Of a stretch of DNA of 42,917 nucleotides, positions 1-42,917 are shown piece by piece. Source of the stretch: an uncultured Clostridia bacterium (GTDB lineage Bacteria > Bacillota > Clostridia > Christensenellales > Borkfalkiaceae); NCBI GenBank assembly GCA_947631195.1, contig CANRKK010000018.1, forward strand, positions 1-42,917, written 5' to 3'. The notes beneath the pieces are model-generated. The model searched no databases. It was given only the letters and a program-made list of their open reading frames with translations, and was not told the DNA's origin. A program made the translations under genes and the position numbers. Every line of letters begins with the position of its first letter. The first letter of the stretch is position 1.

Positions 1-1325
1 CCGTTCAGATCCGTAACGGCTTCGCTGACTTTCGCGGAGATTTCCTCGGAAGTCTGCTTCAAAATCGACTCTTTGGTGATGGTGATCGTTTGGTCGATTT
101 CCGCTTCGGCTTCGGTTGCCCGCTTGATTTCTTCCCTGATCAGGCTCTCCAACGTGCCTTGCTCCGCCGTGAATTTCTGTTGCAATTTTTCCGCCGTATC
201 ATTCGACTGCTTCTTCACCTTGTCCACGACAACCGATTCTTGACGGGTAAGCGGATTTGCACGAGCATACGATTTCCGCTTAACCGTTTTTCCTTTCCCC
301 GCTATCGAGGTGGAAGTGTTCATCTTGAAAGTCGCGTGAGTTATGATTGTCGAATGAGCCGTACCCGTCTTGTCTATGTAGGTGATTTTATCCATAGGGT
401 AAAGATGCGGCATCGGCTTTATACGGCACGAATATGGACGGTAGGCAAAACCGTTCAACCGAGCGTTTAAGTTGTCTACAACCTCTTTCTGATCGTGCGT
501 GATGAGCTTGTTTCCCGTAAGGTCGAACGCATAATCGGTCGTACCCGCAAGGTAAACCGTGTTATCCTCGTCAACGAACTGCACACCCGTGATTACAATG
601 TCGGTCTCGTACATATCGGAGTCGTACCGCTCGGCGGGTGTGATAGTGGTCGGCGTGTCCTCGTACCATTGCATACGGAGTTTTCCGTCCCAATCTATAA
701 AGGCACACGTTCCCGTGATTTCTGCCGCCCATTGCAGGACTTGCCGATAGGTCAAATCGTCATCATTTTCGCCGGGCGTATAAGTAACTACATAGCCCTT
801 GTTCGGGAGCGTAGACAGGTCGGTAGCCAACTCCACGCCACAATGATTACAGCACACTCTGATAAGGTTTTCCACCGTATTCGGAAACACGCCCGCCTCG
901 GCAAGAAGCAGGTCGAATTTCACCATACGGTCGAGAGCCGTGAGCTTTATACTTGCAAGTTTTCTCGGGGGATCGTCAATAGTGAAATAGCCGCACGGGA
1001 TCCAAAGTACCTGCGCGTTCTCCCACATATAGGCATCCCACTTTTTGATACCAACCTTTACTTCCAACTCCGCGCCCTCGAACAACTCGTCCGAGAAGCG
1101 GTCATCGTTGTTTTCGAGAGTGAGTTCCAACTCGGCAGCTACGGCAGAACCGACTTCGACGGTATCACCCGACATAGAATATCGGTCGATAGAAAATCCG
1201 CCCTGCCGGATGTCTGCTTCCGTCAAAGTAAAGGTACGGTTGTTTTTGCCACGGAACGTGATGTTGACAACCTGCCTGTAATTCTTCTTGAACAGGTCGA
1301 GGGCTTCATTGGTTATCTTGTACAT
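1..1325 (-). CDS. Phage tail-tip / tail-associated protein (3' end outside the window)
   Basis: The minus frame stays open from the ATG at 1325 to the window edge, giving at least 441 residues. The N-terminal part (MYKITNEALDLFKKNYRQ) and the middle, with a GYFTIDDPPRK stretch followed by segments like YRQVLQWAAEITG, match the general style of siphophage tail hub or Gp37-like tail proteins that follow the tape measure gene. The last ~70 visible residues are Gln/Glu/Lys-rich and probably helical, like a linker before a distal receptor-binding or peptidase part. The start overlaps the 3' end of the upstream gene by 20 bases and is preceded by GGGGGTG. Function is inferred from position and general style; the distal domain cannot be seen. 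Confidence 0.75.
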   Translation of the reverse strand, partial: MYKITNEALDLFKKNYRQVVNITFRGKNNRTFTLTEADIRQGGFSIDRYSMSGDTVEVGSAVAAELELTLENNDDRFSDELFEGAELEVKVGIKKWDAYMWENAQVLWIPCGYFTIDDPPRKLASIKLTALDRMVKFDLLLAEAGVFPNTVENLIRVCCNHCGVELATDLSTLPNKGYVVTYTPGENDDDLTYRQVLQWAAEITGTCAFIDWDGKLRMQWYEDTPTTITPAERYDSDMYETDIVITGVQFVDEDNTVYLAGTTDYAFDLTGNKLITHDQKEVVDNLNARLNGFAYRPYSCRIKPMPHLYPMDKITYIDKTGTAHSTIITHATFKMNTSTSIAGKGKTVKRKSYARANPLTRQESVVVDKVKKQSNDTAEKLQQKFTAEQGTLESLIREEIKRATEAEAEIDQTITITKESILKQTSEEISAKVSEAVTDLN

Positions 1326-1719
1326 TCTTTTTCACCCCCGACCGTTCAATGAGATTAAAGGAGATCTTCGACCACAAACCGAGCCGTGAATTGTAGAGGG
1401 GCGTAGTACGGTTGCCGACATAAAATTCGGACGTAAGCCACTTGCCCTCCATAGCATCGAGGTAGCAAACCCGTATGTATTCGGGATTGAACGCCTTTAA
1501 GATGACAGCTGCGGTTGCAATGTCAACATTCTGCCAACTCAACTCAATACCCACGACTTGCCCGATGCGTTTCTTGTCCATAACGGTATCTTCGGTGCGC
1601 CCGGCATCGCTCGCGGATATATCTTCGAGTTTCCATTGATAAGAGGAGGGGCAAGGTATGGCGTGACCGTCAACCGAGCGAATAGGATTATATTCGTCTT
1701 TGTCATAATCTTCGTACAT
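1306..1719 (-). CDS. DUF6711-like phage tail protein, 137 aa
   Basis: This 137-residue protein lies between the tape measure and tail-tip genes, where siphophages often carry a distal-tail-type protein. It contains IPCPSSYQWKLEDISASDAG and a KKRIGQVVGIELSWQNVD stretch, the pattern I associate with DUF6711 (small proteins directly after tape measure genes). A good AGGAGG lies 6 bases before the ATG. It probably belongs to the tail-tip complex as a distal tail or adaptor protein, but that role is inferred from gene order. The family call is from memory of the pattern, not from a search. Confidence 0.65.
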   Translation of the reverse strand: MYEDYDKDEYNPIRSVDGHAIPCPSSYQWKLEDISASDAGRTEDTVMDKKRIGQVVGIELSWQNVDIATAAVILKAFNPEYIRVCYLDAMEGKWLTSEFYVGNRTTPLYNSRLGLWSKISFNLIERSGVKKNVQDNQ

Positions 1720-1722
1720 ACC

Positions 1723-4700
1723 TTAACCTCCTACTGTGATAATTGTTTTTCCGTCTCTGCGGTTTTTGCGTTCGGCGGCGGTAATGATAGCCTCTCCGCG
1801 AACTCTACCACCGTCATCAACGATTTGAATTGTCCAATCTCCGCCTTGACCGCCTCCGCTTTCCTGCATAGCTTCGATGACACCTTGCTTGATGCCCTCG
1901 ATGATGTCTGCATTGTTGGCAACTGCGGCGTGTCTGCCGACAGTACCAACAAGTTCGGGGATGCCGTTCTCACGAGCGGCGAAAATCTCTCCCGACTCGG
2001 GCATACCACCGGTCGCATAGCCGTTAGACAATAACGATTGAAGCCATTCGATAAACTCTTTTTGTTCCTTTGCGGTGTCTCTATCCGCAAGGAAGTCGTC
2101 TCCGAACAATCCTGTGATCCATCCACCTAACCAAGCCAAGCCGTCAAGTATTCCGACATCCGCCCAATACTCATCGTAGTCGAGAGCTTTTGCCGCAAAC
2201 GAATCAATGATTGCTTGTAAGACTTCGTTATATTTCTTCTGTACTTCGGCAACCTGTGCATTATAGTTTTCCATGAGCGTTGCATACACTTCGCTCTGTT
2301 CAAACGAGCTTTCGCCCTTATAAAAGCCAAGTTGACCGCCGAACAAATCACGGTCTTTTTCCCACAACTGTTCGAGCGTACTCAAACTCGAAGCCTGATT
2401 TTGTCTCAAAGTCTCCAAGTATGCTTTGCGATTTTCAGTCAAATCGCTGACTGCTTGCTTGACTGCTTCCTCGTTGTCTCCTGCGTTAATGCCTTGTTGA
2501 AGAACTTGTTCAAGCGACAACGCCCATTCGGTAGAGGAAGTTTTATCGGTAAGTGTAAACTTGTTGATGTCACTACGAAGCTGTTCAAGTCGCTCTCTTT
2601 GTTCGCTTGTCGGCGTTCCGCCCTGCGCTTGAATTTCGTTCAAGAGCTGTTGATATTCGGCAGTTAAGCCCGAGACTTTTACGTTCAATAGATCCTGCGC
2701 TGTCTGCAAGGAAGCAAGCAAGCCGTCAAGTTTTGCGGTGAGTTCGGGCGTGATATTCATCTCAATACCCGTGCGAATACTTGCCATGACGCTTTGGATC
2801 GCAGCTTCGTTTAGAGCAACTGCGGCATCCGCCAAGTCGTTAAATGCCGAAGCGAGTTTTTCGATGTCGTTTGAGTCTATCGTCTCACAACCCTTAATCG
2901 AATACCAAAGTTCGTCATAGTTGCGAGCGGCATCTATAAGATTGTCGGAGGCTTCCGCCAACTTTTCGTTCCATTCTGCTTGTTTGTCGATATTCAAACT
3001 GCGGAAATATCCGTCCAACAAATCATTGACGGTGGAAATTTCCACGCCCGCACTCTTAAAAAACTCCGCCATGTCTTGTTCATGTTTAAGTTCTCTTTGT
3101 GCTTTTCGCACACCGCCGATAGCGGAGACAACGGCAGCGAGCAAGGTTATAACGATTCCAACCGGACCGAACATCGCCGTCATGGCAGCACCGACAACTA
3201 CGGTAATAGGGATAAGTTCGAGTAGAACAGATCCTGCCGAACGAGTACCTTTTGCCAAGTCATAAAAACCGTTATAAACAGTTACAACTTCCGTACCGAT
3301 AGCGGCAATAGCCAAGCCGGCTTTCTTCCATCCCGTGACGTTTTTGAGATACTTCCAAGCGTTTGCAATACCTTTGCCAATCTTGCCGAAAAAGTCACCG
3401 ACTTTCACGCCTTTTATAAGCATGATAAGTCCCGTTACGGAAGCAACGATAGCCGCAATTTTGGCGGCAGATCCCGCAATATCCCATCCCGAGATGTCAA
3501 CTTCCTCGAACATTTGAGAAACGTCCTCGTTTGTCGTGTCCTGCTTTCCCAAAATGTTGAGTTCGTCAAAGCCCGTGACGGAACGCTTGACTTCGTTCAG
3601 CGTATCGACATAGTTTTGGGCATACTTCTTTGCCTTAACGAACGTCTTGTCACCGTTAATGGCGGCGGAGAGCATACCGATACTGTTTGTAATATCGACA
3701 AACGCATCACCGATGCGAATGACGATGGGGAGTACAGATTTAAGCATCGGGATTAGCGCACTTCCGATGCTGTTTTTCATATAGGTAAATTCGGACTTGT
3801 AACTCGACATTATGGAGTTCGCTTCGCTACTGAACTTTGCAATGTTCTCCAAGCCCTCGCGCGCACCGTTGGCGATTTGCGAGAGCAAGAAGCGGATCGT
3901 GCGGTAAAGCAGAATGTTCTTCATTCGAGCGATCAATCTGCCGAACTTGCCTTGCGCTTTCTTGCTTTCCTCGCCAAGATGATTGACTGCGGTAGCGTTC
4001 TTTGTAACCTGCTGCTCCAAAGCCTGATATTGCAGTCTAACGGACAGTAATTGCTTTTGCAACTGATCCCAACTCGTAAGGTCAACATTGTCGTTTTCGA
4101 CCATGCTATCGAGCTTTTCAGACAAGATTTCAGCTTGAAGTTGCAGCCGTACCATTTTGTCTTGCAAAGAGTCTGCAAGATTGCTTCCGCTGACGAAAGT
4201 TTTGTCCGCCGAGAACTGTTTACGCTTGCTATCTAATGCGGTAGTGAGATTTGTTCTTGCCGTTGCCAATTTCGTGGCGGAAACGGTAAGAGACTCGCTG
4301 ATAGCCTTACACTCGCTCTGCATACCGCCAAGCCATTCAGGACGTTTTACTTCCACGGTGTCGCTGAACGATTCTCCGACATTTTGGACTTCTTCTCTCG
4401 TCTGACGAACTTCGTCTACCATCTCATTGAGATTTTCGACTACTTCCGTGGTATCGACAGTAGGCGGCTTAACGCTGATCTCGCCTAACCGTTTGCTCGC
4501 CCGTTGCAGTTGTTCTACATAGGCGGTAACGTCTTTAAGCTGCCCGGAAATGTTATCAAAATGAATAGCCGCAATACCTCGAAGCTGTTTCTTTACTTCT
4601 ACGAGTCCTGCGGCTTTTCCTATTTTATCGAGCTTTTTGATAGAGGAGATCAAGCCGTTAAGCGATTTTTGAGCTTCGCTCGATGACGAAGTAATTTCAA

Positions 4701-4731
4701 TTTGTAGCGAGTCAATCGTTTCGTCTGCCAT
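1723..4731 (-). CDS. Phage tail tape measure protein, 1002 aa
   Basis: A 1002-residue protein located right after the gpG/gpGT chaperone pair. Residues 1-270 are mainly long Leu/Glu/Lys-rich helices of coiled-coil type. Two strongly hydrophobic segments lie near residues 418-445 (IAAIVASVTGLIMLIKG) and 503-540, as expected for a protein that enters the host membrane during DNA ejection. The C-terminus (EAIITAAERKNRRDGK) is typical of short tape measure proteins of Firmicute siphophages. By family behaviour its length sets tail length; at about 1.5 angstroms per residue this would give a tail near 150 nm. Start supported by AAAGGAGG 8 bases upstream. Confidence 0.93.
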   Translation of the reverse strand: MADETIDSLQIEITSSSSEAQKSLNGLISSIKKLDKIGKAAGLVEVKKQLRGIAAIHFDNISGQLKDVTAYVEQLQRASKRLGEISVKPPTVDTTEVVENLNEMVDEVRQTREEVQNVGESFSDTVEVKRPEWLGGMQSECKAISESLTVSATKLATARTNLTTALDSKRKQFSADKTFVSGSNLADSLQDKMVRLQLQAEILSEKLDSMVENDNVDLTSWDQLQKQLLSVRLQYQALEQQVTKNATAVNHLGEESKKAQGKFGRLIARMKNILLYRTIRFLLSQIANGAREGLENIAKFSSEANSIMSSYKSEFTYMKNSIGSALIPMLKSVLPIVIRIGDAFVDITNSIGMLSAAINGDKTFVKAKKYAQNYVDTLNEVKRSVTGFDELNILGKQDTTNEDVSQMFEEVDISGWDIAGSAAKIAAIVASVTGLIMLIKGVKVGDFFGKIGKGIANAWKYLKNVTGWKKAGLAIAAIGTEVVTVYNGFYDLAKGTRSAGSVLLELIPITVVVGAAMTAMFGPVGIVITLLAAVVSAIGGVRKAQRELKHEQDMAEFFKSAGVEISTVNDLLDGYFRSLNIDKQAEWNEKLAEASDNLIDAARNYDELWYSIKGCETIDSNDIEKLASAFNDLADAAVALNEAAIQSVMASIRTGIEMNITPELTAKLDGLLASLQTAQDLLNVKVSGLTAEYQQLLNEIQAQGGTPTSEQRERLEQLRSDINKFTLTDKTSSTEWALSLEQVLQQGINAGDNEEAVKQAVSDLTENRKAYLETLRQNQASSLSTLEQLWEKDRDLFGGQLGFYKGESSFEQSEVYATLMENYNAQVAEVQKKYNEVLQAIIDSFAAKALDYDEYWADVGILDGLAWLGGWITGLFGDDFLADRDTAKEQKEFIEWLQSLLSNGYATGGMPESGEIFAARENGIPELVGTVGRHAAVANNADIIEGIKQGVIEAMQESGGGQGGDWTIQIVDDGGRVRGEAIITAAERKNRRDGKTIITVGG

Positions 4732-5179
4732 CGCTTGTACCTCCTTTTGATTTTTTGCCTACCATAGCCGTCACTTTCGCTTTGATTTTTTCATATTGAG
4801 CCTTTTGCCGAGCTTCCTCACGTTCGTTCTTCTCCTTGATACTCAACGGGAAAGGACTGTCAAGGTAGGGCTGCGGTTGCGTTCCCGGCTTCGCAAACGC
4901 ATGAAGTACGGGTGCAACATCGATCAGGGCTTCATAGAAATAGAGTCCCTGTAAGTAAAGTCGTTCGTTTTCCCGTTTCTGCCGATATTCGTGGGCTTTT
5001 CGATAATACTTTACGAGAATACAATCTTGATTCCAATACTCATCGGCGGTCATACCTATCGAAAGGTAGAACGGGAAATAGTTATAGAATGTTTCGGTAT
5101 AAGATTTAAGGGGAGTGGAAGCTGAACGTCCGCTCCCCTCGTCATCGGGCAAAAGATCACCGACTAATCCGTTGCCCAC
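4712..5179 (-). CDS. Tail assembly chaperone, gpT-like downstream part (made as a -1 frameshift fusion)
   Basis: The open frame begins with GTG at 5179, inside the 3' end of the gpG-like gene. In the same frame it can be entered from the upstream gene at a GGGAAAC slippery heptamer (5191-5185), which would give a fusion of about 260 residues (103 from the upstream gene plus 157). The product is basic at its end (YEKIKAKVTAMVGKKSKGG). It fits the gpGT architecture of lambda-like tail chaperones, with an acidic/neutral G part joined to a T part that contacts the tape measure protein. Independent initiation at GTG is possible, since GAGGG lies about 10 bases before it, but frameshifting is the better explanation. 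Confidence 0.75.
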   Translation of the reverse strand: MGNGLVGDLLPDDEGSGRSASTPLKSYTETFYNYFPFYLSIGMTADEYWNQDCILVKYYRKAHEYRQKRENERLYLQGLYFYEALIDVAPVLHAFAKPGTQPQPYLDSPFPLSIKEKNEREEARQKAQYEKIKAKVTAMVGKKSKGGTSDGRRND

Positions 5180-5493
5180 GCTATGTTTCCCTCGTTGTTC
5201 TCCGAGGGTTCTTCCATAAGCGCGGAGATAGGCTCATTGTACATACCGACAAGCGTGGTGAATAACTCATCGCGGTTTGTCATGTTGTCGAAGATTTCGT
5301 CAATGATCTCGTTCTTAACGAAACGATGGTGCGCGAGGAACGCGCCTCTGAACAAGGTAGGGAGTATCGTCATCGGTTTCTCCGAGATGTCCGAGAGTAC
5401 GAAGCCTTTATGCTCCATAATCTCGATACTCTTACGGGTAAATTCGAGCGTGTAGTCCACACCCTTGTAGGAAAACTTGATCGTTTTTGCCAT
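5164..5493 (-). CDS. Tail assembly chaperone gpG-like (DUF5055-like), 109 aa
   Basis: A 109-residue protein (KTIKFSYKGVDYTLEFTRKS) with the N-terminal beta-strand pattern of DUF5055 tail chaperones. It lies between the tail tube gene and the tape measure gene, the classical G position. It ends in an acidic stretch (MEEPSENNEG) immediately before the slippery heptamer. The start has AAGGAGG 8 bases upstream. It is expected to bind the tape measure protein and, with its frameshifted longer form, keep it soluble until tube polymerisation. Confidence 0.8.
   Translation of the reverse strand: MAKTIKFSYKGVDYTLEFTRKSIEIMEHKGFVLSDISEKPMTILPTLFRGAFLAHHRFVKNEIIDEIFDNMTNRDELFTTLVGMYNEPISALMEEPSENNEGNIAWATD
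5185..5191 (-). promoter_or_regulatory. -1 programmed ribosomal frameshift slippery site GGGAAAC
   Basis: Reading leftward, the zero-frame codons are GGA AAC with a preceding G, giving the canonical X XXY YYZ heptamer G GGA AAC. A -1 slip puts the ribosome on GGG AAA CAT AGC GTG, exactly the frame of the downstream tail chaperone ORF. The zero-frame stop (TAG at 5166-5164) lies 18 bases after the heptamer, as in lambda G/GT, whose site is GGGAAAG. Confidence 0.8.
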
Positions 5494-5506
5494 AATTTAA
5501 GCCTCC

Positions 5507-5941
5507 TTATTCGCCCTCATCTTCGACAAGCGGAGAAGTGGGCGTAAGTTTGACAAGCATCTCGCGCACCTCGTTGACACCCTTACCAACGATAGAAGCA
5601 CTGATCTTGCCTTTGCATTTGAATTTGCCGTCCTCACCTGTGGGAGTGGTCGTACCGTCATCCTGTTCCGTGCCGCCGAACCAAATGGCGAGGTTGAGTT
5701 CCTGCCCTTTGAGACCACGGAGAGTTGCGAAAGTCTCTTTGGTGTAGTTCGAGGTGAACTCCATCGCCTCGGTTTCTTCGATGCCCTCCTCATACGTTCT
5801 CGCACGGTCGGAAAGCGTGGTCGTCTCCAAGCCCTCGGGAGAGGGGAACAGATCGGGATAGTCCTTGATGTCTACGAGCTTTTCGTACTGCCCGCCGCCC
5901 TCGGCTTTTTCCCGCATCAAGAAAGTTTTGTAGCTGTTCAT
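5507..5941 (-). CDS. Major tail tube protein, 144 aa
   Basis: A 144-residue protein between the tail terminator and the tail chaperone genes. The pattern LVDIKDYPDLFPSPEGLETTTLSD followed by MEFTSNYTKETFATLRGLKGQELNLAIWFGG is characteristic of siphophage tail tube proteins in Firmicutes. Length and position fit the tube subunit that forms hexameric rings around the tape measure. Start: CGGAGGTAAAAC before ATG. There is no sheath gene next to it, supporting a non-contractile tail. Confidence 0.88.
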   Translation of the reverse strand: MNSYKTFLMREKAEGGGQYEKLVDIKDYPDLFPSPEGLETTTLSDRARTYEEGIEETEAMEFTSNYTKETFATLRGLKGQELNLAIWFGGTEQDDGTTTPTGEDGKFKCKGKISASIVGKGVNEVREMLVKLTPTSPLVEDEGE

Positions 5942-5944
5942 GTT

Positions 5945-6346
5945 TTACCTCCGATAAATTGTTTTGTTTGGTGATACAACAGCCGTATAACGCCCGATCA
6001 GGCGGAAAATACCGCTGCCGACATCGTTGACAGGTGTTCTGCTTATGCGGGTAAACCCAAGATTGATAAGCACGTCATCTGCCACTTTGAAAAGCTCTTT
6101 GCACTCGGTTTTATGCCCCGTCTTTTTGTTGGAAAAGACATATACTTCGTACAAAACATTTGCGTAGTTTTCGTTGCTCTTACTGTCCTGCGAGGTAGTG
6201 TGCGAATAGTTGTCCGCTTCGTATACGCTCACGCAGGGAAATTCGGGTGGAACGGCAACGGGATCGCTTGTGATAAAGAGGGACGGATATTTTTCCATGT
6301 AGGCATCATGCACTTTCGTGTAGACAGCGTTTTCAATATCAATCAT
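5945..6346 (-). CDS. Tail terminator / tail completion protein, 133 aa
   Basis: A 133-residue protein located between the HK97-gp10-like protein and the tail tube. The stretch FPCVSVYEADNYSH and the C-terminal FTRISRTPVNDVGSGIFRLIGRY fit the compact alpha/beta fold of tail terminator proteins, which cap the tail tube and join it to the connector. The start overlaps the preceding gene by 4 bases (ATGA) and has AAAGGAGG upstream. The role rests on gene order and general pattern. Confidence 0.7.
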   Translation of the reverse strand: MIDIENAVYTKVHDAYMEKYPSLFITSDPVAVPPEFPCVSVYEADNYSHTTSQDSKSNENYANVLYEVYVFSNKKTGHKTECKELFKVADDVLINLGFTRISRTPVNDVGSGIFRLIGRYTAVVSPNKTIYRR

Positions 6347-6867
6347 CCGAATACCTCCTTTGCGATCCGTCTTATTTCCGCTCGCATCTTTTTATCTGCT
6401 TCCCACATACAGCGGTTTGCGGGATTACCGTGTGTGAACACTAACCCTTTCGCCGCCATTGATGGATCATTCGGGATTTGCCCGTTCGTACCGGGATCTC
6501 CCCGATAATACCAAAAGTCGTGTTTACCTCTGCCTTGCCCATATCCGCCGCGCTCGTACCCGAGTTCTTCCGCTTTTTCGTGTACGGGAGTTGCGTAGTG
6601 TACGCCCGTACCAAACTCGATAAACAAAATCGAACTGCCGCTTGCTCTGACCGCTATCGTGGTATCGTTTACCCATTGAGGCTCGTCTACCACAACATCG
6701 TTTGTACCGTCATACTCCGCCAAACTGAAACGGGTTTTTGCTTCCGCCGCTCCGATTTCTGCAAGCCTTTGAAGAAACTCTTTGTGCTTCTCGACAAGAG
6801 AATCACGGTATTGTTCGAGTTCCTCAACGGCTTTTGAAAGATTGCCGAGACTGACTTTAATCTTCAT
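6343..6867 (-). CDS. HK97 gp10-like head-tail joining protein, 174 aa
   Basis: A 174-residue protein beginning with a helical N-terminus (LSKAVEELEQYRDSLVEKHKEFLQRLAEIGAA), then VRASGSSILFIEFGTGVHYATP, the recognisable HK97 gp10-like core in which the IEFGTG motif precedes a glycine-rich loop. It ends with MWEADKKMRAEIRRIAKEVFG. It is expected to act at the head-tail interface. It overlaps the preceding gene by 11 bases, consistent with translational coupling; the ribosome binding site is weak (AGCAGGGTAG). Confidence 0.85.
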   Translation of the reverse strand: MKIKVSLGNLSKAVEELEQYRDSLVEKHKEFLQRLAEIGAAEAKTRFSLAEYDGTNDVVVDEPQWVNDTTIAVRASGSSILFIEFGTGVHYATPVHEKAEELGYERGGYGQGRGKHDFWYYRGDPGTNGQIPNDPSMAAKGLVFTHGNPANRCMWEADKKMRAEIRRIAKEVFG

Positions 6868-7237
6868 GATCTACCCTGCTTATAGCGATGGAAACGCTGT
6901 TAAGGGATTTTGCCGTAGCCTTGACAATGTAGTCGTGAGCGGGAGTTTTTTCGGCAGAATACGGCTCGGGAACGATGTCGATGCACAATATCGAGTTTTC
7001 GTCAATCGGACATTGTGGATCGTCTACGACAATAACTTTCTCGTACTGCACGTTCGTTCCGAACAGTTCCGTTTGAGCATCGCCGTTTCCTGCGGAAATA
7101 TTACCAGCACATTCGACAGGGCGTTTGTACACAAGCGTATATTCGCCCGTTTTGTTTCCCTCGTCATCCGTTATCGGAATTTTGTCCCGGTAGAGGTAGT
7201 AATGGAATGTTTTCAAATTTCTTCTCAAACAGCGCAT
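6857..7237 (-). CDS. Head closure / connector protein, 126 aa
   Basis: I place the start at the ATG at 7237, which overlaps the upstream stop as TGATG; a TTG five codons earlier is also possible. The protein (CLRRNLKTFHYYLYRDKIPITDDEGN) matches the layout of small beta-rich head closure proteins that sit between the connector and gp10-like genes. The role is inferred from order: capsid, gp6-like connector, this gene, gp10-like, terminator, tube. Confidence 0.65.
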   Translation of the reverse strand: MRCLRRNLKTFHYYLYRDKIPITDDEGNKTGEYTLVYKRPVECAGNISAGNGDAQTELFGTNVQYEKVIVVDDPQCPIDENSILCIDIVPEPYSAEKTPAHDYIVKATAKSLNSVSIAISRVDHED

Positions 7238-7560
7238 CACATCACCCCACAAAACGGGATTATGTCCTTTAACATATCCTCGGGAATATCGGCACTCCCG
7301 TAAGTTCGGTCGATGCCGTTTTCCTTATGAGCCGTTTCGCCCTCCGCGCCTCGCTTGTTGAGCAGATAGCAAGCAATCGAGACTTGCTTCATGGCGTACC
7401 GATTCGGCACTTCCGTTTTGGTCGTATCGAACGGATATAAACGGGTAAGGATAACATCTGCGGCGGCAGATAAATAGGTGAGCAATACAGCATCGGCATC
7501 GGTATCACCGCACATTTGTTTCAATGCCGTGAGTTTTTCAGCTTCTGACATATCGCTCAC
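7237..7560 (-). CDS. Phage head-tail connector (gp6-like), 107 aa
   Basis: A 107-residue helical protein directly after the major capsid gene. The core LTYLSAAADVILTRLYPFD and the later YAMKQVSIACYLLNKRGAEGE follow the pattern of gp6-like head-tail connectors of Firmicute phages. It ends with DIPEDMLKDIIPFCGVM, also common in this family. AGGAGG lies upstream of the ATG. It probably forms the ring below the portal. Confidence 0.82.
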   Translation of the reverse strand: MSDMSEAEKLTALKQMCGDTDADAVLLTYLSAAADVILTRLYPFDTTKTEVPNRYAMKQVSIACYLLNKRGAEGETAHKENGIDRTYGSADIPEDMLKDIIPFCGVM

Positions 7561-7568
7561 CTCCTGTC

Positions 7569-8645
7569 TTATTCACCCTCGGCAATTTCCAAAGTGAACT
7601 CTCTGCTCGTAACTCCGTAGTCGTTGTACGCCTTGATGGAGAATACGAACGTGCCGAGTTCGGTAGGAGTGCCGCTGATCTTGCCGTCCTCGGACAGAGT
7701 GAGACCGGGAGGCAGAGTGCCTCTTTCAAGCTCCGTCTTGACGGTAGCGGTGCCGGTGAGCGTAAGGTTGGCGGTGTACTCCGAATCCTTTGTGCCTTTG
7801 TCAAGCGAGGTCTCGGTGATACCCGCGCCCTTGTTCTCCGCACCCTTGATGATCCTGACAACCTGCGTTTCGTCCGTGAGGGCGGGCAGGAAGTATTTAC
7901 GGGAATAGACGGTGTTCAGACGAACATTCGCATCGCGCTCCTGCTCGACTTCCGTACCTTTCTTGACGAAGTAGGTAACGGCTTTTCTCGTAGCGAGAAC
8001 GATGTAGTTCTTCGGGCTGTCTTTCTTCGTGTAAAGGTTTACACCGCCGACAGTACCGATGTAGCCCGTTCTGACGAACGCTTCGACATACTTCAAATCG
8101 TCTTTGAGTACCTTGCGAAGCTCCGCCGTCTGCGCGGGATTGACGAACGCAAACACTTCGATAGCGTTTCTCGCGTTCTCGTCCTCGGGGAGATCAAGCA
8201 GGGCAACCGCATCCACGAACGCCGCGAAGTCGTAAGCGGTGGTGTTGACGGCAAGGGTAGCCTTGCAGAACTCCGCCATCATGCGCTTCTGCGAGTCGTT
8301 GAACATATCGGTAGTCATGTGATTCACGCCGACCGGGACGGTGTTGGGATCGCGCATCTGCTCCTCGTCATAGTACGGGAATCTGTTCTGCAAGAGATAG
8401 ATCCTGTACTGTTCGTCCGCATAGCGCACCTCGATGTTCTTCGTGTTGCCCTCGCCCATAGCAAGCATTTCCGTACCGTCCGTAGCACGGTATCTGCGGA
8501 TCTTCTTGATGTCGCCGGCAACTCCCTCGAGGCTCCTATCGACCGTCACGAAACGCATGAGGTCGAGATGGGAATTGAACTGATCTTCGATCTCGTTTGC
8601 GAGAACGAAGTTGTCATAAATGACATGATTGTGATTGAGTGGCAT
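7569..8645 (-). CDS. Major capsid protein with a C-terminal Ig-like domain, 358 aa
   Basis: Residues 1 to about 270 are a capsid body: MTTDMFNDSQKRMMAEFCKA, then FAFVNPAQTAELRKVLKDDL and TKKDSPKNYIVLATRKAVTYFVKKGTEVEQERDANVRLN, a pattern of HK97-fold capsid proteins that have a separate scaffold gene. The last ~85 residues carry TLPPGLTLSEDGKISGTPTE, the signature of putative Ig (He_PIG) domains, followed by YNDYGVTSREFTLEIAEGE. Ig-like domains on capsids are exposed on the shell and may bind glycans or mucus. Start: GGAGGAATAATAT before ATG. The preceding gene is a scaffold, as expected. Confidence 0.9.
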   Translation of the reverse strand: MPLNHNHVIYDNFVLANEIEDQFNSHLDLMRFVTVDRSLEGVAGDIKKIRRYRATDGTEMLAMGEGNTKNIEVRYADEQYRIYLLQNRFPYYDEEQMRDPNTVPVGVNHMTTDMFNDSQKRMMAEFCKATLAVNTTAYDFAAFVDAVALLDLPEDENARNAIEVFAFVNPAQTAELRKVLKDDLKYVEAFVRTGYIGTVGGVNLYTKKDSPKNYIVLATRKAVTYFVKKGTEVEQERDANVRLNTVYSRKYFLPALTDETQVVRIIKGAENKGAGITETSLDKGTKDSEYTANLTLTGTATVKTELERGTLPPGLTLSEDGKISGTPTELGTFVFSIKAYNDYGVTSREFTLEIAEGE

Positions 8646-8648
8646 ATA

Positions 8649-9233
8649 TTATTCCTCCGTGTTCATTTTTTTATAGAGAGTGGGATTTTCGTTTGCCAAC
8701 TTCTGTTTGTCGGCAAGCGACATAGCACGATACTGTTCTCTCGTGAGGGTTTCGCCGTTCGGTCCGGGAGGGGGAGTGGGAGTTTTGCGCATCAGTTCAT
8801 CCTTGATTTGGGAACGCTGTTTTTCGAGGAACTTCTTCTGATTTGCAAAGATCTTCGCCGTGTCACCGTCTACCATCGCCTGTGCGGTTTCGCTTGCGAG
8901 AGCATCATCGTACCCCAACGCTACGAGTTGCAATTTGTTACCGTTCAGTAACTTTTCCTTTTCGAGGTTGGCAACCTGCTCGCGGAGAGAAGTCAACTCC
9001 TGCTCCTGTGCCTCTTTTGCCTGTTCTTCCTCGGTCTGTTTTTCCCGCAGCTTGCGCTTGTTTTCCGCCGCCTCGGCGTTGGATTTGGAAAGAGCTTGCG
9101 TGAGTCGCTCGATTTCCTTTTTCTGCGCTTCGTTTTCGGGCAAATCGACCGATGCGAGAGCTGCTTCGATTTCTGCTGCGGTCATACCGTCCTTATACGC
9201 ATCACCGAGTAAGTCTTTGAGTTTGAGTGCCAT
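8649..9233 (-). CDS. Capsid assembly scaffolding protein, 194 aa
   Basis: A 194-residue, highly charged protein with a long coiled coil at about residues 30-100 (EIERLTQALSKSNAEAAENK onward) and a basic, proline-containing C-terminal half (KTPTPPPGPNGETLTREQYR). Size, composition and position immediately before the capsid gene identify it as a scaffold that directs shell assembly and is then removed. Start supported by GCAGGAGG. The 5' leader contains a perfect 24-base direct repeat (separate entry). Confidence 0.88.
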   Translation of the reverse strand: MALKLKDLLGDAYKDGMTAAEIEAALASVDLPENEAQKKEIERLTQALSKSNAEAAENKRKLREKQTEEEQAKEAQEQELTSLREQVANLEKEKLLNGNKLQLVALGYDDALASETAQAMVDGDTAKIFANQKKFLEKQRSQIKDELMRKTPTPPPGPNGETLTREQYRAMSLADKQKLANENPTLYKKMNTEE

Positions 9234-9245
9234 AAATTTACCTCC

Positions 9246-9324
9246 TGCGATTTGAGTCTTCCCTGACTATGATTTCTGTTTTAACGTCTTGTCTTGACGG
9301 TGCGATTTGAGTCTTCCCTGACTA
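9246..9324. repeat. Perfect 24-base direct repeat, two copies 55 bases apart
   Basis: Copies at 9246-9269 and 9301-9324 are identical over 24 bases (starting tgcgatttgagt on the plus strand). The 31 bases between them are not repeated. Leftward, the copy at 9246-9269 abuts the GGAGG of the scaffold gene and the other lies just downstream of a hairpin. Function unknown; it may be a leader element of the scaffold/capsid mRNA or a protein binding site. Confidence 0.85.
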
Positions 9325-9350
9325 AATTCAACCCGTGAGGGCATCGTTTC

Positions 9351-9391
9351 AAATAAAATGAGAGCTATAAGCTGTTGCTCATAGCCCTCAT
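9351..9391 (-). terminator. Intrinsic terminator or attenuator between portal operon head and scaffold
   Basis: The arms 9358-9371 and 9378-9391 form a 14-bp stem with a 6-base loop. In the leftward RNA all positions pair if three G-U pairs are allowed, whereas the plus-strand RNA would contain mismatches, so the leftward transcript is the designed one. It is followed by UUUAUUU. It would cut or modulate transcription between portal and capsid genes. Confidence 0.7.
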
Positions 9392-9404
9392 CGGCTGTTT
9401 CCTA

Positions 9405-9566
9405 CTAACCCGTTATAGTAGTCTTTATTTTCACTTGTCTTTTAAGCTCGACCACTACTATTTTGTCACGTTCTTGCCGAACTTCCGCCGAATTGCCTCG
9501 TGAGATGATCTCCATCACCACGGCAACCCATTCATTATTCTTCGTTTCCGTTGGAGCCATCGTCAT
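9405..9566 (-). CDS. Small conserved phage protein after portal, 53 aa
   Basis: The gene overlaps the end of the portal gene by 32 bases in another frame. I choose ATG at 9566 (AAAGG seven bases upstream) rather than a longer frame. The product (EWVAVVMEIISRGNSAEVRQERDKIVVVELKRQVKIK) is a short alpha-beta protein of a type often found beside portal genes in Firmicute phages: a helix, an arginine- and glutamate-rich turn and a final basic strand. Function unknown. Confidence 0.6.
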   Translation of the reverse strand: MTMAPTETKNNEWVAVVMEIISRGNSAEVRQERDKIVVVELKRQVKIKTTITG

Positions 9567-10962
9567 TTCCGCCTTTCGCCATAGCTTGTTTTTGGGCAAG
9601 CTCGGCGGCTTTCTTTTCCTGTTCCTCGGTGTATTCTGCGCTCATCTTGTATGCGAGTTCGGCATCTGCAAACATACCACAATGCTGAAATGCCAACTTC
9701 GGATGGATTTTCCCGCTTGCAAGCATGGCGGTAAGAACAGTCGATTTGTTGGAAATGTTCTCGTAGTTTCTTCGGGTAAAGCGAACATCCAACTGTGCCG
9801 CCCGCAGATCCAAGCCCGACAGCGTTTTGGCGATATTCAGAGCGATCTTCAAAAAGGCTTTTTCCGAACGCTTGAACATAAGCTCGGTGTCTTTCGCCTT
9901 TGCTTCCGCAACTTCCCAACCGTCACGCATAATGACAGCCGAGCCGGTATCGGAAGTGGAGCTGCCGCCGTTACGGTTGGGCATCCCGCAAATCGTCAAT
10001 ATCGTCTGATACAGGTCGTCAAGGATCTGTTGAGTGTTGGACTGATTGAGTTCGGGCGTGAGATAATCCACATCGGCGGGATTCTCACTCGTACTCTTGA
10101 ACTTGATGCCGCCGAGATCCTTTAACTCTTTGAACTGCTCGGGGCTTATATCCACGTTCACGAACTTGATAAGGGACTGAACGAACTGCTCCAACCCGTT
10201 CATGCGGTCGGAAACCGCAAGGTTGTAGGCATCAAGCAGGGGAATAACCACCTCGAACGCACCGAGACGGGCGTTGTTGGCGGGATATTCGATAATCGGG
10301 ACTGCGCCCAAAATATGCGCCTCATGCTTGATGACGGCATCGTTCTCTATCTCAAAATACTCACGATCCGTATATACGCAGTAAGTGGTCGTGGTATCGG
10401 ATTTCTGTACACACTTAACCCCCATGACGGGCTTGTTGCCGAGTCCGTTGTGATACACCACGAAAGTGTACCGGGGATCAAGTGTGTAAATATGGAAAGG
10501 AGTATGGTCGGGATCGTTATCGCTACAAGGAAGCACCATGCGATAAGCCGTGCCGCAAATCGTAAACCAATCTGCAAGCTCTTTGTCTTTGGAAGCCTTA
10601 TCCTCATCGTACATATACTCGTTGAGTTGAGTGATTTTGTCGGTGATGGCGTCATCTTCCGAGTCACGGCTTACATACTGCAAAGGCTCCCCGAGCAAGT
10701 AGCCAACTTTGAAAGAGGATATTTCATTCGCACGGTTGACGACAATTCGGTTGTTGATTTCCGGGCGAACGTCTTTTTGGCGTTCAAGAATCGGCTGATT
10801 GCCGTTGTTGTAGTTGTAGAGGTACTCAATACACGCCTGATTTGCCGAATGTTCATTGAGTGCCAAGTGCAGAACGTCAACCACGTTCTCCGCCGTGATG
10901 TCGCTATAATCGGTGTAAATCACCTTTCTACCCGTCAAATCGACTCTCGGTGAAACGGACAT
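9535..10962 (-). CDS. Portal protein, SPP1 gp6-like family, 475 aa
   Basis: A 475-residue protein with the features of SPP1-type portals: RIVVNRANEISSFKVGYLLGEPLQYVS near residue 75, a clip/wing region rich in aromatic residues (DPRYTFVVYHNGLGNKPVMGV), then VIPLLDAYNLAVSDRMNGLEQF and a long C-terminal helical part. Dodecamers form the DNA gate and attach terminase. Start at 10962 with AAGGAGG, 34 bases downstream of the -10 of a consensus promoter (10995-11023). The C-terminal EEQEKKAAELAQKQAMAKGG tail is typical. Confidence 0.93.
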   Translation of the reverse strand: MSVSPRVDLTGRKVIYTDYSDITAENVVDVLHLALNEHSANQACIEYLYNYNNGNQPILERQKDVRPEINNRIVVNRANEISSFKVGYLLGEPLQYVSRDSEDDAITDKITQLNEYMYDEDKASKDKELADWFTICGTAYRMVLPCSDNDPDHTPFHIYTLDPRYTFVVYHNGLGNKPVMGVKCVQKSDTTTTYCVYTDREYFEIENDAVIKHEAHILGAVPIIEYPANNARLGAFEVVIPLLDAYNLAVSDRMNGLEQFVQSLIKFVNVDISPEQFKELKDLGGIKFKSTSENPADVDYLTPELNQSNTQQILDDLYQTILTICGMPNRNGGSSTSDTGSAVIMRDGWEVAEAKAKDTELMFKRSEKAFLKIALNIAKTLSGLDLRAAQLDVRFTRRNYENISNKSTVLTAMLASGKIHPKLAFQHCGMFADAELAYKMSAEYTEEQEKKAAELAQKQAMAKGGNDDGSNGNEE

Positions 10963-10994
10963 TGAAAATACCTCCTTATAATTCTTGCGGCTAA

Positions 10995-11043
10995 ATTATA
11001 ACATAAATTTTTGGTGTTGTCAACGGTTTTAGAAAGTTTTCTA
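10995..11043 (-). promoter_or_regulatory. Consensus promoter for the portal/capsid/tail operon with a repressor-type operator
   Basis: Leftward -35 TTGACA (11023-11018), 17-base spacer, -10 TATAAT (11000-10995). Eight to ten bases upstream of the -35 is the palindrome TAGAAA-AC-TTTCTA (11043-11030). The same GAAAACTTTC core occurs twice at the early promoter next to the repressor gene. Structural genes from portal onward can therefore be transcribed separately from terminase and may be under repressor control. Confidence 0.8.
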
Positions 11044-11063
11044 CGATAAAAACCATAAGAGAC

Positions 11064-12731
11064 TTAAAAAAGTCGGCGGAAAATCTCGGGAGCAGCCCCG
11101 TAAGAGTCCTCTTTCATCTCGACAAGCATAGCCAACGAGTCGGGAGCATCGTCGTTTTTGTTCTTCCCGGTGATCTTAAAAGAGAACAGGTTTACCATGA
11201 ACTGATTATACTCTTTTGAGCGTTTTCCTTGCTCCAAGAAGTAAAATTCGCGGATTTCGGGGGCTTTCTCGAAGATTCTCTCCTCTTTTCGTTTGGTCGT
11301 TTTCGCCCGCTTCGAGGTGATATTCAGTCTGTACTTTCGCCGTTTGAGTTCTTCCTCAACCCACTCTTGATACTCTTCGCCGCCGTTGTTCGCTTCAAAG
11401 CGAGCCGTCTTGACTTTGTTTCGTAGAATAGTTTCTACTACCATAGGTCGAGTAACCTTTTTGTCGCCCGGATTGAATACGAGGTCGGGAATGAAAATAT
11501 CGTTGCCGTACTGTACCGCCACGGGAGCAGAAACAAAGTCTCCGCCGCCGAACGCAGGATCGCAAGCCATGAACACGCGATCAGGCTCACCGTCCGGGAG
11601 GATGCCGTTGTAGTAACGCATATCCTCGGGAGTGAAGAGCGCACCGTCACGCTCGATAGGCTCGCCCATATACTGCGCCGTCCACGATGCCATATCGTTG
11701 TTGCGCTCGAACGAGGCGCGGCGTTGACGGTAGTATTCAGTGGAGAAGCCCACGCCATAAGCATAGTTGAAGTTCGACTCGTCCGTCTGCGGATCGAGTG
11801 CGGGGATGTTGATAATGAGATACCTGCGGCTCGTGTACTCCGAGTCGTTTTGGAGTAAGTCCATACGGATGCCCGCAGGATCTACCATAGACCACCGAGT
11901 ACCAACCCAAAGCAGCTTCGCCTTTTCTTTCGCACGGGGGATAAGGTTGTTATCTACCTTGAACCACGCCGAGGCGAGGCGGTCTTTGTTCAACGCTTCC
12001 TCGATGCCGCCGATAAGGTCATCGGAGATCAGGAAGCCGTTACAGTCGCAAGCACCGTTCAGCGTACCGTACAGGGAACGGCAGGTAAGCGAGGGATAAC
12101 GCTTCTTTCGGTCGATATTGATGATTTCGTCTTTCGCGTTCGTGGCAACGATTTTGCTGTCGGGGAAGATTTCGTGCCAAGTATAGGTAACGCTGTCGTT
12201 TATGATTTCGAGAACGCCCGAGTACATAGCCGCCGTGATTATGTCCGAATAGGCGGAGTACAGGTTAGAGAGTTCCGAGTTCCGCCCGATCATCCAAGTG
12301 AGCGCAAACAGGATAAGCGTGGTCTTGCCGACACGAGGCGGCATCGAGATGAACAGTTCGTCCAACTCGTCATCGACAAGTGCCTGAATTGCATCGACTA
12401 CCACTTTCAGCCGTTTGCGGCGGGGCATATAAAACCGTTCGCTCGGCTTTCGGTTGATTTCGAGGTACCGCATATAGCTGTCGAAAACGTAGGGAGCTTC
12501 AAACAACAGAGTTCTCCGTACCAAATTGATGAGCGGCGGGATGATTGCACCGTCAAGGCGGCGGATATTCTGCTCGCATATCGAGCGCAGCTCTGCGCTG
12601 TATTTCAGCGCGGTCTTTTTGTCGTCCGCAAGTCCCGCCCGGCAGAGGGAGAACAGATCTTCGTAGGCTTGAAAGTTGGCGGGAGCGGATTCTATCCTGC
12701 TCAAAACCACCTTGATTAAAATTTCGTCCAT
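11064..12731 (-). CDS. Terminase large subunit, 555 aa
   Basis: ATPase and nuclease of the packaging motor. A Walker A-like SMPPRVGKTTL lies near residue 150 and a Walker B-like FLISDDLIGG near 235. The C-terminal nuclease domain begins with FMACDPAFGGGD (first catalytic Asp) and has later acidic residues in RFEANNGGEEYQEWVEEEL and KNDDAPDSLAMLVEM. The N-terminal ~110 residues are a helical extension. The start has CGGAGG upstream. Unusually, the small subunit gene is 5.4 kb upstream rather than adjacent. A terminator (12743-12778) just before the start isolates it from the lipoprotein cassette, so its promoter is not obvious. Confidence 0.95.
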   Translation of the reverse strand: MDEILIKVVLSRIESAPANFQAYEDLFSLCRAGLADDKKTALKYSAELRSICEQNIRRLDGAIIPPLINLVRRTLLFEAPYVFDSYMRYLEINRKPSERFYMPRRKRLKVVVDAIQALVDDELDELFISMPPRVGKTTLILFALTWMIGRNSELSNLYSAYSDIITAAMYSGVLEIINDSVTYTWHEIFPDSKIVATNAKDEIINIDRKKRYPSLTCRSLYGTLNGACDCNGFLISDDLIGGIEEALNKDRLASAWFKVDNNLIPRAKEKAKLLWVGTRWSMVDPAGIRMDLLQNDSEYTSRRYLIINIPALDPQTDESNFNYAYGVGFSTEYYRQRRASFERNNDMASWTAQYMGEPIERDGALFTPEDMRYYNGILPDGEPDRVFMACDPAFGGGDFVSAPVAVQYGNDIFIPDLVFNPGDKKVTRPMVVETILRNKVKTARFEANNGGEEYQEWVEEELKRRKYRLNITSKRAKTTKRKEERIFEKAPEIREFYFLEQGKRSKEYNQFMVNLFSFKITGKNKNDDAPDSLAMLVEMKEDSYGAAPEIFRRLF

Positions 12732-12742
12732 GTTACCTCCGA

Positions 12743-12778
12743 TAAAAAGAGGACTACGAGCTTTTGCCCATAGTCCTC
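12743..12778 (-). terminator. Intrinsic terminator after the lipoprotein cassette
   Basis: Leftward RNA forms GAGGACTAUGGGC-AAAA-GCUCGUAGUCCUC, a 13-bp stem with two G-U pairs, followed by UUUUUAUC. It ends transcription coming from the XRE/recombinase/lipoprotein operon just before terL. The loop-side arm and its flank resemble the hairpin at 9378-9391. Confidence 0.85.
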
Positions 12779-12826
12779 ATTGACTTTTAACCGCGCCTGT
12801 TTGCGCGGAGTTATATTTTGCAGTTT

Positions 12827-13276
12827 TCAGTCGGCAAAAACGCCGTTCGTGAATTTATATACCGATTCGTTGTTGCCGTCAAACACTTGAAAGATAATGT
12901 CGTAGTCCTCGGCATCATTTTCACCGAAGTATAGAAGCATCGCCGCATAGTAGCCGTCACTCAAAGACTTCGCTTCGGTGAAGTCACTTGCCATATCGGT
13001 TGGCACGAAGATGATGATTTCCGTTTTCACGGTCTCCGTCACTTCCTCGCCCAACAGTTTTTCGTAGCCCGAGTTGATGTGAACACCCGTGTAGCCCTGT
13101 CGGTAAAGGTTTGCGCCTTTGAGGAACGCCTCGATGTCATCTTCCATTTGAGTTTCCTGTTCGTGAGTGATGAAGTAGCGGCAGGACTCTTTCGGCGGCT
13201 TGTCTTTGCCCCAACAGCCTGTCAAACACACCAATCCGAGCAGAAGTACCAAGATTGCATAAATCACTTTCTTCAT
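12827..13276 (-). CDS. Lipoprotein, probable lysogenic conversion (moron) gene, 149 aa
   Basis: Start chosen at the ATG at 13276, seven bases after GGAGG and overlapping the recombinase stop as ATGA. The product begins [21 protein letters not shown]: a basic n-region, hydrophobic core and an LTGC lipobox, so it should be cleaved before Cys21 and lipid-anchored outside the membrane. The mature part (~129 residues) is acidic and has no domain I recognise. It ends an operon with a small serine recombinase and an XRE regulator and is followed by a terminator, the layout of an accessory gene expressed by the lysogen. Confidence 0.75.
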
Positions 13277-13842
13277 ACGGTCGCCTCCTTGCAAAGTCTG
13301 TACCACTTGCTTTTGGTGATTTTCAGCTCTCTGATTGCTTCGACTACCTGCATTTCGCCGTTTTCAACGCGCCGCCGATACTCTCCGAACAGCGGAACAG
13401 CCTTTTTGTGCCGTCCCTCTTTGTAGTCGGGCTTCATGCGGGCGATTGCCTTTCCCGCATCGGTGCGCTCTTTTATCATAGCTCGCTCGAACTCTGCAAA
13501 GGCAAGCAGATTTGTTACGATAAGCCGCCCGACAGGAGAATCTTCTATCAAGCCCATGTTGAGGATGTGGACGTTGACGTTCTTATTGTGCAGGAAGTCG
13601 ATGTACTCCAAGCCCTCTTTGGTGGAGCGGCAAAACCTATCGAGCTTCGTGACGACAATCGTGTCGCCCGAGACACACTTTTCGAGCAGTTTCAGAAACT
13701 TCGGGCGTTCTTTCGCTCCGCTGTACGTTTCCTCGATAAGAGTGGCGGCGGGATAGCGTTCCCGAATTGCTTGCGCTTGATCTTCTTTCGAGTTCCCTTG
13801 TTCCTGCTTCATGGTGGAGATGCGAATATAGCCGTAAATCAT
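13273..13842 (-). CDS. Small serine recombinase (resolvase/invertase family), 189 aa
   Basis: ATG at 13842 overlaps the previous stop (ATGA) and has GGAG upstream. The protein begins [18 protein letters not shown], with the catalytic serine in the YIRIS motif. It continues with [22 protein letters not shown] and [33 protein letters not shown], the catalytic and E-helix regions of the resolvase/invertase family. The C-terminal ~50 residues contain a helix-turn-helix of Hin type ([21 protein letters not shown]). It may resolve or invert nearby DNA, but no obvious recombination site pair was identified beyond the 106-bp repeats. Confidence 0.88.
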
Positions 13843-14084
13843 TTTACGTCTCCGTCCGTAAGAGTGACTTTCCAACTGTCCTTACTGCCCGTGCTACGAT
13901 CGCGAACGGTTACTTCATAGCCCATAGCGTTCAAGAGCCTGACGAAGTTGTCAATGCGAATATTCGAGCTGCGGAACATTTCGCTTACGTTGGAAGCGCG
14001 TTTTAGTTGAGCGATGTCTGCGAGAGTGGAGTAAGTGTAGTTCCGTGCTTTCATCGCTTCTTTGAGAATTGTTTTGCCTGTCAT
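13839..14084 (-). CDS. Small XRE-type DNA-binding regulator, 81 aa
   Basis: Residues 5-60 ([53 protein letters not shown]) form a compact helix-turn-helix with a final strand, as in XRE/Cro-like regulators. The start has GGAGG eight bases upstream and lies downstream of a good promoter (14109-14137). The gene heads the recombinase-lipoprotein operon and is divergent to the amidoligase operon, so it is a candidate regulator of the promoter at 14487-14515. Confidence 0.7.
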
Positions 14085-14105
14085 GTGTCATACCTCCGTT
14101 TCGCA

Positions 14106-14137
14106 TACAGGATAACATATATTTCTGTAAAAGTCAA
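14106..14137 (-). promoter_or_regulatory. Promoter of the XRE-recombinase-lipoprotein operon
   Basis: Leftward TTGACT (14137-14132), 17-base spacer, TATCCT (14114-14109). The half-sites TACAG (14106-14110) and CTGTA (14125-14129) lie across the -10 and spacer. These are the same half-sites as in the three palindromes at the divergent operon, though with 14 rather than 6 bases between them. Confidence 0.65.
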
Positions 14138-14184
14138 GAGATTTTACGAAATTTCTCGAAAAAATTTTTCGGGGAACGAGCGAG

Positions 14185-14290
14185 AGTGATAAAAGTGAAT
14201 GATTTTAGCCTTTTTCCATAAAGTCCTCTATATATACTGTTCTATAAGACACTTTATAGCAAAATACAAAAATAAGTCACTTTTATCACT
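14185..14290 (+). repeat. 106-bp palindromic element, copy A
   Basis: Bounded by AGTGATAAAAGTGA (14185-14198) and its exact inverse (14277-14290). Inside are TTTTTCCATAAAGTCC and a near-inverse (ACACTTTATAG), so the whole element has dyad symmetry. It lies between two divergent operons. Copies B and C have the same length within one base and the same orientation. No gene overlaps this copy. Confidence 0.9.
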
Positions 14291-14452
14291 TTGAAAAGGG
14301 TGCCTTTTTATTTTTTGCGGGTGCAAACGGGCTTCACCCCGCCCCCGCTCCGCTGCCATAATCCCCCACGCCGGGACGGATCGCTGCCGGGAATCAGGAC
14401 GACAGGCGCGGCGCGTTGCGAAAATGTGCAAAAATGGAACGCTGAAAAACAA

Positions 14453-14540
14453 ACAGAAAAAACTGTAAAAAAGTTGCCTCAAACCCTTGACAACATACAG
14501 AAAAAACTGTATAATAATAGAGGATACAGAAAAAACTGTA
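14453..14540 (+). promoter_or_regulatory. Promoter of the amidoligase operon with three palindromic operators
   Basis: A perfect TTGACA (14487-14492), 17-base spacer, TATAAT (14510-14515). The palindrome ACAGAAAAAACTGT occurs three times: 14453-14466 upstream, 14496-14511 between -35 and -10, and 14525-14540 over the transcription start. The last two extend to TACAGAAAAAACTGTA. The layout is that of a tightly repressed promoter with cooperative sites. From the end of the upstream regulator gene to the first codon (14085-14570) this and copy A are the only structures seen. Confidence 0.88.
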
Positions 14541-14570
14541 TTACACTATTATTTTTTGGAGGTTGTAACA

Positions 14571-15869
14571 ATGGAACAGGAAAAAAGAGTCTGCTATGAT
14601 TGCGGATGCGAGATCGAGGATCGCGAGGGCGTGCAGATCGGCGGCGAATGGTTTTGCAAGAACTGCGCGGACGAATGGACGGAGTGCGCAAATTGCGGCG
14701 AATTGATCCGCATAGAGGACGCGCACACCACGCCGGACGGCGACTATTATTGCGACAGTTGCGCGGATGATTATCTTTATTATTGCGACCGTTGCGGCGA
14801 TGTGGTATGGGCTGATGATATTATACAAGTTGCCCGCGATAGCTATTCACGCCGCCGGGGCGATGTGGAGTATTGCTGCCGGGATTGTGCAGAACGGATC
14901 GCAACACAATGTAAGAATTGCGGCGAATGGTACACCGATGGCGTGACGGAAACGCGAGATGGCGCACGTTGCGAGGATTGCCTCGAGGATTATTGCTATT
15001 GCGAGGAATGTGGCGAATATGTTCATTATGACGACTACGACAGTGAGGCGGAAATGTGTTGCCGTTGCGCCGAGGAAAGCGGCTACAATGGATTGATTAA
15101 AGGCTACCACGACAGACCATCCCTCCATTATTACGGAGAACAGCCGAAACAATGGCGCGGGATATGGCGCGGGATCGGCGTTGAATTAGAGATCGACCGG
15201 GATGACCACGACAGCGAGGCGGAGGCAGATTGCGCCGCGCAAATAAAAGAGATCGCCGGAGATCATGTCTATTTCAACCGGGACGGATCCCTCGATAACG
15301 GTTTTGAGATTATCACTCAACCGCATACCGAGGCGGCGTTTTGGGCGATGGGATGGGATCGGATCTTGCAGACCTGCCTCGATAATGATTACAGATCACA
15401 CGATGCCGGAACGTGCGGGCTGCACCTGCATATTTCGCGGGAAATGTTCGGCGCAAACGAAAAGCGGCAAGGAATAGCGATCTCAAAACTGATCCGTTTT
15501 TATGATCTCTATTTTGCCGATATACTCAAAATATCACGCCGGACGGCTGAACAAGCTGACAGATGGGCGGCGGCATACAACACACGCGACCGCAAAGAGG
15601 CGGAGCATTTCGGCAAGATCAAAGGCGCAACCGGGCGTTATTTCGCGGTGAATAACACAAACCGCGCAACCGTTGAGATCAGGATCACGCGAGGAACGCT
15701 GAATTATAACACTTTCCGCGCCTGCATTGATTTCATGCTGACAGTTGCAAAGAACAGCCGCCGGATCGCATGGGCGAATATAAGCAATGTTGCCGAATGG
15801 CTCAAAGGGATCAAGCCCGAAACGGCGGATTATGTCCGGGCGCGGGGCGCGTTCGCGGAGGTGATGTGA
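14571..15869 (+). CDS. Zinc-knuckle array fused to GS-like amidoligase (Amidoligase_2 family), 432 aa
   Basis: Start at ATG 14571 with TTGGAGG nine bases before. Residues 8-166 hold five consecutive CxxC...CxxC zinc knuckles: Cys 8/11/29/32, 39/42/61/64, 72/75/103/106, 114/117/134/137 and 144/147/(163 or 164)/166. From about residue 200 a glutamine-synthetase-like amidoligase core follows: GIGVELEID (Glu205, Glu207), NRDGSLDNGFEIITQP (Glu246), CGLHLHIS (His285, His287), and TVEIRITRGTLNYNTF near the end. GS-like amidoligases form amide bonds with ATP, and are thought to modify peptides or proteins or make small metabolites; the substrate here is unknown. The next gene is a glutaminase-type enzyme, which could supply ammonia. 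It differs in strand and apparent codon style from the surrounding phage genes. Confidence 0.82.
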   Translation: MEQEKRVCYDCGCEIEDREGVQIGGEWFCKNCADEWTECANCGELIRIEDAHTTPDGDYYCDSCADDYLYYCDRCGDVVWADDIIQVARDSYSRRRGDVEYCCRDCAERIATQCKNCGEWYTDGVTETRDGARCEDCLEDYCYCEECGEYVHYDDYDSEAEMCCRCAEESGYNGLIKGYHDRPSLHYYGEQPKQWRGIWRGIGVELEIDRDDHDSEAEADCAAQIKEIAGDHVYFNRDGSLDNGFEIITQPHTEAAFWAMGWDRILQTCLDNDYRSHDAGTCGLHLHISREMFGANEKRQGIAISKLIRFYDLYFADILKISRRTAEQADRWAAAYNTRDRKEAEHFGKIKGATGRYFAVNNTNRATVEIRITRGTLNYNTFRACIDFMLTVAKNSRRIAWANISNVAEWLKGIKPETADYVRARGAFAEVM

Positions 15870-15870
15870 T

Positions 15871-16701
15871 ATGTGCATTATAGCATACAAGCCCGCCGGG
15901 GCGGCATTTCCTCCGAAAAAGATTTTGCAAACCTGCTTCCAAAATAATCCCGATGGCGGCGGATTTATGTTCGCCGCCGGGGGCGTTGTCCATATTGTAA
16001 AAGGCTTGATGTCCTTTTCTGCATACTATAAAGAGTTGAAAACAGCCCGCCGAATATACGGCGATGCGATCCCGTATGTACTGCATTTCAGGATCACCAC
16101 GCAAGCCGGAGTCCGCCGGGATTGTACGCATCCCTTTCCGCTTTCTGACAAGATGGAACAGCTGCGAAAACTCAAAACGACCGCGCAAATCGGAGTCGCG
16201 CATAATGGCGTTATATCCTTGACCTCGACCTATTACAGCAAACAGATCACATATAGCGACACGATGGAATTTATCACGGATTATTTATCGCTCATTATCG
16301 ACAGCCCCGAATATTACAAGAACGAAAAAACAGTAAAGCTAATAGCCCGCCTCGCGGAGTCCCGCCTCGCTATTCTTGACGGATCCGGGCATTGTGAGAT
16401 TATCGGGGATGGATGGGTGATGGATGATGGCGTATTGTATAGCAACAGCTCATACAAGCCCCGCAAGCCCGTTGCGCCGCCGAAAACAGGCAAGCCCGCG
16501 CCGATCTACGATTTTTATAATGATCCGTATTATGAGGAATACGATAAACTCATAAACGCCCGCTATAATGAGTCAACAGGCAAATACGATTTTGAAACGC
16601 CGGATTGCCCCGCATTTATTGACGGTGACGACAGTTTTTGCGAGGAATGTAGCGCATATAGCAAGTGCTATAATATCGGGAAAAAGGAGGAAACAGATTG
16701 A
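15871..16701 (+). CDS. Class II (Ntn-type) glutamine amidotransferase-like protein, 276 aa
   Basis: Starts MCIIAYKP, placing Cys2 as the expected N-terminal nucleophile after Met removal. It continues with NPDGGGFMF (26-34), LHFRITTQAG (71-80) and VAHNGVI (109-115), the motif series of class II glutaminase domains. Residues past ~190 are a Pro/Tyr-rich tail ending in a Cys cluster (FCEECSAYSKCYN) that could bind metal. The gene begins one base after the amidoligase stop, so the two are surely co-translated. A reasonable inference is that it releases ammonia from glutamine for the amidoligase, or hydrolyses its product; the sequence cannot tell which. Confidence 0.82.
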   Translation: MCIIAYKPAGAAFPPKKILQTCFQNNPDGGGFMFAAGGVVHIVKGLMSFSAYYKELKTARRIYGDAIPYVLHFRITTQAGVRRDCTHPFPLSDKMEQLRKLKTTAQIGVAHNGVISLTSTYYSKQITYSDTMEFITDYLSLIIDSPEYYKNEKTVKLIARLAESRLAILDGSGHCEIIGDGWVMDDGVLYSNSSYKPRKPVAPPKTGKPAPIYDFYNDPYYEEYDKLINARYNESTGKYDFETPDCPAFIDGDDSFCEECSAYSKCYNIGKKEETD

Positions 16702-17801
16702 CAACATACACCACGCCCGCAAGCCGTATAATCACACATACGGCTTGTGACAGCGGCGGCGGATCGGTTTACAAGGGCGAGGATATTGCCTCCGTGCTTT
16801 CTGCATGGGGGCTACCTTGCCGCTTTCTGCAACTTGACGCCGCGCCGCAAATTTTAACCTATCATTTTGACCTACTCAACCCGTTACAGCGGGCAAAGGT
16901 GAAACGGCTGATGCCGCCGCTTTCTGCCGTTCTGCGATGCAAGGCGGCGGAGTCCGACAGCGTTCGCGGGGCGCATTTCGCGGTGAGTGTACCACGATCA
17001 AACCGAATTACCGTGCCTTTCTGCGATGTTCTGCTCAACAAACGATATAACGATATTACAAGCCCTTATGCTGTCTGCCTCGGCTATGATACGGCAAATA
17101 ATCCCGTGATAGTGGATATATCAAAAGCCCCGCATCTGCTCATAGCGGGCGCAACCGGCAGCGGCAAAAGCGTATGCCTGAACACACTTATAAACAGCTT
17201 GCTATTTCGGGCTACACCTAACCGATTGCGGCTACTGATGATAGATACAAAGCGCGTAGAGCTTTCTGCCTATGAGGGATTACCGCATTTGTACGCGCCG
17301 ATTGCAAAGGATGGTACTTCTGCCGTCTCTATGATTGCCGAATTAAACCAGCTTATGAGGCGGCGGCAAGAGATGATGGAGGCGGCGGGCATTACCGATA
17401 TTGTCAACTCGGATTATCCCCGGATCTTCCTAATCATTGATGAGCTTGCCGATCTAATCCTTATGAAAAAGGACGAGGTGGAGCCGCTTTTAATCACGAT
17501 AGCGCAACTCGGACGGGCGGCGGGCATACACTTAATACTCGCAACTCAACGCCCGACTGTCAATGTTGTAACCGGCTTATTAAAGGCGAATGTGCCTTGC
17601 CGAATAGCCCTGCAAACAGCCTCGATCCGTGACAGCGTGACGATCCTCGACCACAAGGGCGCGGAACAGCTGACAGGGCGCGGAGATGCCATACTCAAAA
17701 CGCCTGACAAGGTAGAGGAAACGCGCTTGCAAGTGGCGTATATCGACCGACAGGATATAAACGCCGTTGCCGAATGGTGGCGCACAAAGGGCATAACCTA
17801 A
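16698..17801 (+). CDS. Soluble FtsK/SpoIIIE-type DNA translocase motor, 367 aa
   Basis: Start is TTG at 16698, overlapping the previous stop (TTGA), with GGAGG seven bases upstream. It has APHLLIAGATGSGKSVCLN (Walker A, about residue 150), RLLMIDTKRVELSAYEGLPHL, YPRIFLIIDELADLI (Walker B) and IHLILATQRPTVNVVTGLLKANVPCRIAL: all hallmarks of the FtsK/HerA motor. There are no membrane segments and it ends soon after the motor, so the C-terminal gamma DNA-recognition domain of chromosomal FtsK is missing. The N-terminal ~110 residues may be an alpha/beta domain. It could pump DNA during plasmid-like or phage transfer, or power the modification complex; its tight coupling to the amidoligase pair is notable. 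Confidence 0.85.
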   Translation: MTTYTTPASRIITHTACDSGGGSVYKGEDIASVLSAWGLPCRFLQLDAAPQILTYHFDLLNPLQRAKVKRLMPPLSAVLRCKAAESDSVRGAHFAVSVPRSNRITVPFCDVLLNKRYNDITSPYAVCLGYDTANNPVIVDISKAPHLLIAGATGSGKSVCLNTLINSLLFRATPNRLRLLMIDTKRVELSAYEGLPHLYAPIAKDGTSAVSMIAELNQLMRRRQEMMEAAGITDIVNSDYPRIFLIIDELADLILMKKDEVEPLLITIAQLGRAAGIHLILATQRPTVNVVTGLLKANVPCRIALQTASIRDSVTILDHKGAEQLTGRGDAILKTPDKVEETRLQVAYIDRQDINAVAEWWRTKGIT

Positions 17802-17818
17802 CGATTACACACAACCTC

Positions 17819-17867
17819 CAAAAAAAATATCCGTAGCTGCCTGATCACAACTGCGGATATTTTTCTT
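17819..17867. terminator. Bidirectional terminator between converging genes
   Basis: The arms AAAATATCCGTAG and CTGCGGATATTTTT enclose a loop. On the plus strand it is followed by TTTTTCTTT and on the minus strand by TTTTTTTTGG. It lies 18 bases after the FtsK-like stop and at the 3' end of the next leftward gene, so it serves both directions. Confidence 0.85.
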
Positions 17868-18055
17868 TACCGGCAATTTCGCCTGTACTCGATTTCTGAC
17901 AGGATGAGGTTGTAACAGAATTGATCGAAGTAAATAACGCCGTTCTGCCGCTTGTAATGTCCCTTGTTTATGAACGCCCGCCAACCGTGCAGCTTGATAG
18001 CCTCCGACCACTCGGGATCGTTCTCAAATTGTTTTGAATTGTACTCAAAGTCCAT
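17867..18055 (-). CDS. Small protein of unknown function, 62 aa
   Basis: Start chosen at the ATG at 18055, six bases after GGAGG, rather than an ATG four codons upstream that overlaps the Shine-Dalgarno sequence. The product (FEYNSKQFENDPEWSEAIKLHGWRAFINKGHYKRQNGVIYFDQF) is aromatic and charged, probably a small alpha/beta fold. I do not recognise it. It lies just downstream of the terminase small subunit gene on the same strand. Confidence 0.6.
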   Translation of the reverse strand: MDFEYNSKQFENDPEWSEAIKLHGWRAFINKGHYKRQNGVIYFDQFCYNLILSEIEYRRNCR

Positions 18056-18103
18056 TTCTGCCTCCATAACGATAAGCTATTATACCACGTTTCTGCCGTT
18101 CTG

Positions 18104-18700
18104 TCAATCCTCGGAGTCGGTGTTCTCGGGGATTTCTGCCGTTTCTGCGGCTTCTTCCAAGTAACGGCGTTTAACTTCCTCGGGATCTTCTGCCGTTCCG
18201 AGCGGGTTTTTCGGCTCTACCACGATTTCCTGTTTGTCTGTATAGCCGAAGTGATTTTTGCCGAGGAAGATGCCGCTGACGGGATTTATTTTGCCGTTCT
18301 GCATATAATCTTCCCAAAGCGTTTCGAGGATAGAGATCGCTTTTTTGACTATGGGAGAATGTGTGACATCACGGGTTTCGCCTCTGCTCCACGCATACAG
18401 CGTTCTCCTATCCACTCCTAACGCCATAGCAAGCCCGCTGACAGTCGGTTTCATGTCGTCCTTGATGCAATACTCGAAGTACCACTCAATCCGTTTCTGC
18501 ACCTGTTCTGCATCGGCTATGTCGATTGTGGGCAAGTCCCAAATCCCGAACGCATGGCGCAGATAGCGTGAGTTGTCTCCCGGCTGTGTTTCCACGCTCC
18601 CGAAGCCGCCAATGCCCTCGGGATTATTGTTCTTCCGCTTGACAACTTCTTTTGCCGTATCTTCTGTGATAGGAAGATTCTTGTCTGACTCTTTTTTCAT
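18104..18700 (-). CDS. Terminase small subunit, 198 aa
   Basis: The central part (VSGLAMALGVDRRTLYAWSRGE) is a helix-turn-helix that would bind the packaging site, followed by PIVKKAISILETLWEDYMQNGKINPVSGIFLGKNHFGYTDKQEIVVEPKNPLG. The GKNHFGYTDKQE stretch is a strong marker for small terminase subunits of Firmicute phages. The C-terminus is Glu/Ala-rich (VKRRYLEEAAETAE), typical for contact with the large subunit. Start: ACGGAGG before ATG. The large subunit gene is at 11064-12731; the intervening DNA carries an accessory cassette and a rightward operon. Confidence 0.82.
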   Translation of the reverse strand: MKKESDKNLPITEDTAKEVVKRKNNNPEGIGGFGSVETQPGDNSRYLRHAFGIWDLPTIDIADAEQVQKRIEWYFEYCIKDDMKPTVSGLAMALGVDRRTLYAWSRGETRDVTHSPIVKKAISILETLWEDYMQNGKINPVSGIFLGKNHFGYTDKQEIVVEPKNPLGTAEDPEEVKRRYLEEAAETAEIPENTDSED

Positions 18701-18728
18701 TTCAATACCTCCGTTTTCTATTTCGCAA

Positions 18729-18834
18729 AGTGATAAAAGTGACTTATTTTAGGTTTTTTCCATAAAGTCCCTTATAGAGTAGTATATATAGAACACTTTA
18801 TAGAAAAAAGCAATTATTTATCACTTTTATCACT
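18729..18834 (+). repeat. 106-bp palindromic element, copy B
   Basis: AGTGATAAAAGTGA at 18729-18742 and its exact inverse at 18821-18834, with the internal TTTTTTCCATAAAGTCCC and GAACACTTTATAG in the same positions as copy A. It lies immediately before the terminase small subunit gene, and its right terminal repeat forms the last codons (Ser-Asp-Lys-Ser-Asp-Lys) of the upstream gene. Confidence 0.9.
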
Positions 18835-19014
18835 CTCTCGGTCGTAAGCAAGCCTCTCTTTCTCATACGGGCAGCCGTTCTGCAAGCAGTCGTCCACGAA
18901 GTCCCACATATCGAAAACCGCCTCGATGCTCCCGTTGTTCTGCATCATAAATTTTTCGGCGGCAGCTGTGCCGAGAGGACAAGCCTTGATGCAATACATA
19001 CTGTATCTATCCAT
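18814..19014 (-). CDS. Small Cys-containing protein, 66 aa
   Basis: A 66-residue protein (MDRYSMYCIKACPLGTAAAEKFMMQNNGS onward is the N-terminal half) with Cys8, Cys12, and a later CLQNGCPYEKERL, which could form a four-Cys metal site. The start overlaps the previous stop. Its C-terminus ESDKSDK is encoded by the terminal inverted repeat of element copy B. Function unknown. Confidence 0.6.
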   Translation of the reverse strand: MDRYSMYCIKACPLGTAAAEKFMMQNNGSIEAVFDMWDFVDDCLQNGCPYEKERLAYDRESDKSDK

Positions 19015-19657
19015 CGTTGCGTACCAATATCGGACAAAGAAGCCCGCAGCCGTACTCCGACTTCAAGTATAAAGGCTTCCGCTCTTTTCCGACCACGGAC
19101 GGAACGAGAACGACATCGGGCAGGATCTCCAACACGTCAAGAAGCAGAAGCGCATCCACATGGATCCCCGGCGCGATTTCGTAGGGAACATTCGTGAGCC
19201 GCGATCCGTCTGCTTTTGCCTCGGCTCTCTTAACGCTGATAAGCGAGGAAAGCTCCGAGAGAGAGGGCGGCGTGATTTCGTCTCCGAGATTTTCGGAAGC
19301 CATCTTTATGAAGCCCTCGACCGCCTTTGTAACGTCCGCAACGGTGTTGTCCGTGTTGTCGGGTATATGTAACGGCGTGACGAGCTTTATTGCCCGATAG
19401 CCGTCCGAGATGAGCTGCTGTCCGTCCGAAGCGACAAGGGCTTTCGTGAGCTTCTCCTGCTTGTTCTTGTAGGACATTTTGAGGATGCGGAGAGCCGCCA
19501 CCTGTGCGTTCCGCCGCCCGTTTTTCTTTTCTGCCGCCGCATTGATCTCTGCCTGTAAGTCTGCCACGAACGAGGCACACTCCTCGATCACGGCGGACTC
19601 ACGGCTTGCGACATTCATAATCCGTAAAACCTTTTCAAGTGCCTTTTCTGCTGTCAT
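19007..19657 (-). CDS. Phage protein, possibly sliding-clamp-like, 216 aa
   Basis: Start set at ATG 19657 (GGAG upstream) instead of a longer frame. The N-terminal half is helical (KALEKVLRIMNVASRESAVIEECASF). The middle has ALVASDGQQLISDGYRAIKL and the C-terminus ERKPLYLKSEYGCGLLCPILV. Both are reminiscent of DNA polymerase III beta-clamp segments (a TDGHRL-type motif and a final LIMPVRL-type strand). If so it would be a divergent processivity clamp for the phage polymerase. This is a weak resemblance and the length (216) is shorter than a true clamp. Confidence 0.5.
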   Translation of the reverse strand: MTAEKALEKVLRIMNVASRESAVIEECASFVADLQAEINAAAEKKNGRRNAQVAALRILKMSYKNKQEKLTKALVASDGQQLISDGYRAIKLVTPLHIPDNTDNTVADVTKAVEGFIKMASENLGDEITPPSLSELSSLISVKRAEAKADGSRLTNVPYEIAPGIHVDALLLLDVLEILPDVVLVPSVVGKERKPLYLKSEYGCGLLCPILVRNDG

Positions 19658-19844
19658 TGTTATTCTCCTTTTCCATGTATTCGATATAGTCTTTTGCCAT
19701 TTCTTCCGCCCGGCGATTGTCCTCTTCACGGGGACAATAGCCGTCTTTGATTTTCTTCATCGTTCCCCATTCTATCTTGTCGCAAACTTCGCCTGTGTCT
19801 CCGTGATAGAAGCAGTAGCCGTCACAATAGTTCGAGCATTTCAT
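19635..19844 (-). CDS. Small Cys-rich zinc-binding-type protein, 69 aa
   Basis: ATG at 19844 follows GGGAGG. The product (MKCSNYCDGYCFYHGDTGEV, then CDKIEW...GYCPRE) has five Cys and one His in the N-terminal half, typical of a small metal-binding phage protein. The C-terminal half is an acidic helix (RRAEEMAKDYIEYMEKENNN). Overlaps both neighbours. Function unknown. Confidence 0.6.
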   Translation of the reverse strand: MKCSNYCDGYCFYHGDTGEVCDKIEWGTMKKIKDGYCPREEDNRRAEEMAKDYIEYMEKENNNDSRKGT

Positions 19845-20017
19845 GTTGCCGCCTCCCGTTCGATAAGCAAGCATTTTCCGTGCTTGTAAGCCATGCAATG
19901 GTCGCCCGCGCAGTCTCCGAAGCGTTCTGCCGACTCTGCGACAGGCTTGCCCTTGCGGGTGATTACGTTGCGTACCACGTCCTTTTTGAACGGACAGAGC
20001 ATTGTTTTCTGTTTCAT
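19841..20017 (-). CDS. Small zinc-ribbon-like phage protein, 58 aa
   Basis: ATG at 20017 with GGAG nine bases upstream; the stop overlaps the next start (ATGA). The product MKQKTMLCPFKKDVVRN...FGDCAGDHCMAYKHGKCLLIERE carries Cys8, Cys36, Cys41 and Cys49 in a zinc-ribbon arrangement (CPF ... CxxxxC ... C). The same arrangement recurs in small early phage proteins. Function unknown. Confidence 0.6.
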   Translation of the reverse strand: MKQKTMLCPFKKDVVRNVITRKGKPVAESAERFGDCAGDHCMAYKHGKCLLIEREAAT

Positions 20018-20763
20018 CTTGTTTTTCTCCTTTCGGGAATGTACCCGTTTTCAAATCGTTCCATGAGTTCTTTAAGCGAGAGTCTCGGCTTAAATGTGTT
20101 ATGACTGTCTTTCTCCATCTCCACGAGAACGGAGAAGTACGAGGGATAGTTCTTCCACAAGTCGTACAAATCGGCGTAGCATTGCTTTACGCAAAACCAA
20201 CAACCGCCACGGAAGCCGCCGTTGCTGTAAACGGGGCTGATAAGGTCGAACGGTCGGCAAATCTCAAACGCTTCTCTCTCTATGATGCCGTTCTCGAATA
20301 AAACCGACTTGTAGACGACTTTCTCATTGTTTCTGCGCATAAGCCGCTGATAGCGCGGAGTCTCATCTGCGGCGATGCCTATATATTCGCAAACGGTGTC
20401 GTGCAGGGATGAGATATAGGTGTCTATAACGTCAAGTTTCAACCGAGCATTGCACCATGCGCCAACGATGTATGGATAGCCGTAGTTGTCTCCGATGTGA
20501 TTTCCTTTCTGCTTTATTCGGTAGAAGTAGTCCCTGAATGTGTATTTTGCGGTAAGGTGCTTTACCTTGATACCGAAACGGTCAAGCAGGATCTTTTCTG
20601 CCGTTGGGATCCACGCTGCCATAGCAGGATGTTCTCCGCTTATATCCTTGTCGAAGCGAATATCCACATAGACCACTTCGTCCAAAGGTAATTGAAGTTC
20701 TTTGATTTTGATTATTTGAGCGAGGCTGTCTTTCCCGAACGATAGAAATGCTATGTATTTCAT
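20014..20763 (-). CDS. PAPS-reductase-family (adenine nucleotide alpha hydrolase) protein, 249 aa
   Basis: Start at ATG 20763, since the protein begins MKYIAFLSFGKDSLAQ. The SFGKDS motif is the PP-loop that binds ATP. YPYIVGAWCNARLKLDVI and RGGCWFCVKQ provide a paired-Cys site as seen in phage PAPS-reductase-like proteins. The family covers sulfate activation, tRNA thiolation and DNA phosphorothioation enzymes; phage members are usually unassigned. Placed beside DNA methyltransferases, a role in DNA or tRNA modification is plausible but not shown. Confidence 0.75.
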   Translation of the reverse strand: MKYIAFLSFGKDSLAQIIKIKELQLPLDEVVYVDIRFDKDISGEHPAMAAWIPTAEKILLDRFGIKVKHLTAKYTFRDYFYRIKQKGNHIGDNYGYPYIVGAWCNARLKLDVIDTYISSLHDTVCEYIGIAADETPRYQRLMRRNNEKVVYKSVLFENGIIEREAFEICRPFDLISPVYSNGGFRGGCWFCVKQCYADLYDLWKNYPSYFSVLVEMEKDSHNTFKPRLSLKELMERFENGYIPERRKTR

Positions 20764-20779
20764 TTGCCTTGCTACCTCC

Positions 20780-21391
20780 TTATATCCATTGAATTTGAGT
20801 TCCGCCCGAATAACCTTTCTGCCATACAAACCACGCATACGCGACAGCCGAGCCGCCGCCCTCGCGCATCTGCTGAAATTCGGCGTTCTTTGCGCATAAC
20901 ACACGCTCGCTGAAAACATAAATTGTTTTCGGGGGATATTTGCTGAATAGTTCGTTATATCGAGCCTTGCCCTCTAAAAAGGTGAGTTTCAAGAACATAT
21001 ACACCTTTCGTCCGGGCTTAACCATCTCTAACGCTTTCAGTACAAATTCCTTTGCGTACTTATACGGCGGGTTGGTGAGTATGTCGCAGGTGCAGGGGGG
21101 GGGAGTTGCCGTCAAGAAGTCCGAGACTTTTGTCCCCGGATAGCCGCGATCCACGAGGTCGGACGAAAGAACGATGAAGCCTTTGTCTTTGAGCCTTTGC
21201 GATAGATGCCCTTGTCCGCAAGCACATTCCCAAACGATTGAGAACGGCTTGTCAACGGTAAGCAGCTTGTCTATTGCCACGGGATCGGTGGCGTAGTAGT
21301 CGTTGCTCTCCCGTTCCTTGTCTGTGTGATTTGATGCCCCGAGAGTCTTGTATATCGAGTTGGTATTTCCGCTCCAATCTTTCATACTCAA
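20780..21391 (-). CDS. DNA adenine methyltransferase, phage type, 203 aa
   Basis: Contains ECACGQGHLSQRLKDKGF (SAM-binding motif I region), LSSDLVDRGYP, and the catalytic LTNPPYKYAKEFVLKALEMVKPG (NPPY, motif IV). The domain order and length match small phage adenine-N6 methyltransferases. A run of nine C in the coding strand (21103-21095) encodes Pro97-Pro98-Pro99 shortly before NPPY, so any slippage of one or two bases would remove the catalytic motif. It overlaps the downstream helicase gene's 3' end by 4 bases. Confidence 0.82.
   Translation of the reverse strand: MSMKDWSGNTNSIYKTLGASNHTDKERESNDYYATDPVAIDKLLTVDKPFSIVWECACGQGHLSQRLKDKGFIVLSSDLVDRGYPGTKVSDFLTATPPPCTCDILTNPPYKYAKEFVLKALEMVKPGRKVYMFLKLTFLEGKARYNELFSKYPPKTIYVFSERVLCAKNAEFQQMREGGGSAVAYAWFVWQKGYSGGTQIQWI
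21095..21103. repeat. G9/C9 homopolymer in methyltransferase gene
   Basis: Exactly nine G on the plus strand, aligned as CCC CCC CCC in the coding strand. Such tracts slip readily during replication. It lies upstream of the catalytic NPPY codons. Confidence 0.9.
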
Positions 21392-22869
21392 CCTCTCAAC
21401 TTGATGCCGCGATAGAACGGGTAGCCGTCACGGGTGCATCTGCCTTTGTGAAGTTCGGGGTGTTGCTCCATCCCGGCATTGAACTTCTTTGCGCTACACA
21501 CGAAGTAGCCGTTGCTCTTGCACCAAATCTTGTAGGCATCGTAGAGCGATTTTGCCCGACTCCCGAGGCTCTCGTCCGTCTGTTCGCATTGCTCCTCAAT
21601 GAACTGCAAAACGAGGTCGTTGTCCTTTTCGTACTGCTTGATAACCTCGCGCATTGCGGCGTTCATGGTAAGCCCGCGTTGTTTGTATTTGAAGTAGCCA
21701 CCAAGTAACCAAGTGAAGATGCCCTGAACGGCTTCCTTTGTCTTGAACGCTTCTTTGAGGTTTGTGTCCCGTTCCGCTTCCGTGAAGTGACGGTCGAACG
21801 CGATAACGCGCACACGATCCGAAGCAAAGAGGGATTTGTCCTGTACGGCGGGCAGGTCGTTACATGACAACCACATGGTGAATTGCGGAAGATAAGTCAT
21901 CATAGACTCGTACAAGTTCCGTGCGGTGATTTCTTCGCCGCCTGTGAGCTGCTTTATGACTTCCTCGTCAAGTTTACCGTACTGACTGCTCTCCGCCATT
22001 GAGACAAAGCGTTTGCCTTTCAGAGCGGCGATTGTGGGGCTTGCCGCTTCGGCGTTCCGTGTTCTGTCCGTTTTGCAAATAATGGAGACGGGGGAAACGG
22101 TGGCGTAGTCGCCAAGTAAGTGGTGGATTGTGTTTAAGAGCGTACTCTTGCCGTTGCGGGTTGTTTTGCCCCAAAGGATAAACATACATTCTTCCTTGCA
22201 AACGCCGAGCATCGAGTAGCCCAACGCCCGTTGCAGGTAGTCCGCTTTTTCCTTGTCGCCGCAGGTTATTTCGTCAATAAACCGCTCCCACCGTTCGCAC
22301 CGATTTTCGCCCGTAGCGGAGTATTCGATATTACTTCGCATCGTCAAGAAGTCGCGCCAATCATGCTCCCGGAACGTCATACTGTCAAGGTCGTAGGTGC
22401 CGTTGATGCAGTTGATAAGATTCGGGTTGCTGTCGAACATTGCCACGGGGATAGGCTTCACGCCCGTTGCATCTTTCATCAACCGGTCGCGGAAGCGGCG
22501 ATCTCCCATTTTGGAAACGAACTTGAAGTATTCTTTGCGCTTGTCATCGTCTGTGATCTCGCCGCAGTATAACGTCATAAGGCGTGTAAACTCTTTGATT
22601 TTCTCACCGACAAGAAGTGCGCCCACGTCCTTTTTCCAATAACCGTCATCGTATGTGTACCAACTGCGATTCTCGGGGCAGTAGCGCGTGTCGTTCTCGT
22701 AACATTCCGAGAACAGTTCCGCCATCCCGCTTTCGTCCCACGAATAGCCGGTGTCGCTCGTAGGATGCGCCTCGGGTTTGGCGTTCTTTATGTAATACAT
22801 TTTGTTGGAAAGTTCTTCCGAGAGGATGTATTGTCCGTTTCGGAGTTGAAACAATTCTGCTTCGTTCAT
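21388..22869 (-). CDS. D5/P4-type phage replicative helicase (SF3 family), 493 aa
   Basis: The N-terminal half has the D5-type region (PNLINCINGTYDLDSMTFREHDWRDFLTM), followed by the SF3 helicase core: LQRALGYSMLGVCKEECMFILWGKTTRNGKSTLLNTI (Walker A, ~residue 245), and LPQFTMWLSCNDLPAVQDKS with DRVRVIAFDRHF (sensor region). The C-terminal part (YDAYKIWCKSNGYFVCSAKKFNAGM) is the winged-helix-like D5 tail. There is no primase domain in this protein; a separate PrimPol-type gene (25139-25933) should supply it. Start: AAGGAGG before ATG. Confidence 0.9.
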   Translation of the reverse strand: MNEAELFQLRNGQYILSEELSNKMYYIKNAKPEAHPTSDTGYSWDESGMAELFSECYENDTRYCPENRSWYTYDDGYWKKDVGALLVGEKIKEFTRLMTLYCGEITDDDKRKEYFKFVSKMGDRRFRDRLMKDATGVKPIPVAMFDSNPNLINCINGTYDLDSMTFREHDWRDFLTMRSNIEYSATGENRCERWERFIDEITCGDKEKADYLQRALGYSMLGVCKEECMFILWGKTTRNGKSTLLNTIHHLLGDYATVSPVSIICKTDRTRNAEAASPTIAALKGKRFVSMAESSQYGKLDEEVIKQLTGGEEITARNLYESMMTYLPQFTMWLSCNDLPAVQDKSLFASDRVRVIAFDRHFTEAERDTNLKEAFKTKEAVQGIFTWLLGGYFKYKQRGLTMNAAMREVIKQYEKDNDLVLQFIEEQCEQTDESLGSRAKSLYDAYKIWCKSNGYFVCSAKKFNAGMEQHPELHKGRCTRDGYPFYRGIKLRG

Positions 22870-23561
22870 ACTGCCTCCTTGTCGGTTTCAAACAGGTGCC
22901 TGAAACGTGAATATTGAAAGATAAGCGCGGGAGTTTTCCACGGCTTGCCCATAACTTCCATAGAGAGCGCGTTTCGCTGTTCTACGACCGCAGGGATGCC
23001 TGTGAGCGATAATTGCAGATAAGCCATGTGAACGCACCGGCTGTCAATATCTCCCGCCAAAACGAAGCTGTGCGCCGCATAATTGATTTTGCAATCGTTT
23101 TGCAGAACGTCCGCAAACGCGAGGATCATTCCGCCGCTGCCGCAAGCAGGTTCATACATCGTGAGAATGTCGTTTTTCAAATTGTCGCTTCCCGTCAACG
23201 TGAGCTGCGCCGATACTCGGGAAACGTCATACGGAGTGAAAAACTGTCCTGCCTGTTTACTGCTCGTGTCGCTCAACATATACAGCTCGCCTAACAGGTC
23301 ATAAAAGCCCGTCTCCGGCATTTTCGTTAAGCCGTCCCACACCAATGCGAACAGTTGCGCCATCAAGTCCAAATCGGCTTTATCGTACTTCTGAACGATG
23401 TGCAGATAGCGTTTCTCCCGTTCGTCAAAGTTCGGTATGTCTACCATGTTTGAAATGCAGATCGCCCAACACTCGAAGCAGTCCGATAGGATCTCGTGCC
23501 TGTGGTGCCGCCCGCTGAACTTGTTGACGAGTTTTAGCATTTCTTGTGTTCTATTGTTCAT
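22866..23561 (-). CDS. N-6 DNA methylase-like protein lacking a clear catalytic motif IV, 231 aa
   Basis: Contains KQAGQFFTPYDVSRVSAQLT and MYEPACGSGGMILAFADVL, the entry and SAM-binding motif I of type I/N6 methylases (HsdM-like), and LAGDIDSRCVHMAYLQLSLTGIPA. After ALSMEVMGKPWKTPALIF the protein ends without an NPPF/NPPY motif, so it may bind SAM but not methylate on its own. Such shortened forms are common in phages next to active methyltransferases. Overlaps both neighbours by 4-11 bases. Confidence 0.78.
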   Translation of the reverse strand: MNNRTQEMLKLVNKFSGRHHRHEILSDCFECWAICISNMVDIPNFDEREKRYLHIVQKYDKADLDLMAQLFALVWDGLTKMPETGFYDLLGELYMLSDTSSKQAGQFFTPYDVSRVSAQLTLTGSDNLKNDILTMYEPACGSGGMILAFADVLQNDCKINYAAHSFVLAGDIDSRCVHMAYLQLSLTGIPAVVEQRNALSMEVMGKPWKTPALIFQYSRFRHLFETDKEAV

Positions 23562-24255
23562 TCTTTATTCTCCTGATCCGTTCTATTATTGAGTAGATAT
23601 TCGAGTCGATATAGGGAAGTAGCCGCTCTCGGGCAACCGAGTAGTAACAGTCGTTCTTCTCTATCCCGATGCCGTTTCTGCCGTTTTCGGCGGCTACAAG
23701 CAAGTGACTTCCGCTTCCCATACAAGGATCAAATACCGTGTCGCCCTCGTTCGTGTTGTCTAAAATCAACTCTTTCAAAAGGCTGTGATTTTTCTCGGTC
23801 GGGTGCAGTTTACTCGTCCCGTTAGGGTATTTGAAAACCACGTTTTTGCACCGAGCGTTGAAAGTCTTTGAGCCTTTCTTTTTGTACCATACGGCGAACT
23901 CCACGCCGCTCAAATACACATACTCGCCGTTCATGGGAGAGGGATTTGTTTTCTGCCAAACAATCGGTCGGCAAGTCCCCCCCCCAATCGAGGTGAAAAA
24001 CCTATGTATCTCGCTGAACTGTCCTCTGCCGCAGAATACGCAAATATTGTTTTTCGTAACACGATAGACTTCGGATAGAAATTCTTTGATGCCAAAAGTG
24101 ATAACGTCCGCTTGCCCTTTGTGGAGTGATTGTAAGCCGTTGTCTCTGCGATTCACTTCTCCGTAGGGGATGTCCGTTAAGGTGAAGTCAACGCTGTTGT
24201 CGGGCATTGTGGGCATCACTTTCATGCAATCTCCGTGAGTAATTTTTATTTGCAT
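23551..24255 (-). CDS. DNA methyltransferase, N4/N6 (DPPY-type) class, 234 aa
   Basis: Order of motifs is catalytic first: DFTLTDIPYGEVNRRD (DIPY, a DPPY variant), then KNNICVFCGRGQFSEI, HPTEKNHSLLKELI, and the SAM-binding FDPCMGSGSHLLVAAENGRNGIGIE. This is the beta-type arrangement of N4-cytosine/N6-adenine methyltransferases. Nine G in the coding strand encode Gly91-Gly93 between the catalytic and SAM motifs; slippage would remove the SAM site. The mRNA overlaps the next gene by 11 bases. Confidence 0.85.
   Translation of the reverse strand: MQIKITHGDCMKVMPTMPDNSVDFTLTDIPYGEVNRRDNGLQSLHKGQADVITFGIKEFLSEVYRVTKNNICVFCGRGQFSEIHRFFTSIGGGTCRPIVWQKTNPSPMNGEYVYLSGVEFAVWYKKKGSKTFNARCKNVVFKYPNGTSKLHPTEKNHSLLKELILDNTNEGDTVFDPCMGSGSHLLVAAENGRNGIGIEKNDCYYSVARERLLPYIDSNIYSIIERIRRIKNEQ
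23977..23985. repeat. C9/G9 homopolymer in methyltransferase gene
   Basis: Nine C on the plus strand, in frame as GGG GGG GGG in the coding strand (Gly91-93). Located between the catalytic and SAM-binding motifs of the encoded enzyme. Confidence 0.9.
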
Positions 24256-24304
24256 AGACCGCTCCTATGCCCACTTCCGTGGGCAGATTTTTCCGATAAG
24301 GCGA

Positions 24305-24973
24305 TTAAAAACCGAAAGCCGGAGCCACGCCATAGGAATAATAAGCGTTGTTACCGTTGGCGCCGCCGTTGCTGTTGACATAGCAGAAAAAGGGCGAGTA
24401 GTCGTAATAAGCCGAACGCTCCCACCACCATCTTGAATACTCCTCGCTGTTCTTGAACTTGCAACGGTGGCATTTCTCCGCATAGTAGGGGTACTGCTTG
24501 CCCGTGTTGTCGTTGGAGTAGATCGTTCTGCCGAAGATCTCCATTTCGCTGTGCAGGAACAGTTTGCAGGTCTTTCCGTCTTTCTGAACGGGGATGATGC
24601 CGTCCCGAATATCGGCGGGGAGCCGCTTCGAGAACAGGTTTTCGAGGTACTCGTCCATGTCGTCCATACTGCACGATTCTTCGAGCAGATTTACCGCCGT
24701 GAACGTGATGGGAACGAGGTTGCCGTTCTCGTCCGTATCGTGGTAGAAGTCCGCGATGGCAACGGTGAGGATCTCGTCATTATCGAGCTTGATGTAGAGC
24801 TTGTCTCCTACCTTGAAATATTTCTCGACTTCGCCGCGCTTTTCGATCTCCTTGATCTCCGCGACCGTGTAGGCGGAGAGGGGCTTGATGTCTTTCGACT
24901 TTACGCGCTTCGTAACTTTGCCGTTCTCCGAGATGTTGATATTGAGGTCAATTTCAATCTTGTGATTTTCCAT
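24305..24973 (-). CDS. DUF6273 / C-type-lectin-like C-terminus protein, 222 aa
   Basis: Start at ATG 24973 (AAAGGAGT upstream). The N-terminal ~85 residues (KIEIDLNINISENGKVTKRV ... FKVGDKLYIKLDNDEILTV) are a separate charged region. The C-terminal part follows the DUF6273 pattern: MDEYLENLFSKRLP, LFLHSEMEIFGRTIYS, and a final WWWERSAYYDYSPFFCYVNS-NG...AYYSYGVAPAFGF. This end resembles the C-type-lectin fold that ends variable proteins of diversity-generating retroelements. No reverse transcriptase was seen in this window. The role in the early region is unknown. Confidence 0.75.
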   Translation of the reverse strand: MENHKIEIDLNINISENGKVTKRVKSKDIKPLSAYTVAEIKEIEKRGEVEKYFKVGDKLYIKLDNDEILTVAIADFYHDTDENGNLVPITFTAVNLLEESCSMDDMDEYLENLFSKRLPADIRDGIIPVQKDGKTCKLFLHSEMEIFGRTIYSNDNTGKQYPYYAEKCHRCKFKNSEEYSRWWWERSAYYDYSPFFCYVNSNGGANGNNAYYSYGVAPAFGF

Positions 24974-25142
24974 TTTTATACTCCTTTCTGATTTGAAAAT
25001 AGTGTCGCCAACAGGTGGCGGCGGGTACTGCGTTACAATGCTTTTCGCACCATTCCGCGCCGTTTCTGTGCAGGATCTCCGCACATTCTTTGTGGTCGCA
25101 AGGATGACCGAACAGTCGTGCTATTTCTTCGTAAACGGTCAT
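24954..25142 (-). CDS. Small Cys/His-rich protein, 62 aa
   Basis: ATG at 25142, overlapping the primase stop, with GAGGT upstream. The product MTVYEEIARLFGHPCDHKEC-AEILHRNGAEWCEKHCNAVPAATCWRHYFQ has five Cys and several His, suggesting one zinc site. Function unknown; similar short early proteins are common in Clostridia phages. Confidence 0.6.
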   Translation of the reverse strand: MTVYEEIARLFGHPCDHKECAEILHRNGAEWCEKHCNAVPAATCWRHYFQIRKEYKNGKSQD

Positions 25143-25933
25143 CTTTGATACCTCGTAACGCTGTTTACGATGCTCTCTATTTCTCGGGTTGGGAGAGGTG
25201 GTGAACACGCTTCCTGATTGCATCGGAGCAGCTCTTTGTAGATTTGCTCTTTGGTATATCCCCGGCTATGTAACTGTCCCGCAAGTGAAGTCAATGACTG
25301 ATTTCGGGAGCCGGGAGTGATTTTCGGATATTTCGGTCTCAATGAGATTTTCTGCCCGCTCGGCTTCTCAAAGACAGGTGTGTAAAACGGTGCCGTCTTA
25401 ACCGAGATTCCCGTAGAGGTTTTCTCAACCTCGGGGAAATACTTCTCGACCACATAGTCGATAGCCGCCTGATCTTCGACAATTCGGTCATAGACAAGGC
25501 ATCTGCCCGTCATTATGAAAAACCTGCCTGTCTGATAGATCTCAACGCCGTTACGGTTGTTTCTGCCGCCAAAAGGCAGCGTTCCTTTGATGTAGATGTG
25601 AATACCATGTCCGCTTTTGGACTTCTCCGTGAATGACTTACAGGCTTTCATTATGTCGATACTCAAATCGGACAGAAAACCGTTCTCATCGAAGCCCTTG
25701 TCAATATCAATTCCGACAATTCCGTTATTGTTAAACACGAAGCCGAGATAGTCATATCTGCCGCCCGTAACGGCTTCTTTTGCTTCCTCAAAGGCACACC
25801 AAGTCGTAGGATCGGAAGATGCGGCGGCTCTCTTTTCGTTCGCCCTCATAGGGATTTTGGAGCCGTCCCATGCGCATACCCATTGATGTAAGTCCGTTAA
25901 TTCTTTTGGAATGTTATCGAAATTGTAGCGCAT
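25139..25933 (-). CDS. PrimPol-type phage DNA primase, 264 aa
   Basis: HQWVCAWDGSKIPMRANEKR and SDPTTWCAFEEAKEAV at the N-terminus, then YLGFVFNNNGIVGIDIDKGFDENG (the DID metal-binding acidic pair, about residues 75-77), KSKSGHGIHIYIKG (catalytic His) and GVEIYQTGRFFIMTGRCL. This is the series seen in NrS-1-like primase-polymerases and related DUF-type primases. The C-terminal GSRNQSLTSLAGQLHSRGYTKEQIYKELL is the helical primase C-terminal (PriCT-like) region. It works presumably with the SF3 helicase encoded at 21388-22869. Confidence 0.85.
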   Translation of the reverse strand: MRYNFDNIPKELTDLHQWVCAWDGSKIPMRANEKRAAASSDPTTWCAFEEAKEAVTGGRYDYLGFVFNNNGIVGIDIDKGFDENGFLSDLSIDIMKACKSFTEKSKSGHGIHIYIKGTLPFGGRNNRNGVEIYQTGRFFIMTGRCLVYDRIVEDQAAIDYVVEKYFPEVEKTSTGISVKTAPFYTPVFEKPSGQKISLRPKYPKITPGSRNQSLTSLAGQLHSRGYTKEQIYKELLRCNQEACSPPLPTREIESIVNSVTRYQR

Positions 25934-25935
25934 GA

Positions 25936-26139
25936 CTATTCCTCGCTTGCTTCAAAGAAGTATTTGTTATCGACACAAAGGGGAAAGCCCGGTACTTTAT
26001 CGCTGATACTTACGCTCCCGTTCTTGATGATTTCCCGTGCGATTTTCTCGCTCATAAGATCGTGAGAATAATCCCCGTTGGAGAACAGGTAGAAACTTGC
26101 TTGACCGTTCCGTATTTTTAATTTGAAACTGTTAGCCAT
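25936..26139 (-). CDS. Small early phage protein, 67 aa
   Basis: A 67-residue protein (SFKLKIRNGQASFYLFSNGD...GFPLCVDNKYFFEASEE) with alternating strand-like pattern. AGGAGGGCGAG precedes the ATG. Located between the primase gene and a small overlapping gene in a tightly packed early operon. I do not recognise the family. Confidence 0.6.
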   Translation of the reverse strand: MANSFKLKIRNGQASFYLFSNGDYSHDLMSEKIAREIIKNGSVSISDKVPGFPLCVDNKYFFEASEE

Positions 26140-26377
26140 TCTCGCCCTCCTGTATGTGCCGTATTTCGTTTACAAAATCCTCGAGGGTGGGAGGACGGTA
26201 GAGCCGCCCTCCGCTCTTTTTCAACCGCTTGTCGCTCTTGTCGTTGTCCTCTCCGAAGCGGAAAGCGAACAGCTTCTCCCGGATGCAGACATACAAGTCC
26301 GTGCCTGAAACGGTATAAAAGATTCCCTCGGATTTGCAGAACTTGATGCAGTTTACCTGCAACCTGTTCTCTCTCAT
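26132..26377 (-). CDS. Small early phage protein, weakly nuclease-like, 81 aa
   Basis: An 81-residue protein overlapping both neighbours. The opening RENRLQVNCIKFCKSEGIFYTVSG is faintly similar to the start of VRR-NUC-type nucleases (a Gln after a glutamate, then a helix before a strand), but no convincing catalytic acidic pair is present. Best treated as hypothetical. Confidence 0.5.
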   Translation of the reverse strand: MRENRLQVNCIKFCKSEGIFYTVSGTDLYVCIREKLFAFRFGEDNDKSDKRLKKSGGRLYRPPTLEDFVNEIRHIQEGENG

Positions 26378-26907
26378 TTCCTGCCCAAGATTGCCGCCAA
26401 ATCAACCTTTTTCGGAGCGGTAGCGGCGGGAGAAGTGGGAGCAACCGCAGGTGCGGATTTCGGTGTAGCTTTCGGTGCCACGGGCGCGGCAGCGGGCTTT
26501 GACAGGGTGACGGGTGCATCGTCATCGAAGCCGTTTGCCATTGCCTTTTCTCCCAAGCGGGAGAACGTGATCGTTTTCGTGGGATCGTTTTTGTTGGGCT
26601 GAACATCGTGCTTGACTTCGCATTTGATGAAGTGACCGATAAGGTCGGTATGGTCGATCTCGTCAAGGTCGAAGTCCTGCAAGGCGATTTTTGCAAGGGT
26701 GCTGAATACGCCGAGCGCAACCTCGTTCGGCTCGCCGTTGGATTTGACGAACGCAAACCGTTCGATGTGCGTGTAGCCCTCGCGGGTTTTCATCGTGATA
26801 TTGAGTTTGCCGAAGTCCTCTTTGTACTGCACATCGGTGATCTGAAAGATGTGCGTTCCCTCGGGAACAACGCTGAAATTACTTTCGGAAAGTGCGATTT
26901 TTGCCAT
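26374..26907 (-). CDS. DUF669-like, possible single-strand-binding recombination accessory protein, 177 aa
   Basis: Residues 1-130 (SESNFSVVPEGTHIFQITDV, GKLNITMKTREGYTHIERFAF, LIGHFIKCEVKHDVQPNK) form a beta-rich domain of the DUF669 type found beside ERF/YqaJ genes. The tail is Pro/Ala-rich (APVAPKATPKSAPAVAPTSP) and ends VDLAAILGRK, a short C-terminal motif that might dock partners like the tails of SSB proteins. It immediately follows the exonuclease gene, fitting a recombination module. Confidence 0.7.
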   Translation of the reverse strand: MAKIALSESNFSVVPEGTHIFQITDVQYKEDFGKLNITMKTREGYTHIERFAFVKSNGEPNEVALGVFSTLAKIALQDFDLDEIDHTDLIGHFIKCEVKHDVQPNKNDPTKTITFSRLGEKAMANGFDDDAPVTLSKPAAAPVAPKATPKSAPAVAPTSPAATAPKKVDLAAILGRK

Positions 26908-26923
26908 TTTTATTTACTCCTTT

Positions 26924-27955
26924 TTATTGTTTTTGTGTTGTTAAGCGATAGCCGATTTTCTTTTTGCTGTACTGTGCGAGAAGTCCCGCTTTTTCGAGAG
27001 CGGCGGTATCGACTTCCACGCCCTCGCTTTTGGAAAGCACCCAATTCAACGCCGCGCCCGACAGGGTGACTTTTTCGTCTCCGTCCCTGAACTTCGACAT
27101 GGCGTATTCCTTGATTTGCTTTTTGAGGTTATCGAGCCTGTCCGTGTCCTTTTTGATCTCCGCCATAACCTTGTTGATTTTCGCCGTAAGTATCTCGGCT
27201 TCCGCAAGGATCGCGGTGATTTCCGTTTCCGGGTTGAGGTTGTTTGTGCGCAAAACCTTTAAGATTTCGGCATCCGCTTTCTCGTCAAACTCCGGGGAGA
27301 TCCCGCCGACCACGAGAGCGTTCCACCATTCCCGGGCGGGGATGATATAATCTTCCTCGAACTTCGGGTAGCGTTCGCTCAAACGGAACGGGACGGTGAT
27401 GGTGTTCTTTGCGCTCGGGACAAATTCTTCGGGGTGCGCATAGTCGCTTTCTTCGAGGAACGAGCAGACCATTATCACGCTGTCCACGCCGAGCAGATAA
27501 GCGTACAGAGCCGCTTGCAGGGCGTAGTATTCGGGGATTTCTCCCTGCCAATCCTCGGCGCGTTTGGTCGTCTTGAACTCCAAAACCGAGGTGGGCTTGC
27601 CGTCCTTGTCTACGCGAATTGCATCCCACATTCCGCCGAAAATCGGATCGTCCTTGAAAAAGTCGCCATGCGTTTTGTCGAAGAAGTTTTCGCCGTAAAT
27701 GTCGGTAGGAGCCTTGATGTCGGTCATGTAGTAGGACTTCCGCATATAGGCAATTTGCTTCGGCTCGATAGCCTTACCCGCAAGCGTGTACTGCGTATCT
27801 TCGTAAGGCTTTTCGTAGGTCTTTGTGATCTCGCACCATGTCGCAAAGGGAGAAGTCCACTTGTTCTTCCCGAAGATCGCCGCGAGCCTTGTACCCGTGA
27901 TTTTCTTCGGCTTTTTGGGTGTGTCGATTTTGATTTGATTTTTAAGCCATTCCAT
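26924..27955 (-). CDS. YqaJ-type phage recombination exonuclease, 343 aa
   Basis: The pattern ITGTRLAAIFGKNKWTSPFATW, GGMWDAIRV, TSVLEFKTTKRAEDWQGEIPEYYALQAALYAYLLGVDSVIMVC is the YqaJ viral recombinase core, with the PD-(D/E)xK site as D(AI..)…EFKTT and a downstream YALQ. The C-terminal ~120 residues form a coiled coil (ILAEAEILTAKINKVMAEIKKDTDRL) ending in a small domain. It should produce 3' single strands for the ERF annealing protein whose gene ends four bases upstream. Confidence 0.9.
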   Translation of the reverse strand: MEWLKNQIKIDTPKKPKKITGTRLAAIFGKNKWTSPFATWCEITKTYEKPYEDTQYTLAGKAIEPKQIAYMRKSYYMTDIKAPTDIYGENFFDKTHGDFFKDDPIFGGMWDAIRVDKDGKPTSVLEFKTTKRAEDWQGEIPEYYALQAALYAYLLGVDSVIMVCSFLEESDYAHPEEFVPSAKNTITVPFRLSERYPKFEEDYIIPAREWWNALVVGGISPEFDEKADAEILKVLRTNNLNPETEITAILAEAEILTAKINKVMAEIKKDTDRLDNLKKQIKEYAMSKFRDGDEKVTLSGAALNWVLSKSEGVEVDTAALEKAGLLAQYSKKKIGYRLTTQKQ

Positions 27956-27958
27956 TTG

Positions 27959-28714
27959 TTATGCCTCCGTGGGTTTTGATACTGTTCCGTAGGATTCTAC
28001 GAGTTGCGTAAGTTCGGTAATGAGCTGCTCGCAAGCCACCTTGTTGATGTTCGTCAACTTATCGGTCTGTACCACGATGTCCTGTACGAACGACTCCTGA
28101 TCAGGATCGAGTTCGAGAAGTTTTTCGAGCAGGGCTTTGAGTGCCTGAATTTGCAGGTCGTCCGCCTGTCCATTGCTGTCTACGACTTCCTGTTTGATCT
28201 CTTTCCGCTGTTCGGCGGTGACGGGAGCTTTCTTCGCAGATGCGAGCTTTTTGGTCGTTGTCGCCGCTTCGGGCGCACCGAGTTCGCTGTCAAAGGTGTC
28301 GTTCTCCACGACATCGAGTGCGGTCATGTAAAGGTAACGTCTCTGATAGGTCTCCGCAGATCCCAAGTTCTGAATTGCGTTCGTGAGCTTGCCGCCGGTA
28401 CGGGTGGATTCGATGGATTCGATCTCCCGCATGGGGGAAGTGAACTCTATCGTATTCTCGGGATGCTCGACATCGACCACTTTCATACGCGCATACTCGT
28501 TATCGAAAGTTGTCAAGAACAACAGTCCGAGTTCGTGCGCGATGGGAGTGATGACCGGGACAATATCTTCAAGCTCGAAGTATTTGATTTCGAGATGACG
28601 GTTTAAGCCGGTCTTTTTCACTCCTGCTTCGAGGAAACGCTTCCTTGCTTCCAAGAGCTTTGCAAACACGTTCGTGAGAGCGGGAGTGCTGTTTTCTTTG
28701 TTATTTGCTGCCAT
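27959..28714 (-). CDS. ERF-family single-strand annealing protein, 251 aa
   Basis: The N-terminal domain (NVFAKLLEARKRFLEAGVKKTGLNRHL-EIKYFELEDIVPVITPIAHELGLLFLTTF, GGKLTNAIQNLGSAETYQRRYLYMTALDVVE) is the ERF domain, with the typical GSAETYQRRY segment. The C-terminal half is charged and helical. It acts with the YqaJ exonuclease in phage-encoded homologous annealing. The start overlaps the DNA polymerase stop. Confidence 0.9.
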   Translation of the reverse strand: MAANNKENSTPALTNVFAKLLEARKRFLEAGVKKTGLNRHLEIKYFELEDIVPVITPIAHELGLLFLTTFDNEYARMKVVDVEHPENTIEFTSPMREIESIESTRTGGKLTNAIQNLGSAETYQRRYLYMTALDVVENDTFDSELGAPEAATTTKKLASAKKAPVTAEQRKEIKQEVVDSNGQADDLQIQALKALLEKLLELDPDQESFVQDIVVQTDKLTNINKVACEQLITELTQLVESYGTVSKPTEA

Positions 28715-30605
28715 TTGAGTTATCCTCCAAAATTTTATTTATTCGTTTTTTGATTGCCCTTACTCGGTTGCCGTTAGGCTTTTTCACAACGATACCGAGG
28801 AAGTCTTTGATATACCTTTTCGCCAAGCGGATATACCATGCTTTGTCGATGTCCGCGATGGTGAGGTGATTGTCGTTGTCAATCACACAATGTTCGGGTA
28901 GGTTTGGTATTTTGTTGTCATTGCTTTTGGTCGCGTGTACCTTGTAGAGCGTTCCGTTCCGCATATCCGTGGAAGCGTACACACGGTTGCATCGCTGTAT
29001 CGGGATCTTCTGTCCGTCCACAATCTGAAAGGCTTCCGTGTACTTGCTCGACACTTTGGCGATAAGCTGAAACATGAGAACTTCTTGACAGTCGGTTATC
29101 GTCTTTTCGACCGGCACATCGTCTACGAAGTAGTCAACGATTGCTTTTGCCACGATAACGGCATCGTTATTGATGTTGAACGCTCCGCCTTTGACTTGCT
29201 CCCAATCGGTGGGGCAAACGGTGGAAAGGTCGAGTTTCATGTTCGTGACAATCCCTCGTACCAACCGCCCGCCTTTGATCTTCGGCTTTCCGCTGTTCGG
29301 GATTTCGATGTAGTTGTTGACATCCTTTTGCACGATCTCTTTAATGCAATCTTCTTCAAGCTCGAAACCCGTTCTTTCCTGCCACTCATCGCAGATGGCG
29401 AAGTAGGTTTCCAAGTCCGAATTGTCGAGACTTACCATGATGCCGTCCGTGTTGAGCTGAATGACTTTCAAGGTCGGACACTCTCTTACGAGGTGGAACG
29501 CGAGTTCGAGAAGTCGAAGCTGCCCGGTAATGCACACCGACCGTCCCATGAGCGGATCAAACAGGTCGTTATACTGATTGAGCATCGCTCCGTAGGTCGT
29601 ATTTGCCACGAGTTTGAGCGCATTTGCGGTCGCTCCATCGCCCGCCTTTTTCGCCGCCATGCGCTTTTCAAGCATTTCTGCGTAGATGGTCGGATTCGGG
29701 ATATTTCGGCTACAATAGCCGTCCAAAGTCATAAGGTGGGGATAGTAGCTGCCAACGTCCTTGTTGCGGATGCTACGCTCGTCTGTCGCCCTCTCCCGAT
29801 AGCACGGGATCGCTCCGTGGATGCCGCCATAAGCCACCGTACATTCGCAGTCTCCTATCTTGAAAGTGTAGTTACTGTTGAAAATCACGTCATCGGGGAT
29901 GCTCTTGTCATGCAGCTTGTCGAAGAAGTCGAACACTTCCTGCGGTATGTACTCCCGAAGCAGATTGTCCGGGTAGCGGTAGTCCCGTTCGTCCGTGTAC
30001 TCGACTGTCCGTTTGGCATCGAGGTAGGCAGCAGTCAATTTTGCGTTCGTCATGTAGAGAGCTTTTGTGTCGCTGATACCTTTTACTCTGCCAAGCGTGA
30101 GCTTGTTTTCGAGGTAGTTCTGCCGCAAGAACATGAGCTTTTCTGTTGCATCCACGTCCGATTTGCAGTACCTGATCGTCAAGTCAAGTTCCTCGGACGT
30201 GAGCGGTCGGTCGAGGTTGAAGTCTACATCGGTTTCTTTGATGTTTATCCCCAAGTGAGCCTCGATAGCTTTGAGCGACAGTCCCTGTTGCGTATCGTCC
30301 ATAAGGTCGAACGAGTCGAAGTAGCATTTGCTCGCCTGAATAAAGGGATGCTCCCAACCGTTGTGACCGCTGATTATGAAGTCGCTTATGGTCTTGATCG
30401 TTTCGGGATCTGCATCGCAAAGCACCGCTTTGAGAATGTGATTGTCGTAGTTCTTATTGTTGAAGCCCGCGAGTACATCTTCCTGTTGCATAAATGCCTT
30501 TACTGCTTCGTTATCGTTATGAATGACGGTGTATTCGCCGCTCGAAGCGTTCTTGAATACGAACAGCCAATCGTACTTGAAAACTTCGCAGTCAAAGATA
30601 TACAT
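28701..30605 (-). CDS. Family B-like phage DNA polymerase, 634 aa
   Basis: Exonuclease motifs at the N-terminus: MYIFDCEVFKYDWLFVF (ExoI D-x-E), NNKNYDNHIL (ExoII) and YCKSDVDATEKL (ExoIII). The polymerase part has DVGSYYPHLM (motif A, D-x-x-SYYP, about residue 285), ALKLVANTTYGAMLNQY (motif B) and QLNTDGIMVSLD (motif C, TDG in place of the usual DTDS). Length is short for family B, lacking large thumb insertions, as in some phage replicases. Encoded in the early operon with PrimPol, helicase and recombination genes. A 562-codon open frame on the opposite strand is a shadow of this gene. Confidence 0.88.
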   Translation of the reverse strand: MYIFDCEVFKYDWLFVFKNASSGEYTVIHNDNEAVKAFMQQEDVLAGFNNKNYDNHILKAVLCDADPETIKTISDFIISGHNGWEHPFIQASKCYFDSFDLMDDTQQGLSLKAIEAHLGINIKETDVDFNLDRPLTSEELDLTIRYCKSDVDATEKLMFLRQNYLENKLTLGRVKGISDTKALYMTNAKLTAAYLDAKRTVEYTDERDYRYPDNLLREYIPQEVFDFFDKLHDKSIPDDVIFNSNYTFKIGDCECTVAYGGIHGAIPCYRERATDERSIRNKDVGSYYPHLMTLDGYCSRNIPNPTIYAEMLEKRMAAKKAGDGATANALKLVANTTYGAMLNQYNDLFDPLMGRSVCITGQLRLLELAFHLVRECPTLKVIQLNTDGIMVSLDNSDLETYFAICDEWQERTGFELEEDCIKEIVQKDVNNYIEIPNSGKPKIKGGRLVRGIVTNMKLDLSTVCPTDWEQVKGGAFNINNDAVIVAKAIVDYFVDDVPVEKTITDCQEVLMFQLIAKVSSKYTEAFQIVDGQKIPIQRCNRVYASTDMRNGTLYKVHATKSNDNKIPNLPEHCVIDNDNHLTIADIDKAWYIRLAKRYIKDFLGIVVKKPNGNRVRAIKKRINKILEDNSNGSK

Positions 30606-30609
30606 TCGT

Positions 30610-32019
30610 TCACCTCCTTTTGATTGATAATAGTAGTTGCTTTCGCAGTTGAGCGGCTATGCCCTGCATGACGAACAGTACACACGGAAGTGCCATACCG
30701 TTGCCCCACATTTTGTACTCCGCCGCATCGCTGTGTTTAATGCCGTCACACCACCAATCGGGCATACCTTGTAGTCTCGCGCACTCGGTCGGCGTTACGC
30801 GCCGTACAATCCATTTTGTGGGCGTAGGACAAGCTACAATCTCTCTTTCCTTTCCGTTGCGCTCTCCGCAGCCTTTGTAGTAGTTTGCATCAAGCGTTCC
30901 GGCTTTGGTGCCGTGCAGTCCTGCCGAGTAACAAACCGCGCCCGGTCCTTTTGCGACAAGCGTGTAGGAAATACCGCTGCTGTCAATGCCAATTTTGTAT
31001 TGTGCGTTTTGTCCTTGATTAAATGCCGCTCGGTCGATGGAGTAACATACTCCGATATTCGCTTGCCCTGTTTTCGGGTTGCCCGTTGACAGGCATGGTG
31101 CTATGTCCTCGTGAGAAATGGGATCTTGCAGAATATTCATCCCGCGAATGACGATAAGTGGTGTATTGTTACCGCCTGTTCCCATTCGGGTAGTCAAAGT
31201 TTGCAGAGCCGTTTGGTCGCCGCTGACTTTCAACCTGCTGTCGTGCGGGTGATTATCAAGCAATATTACGGGGGGGGGAGCGGTCGTATCGCCGCGATCT
31301 CCGCTTCCGTCAATTCCGCTTGCTTCACGAGCGCATTTAACAGAATCGGATCTAATTCCGTGCCACGTTTCGCGGCTCTCCGCAAAACTCCTTTGCAAGC
31401 CGTCTTGCTTAAAGAGTATTTCTCCGGCACATTGTCCTGTAAAATCTGCCACAAGGAAGATTCTTCTACGGCGTTGGGGAACTCCCCAAAATTGCGCATC
31501 GAGGACTCTCCATCCGAGGGAATACCCGTCTGCCACGATAAGCCCTGCTGTTCGCCATTTGCCGTCCGTAGGTCGAGGAACAGCGGCTCTACCGTCTTTG
31601 ACTTTGCAAAATTCTTCGAGGACGATTCTAAAATCTTCTCCCTTATGCGAACTGAACGCTCCGGGAACATTTTCCCAAACGGCGTATTTTGGGTATCGTC
31701 CATTTGTTGCTTCATTCATCTCCTTTATGATTCTGATTGCTTCCATGAATAAGCCTGATCTCTCGCCATCCAATCCTGCCCGCCGCCCTGCGACCGAGAG
31801 GTCTTGACACGGGGAGCCGAATGTAATGACATCTACGGGAGCTATTTCCTTGCCGTTTATTTTCGTGACATCGCCCAAGTGCTTCATTTTCGGAAACCTT
31901 GCCGAGGTCACTTGTATCGGGAACGGCTCTATCTCGCTTGCCCACAAGGGTACGAGACCGAATTGTGTTGCCGCGAACGGGAATGTACCCGAGCCGTCAA
32001 ACAGGCTTCCTAACGTCAT
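30610..32019 (-). CDS. DNA cytosine-5 methyltransferase, 469 aa
   Basis: Start chosen at ATG 32019, coupled to the stop of a 34-residue upstream gene (ATGA). Motifs in order: LGSLFDGSGTFPFAA (I), VDVITFGSPCQDLSVAG (IV with catalytic Cys), AVWENVPGAFSS (VI, ENV), QRRRRIFLVADF (VIII), and RRVTPTECARLQGMPDWW with YKMWGNGMALPC (IX-X). The central ~200 residues are the target recognition region, so its sequence specificity cannot be read here. Nine C in the coding strand (31278-31270) encode Pro248-250 between motif VIII and IX. A slip there would remove the recognition region and motifs IX-X. Confidence 0.93.
   Translation of the reverse strand: MTLGSLFDGSGTFPFAATQFGLVPLWASEIEPFPIQVTSARFPKMKHLGDVTKINGKEIAPVDVITFGSPCQDLSVAGRRAGLDGERSGLFMEAIRIIKEMNEATNGRYPKYAVWENVPGAFSSHKGEDFRIVLEEFCKVKDGRAAVPRPTDGKWRTAGLIVADGYSLGWRVLDAQFWGVPQRRRRIFLVADFTGQCAGEILFKQDGLQRSFAESRETWHGIRSDSVKCAREASGIDGSGDRGDTTAPPPVILLDNHPHDSRLKVSGDQTALQTLTTRMGTGGNNTPLIVIRGMNILQDPISHEDIAPCLSTGNPKTGQANIGVCYSIDRAAFNQGQNAQYKIGIDSSGISYTLVAKGPGAVCYSAGLHGTKAGTLDANYYKGCGERNGKEREIVACPTPTKWIVRRVTPTECARLQGMPDWWCDGIKHSDAAEYKMWGNGMALPCVLFVMQGIAAQLRKQLLLSIKRR
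31270..31278. repeat. G9/C9 homopolymer in cytosine methyltransferase gene
   Basis: Nine G on the plus strand, in frame as CCC CCC CCC in the coding strand, after motif VIII and before the recognition region end. Confidence 0.9.
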
Positions 32020-32120
32020 TTCCTGTCCCCGTACAATATCCACAAGGCTTTCTCGTGTTCGGTCAACGGCAGACCGAGAGTGATTTTCGCCTGTATTCTT
32101 TTCAGTTCTTCGTTTAACAT
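32016..32120 (-). CDS. Very small coupled protein before the cytosine methyltransferase, 34 aa
   Basis: ATG at 32120 with AAGGAGG, TGA overlapping the methyltransferase start. The product is MLNEELKRIQAKITLGLPLT followed by EHEKALWILYGDRK: an amphipathic helix, then an ALW-LYG ending. The same kind of short peptide (ending in a Trp-x-Leu-Tyr-Gly motif) occurs in early operons of related phages. It is below the usual ORF-size cutoff. Function unknown. Confidence 0.6.
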   Translation of the reverse strand: MLNEELKRIQAKITLGLPLTEHEKALWILYGDRK

Positions 32121-32130
32121 TGATACCTCC

Positions 32131-33519
32131 TTAATTTCCGATAAAGTAGCAGTTGTTCTTCTTATAGGTTAAGCACCGTTTCTTGTACGCCTTGAATAAG
32201 TACCGCGCATCGTCCACGAAGTCGTAGCAGACGGGATCCTGCTTGCCGTCACACGCTCGGGCTATTCGTCCGATACTCTGCGTAACCACGGCATAATCCT
32301 TTTGCGGAGAAGCCATGAACAGACGATCCAAACACGGTATGTCCAAGCCCTCTTTGGCAAGGGAGTACGTTGCAAACAGGTACTTTTTCTTGCCGAGCCG
32401 CATATCTTCGATTGCTTGCTCCCGTTCCAACTTCTCTTTTTTGGTCGTCATCGAGCCGTCTATCATCACCGCATTTGCCCGCATATCTCTCGGCAGAGAG
32501 TTGAACAGGGTTTCGAGGTGATTCAGTCTGTCCGACAGGATCAGGCAGGAATGACCAGCGTTCTCGACAAGGTGGTGCAGGATGAGACTGTTTCGTTCGG
32601 TGTCCGTGCAAAGGTGAGTGATGGTCTTTGTGTAGTTGATCGTTCCGTCCGTATTCAGACAGTCGCTCGTGAGCTGCGTTGTCGTTCCGATAGGTCGTAC
32701 TCCGACTTGCATCACACGGCTTTCCACTTCCTCACGGGGAACGGTGTAGACGATCTCTCCGAGCAACGCATAGGTCGCTTTTATCATTCCGTCACTTCGA
32801 TGCACCGTAGCCGACAAGCCGTATTTGTTCCGAGCTACCAACGAGTTGAGTACCTTGTAGAACTGTGTTACCGCTGTGGGGCTTCCTGCGCATCTGTGGC
32901 ACTCGTCCACGATTATGCAGTCCCAACAATGCCTGTATCGAGCCAAGTCCAAGCGGCACATCGTCTGTATGGTAGCAAAGGTTATTCCTGCGCCGATATT
33001 TACTTTTCCCTCGGTTATCGTACCGAGCAACGATTTGTCTATGTAGCGTTCCGCCCGAGCCATGCTTTGCGTGAGTAAGTCTTTCGTGTGGGTGAGCCAT
33101 AAGGTTTTGACTTTCAGTCTTGTGGCAAGGGCTATGCCCATTTGCGTTTTGCCGCTCCCCGCGGGGCTTTGCAGTATGCCGTAGAACTCGTCTGTGAGCC
33201 TATCTACCGCTTGTTGTTGGTAGTCGTAGAGGGGAATGTCGGCATTGTAGTTGATCTGTTCCGTATTGCCGAACACGGTTGTTATCGGGCTATCGGAGAT
33301 GTACTTCATAAGCTGCCGTAGAAGTCCGAAAGGAAGTATTAGAGCGTTTCCGTGAACTTCATAAAGGTAGAGCTTTTCGGGCGTGTCTCCGAGCCAAAGG
33401 TGCATCCGTACTTTCTTCGAGTATTCAGGGTTGCTGATTACCAAGTTCCTTTTGCACCAAGCCACCAAGTCGGGCGTAGGATCGTAAACATTGATTGTGC
33501 TTCCGATTATTGTTCGCAT
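32131..33519 (-). CDS. SF2 DEAD/DEAH-type helicase, 462 aa
   Basis: Start at ATG 33519 preferred over GTG at 33531. Contains IPLYDYQQQAVDRL (Q-like), GILQSPAGSGKTQMGIALA (Walker A), DCIIVDECHRCAG (DECH, motif II), KYGLSATVHRSD (SAT, motif III) and TQSIGRIARACDGKQDP (motif VI). This is the layout of phage SF2 helicases next to replication genes, similar in style to UvsW or type III restriction-like helicases. Its place upstream of the methyltransferase and just downstream of a resolvase-like nuclease suggests a role in recombination or fork remodelling. Confidence 0.9.
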   Translation of the reverse strand: MRTIIGSTINVYDPTPDLVAWCKRNLVISNPEYSKKVRMHLWLGDTPEKLYLYEVHGNALILPFGLLRQLMKYISDSPITTVFGNTEQINYNADIPLYDYQQQAVDRLTDEFYGILQSPAGSGKTQMGIALATRLKVKTLWLTHTKDLLTQSMARAERYIDKSLLGTITEGKVNIGAGITFATIQTMCRLDLARYRHCWDCIIVDECHRCAGSPTAVTQFYKVLNSLVARNKYGLSATVHRSDGMIKATYALLGEIVYTVPREEVESRVMQVGVRPIGTTTQLTSDCLNTDGTINYTKTITHLCTDTERNSLILHHLVENAGHSCLILSDRLNHLETLFNSLPRDMRANAVMIDGSMTTKKEKLEREQAIEDMRLGKKKYLFATYSLAKEGLDIPCLDRLFMASPQKDYAVVTQSIGRIARACDGKQDPVCYDFVDDARYLFKAYKKRCLTYKKNNCYFIGN

Positions 33520-33905
33520 CGTCTCATCCACCTTTCAAGCGTTTCGAGCCGTTGAATCTCCGCGCCGGGGATTTCCGATTTGCCTATTTGCTTGATAGCC
33601 TCGAAAGAGATCATGTAGATTTGCTCTTTGAACTTCAAGGCGAAGAAGCAGGTGTCGTTTCCGTTGCCACAGTTTTGCCAAAGGCGCATCGCGCTTTCCT
33701 GATTGTCCTCTATCCTCGATAGGGGGAAGCCCCTTCCCGAACATACCTTGCAGTCAATAAGAAAGGCTCTACCGTTCTTAACCGCAAGAACATCGGCAGG
33801 TTGTCCCGCTTGCTTTTGAGCGAGGTTGTGCGCCCAAAAACCATTGGAGAATAATATCTCACAAAAAAAGGCTTCAAAGCTGTTGCCCGATTTTTTATTC
33901 GTCAT
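33507..33905 (-). CDS. Holliday-junction-resolvase-like PD-(D/E)xK nuclease, 132 aa
   Basis: The N-terminal KKSGNSFEAFFCEILFSNGFWAHNLAQKQAGQPADVLAVKNGRAFLIDCKV has Glu11 in an N-terminal helix, Asp38 in the QPADVLA strand and the DCK catalytic triplet: the Hjc-like fold order. C-terminal IYMISFEAIKQIG completes the sheet. A phage resolvase of this type would process recombination or packaging intermediates. It overlaps the helicase gene by 13 bases. Confidence 0.8.
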   Translation of the reverse strand: MTNKKSGNSFEAFFCEILFSNGFWAHNLAQKQAGQPADVLAVKNGRAFLIDCKVCSGRGFPLSRIEDNQESAMRLWQNCGNGNDTCFFALKFKEQIYMISFEAIKQIGKSEIPGAEIQRLETLERWMRRCEQ

Positions 33906-34155
33906 GTTTCCGCTGATACTTCTCGGTGTAGTATCTCACCAAGTCGGCGCAGTCGTGCGCATAGAGCCAAGTAAGCAAATCATTGACTTGCTCGTCCGTA
34001 CACCACCTATCTACTAACTTAAATACTTTGTAGATGTCGGGTTTCGTGGTGTTTATGAACTTTCCTCCGCCCGGACGGCGTTCAAAAAACTTGTCGAGGA
34101 TCAAGGTTATTTTGCCTCTGCCGTCATTGTAGTTGATTACAAATTCTTTGTACAT
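33895..34155 (-). CDS. Small early phage protein, 86 aa
   Basis: Start at ATG 34155 with AAAGGAG. The product MYKEFVINYNDGRGKITLIL-DKFFERRPGGGKFINTTKPDIYKVFKLVDRW is mixed alpha/beta and positively charged in the middle. I do not recognise the family. Confidence 0.55.
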   Translation of the reverse strand: MYKEFVINYNDGRGKITLILDKFFERRPGGGKFINTTKPDIYKVFKLVDRWCTDEQVNDLLTWLYAHDCADLVRYYTEKYQRKHDE

Positions 34156-34313
34156 TTTTCTTCTCCTTTCCAAATATAGGGTTTGCCGTAGACTGTCAAG
34201 TACCATTTCTCAAACGCTCTGCGATGTTCCTCGTTCTCAAAAAATCTCCTGACGGCGGCGGTTACAGCCCGACCTAACACGGCTTGATTTTCTTTCGGGA
34301 TCTCTGCTGCCAT
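34137..34313 (-). CDS. Small early phage protein, 58 aa
   Basis: ATG at 34313, 58 residues (AAVRRFFENEEHRRAFEKWYLTVYGKP). A short helical protein with the ENxEHRRxFEKW segment seen in small early proteins of Firmicute phages. The ribosome binding site is weak (AAGTAAG). Function unknown. Confidence 0.5.
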   Translation of the reverse strand: MAAEIPKENQAVLGRAVTAAVRRFFENEEHRRAFEKWYLTVYGKPYIWKGEEKCTKNL

Positions 34314-34314
34314 C

Positions 34315-34533
34315 TTACTTTTTAACTTTCCACGTCTCGTAGTCGTGAAGAATAAGCAAGGATGTTTCAATGATCTTGTCAATCTTCGTGCCGGTGCGAG
34401 AGCCGCTTAATGCCGAACTCAACTCGGACTTGTCGGTCGTAATACCTCTTTCAGCGAGCTGATTGATGAGCCACACCTGCGACAGGTTGTTGTTGAGGAG
34501 CTTGATGCGGATTTCGTCACGCTTCCTTGTCAT
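34315..34533 (-). CDS. Cro-like early regulator candidate, 72 aa
   Basis: ATG at 34533 follows TAAGGAGG. The product MTRKRDEIRIKLLNNNLSQV-WLINQLAERGITTDKSELSSAL has a helix-turn-helix-like arrangement and is the first gene after the early promoter, the position of a Cro-type repressor or early regulator. I recognise the SQVWLINQLA-ERGI-TDKSELSSxL layout as one that recurs beside phage repressors. Confidence 0.65.
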   Translation of the reverse strand: MTRKRDEIRIKLLNNNLSQVWLINQLAERGITTDKSELSSALSGSRTGTKIDKIIETSLLILHDYETWKVKK

Positions 34534-34713
34534 AATAACCTCCTTAATTTTTCTAAAAATATAAACAACAATCGTTGACATCTGCTGTCCTCTATGGTAT
34601 AATATAGTCGCCACAACTTAATAACCATCGGAGAACTCTTGACTGTAAAAACTACTTCGCAGAGAGTGTTTTTTCTGTACCGCAAATCTCAACGAAAGTT
34701 GTTTACAGGAGTT

Positions 34714-34764
34714 ATTATACTCGAAAGTTTTCTACTTGTCAAGTGTTTTCTCGAAAGTTTTCTA
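34714..34764 (-). promoter_or_regulatory. Early (lytic) promoter with two repressor operators
   Basis: Leftward TTGACA (34742-34737), 17-base spacer, TATAAT (34719-34714), a perfect consensus. The 15-base sequence CTCGAAAGTTTTCTA (plus strand) occurs twice: 34720-34734 inside the spacer and 34750-34764 upstream of the -35, 30 bases apart. The divergently transcribed repressor starts 22 bases from the second site. A 180-base leader precedes the first gene. No comparably strong promoter is visible for the repressor itself. Confidence 0.85.
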
Positions 34765-34785
34765 AAAAATTTTTCGGAGGGTGCT

Positions 34786-35181
34786 ATGACACTGTATGAT
34801 CGTATCGAAAGCTGCGCTCGGGAGCGCAAAATAAGCATTACCAACCTCGAAAAAGAGGTCGGTTTCGGCAATGGAACTATCGGGAAGTGGAAAGATTCCG
34901 TCCCGAAAGCGGACAAACTCTACCTTGTAGCCAAGTGTTTGGGCAGGTCGGTAGAATACTTTCTAACGGGCATTGAGGAACTCGGCGGCAGGAACAATGG
35001 GAACATTCTTACTAATTCTATCAATGAAAGCCCTAACTCCGTGCTGTTTATCAACGGCGAGGAGTCGAAGCTGTCGAAGCAGGAACTCGAACTTATTCTC
35101 ACCTATCGGGAGTTGGGGATTAAAGAGCAAGCCGACTTAATCACTTTCCTTTTGAAATTGAAAAGTGATAAAAGTGAATAA
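34786..35181 (+). CDS. XRE-family phage repressor (CI-like), 131 aa
   Basis: Start at ATG 34786 after CGGAGGG; a longer in-frame reading has no ribosome binding site. Residues 1-60 (LYDRIESCARERKISITNLE-KEVGFGNGTIGKWKDSVPKADKLYLVAKCLG, then RSVEYFLTG) form a classical XRE helix-turn-helix. The C-terminal half (SKQELELILTYRELGIKEQADLITFLL) is a short oligomerisation helix; there is no LexA-like peptidase domain, so induction by RecA-mediated self-cleavage is unlikely. The last codons lie inside element copy C and give the C-terminal SDKSE. Confidence 0.87.
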   Translation: MTLYDRIESCARERKISITNLEKEVGFGNGTIGKWKDSVPKADKLYLVAKCLGRSVEYFLTGIEELGGRNNGNILTNSINESPNSVLFINGEESKLSKQELELILTYRELGIKEQADLITFLLKLKSDKSE

Positions 35182-35268
35182 TCCGAGGCTTTTTCCATAA
35201 AGTCCCTTATAGTATCATTCTTATAGAACACTTTTGGTAAAATCTTAAAATAAGTCACTTTTATCACT
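35164..35268 (+). repeat. 105-bp palindromic element, copy C
   Basis: AGTGATAAAAGTGA at 35164-35177 and its inverse at 35255-35268. The left terminal repeat provides the final codons of the repressor; the right end stops 13 bases before the integrase start codon. Internal TTTTTCCATAAAGTCCC and GAACACTTTTGG match copies A and B. Confidence 0.9.
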
Positions 35269-35281
35269 TTGGAGAGGTCGT

Positions 35282-36940
35282 ATGGATGTAGTTTTATATA
35301 TGAGATATAGTTCCGACAGGCAAAATGAGCAGTCAATCGAGGGGCAACGCCACGTCTGCGAAGAATTTTGCAGAGCATCGGGATTTACCATTCGGGGCGA
35401 ATATGTTGACCGGGCATTGACGGCGACAAAGGATGCAGAGAAACGTCTCGAATTTCAGAAAATGATTAAAGACAGCGAGAAAGGCTTATGGCAAGCGGTT
35501 GTCGTTTATAAGCTCGACCGCTTCGCTCGTAACCGTTTCGACAGCGCAACATACAAGGCAAGGCTGAAAAAGAACGGTGTGAGAGTTATCTCCGCCACGG
35601 AGAACATAAGCGACAATCCCGAGGGCATTATTCTTGAATCCGTGTTGGAGGGAATGGCGGAGTTTTACTCGAAAGAGCTTGCACAAAAAATCACTCGCGG
35701 GATGCACGAGTCGGCTTTGAAGTGTAATTCGTGCGGCGGGCATATCTCGCTCGGATATAAGATAGTGGATAAGAAGTTAGTCATTGACGAGGAAAAGGCT
35801 CCCATCGTCCGTAAGGCGTTCGCTATGTATGCGGCGGGGCAAAGTGTGTCGGAGATCTGCCGGGTACTGAACGCCGCAGGTTATCGCACCAAGACGGGCG
35901 CACGGTTTAACAAGAACAGCTTCCATTCCATGTTCCGTAATAAAAAGTATATAGGACAATATAAATTTATGGATATAGTTATAGACGATGGCGTACCCGC
36001 GATTATAGATAAGGAAACATTTCAAAAGGTACAAGAACGGCTCAAATCTTGCGCTAACGCTCCCGCAAGGGGCAAGGCGTTGGTAGACTATATGCTGTCG
36101 GGAAAGCTGTTCTGTGGGCATTGTGGCGGGCTTATGACGGGTACTGCAAGCACAAGTCATACCGGGCGTAAATATTTCTACTACACCTGCGTAGGACGGC
36201 GTGGAGAGCGCAGCATAAATTGCTCTAAAACGCCCGTGCGTAAAGAGTGGATAGAAAAGGTCGTATTTGAAGATACTCTCGAACTTCTTACGCCCGAGAT
36301 GATAGACCACATAGCAGACATTGCCGTTCAAGCTGCCAACAAAGAGAAAGACGAAAAAACCGCTATCCCGGTCATAGAAGCCGAAATAGCGGATATTGAG
36401 AAGTCTATCGGGAGACTTCTTAAATTGGTCGAGAACGGCGCAGATTCGCCCACATTGGCAGAGAGACTGAATGAGTTGGAGAAAGATCGCAGGAACGCAG
36501 AAAGTCGGCTTTTAGAGGAAAAAGCGACCGTTATAAGGTTGGATAAGCCACAAGTCGTTTACTTCCTTACGGAGTTTACCAACGGTAACGTGGACGATCC
36601 CGAATTTCAGCGGCGCATTATCGACTTGCTTGTCAACTCTGTTACGGTGTGGGATGACGAAGAAGATCCCGGCTCGCAGAAGTTTACCATAACCTATAAC
36701 CTCAATCCCGCCCAAAGTCGAACGATCAGAGTGAAAAACCCCGGCAAAGTCGGGTGCGTATTTCACCCCGACAACTCCACCAAAGCAAGCGGAGGGCTTA
36801 ATAGCCCTCCGCTTGCTTTGGTGGAAGTGGGGGATGAGCAGCATGATGCTGAACCCGTGGTCGCGCCTATGCGTAACGGATTTCAAAGCAAATTTCCGCG
36901 CACGGGCGTAATTTTTAACTTAATATTAAAAATGCTATAA
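35282..36940 (+). CDS. Large serine recombinase (phage integrase), 552 aa, with a likely host-derived C-terminal tail
   Basis: The N-terminal catalytic domain begins MDVVLYMRYSSDRQNEQSIE (nucleophile Ser10) and has VVVYKLDRFARNRFDSATYK. It is followed by a recombinase domain (GYRTKTGARFNKNSFHSMFRNKKYIGQYK) and a zinc ribbon (KLFCGHCGGLMTG...YYYTCVGRR...INCSKTPV). A coiled-coil stretch (VIEAEIADIEKSIGRLLKLVEN) then leads to the last canonical part (KFTITYNLNP). The final ~45 residues span a 22-bp perfect hairpin and then a sequence that recurs in the host 3.3 kb away, so the true phage-encoded end is probably before about residue 515. Start: GGAGAGG. Confidence 0.92.
   Translation: MDVVLYMRYSSDRQNEQSIEGQRHVCEEFCRASGFTIRGEYVDRALTATKDAEKRLEFQKMIKDSEKGLWQAVVVYKLDRFARNRFDSATYKARLKKNGVRVISATENISDNPEGIILESVLEGMAEFYSKELAQKITRGMHESALKCNSCGGHISLGYKIVDKKLVIDEEKAPIVRKAFAMYAAGQSVSEICRVLNAAGYRTKTGARFNKNSFHSMFRNKKYIGQYKFMDIVIDDGVPAIIDKETFQKVQERLKSCANAPARGKALVDYMLSGKLFCGHCGGLMTGTASTSHTGRKYFYYTCVGRRGERSINCSKTPVRKEWIEKVVFEDTLELLTPEMIDHIADIAVQAANKEKDEKTAIPVIEAEIADIEKSIGRLLKLVENGADSPTLAERLNELEKDRRNAESRLLEEKATVIRLDKPQVVYFLTEFTNGNVDDPEFQRRIIDLLVNSVTVWDDEEDPGSQKFTITYNLNPAQSRTIRVKNPGKVGCVFHPDNSTKASGGLNSPPLALVEVGDEQHDAEPVVAPMRNGFQSKFPRTGVIFNLILKML
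36776..36825. other. 22-bp perfect inverted repeat in the 3' end of the integrase frame
   Basis: Arms 36776-36797 and 36804-36825 are exact inverses with a 6-base loop (TTAATA). No T-run follows on either strand, so it is not a standard terminator. It lies close to where phage sequence should give way to host sequence (attR region). Confidence 0.85.
36837..36910 (+). repeat. Host dispersed repeat, copy 1
   Basis: From AGCAGC to GGGCGTA this stretch aligns with the inverse of 40160-40236 (by eye well over 70% identity, including the 17-base block TGGTCGCGCCTxTGCGTAA). One frame preserves SS-L-PWSRLCV-KA in both copies, suggesting an old coding end. It marks bacterial sequence to the right of the prophage. 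Confidence 0.75.
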
Positions 36941-36954
36941 TTTCAAAAAAAGTA

Positions 36955-36983
36955 TTGCATTTTTGGGCTTAATGTGTTATACT
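36955..36983 (+). promoter_or_regulatory. Promoter of the structured leader RNA
   Basis: TTGCAT (36955-36960), 17-base spacer, TATACT (36978-36983), giving a start near 36990. It precedes a strongly folded leader and an AT-rich operon. Confidence 0.7.
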
Positions 36984-36989
36984 GATATT

Positions 36990-37210
36990 GCCAAATGAAT
37001 CTTACACTACTTAATAAGGAGGGTGGGGAATTTTTTAATATAAAAAATAGCAACATAATTTTTGCAATTCGATACACAATAGAATTTGGTAAAAATGCAA
37101 ATTCTCTTTACGTGTATCGGAATTTCCCCATTATTGCGTAAGATTTGTTTGGCGACAATCGGAGTTTGCGTTTTTCGTGCGCCGGCTTCGGTTGGCGCAC
37201 TTTTTATTTT
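36990..37210 (+). ncRNA. Structured leader RNA or small RNA of unknown family
   Basis: The stretch has nested pairings: CTTAC (37001-37005) with GTAAG (37138-37142); AATAA (37013-37017) with TTATT (37131-37135); TGGGGAA (37024-37030) with TTCCCCA (37124-37130); CGATACAC (37070-37077) with GTGTATCG (37112-37119); AGAATTTG (37081-37088) with CAAATTCT (37098-37105). It ends in an intrinsic terminator. The only gene-free part between the integrase and the next gene is this element and its promoter. The operon behind it would be reached only by read-through, so it may be an attenuator or riboswitch-like leader, or an independent small RNA. I do not recognise a known family. Confidence 0.6.
37177..37210 (+). 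terminator. Intrinsic terminator ending the leader RNA
   Basis: GTGCGCCGGC-TTCG-GTTGGCGCAC, a 10-bp stem with two G-U pairs closed by a UUCG tetraloop, followed by TTTTTATTTT. It stands four bases before the GGAGGAG of the next gene. Confidence 0.92.
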
Positions 37211-37231
37211 ATAGGAGGAGAATAAGATTAT

Positions 37232-38290
37232 ATGTCATTTACTTTAACCATTAATGATGAAACCAGCAATAAACCCATGACGATTAATGAGCCCACTATC
37301 GCCGATATAAAAAAAGCGATAGATATTTTGAAACAAGATGAGCAAAATTTCTTGATTTTAGATAGTTCGCCACCGGTTGAATTATTTTCAGTTATTCAAG
37401 CTTATTTCTTTGACGACAATACTTTTCATGCGGAAACACGTTATGATGAAGGCAATGCTTTATATATGTATAGCCACGAACTTACGGAAAAAGATTTAAC
37501 AAAAATACTATCGAATTTTATTTCAGGCATTGTGCCCGATATAGATGATTGGGAATACGAAGATGATTTTGGCGGATATGAATTTTACAAAGAATTTAAG
37601 TTACGCAAATTTTTAGCGGAAAACGGTTTTCTTGCTCTTAAAGTACAAAATCCCCCGGCAAACAGTATTCAATTAACCACTTCCGATATTCAAGTCTTTA
37701 TTAAAATTGCAAAAGACAGCAATGTAAAAACCGTTTTTTATAGCTATGACTATGTAAATAAAGACATTTATAATATAGATAGAGTTAGGCATGATAATGA
37801 TTTATCGAAGGTGGCTTCCGATGAAATAGTAGAATATATGAAAAACATTAATACACATGATTTTGACCAACCTGCGATTTTAGAATTGTTTTTTATGAAT
37901 TACGGTACAATAATTTCTATGAAAATAATCGACCACTGGGTAGAAGAATTAACTCCCGCAAATAAATTTATTGACTTCTTGGAGATGAAATACAGTGAGA
38001 AATTGACAGAAGTTAAATCTGATAGATATGAACAAAAAGATGCCTTACTTGAAGAACTGAAAACCTTATTGTTAAATGACTCCGAGTTTATTTATTGCAC
38101 CAATCGGGATCTTCGACGTGATTTTATGAGAAAGTTTTTAATAAAGCCGGATAATAGAAAATATGTACAAGCATTTCTTAATGACAACGGCTACTTGAAT
38201 CAAAATGAACTACAAAATTTCGTTGATATGGTATATGCCGTGTATAAACGTATGGAAAAATTAAATAAATTGGGAGTAAACAAAAAATGA
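37232..38290 (+). CDS. Protein of unknown function with an immunity-type N-terminal domain, 352 aa
   Basis: The N-terminal ~115 residues (FTLTINDETSNKPMTINEPT, ADIKKAIDILKQDEQNFLIL, VIQAYFFDDNTFHAETRYDE, LSNFISGIVPDIDDWEYE) follow a layout I associate with Imm1-like immunity or single-domain effector-neutralising proteins. The rest has no domain I recognise; the C-terminus is helical. The DNA is much more AT-rich than the phage and the flanking chromosomal genes. GGAGGAG lies 11 bases before ATG, immediately after the terminator of the leader RNA. It overlaps the next gene by 4 bases. Confidence 0.65.
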   Translation: MSFTLTINDETSNKPMTINEPTIADIKKAIDILKQDEQNFLILDSSPPVELFSVIQAYFFDDNTFHAETRYDEGNALYMYSHELTEKDLTKILSNFISGIVPDIDDWEYEDDFGGYEFYKEFKLRKFLAENGFLALKVQNPPANSIQLTTSDIQVFIKIAKDSNVKTVFYSYDYVNKDIYNIDRVRHDNDLSKVASDEIVEYMKNINTHDFDQPAILELFFMNYGTIISMKIIDHWVEELTPANKFIDFLEMKYSEKLTEVKSDRYEQKDALLEELKTLLLNDSEFIYCTNRDLRRDFMRKFLIKPDNRKYVQAFLNDNGYLNQNELQNFVDMVYAVYKRMEKLNKLGVNKK

Positions 38291-38493
38291 ACGATAAAAA
38301 AATTACAAACGATCAAGTCGCCAACGTTATTATCGAAATTACTGGGAGTAGTGGATATTGCGATGACGATACTGCCAAGGGATTTAAGACATCAAAAAAG
38401 AAAGAGATCTTAAAATCCTCAAATGATAATTCTTTCGCAAAATTTACTCAAGAAATAATAAAAAGACAAAATAAGAAAGACGGAGAAATTTAA
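38287..38493 (+). CDS. Small protein of unknown function, 68 aa
   Basis: Coupled to the previous gene (ATGA). The product is polar and basic (KKITNDQVANVIIEITGSSG, then KTSKKKEILKSSNDNSFAKF and QEIIKRQNKK) and likely partly disordered. Function unknown; co-operonic with the preceding and following genes. Confidence 0.55.
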   Translation: MNDKKITNDQVANVIIEITGSSGYCDDDTAKGFKTSKKKEILKSSNDNSFAKFTQEIIKRQNKKDGEI

Positions 38494-38495
38494 TT

Positions 38496-39008
38496 ATGAC
38501 TATCAAACAAGCCCAAGCTAAATATCGTTATGAAATAGAAGAATGCTATAAGCAAACGAAAATAGAAACAAAAAAAAGTAACAAGAAAATGCTTAAAGTT
38601 GGTTCAGTCCTCTTATTTATAGGTATTGTGCTTTTAATAGTAGGATTGGCTATTCCTCCGAAAACTGATTATGTTTTCTCCGATGGCTCGATATTGACAT
38701 CCAGAACTATAGGAGCAATGCTTGCAATTGGTTTTGGAGCATTGATAATGTGGATTGGTACAATTGCATTTATTCTATTTATAGTTTCGTTTATATCACT
38801 GAAAAAGGATAAAATCAAGATAGACGCTACACCGTACATCATTGAATTATACTTAAATTATATTAGGTGCGAAGATTTGTCGCCTGAAGATAAAGAATAT
38901 TATAAACAAAAGTTAGAAAATTACCGAGCCGGTAACATAGCGCGCTCTATGGATAGCGCTTCGGCAATGGCGGCAGCGGCTATGATGTACAGTGCAATAA
39001 ATAAGTAA
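38496..39008 (+). CDS. Two-segment membrane protein, 170 aa
   Basis: Two hydrophobic segments, about residues 33-53 (MLKVGSVLLFIGIVLLIVGL) and 70-100 (TIGAMLAIGFGALIMWIGTI), with a short external loop between them. The N-terminal ~32 residues are lysine-rich and the C-terminal ~65 residues contain a charged helix ending in an Ala/Met-rich tail (DSASAMAAAAMMYSAINK). GGAG lies ten bases before the ATG. Function unknown; it probably anchors the operon's activity at the membrane. Confidence 0.6.
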   Translation: MTIKQAQAKYRYEIEECYKQTKIETKKSNKKMLKVGSVLLFIGIVLLIVGLAIPPKTDYVFSDGSILTSRTIGAMLAIGFGALIMWIGTIAFILFIVSFISLKKDKIKIDATPYIIELYLNYIRCEDLSPEDKEYYKQKLENYRAGNIARSMDSASAMAAAAMMYSAINK

Positions 39009-39050
39009 TATTTTATTTTGACCTTTTATCACTAAATTCGATTTAGTATC

Positions 39051-39087
39051 AAAAAAATATGACATCCTTTCCGGTGTCATATTTTTT
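39051..39087. terminator. Terminator after the AT-rich operon
   Basis: AAAAAATATGACATC ... GGTGTCATATTTTTT, an intrinsic terminator that works in both directions. Its stem matches that of the hairpin at 39978-40013, so the two appear to be related copies. Confidence 0.88.
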
Positions 39088-39092
39088 GTAGG

Positions 39093-39897
39093 AAGATTAA
39101 AATTCGTACCGCTTGGAACAGCGAAGAAGAGGACTGGTATTTTTCGGTAGTCGACGTCGTCGCAGTGCTTACCGACAGCGCTAATCCAAGAAGATATTGG
39201 AGCGATCTAAAAAGAAAATTAATCTTAGAAGGTAGTGAGTTGTACGAAAAAATCGTACAACTGAAATTGCTTTCGCCGGACGGAAAATATTACGCTACCG
39301 ACGTGCTTTCCACAAAGGGAGTTTTGCGCCTCGTTCAGTCAATTCCCTCGCCCAAAGCCGAGCCGTTCAAAATGTGGCTCGCCCAAGTCGGCAGCGAACG
39401 CCTTGACGAGATTGCCGACCCCGAAAAGGGAATCAACCGCAGCCTTGCATATTATCGCGCCAAAGGATACAGTGAGGAATGGATAAATCAACGCCTTAAA
39501 GCCATCGAAACACGCAAAAAGCTTACCGACGAGTGGGAAAGATCGCGGAATAAGCGAAGGAAAAGACTATGCGATTCTGACCAATGAAATGACCGAAGCT
39601 TGGTCGGGCATGACCGTCGGCGCATACAAAGACTATAAAGGTTTACATAAAGAAAATCTTCGGGACAACATGACCGACCTTGAACTTATTATCAATATGC
39701 TTGCCGAAGCCACCACTACAAGGATATCGCAAAATGAGCAGCCGGAAGGTTTGAAAGCAAACAAGCAAGTCGCGCGTAAAGGCGGCACGGCTGCACGACG
39801 CGCCCGCGAAAACGTAGAAGAAGCCATCGGCGAATCCATAATCTCTCCTCTCAATGCATCCGACAAAAAACAGCTTGATACCTCAAAGAAAGAATAA
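39093..39897 (+). pseudogene. Broken Bro-N family gene (antirepressor/DinD-like)
   Basis: The translation KIRTAWNSEEEDWYFSVVDV, VLTDSANPRRYWSDLKRKL, and SIPSPKAEPFKMWLAQVG, is the Bro-N pattern of stand-alone chromosomal copies. Two lesions are visible: no start codon in the proper frame because the gene begins right behind a terminator, and a frameshift at about 39533-39545, where one extra G in a GGG run moves the frame. Dropping that G would read WKDRGISEGKDYAILTNEMT, a known continuation of the family. The C-terminal part (NLRDNMTDLELIINMLAEATTT) is intact in the second frame. Confidence 0.8.
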
Positions 39898-39929
39898 AGT
39901 ACGAAAGGAATCGACATAAAAGCTGCAAG

Positions 39930-39961
39930 AACTATTTTTGCCTAAGGCAAAAATAGTTTTC
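39930..39961 (+). terminator. Terminator after the broken Bro-N gene
   Basis: AACTATTTTTGCC-TAA-GGCAAAAATAGTT, a 13-bp stem, followed by TTTCGC. The T-rich tail is short, so it may be weak. Confidence 0.6.
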
Positions 39962-39977
39962 GCACGGTTGTGCACCA

Positions 39978-40013
39978 AAAAAAATATGACATCGTAAGAT
40001 GTCATATTTTTTT
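39978..40013 (-). terminator. Terminator of tRNA-Ala
   Basis: A 16-bp stem of AAAAAAATATGACATC around a 4-base loop, starting directly at the 3' end of the tRNA on the minus strand and ending in a T-run. Related in sequence to the terminator at 39051-39087. Confidence 0.85.
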
Positions 40014-40088
40014 GGTGGAGCTAACCGGGTTCGAACCGGTGACCTTTTGAATGCCATTCAAACGCGCTACCAACTGCGCCATAACCCC
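40013..40088 (-). tRNA. tRNA-Ala, anticodon GGC
   Basis: The leftward RNA begins GGGGUUA and ends UAGCUCC-A-CCA, with a 7-bp acceptor stem including the G3-U70 pair that identifies alanine tRNAs. The anticodon loop AUGGCAU sits in a UUUGA/UCAAA stem, giving anticodon GGC. The D-arm (GCGC..GCGC) and the T-arm (CCGGUUCGAACCCGG region) are normal and CCA is encoded. It reads GCC and GCU codons. It is not visibly disrupted by an integration event, so the prophage did not use this gene. Confidence 0.95.
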
Positions 40089-40099
40089 GCAACAAATAC

Positions 40100-40129
40100 A
40101 TTATACATGATAAAATGCGATAAAGTCAA
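40100..40129 (-). promoter_or_regulatory. Promoter of tRNA-Ala
   Basis: Leftward TTGACT (40129-40124), 18-base spacer, TATAAT (40105-40100), about 12 bases before the tRNA 5' end. Confidence 0.75.
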
Positions 40130-40159
40130 TCAATTGGCGGGCGAAAAACATAAAAAACA

Positions 40160-40236
40160 CGCCTGTACGCGGGGAATTGCTTTACAATGCCTTACGCACA
40201 GGCGCGACCAAGGGTGCAGCGTCACGTTGCCGCTGC
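40160..40236 (-). repeat. Host dispersed repeat, copy 2
   Basis: Leftward sequence beginning AGCAGCGGCAACGTGACGCT and ending ACAGGCGTG aligns with 36837-36910. It lies between the tRNA and the TspO gene, on the opposite strand from copy 1. Part of it folds as CGCCTGT ... ACAGGCG. Confidence 0.75.
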
Positions 40237-40739
40237 TATAAATTGAGGACGATGATCATAAGGGTTTGATAGGTGGCAAAGAGTATCCAGCCCCAATAGG
40301 GCAGCAGCAGAGCGGACGCGAGAGGCTTTATAAAAAAGCCGAGGGTGACGAGCGAGGTCACGCTTCCGACGAGCAGGCAGTTGATAACAAAAGCCGCCGT
40401 ATGGTCGAGCCTGAAAAACACAAAGGGCCACAATAAACTAAGCACGAACTGCACGCCCCAAAGCACGATAGCCGCGAGGCGAATGTTGCGCTCGGTCCGG
40501 CTTATGGGGAAGTGGCTTATAAGCAGGTAGAGCGAAATGCCCATAAGCGCGTAGATAGCCGTCCACACTACGCCGTACACCCAATCGGGCAAGGCAAAGG
40601 ACGGCATATTGAGCCCTTCGTAACCGTTCATCGAGCCGCTTAAAAAGCCGACGAGGACGCCGGCTGCAACGGGGAGAAGCATACAGGCGATAAAATTCCA
40701 AAATGGTGCGATTTTCTTTTCGGTGATAGTGTTTTGCAT
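40236..40739 (-). CDS. TspO/MBR-family membrane protein, 167 aa
   Basis: Start at ATG 40739. Five hydrophobic segments and the family pattern MPSFALPDWVYGVVWTAIYALMGISLYLL and NLLW-type positions (WGVQFVLSLLWPFVFF). It should be a polytopic membrane protein that may bind porphyrins or sterol-like ligands. A stem-loop holding nine G (40806-40814) lies about 70 bases upstream of the start. It is a chromosomal gene on the host side of the prophage. Confidence 0.88.
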   Translation of the reverse strand: MQNTITEKKIAPFWNFIACMLLPVAAGVLVGFLSGSMNGYEGLNMPSFALPDWVYGVVWTAIYALMGISLYLLISHFPISRTERNIRLAAIVLWGVQFVLSLLWPFVFFRLDHTAAFVINCLLVGSVTSLVTLGFFIKPLASALLLPYWGWILFATYQTLMIIVLNL

Positions 40740-40794
40740 AATGGTAGTATGCGAAAAACGCCCGCCGTTATGCAAAAAAAAGAAAAGGGGAATA

Positions 40795-40828
40795 AAAAAG
40801 GCAACGGGGGGGGGTTCCGTCGCCTTTT
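40795..40828 (-). terminator. Stem-loop with a G9/C9 loop upstream of TspO
   Basis: Arms AAAAGGCAACGG and CCGTCGCCTTTT with the loop formed mainly by nine G (40806-40814). In the leftward RNA the stem is complete with one G-U pair and is followed by TTTTTT, making a terminator for transcripts from the right. It is the fourth nine-base G/C run in the window. Confidence 0.7.
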
Positions 40829-40930
40829 GACCTTTTATAAGATAAATTCCAATGCGCTAAATTGTATTGCAAGTCAAGCTATGAAGTGGAAGAAATCCAA
40901 TGCGTCCCGTATAAAATCTCGGTGGGAAAA

Positions 40931-41424
40931 TCAAGGGGTGGTAGGGGTCGTGGATGTCGTGAAAGTGTTTACGCCGTTAAGGGGTTGTACTGTGACGCTG
41001 CCGCTCCAAAGAGCTTTTCCGTTGTAGGCAATCTCGACGGTGCCCTTCGCCCCTTGTCTTTTTGAGGACGATTTTTCCGTCCTCGATACTCTTGTATCAA
41101 AAGTAGCATCAATATATTTATTGGTGTTATTATCGGTGTTATCTTTGACTTTAACAGTACCCGGTACGTTTACTTCGTAGCCGTAACCTTTAAGCGGGTT
41201 GTAATTCGGATTATAGTATTCGGGGCGGAGAATATAAAGTAATTGTCGCCTTGGAGAGTGGAAACCGAAACATCGGTCGTTCCCGCGATGCCCGCATATT
41301 CGTTTGCACGTCTACCCCACCAATATTCCCGCATGTATACTTGTTGTTGATTTTTATTGTAGACAGGTTTATCATTCTTGTCCAAGACGGGTGTAAATTT
41401 TCGGTTATTTTCTGTATCATGCAA
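40931..41424 (-). pseudogene. Decayed surface-protein fragment
   Basis: Leftward frames join a Trp/Tyr-rich stretch (VYMREYWWGRRANEYAGIAG, GTTDVSVSTLQGDNY) with PEYYNPNYNPLKGYGYEVNV and KGTVEIAYNGKALWSGSVTV in a second frame, ending with Thr/Pro repeats (TFTTSTTPTTP). The two parts are joined only by a frame change near 41230. No clear start or signal peptide is present. The composition fits an extracellular beta-rich protein, but I cannot assign a family. Confidence 0.45.
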
Positions 41425-41557
41425 CCACCATCCTTGTGTTTCATATCGTCGCTCGTCGCACGTCGCAGGCTGCGCTATTTAACCCCACGAGTACAAGTAT
41501 CTCGTGGGGACCCCGATCGGCTGGTTGTTCGTAAATTCGCAAACGAGCCCCAAACCA

Positions 41558-41586
41558 TTGACAATCGCCCAAAAAGGTGGTATAAT
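41558..41586 (+). promoter_or_regulatory. Promoter of the Fic gene
   Basis: TTGACA (41558-41563), 17-base spacer, TATAAT (41581-41586). The start codon follows 29 bases after the -10. Confidence 0.8.
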
Positions 41587-41614
41587 TGGGCTAATCGAAA
41601 AGGAGAATGGGCGA

Positions 41615-42676
41615 ATGAGGAGTTTTGACTACGGCAAATTAAGGGGGGTCAGGTGGGACAACGAGGTACTCGGCTTGATTGCGGCAATACACGAATACAA
41701 GGGCAGGCAGGAGTTATATCTCAGGCAGAAGCCGGCGACGCTAAACAGGCTTGTGGAGATCGCGAAGGTGCAAAGTACCGAATCGTCCAATAAGATCGAG
41801 GGAATAGTCACTACCGCGACACGGGTAAGACAGCTGTGCGAGCAGAAAGTGACGCCGAGGAACCGTGACGAGGAGGAGATATCGGGGTATCGGGACGCAC
41901 TGGCGCTCATACACGAGAGTTACGAGTATATTCCGATCAAGACGTCGTATATCTTGCAGCTACATCGGGTTTTGTATGGGTATTCGCAGCGCGGGATCGG
42001 CGGCAGGTTCAAGAGCGTGCAGAATTATATCGAGGAAACGCGAGCGGACGGGGCTCGGGTGATCGGGTTCACGCCGCTCGATCCGTTTGAAACGCCCGGG
42101 GCGATGGAGGCTATTTGCGAGAGTTACAATCGCGAGATCGATGCGTGCGAGGTCGATCCGCTCATTTTGATTGCCGCGTTCGTCTTGGATTTTTTGTGTA
42201 TTCACCCGTTCAATGACGGGAACGGGCGTATGTCGAGGCTGCTTACCGCCTTGCTCTTGTATCGCGCGGGCTATGTTGTGGGCAGGTTTGTCAGTTTGGA
42301 AAGCAAGATCGAAAGGACTAAGGACGGCTATTATGAGGCGCTGCTCGGTAGCGATGTCGATTGGCGCGGCGAGGAAAACGACATTACCCCGTTCGTTAAG
42401 TATTTGCTCGGGATCGTTCTTGCGTCGTATCGCGATTTCGAGGACAGAGTCGCTCTGTTGGATCGTTCCGACGGACGACGCGCCTCGTCGGCTTTGGACT
42501 TGGTAAAAGCTGCTGTCGCTAACACGCTCGGCAAGTTCACCAAGAACGATATCTTGCAGCGCGTGCCCTCGCTTGGAAAATCGTCCGTCGAATACGCGCT
42601 TAAAACTCTGGTCGATAACGGCTTCATCGTAAGATCCGGTAACGGCAAAGCTACTTTCTATTATAGAAGGAGTTAG
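41615..42676 (+). CDS. Fic-family AMP-transferase-type protein, 353 aa
   Basis: Start at ATG 41615 (AAGGAGA upstream) rather than a longer frame. It carries the active-site motif HPFNDGNGRMSRL with the catalytic histidine. The inhibitory helix motif STESSNKIEG ([S/T]xxxEG) lies N-terminal to the Fic core, placing it with self-inhibited class II Fic proteins that release AMP-transferase activity when the helix is displaced. The C-terminal ~80 residues (FTKNDILQRVPSLGKSSVEYALKTLVDNG-FIVRSG) form a winged-helix DNA-binding domain, as in many chromosomal Fic proteins. A good consensus promoter stands upstream. Confidence 0.92.
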   Translation: MRSFDYGKLRGVRWDNEVLGLIAAIHEYKGRQELYLRQKPATLNRLVEIAKVQSTESSNKIEGIVTTATRVRQLCEQKVTPRNRDEEEISGYRDALALIHESYEYIPIKTSYILQLHRVLYGYSQRGIGGRFKSVQNYIEETRADGARVIGFTPLDPFETPGAMEAICESYNREIDACEVDPLILIAAFVLDFLCIHPFNDGNGRMSRLLTALLLYRAGYVVGRFVSLESKIERTKDGYYEALLGSDVDWRGEENDITPFVKYLLGIVLASYRDFEDRVALLDRSDGRRASSALDLVKAAVANTLGKFTKNDILQRVPSLGKSSVEYALKTLVDNGFIVRSGNGKATFYYRRS

Positions 42677-42677
42677 G

Positions 42678-42766
42678 TTTTGCGCAACTTTTTTGAAAAA
42701 AAGTTGCGCAAAAAACTTTTATCTGCGGCGAGGTAAAAAAATACTTTTCAACCTCGCCGCAGATTA
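42678..42766 (+). terminator. Two hairpins after the Fic gene
   Basis: TTTTGCGCAACTTTTTT with its inverse forms a long stem (42678-42713) and ATCTGCGGCGAGGT (42720-42733) pairs with ACCTCGCCGCAGAT (42752-42765). The first ends in an A/T-rich tail. Together they terminate the Fic transcript. Nothing else is visible to the window end except a short GCAAGCAGCC tandem repeat at 42880-42898. Confidence 0.75.
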
Positions 42767-42917
42767 AAACCTTTTTGTCCACTCTTTTGCACCTTATAAA
42801 AACAAAACGCGTAAATAATTGTTAACGCCGATTAGGCACGTAATGCCTGAATAACGAACCTCGCTTGCGATACTTGTACGCAAGCAGCCGCAAGCAGCCG
42901 AAAAAAACTTAAAAAAA

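What the first reader, a model, noticed from the sequence alone, without database searches (positions are those of the whole stretch)
20780..32019. Three phage methyltransferase genes each carry an in-frame run of exactly nine G/C
Nine-base runs occur at 21095-21103, 23977-23985 and 31270-31278, each codon-aligned (Pro3, Gly3, Pro3) and each before or inside an essential part: before NPPY, between catalytic and SAM motifs, and before the cytosine enzyme's recognition/IX-X part. Runs of 6-8 are absent elsewhere, so nine is not just part of a gradient. This is the pattern of contingency loci, here switching DNA methylation of a Clostridia phage on and off by slipped-strand mutation.
Basis: partly seen in the sequence, partly recalled or inferred. 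Interest (0 to 1): 0.82.

Follow-up and report, generated by a model that had tools for sequence, protein, structure and literature searches.

The report
On/off switches in phage DNA methylases
A virus of gut bacteria carries slippery runs of nine identical bases inside three genes that chemically mark DNA, and relatives show the same runs in different lengths with the genes intact or broken, so these viruses very probably flip their DNA marks on and off at random.

Summary
The three nine-base runs are real, codon-aligned and each inside a different DNA methyltransferase (MTase) gene of a temperate tailed phage; at most about 0.09 runs of 9 or more are expected in the window. The three runs recur at the same codons in two related phages, one in the named strain Anaerocaecibacter muris CLA-AA-M11. 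In both, the cytosine MTase and the N6/N4 MTase lose their frame exactly at the run, while the third gene is intact. In 61 non-redundant contigs chosen by DNA polymerase, not by MTase, modification genes on 4.5% of the bases hold 35 of 53 G/C runs of 8 or more. G/C run lengths are bimodal (19, 15, 35, 23 for lengths 6, 7, 8, 9). In near-identical contigs 13 of 36 G/C comparisons differ in length against 3 of 66 A/T. Phase variation by slippage of the phage's DNA-modification genes is the best explanation (about 0.87). Switching within a clone and methylomes were not testable. Closest precedent: poly-G phase variation of receptor-binding proteins in Campylobacter phages. My nine literature searches showed no report for phage modification genes.

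The parts
30610..32043 (-). C5 cytosine DNA MTase, 477 aa, in frame
   Evidence: PF00145 4.6e-44; PHROG_116 DNA methyltransferase 3.5e-81; PDB relatives HhaI, HaeIII
31270..31278 (-). C9 run (coding strand), codons 256-258, PPP
   Evidence: same codons C9/C10 in L031, L352, L221, L035
23551..24255 (-). N6/N4 DNA MTase (N23), 234 aa, in frame
   Evidence: PF01555 5.5e-25; PHROG_67 DNA methyltransferase; PDB relatives DpnA, CcrM
23977..23985 (-). G9 run (coding strand), codons 91-93, GGG
   Evidence: same codons G8 in L180, G10 in L352 and L221
20780..21391 (-). PHROG_799 DNA MTase (M20), 203 aa, in frame
   Evidence: PHROG_799 2.9e-63; no Pfam, NCBIfam or PDB match
21095..21103 (-). C9 run (coding strand), codons 97-99, PPP, before NPPY
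   Evidence: same codons C9 in L352 and L221
22866..23561 (-). N6_Mtase-like protein without a run
   Evidence: PF02384 9.7e-11
20014..20919 (-). PAPS-reductase-like gene, no run here; homologues in relatives carry runs
   Evidence: PHROG_424 1.1e-31; runs in relatives
28701..30605 (-). Phage DNA polymerase, used as MTase-independent bait
   Evidence: PHROG_1252 1.5e-145; bait
35282..36940 (+). Integrase (also matches DNA-invertase families)
   Evidence: PHROG_95 5.6e-122

Best explanation
The runs are simple-sequence contingency loci. During replication the poly-G/C run slips and gains or loses bases. Unless the change is a multiple of three, the MTase frame breaks at the run and the protein loses its catalytic or its target-recognition and C-terminal part (in the window the shifted frames stop within 3-53 codons). 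Because three MTases carry independent runs, a clone can hold up to eight methylation states. SHOWN: run positions and frames; runs at the same codons in relatives; run-length variation between near-identical contigs; intact and broken frames that change at the run; concentration of runs in modification genes. INFERRED: slippage as the mutational step, reversibility, loss of methylation in the broken state, and the benefit. The likely benefit is bet-hedging: a modified phage genome escapes enzymes that cut unmodified DNA but is exposed to modification-dependent ones, so neither state is best in every host. An effect on host gene expression in the lysogen (a phage-borne phasevarion) is possible too.
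For: Runs verified and above chance. The genes are DNA MTases. Orthologous runs of different length and frame state in L352, L111/L221, L035, L180, L031. Polymerase bait: 35 of 53 runs of 8 or more on 4.5% of bases (binomial P about 1.6e-34), against 19 of 376 runs of 5. Bimodal run lengths. Length polymorphism 13 of 36 G/C against 3 of 66 A/T comparisons, Fisher P 6e-5 (comparisons are not independent). M20-type family: 23 of 91 genes carry a run of 8 or more; frame broken in 10 of 23 with a run and 4 of 68 without (P 9e-5), the break at the run in 10 of 10 by the borders of the aligned pieces.
Against: No reads, virions or methylomes were available; all lengths are assembly consensus, and homopolymer errors can add noise of one base. 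68 of 91 M20-type homologues have no run of 8 or more. Two of the three window runs are Pro codons, and CCC is the commonest Pro codon here (109 of 250), so three CCC in a row is less odd than it looks. With more diverged pairs (90% identity or more) the contrast shrinks to 14 of 38 G/C against 15 of 152 A/T sites. Selection for the OFF state is hardly visible in the host: no Mrr_cat or McrBC hit in the own genome, Mrr_cat in 17 of 93 genomes of the genus.
Confidence: 0.87

Rival explanations
1. Protein-level constraint: Pro3 or Gly3 linkers are useful in these loops and the homopolymers are a by-product of codon use.
For: CCC is the commonest Pro codon in the window's phage genes (109 of 250); 12 of the 120 best M20 homologues have PPP or GGG in the segment before NPPY, among them four of the five nearest after the window's own (P0002-P0005).
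Against: Runs appear as G or C on the coding strand, in several codon phases and at several places of one gene family (near codons 68, 81, 85-87, 95-102, 147-154). Many break the frame, which no protein-level demand explains. GGG is only 46 of 481 Gly codons.
Confidence: 0.04
2. Assembly or sequencing artefact: consensus errors in homopolymers create the length differences and the broken frames.
For: All data are consensus sequences, many from metagenomes; a difference of one base in a run of 9-10 can be an error.
Against: Errors cannot create the runs nor place 35 of 53 of them on 4.5% of the sequence. A/T runs of 7 or more vary in only 3 of 66 comparisons. L158/L167 differ by two bases in three runs, once 6 against 8. 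The genome of the named strain A. muris CLA-AA-M11 shows two genes broken at the run.
Confidence: 0.05
3. Programmed ribosomal or transcriptional slippage at the run makes two products from one gene, so the broken frames are still decoded.
For: Frame breaks at homopolymers are a classical place for slippage (recalled); upstream and downstream pieces overlap at the run.
Against: Genes are in frame in some phages and out of frame in others, at lengths 8, 9, 10 and 11, whereas programmed sites keep a fixed shift (recalled). Poly-G/C is not the usual slippery motif (recalled).
Confidence: 0.03
4. Ordinary decay: the MTases are dispensable and frameshifts collect at mutable runs without selection for switching.
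For: 14 of 91 M20-type genes are broken in the consensus, and most homologues lack runs.
Against: Neutral runs should also occur in other dispensable genes, yet only 18 of 53 lie on the remaining 95.5% of bases, and several of these 18 are in modification genes that my profiles missed. Lengths 6 and 7 are rarer than 8 and 9. The broken N23 gene of L352 is still 82% identical to the window's after the run.
Confidence: 0.05

Closest known systems
Poly-G phase variation in Campylobacter phages (Fletchervirus; Sorensen et al. 2021, Cell Rep 35:109214; paper not held; seen only as a reference title and through passages of PMC11868660 and PMC11959909)
   Same: Phage-encoded genes with hypermutable poly-G runs that switch expression; phage benefit against host resistance.
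   Different: There the switched genes are receptor-binding proteins, in a host that itself uses poly-G switches; here they are DNA-modification enzymes in temperate phages of gut Clostridia, with several switches per phage.
Phase-variable bacterial MTases and phasevarions (for example a Type IIG enzyme of Campylobacter jejuni, PMC4889913, search listing only; review PMC13076061, passages only)
   Same: Slippage at simple repeats turns a DNA MTase on and off.
   Different: Those are bacterial restriction-modification genes. Here the MTases sit in the phage's replication module; among 18 window ORFs scanned no restriction nuclease was recognised (the ResIII match at 32131-33531 comes with Helicase_C and DEAD and reads as a helicase).
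Phage-encoded MTases of the human gut phagenome (Sun et al. 2023, PMC10477858, passages only)
   Same: MTases are common in gut phages and are thought to serve against host restriction.
   Different: The words phase, homopolymer and frameshift do not occur in its main text.

Membership tests
Simple-sequence contingency locus (phase variation by slipped-strand mispairing) | Repeat inside a reading frame so that a length change breaks the protein | tested here: met
   all three at codon phase 0; shifted frames stop within 3-53 codons.
Simple-sequence contingency locus (phase variation by slipped-strand mispairing) | Run length varies between close relatives, with intact and broken frames | tested here: met
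   13 of 36 comparisons vary; 13 intact and 10 broken among 23 M20-type genes with a run. Shown in relatives; no second copy of the window's own phage was found.
Simple-sequence contingency locus (phase variation by slipped-strand mispairing) | Runs concentrated in a functional class beyond chance | tested here: met
   35 of 53 in modification genes on 4.5% of bases.
Simple-sequence contingency locus (phase variation by slipped-strand mispairing) | Reversible high-rate switching within a clone | not testable with these tools
   Needs reads or passages of one lysogen.
Phasevarion (phase-variable MTase that alters host gene expression) | ON and OFF states give different methylomes and transcriptomes | not testable with these tools
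   No methylome or expression data.
Restriction-modification system | Cognate restriction endonuclease next to the MTase | tested here: inconclusive
   18 distinct window ORFs scanned, not every ORF: no restriction nuclease recognised; ResIII at 32131-33531 comes with Helicase_C and DEAD, and 22866-23561 matches N6_Mtase and weakly hsdM.
C-5 cytosine MTase (PF00145) | PF00145 match, PCQ and ENV motifs | tested here: met
   (4.6e-44); SPCQDL and WENVPG seen (motif names recalled).
N6/N4 MTase (PF01555) | PF01555 match with DPPY-like and FxGxG-like motifs | tested here: met
   (5.5e-25); TDIPYG and FDPCMGSGS (motif names recalled); PDB relatives.

The most novel reading that the evidence does not exclude
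A broad group of temperate gut phages (Clostridia hosts, with a G9 run in a C5-MTase-like frame also in an Eggerthellaceae genome, L354) runs a combinatorial, stochastic epigenome: MTases of several classes, PAPS-reductase-like genes that may belong to a further DNA-modification pathway, and occasionally MazF-like genes each carry their own, repeatedly gained poly-G/C switch, so that one lysogen releases virions with many different DNA-modification patterns against restriction of unmodified and of modified DNA.
Probability: 0.6. Interest if true: 0.85.

Novelty: new variant of a known kind. Interest (0 to 1): 0.78.

Why it matters
Phage DNA methylation is usually treated as a fixed property of a phage. 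If phages flip several modification genes at random, infectivity on restricting bacteria becomes a distribution within a clone. It would explain broken MTases in viral assemblies and give a directly testable case of epigenetic bet-hedging in a virus, with a named host strain (A. muris CLA-AA-M11) at hand. Pipelines that call such genes pseudogenes would need correcting.

Tried and rejected
(1) Near-identical phage records: megablast of 14 kb against 50,697 phage records gave one match covering 6%, so no second copy of the window's own phage was available for a direct length comparison. (2) Host repeats as the source of the runs: many of the 37 other host runs of 8 or more lie in dispersed repeats of the type AATATT-G(8-11)-TGGG..GGGACAAAAT and none inside a Pfam domain, so they do not explain the phage runs. 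(3) A second C5-MTase-like ORF on contig C15 of the same genome is short, and C15 has no G/C run of 7 or more; not a further case. (4) Truncated copies of the M20 protein among 5.8 billion proteins: the best 120 of 7,837 listed hits are 197-240 aa long, so the search was uninformative for broken copies. (5) Modification-dependent restriction as the selective force: Mrr_cat in 17 of 93 genomes of the genus, not in the own genome; McrBC not in the own genome, but that profile rang in only 1 of 14 control genomes, so the test is weak: inconclusive. (6) A tree of 91 M20-type genes needs 17 changes of 'run present' for 23 bearers, which suggests many gains and losses, but it has few columns and many unresolved forks, and the zone groups are only mildly clustered; used as a hint only. 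(7) The length comparison repeated at 90% identity or more with genome contigs added: 14 of 38 G/C and 15 of 152 A/T sites vary, 430 other gaps in 753 kb; a weaker contrast. (8) The 0 of 40 A/T runs of 8 or more in modification genes is a weak control, since under 2 would be expected there by area.
Full report
WHAT IS IN THE WINDOW. The window is contig C18 (42,917 bases) of a 2.34-Mb, 81-contig bacterial genome. It holds a temperate tailed phage (siphovirus-like by my reading): tape measure, major head protein, portal, large terminase, RecE- and Erf-like recombination genes, primase parts and an integrase, a DNA polymerase (28701-30605; PHROG_1252), a helicase (32131-33531), and five genes that look like DNA modification: a C5 cytosine MTase (30610-32043), an N6/N4 MTase (23551-24255, called N23 here), an N6_Mtase-like protein (22866-23561), a PHROG_799 MTase (20780-21391, called M20 here) and a PAPS-reductase-like gene (20014-20919). 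The runs sit in the C5, N23 and M20 genes, at codons 256-258 of 477, 91-93 of 234 and 97-99 of 203, all in frame.

MORE THAN CHANCE. The window's G/C runs count 106 of length 4, 16 of 5, 1 of 6, 0 of 7, 0 of 8 and 4 of 9. Markov models expect 0.04-0.09 runs of 9 or more. The rest of the genome has 18 runs of 9 or more and 19 of 8. I looked at all 37 by ORFs; 14 distinct ORFs of 140 aa or more (stop to stop) lie at these runs, and Pfam finds a family in 4 of the 14, in each case away from the run: two ORFs begin beside the run (L001, L215 minus), and in two the run is in frame but before the domain (L023, SecDF-like; L213, release factor). So I recognised no other coding run of this kind in the host; in the window all three coding runs are in MTases.

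SAME CODONS, OTHER LENGTHS. (a) L352, in Anaerocaecibacter muris CLA-AA-M11 (NCBI: Clostridia, Pumilibacteraceae), has a polymerase 79% identical. Its N23 gene aligns as residues 1-93 in one frame and 90-234 in another, its C5 gene as 1-258 and 256-474, the change lying exactly at a G10 and a C9; its M20 gene has C9 and is intact. (b) L111/L221 and L035 (two IMG/VR contigs, 99.9% identical where they overlap): C5 with C10 broken at 256-258 in both; on the longer contig N23 with G10 broken at 91-93 and M20 with C9 intact. (c) L180 has an intact N23 gene with G8, and L031 an intact C5 gene with C9. The aligned protein pieces are 42-82% identical to the window's, so the runs outlasted much change around them. 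Other close homologues have no run at that place (L112-L118 for M20, L181 and beyond for N23).

AN UNBIASED SURVEY. The loci were chosen by MTases, so I chose a second set by the phage polymerase (best 80 of 439 relatives). Its G/C runs count 474, 19, 15, 35, 23, 6, 3 for lengths 5 to 11, while A/T runs fall smoothly (2741, 692, 184, 33, 7, 1, 1). After dropping near-copies (61 of 80 contigs kept, 893 kb), in-box profiles marked modification genes (with 30 bases either side) on 4.5% of bases; these hold 35 of 53 G/C runs of 8 or more, but only 19 of 376 runs of 5. Of the 35, 25 lie in C5 MTases, 4 in M20-type, 3 in PAPS-reductase-like, 2 in Dam-like and 1 in N23-type genes. A/T runs of 8 or more are 0 of 40 there, which says little. 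The 18 others: four lie in PAPS-reductase-like genes by Pfam (L247 twice, L294, L244), two in C5 MTases by my reading (L276, L277), two in MazF/PemK-like genes (L225; L264), five in or at the 5' part of PHROG_7024 genes (L227, L228, L231, L234, L250), five elsewhere or unknown. Twenty run-bearing ORFs given to Pfam: 9 PF00145, 3 PF01507, 2 PF05869, 1 PemK, 1 ERF, 4 without a match.

LENGTH VARIATION BETWEEN NEAR-COPIES. In 62 alignments of at least 1 kb and 95% identity (11 identical ones set aside), 13 of 36 G/C run comparisons (7 or more) differ in length, against 3 of 66 A/T runs; 120 other gaps lie in 393 kb. Comparisons overlap; counted by place, I read 8 variable runs of 16. L158/L167 (99.6% identical, two metagenomes by name) differ in 5 of 6 runs, three of them by two bases; two of the six lie in MTase genes. 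In L228/L229/L230 a C5 MTase has G8, G9 and G10, with open frames of 405, 327 and 324 residues. The M20 gene is intact in L158 (C8) and broken in L167 (C7). A looser repeat gave 14 of 38 against 15 of 152.

ONE FAMILY IN DEPTH. Of 91 distinct M20-type genes (the window's copy included; kept if the aligned pieces begin by residue 60 and end at 170 or later), 23 carry a run of 8 or more, near codons 68, 81, 85-87, 95-102 and 147-154. The frame is broken in 10 of 23 with a run and in 4 of 68 without (Fisher P 9e-5); by the borders of the pieces the break falls at the run in all ten, and two of the other four (L167, L175) have a run of 7 there. In the host family 16 of 398 genomes have an M20-type match at E 1e-20, 5 of the 16 with a run of 8 or more in it, two of these broken.

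MECHANISM. Slippage of a homopolymer during replication changes the frame; the broken product lacks NPPY (M20), the SAM motif (N23) or the target-recognition and IX-X part (C5). In the window all three genes are in frame. If the runs change independently, up to eight patterns are possible. Why switch? I favour bet-hedging between restriction of unmodified and of modified DNA; Mrr_cat occurs in 17 of 93 genomes of the genus but not in this one, and McrBC was not found in it with a profile that rang in 1 of 14 controls, so this step is inference. A lysogen effect on host expression is possible.

WHAT IS KNOWN. Phage poly-G phase variation is known for receptor-binding proteins of Campylobacter phages; a 2025 review (passage, PMC11959909) calls it an exceptional case, and another (passage, PMC11868660) credits that work with showing phase variation in phages. 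Phase-variable bacterial MTases are well known (PMC13076061, passages). The gut phagenome methylation paper PMC10477858 does not use the words phase, homopolymer or frameshift in its main text. In nine searches the listings showed no report of poly-G/C switches in phage modification genes; I opened passages of eight papers, and most subscription papers and preprints are not held.

LIMITS. Everything rests on consensus assemblies. The 4.5% share depends on home-made profiles that miss some modification genes. Host genes were judged by ORFs and Pfam. That PAPS-reductase-like genes serve DNA modification is recalled by analogy to DndC-type enzymes and was not tested.

Noticed in passing
window 40806-40814: Fourth G9 run in an inverted repeat (AAAAGGCAACGG...CCGTCGCCTTTT) that looks like a terminator; outside the recognised phage genes.
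   Followed up: partly
L001-L030 and L202-L220 (own genome): Host genome has a dispersed repeat of the type AATATT-G(8-11)-TGGGYGGGACAAAAT in many places; nature unknown.
   Followed up: partly
L225:16934-17305, L264:8198-8815: MazF/PemK-like genes of related phages also carry G8/C8 runs near an end: possibly switchable.
   Followed up: partly
L294:16064-16969, L258:8762, L231:7749-8534, L241:1388-2344, L244:5241-6155, L247:6466-7350: PAPS-reductase-like phage genes with G/C runs; in L294 the run encodes the glycines of a GGKDS-like loop.
   Followed up: partly
L228:17415-17786, L231:17048-17473, L234:8818-9237, L227:7417-7767, L250:9728-10171: A small phage family, PHROG_7024, function unknown, has a G8/C8-C9 run in or near its 5' part in five contigs.
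   Followed up: partly
window 24305-25084: DUF6273 protein with an aromatic-rich C-terminus (weak Hoc-like decoration match), inside the replication module next to the N23 MTase.
   Followed up: partly
L330 5555-5944 (G000 C15): Second, short C5-MTase-like ORF (129 aa) after a ParB/MTase-like ORF in another phage-like stretch of the same genome.
   Followed up: partly
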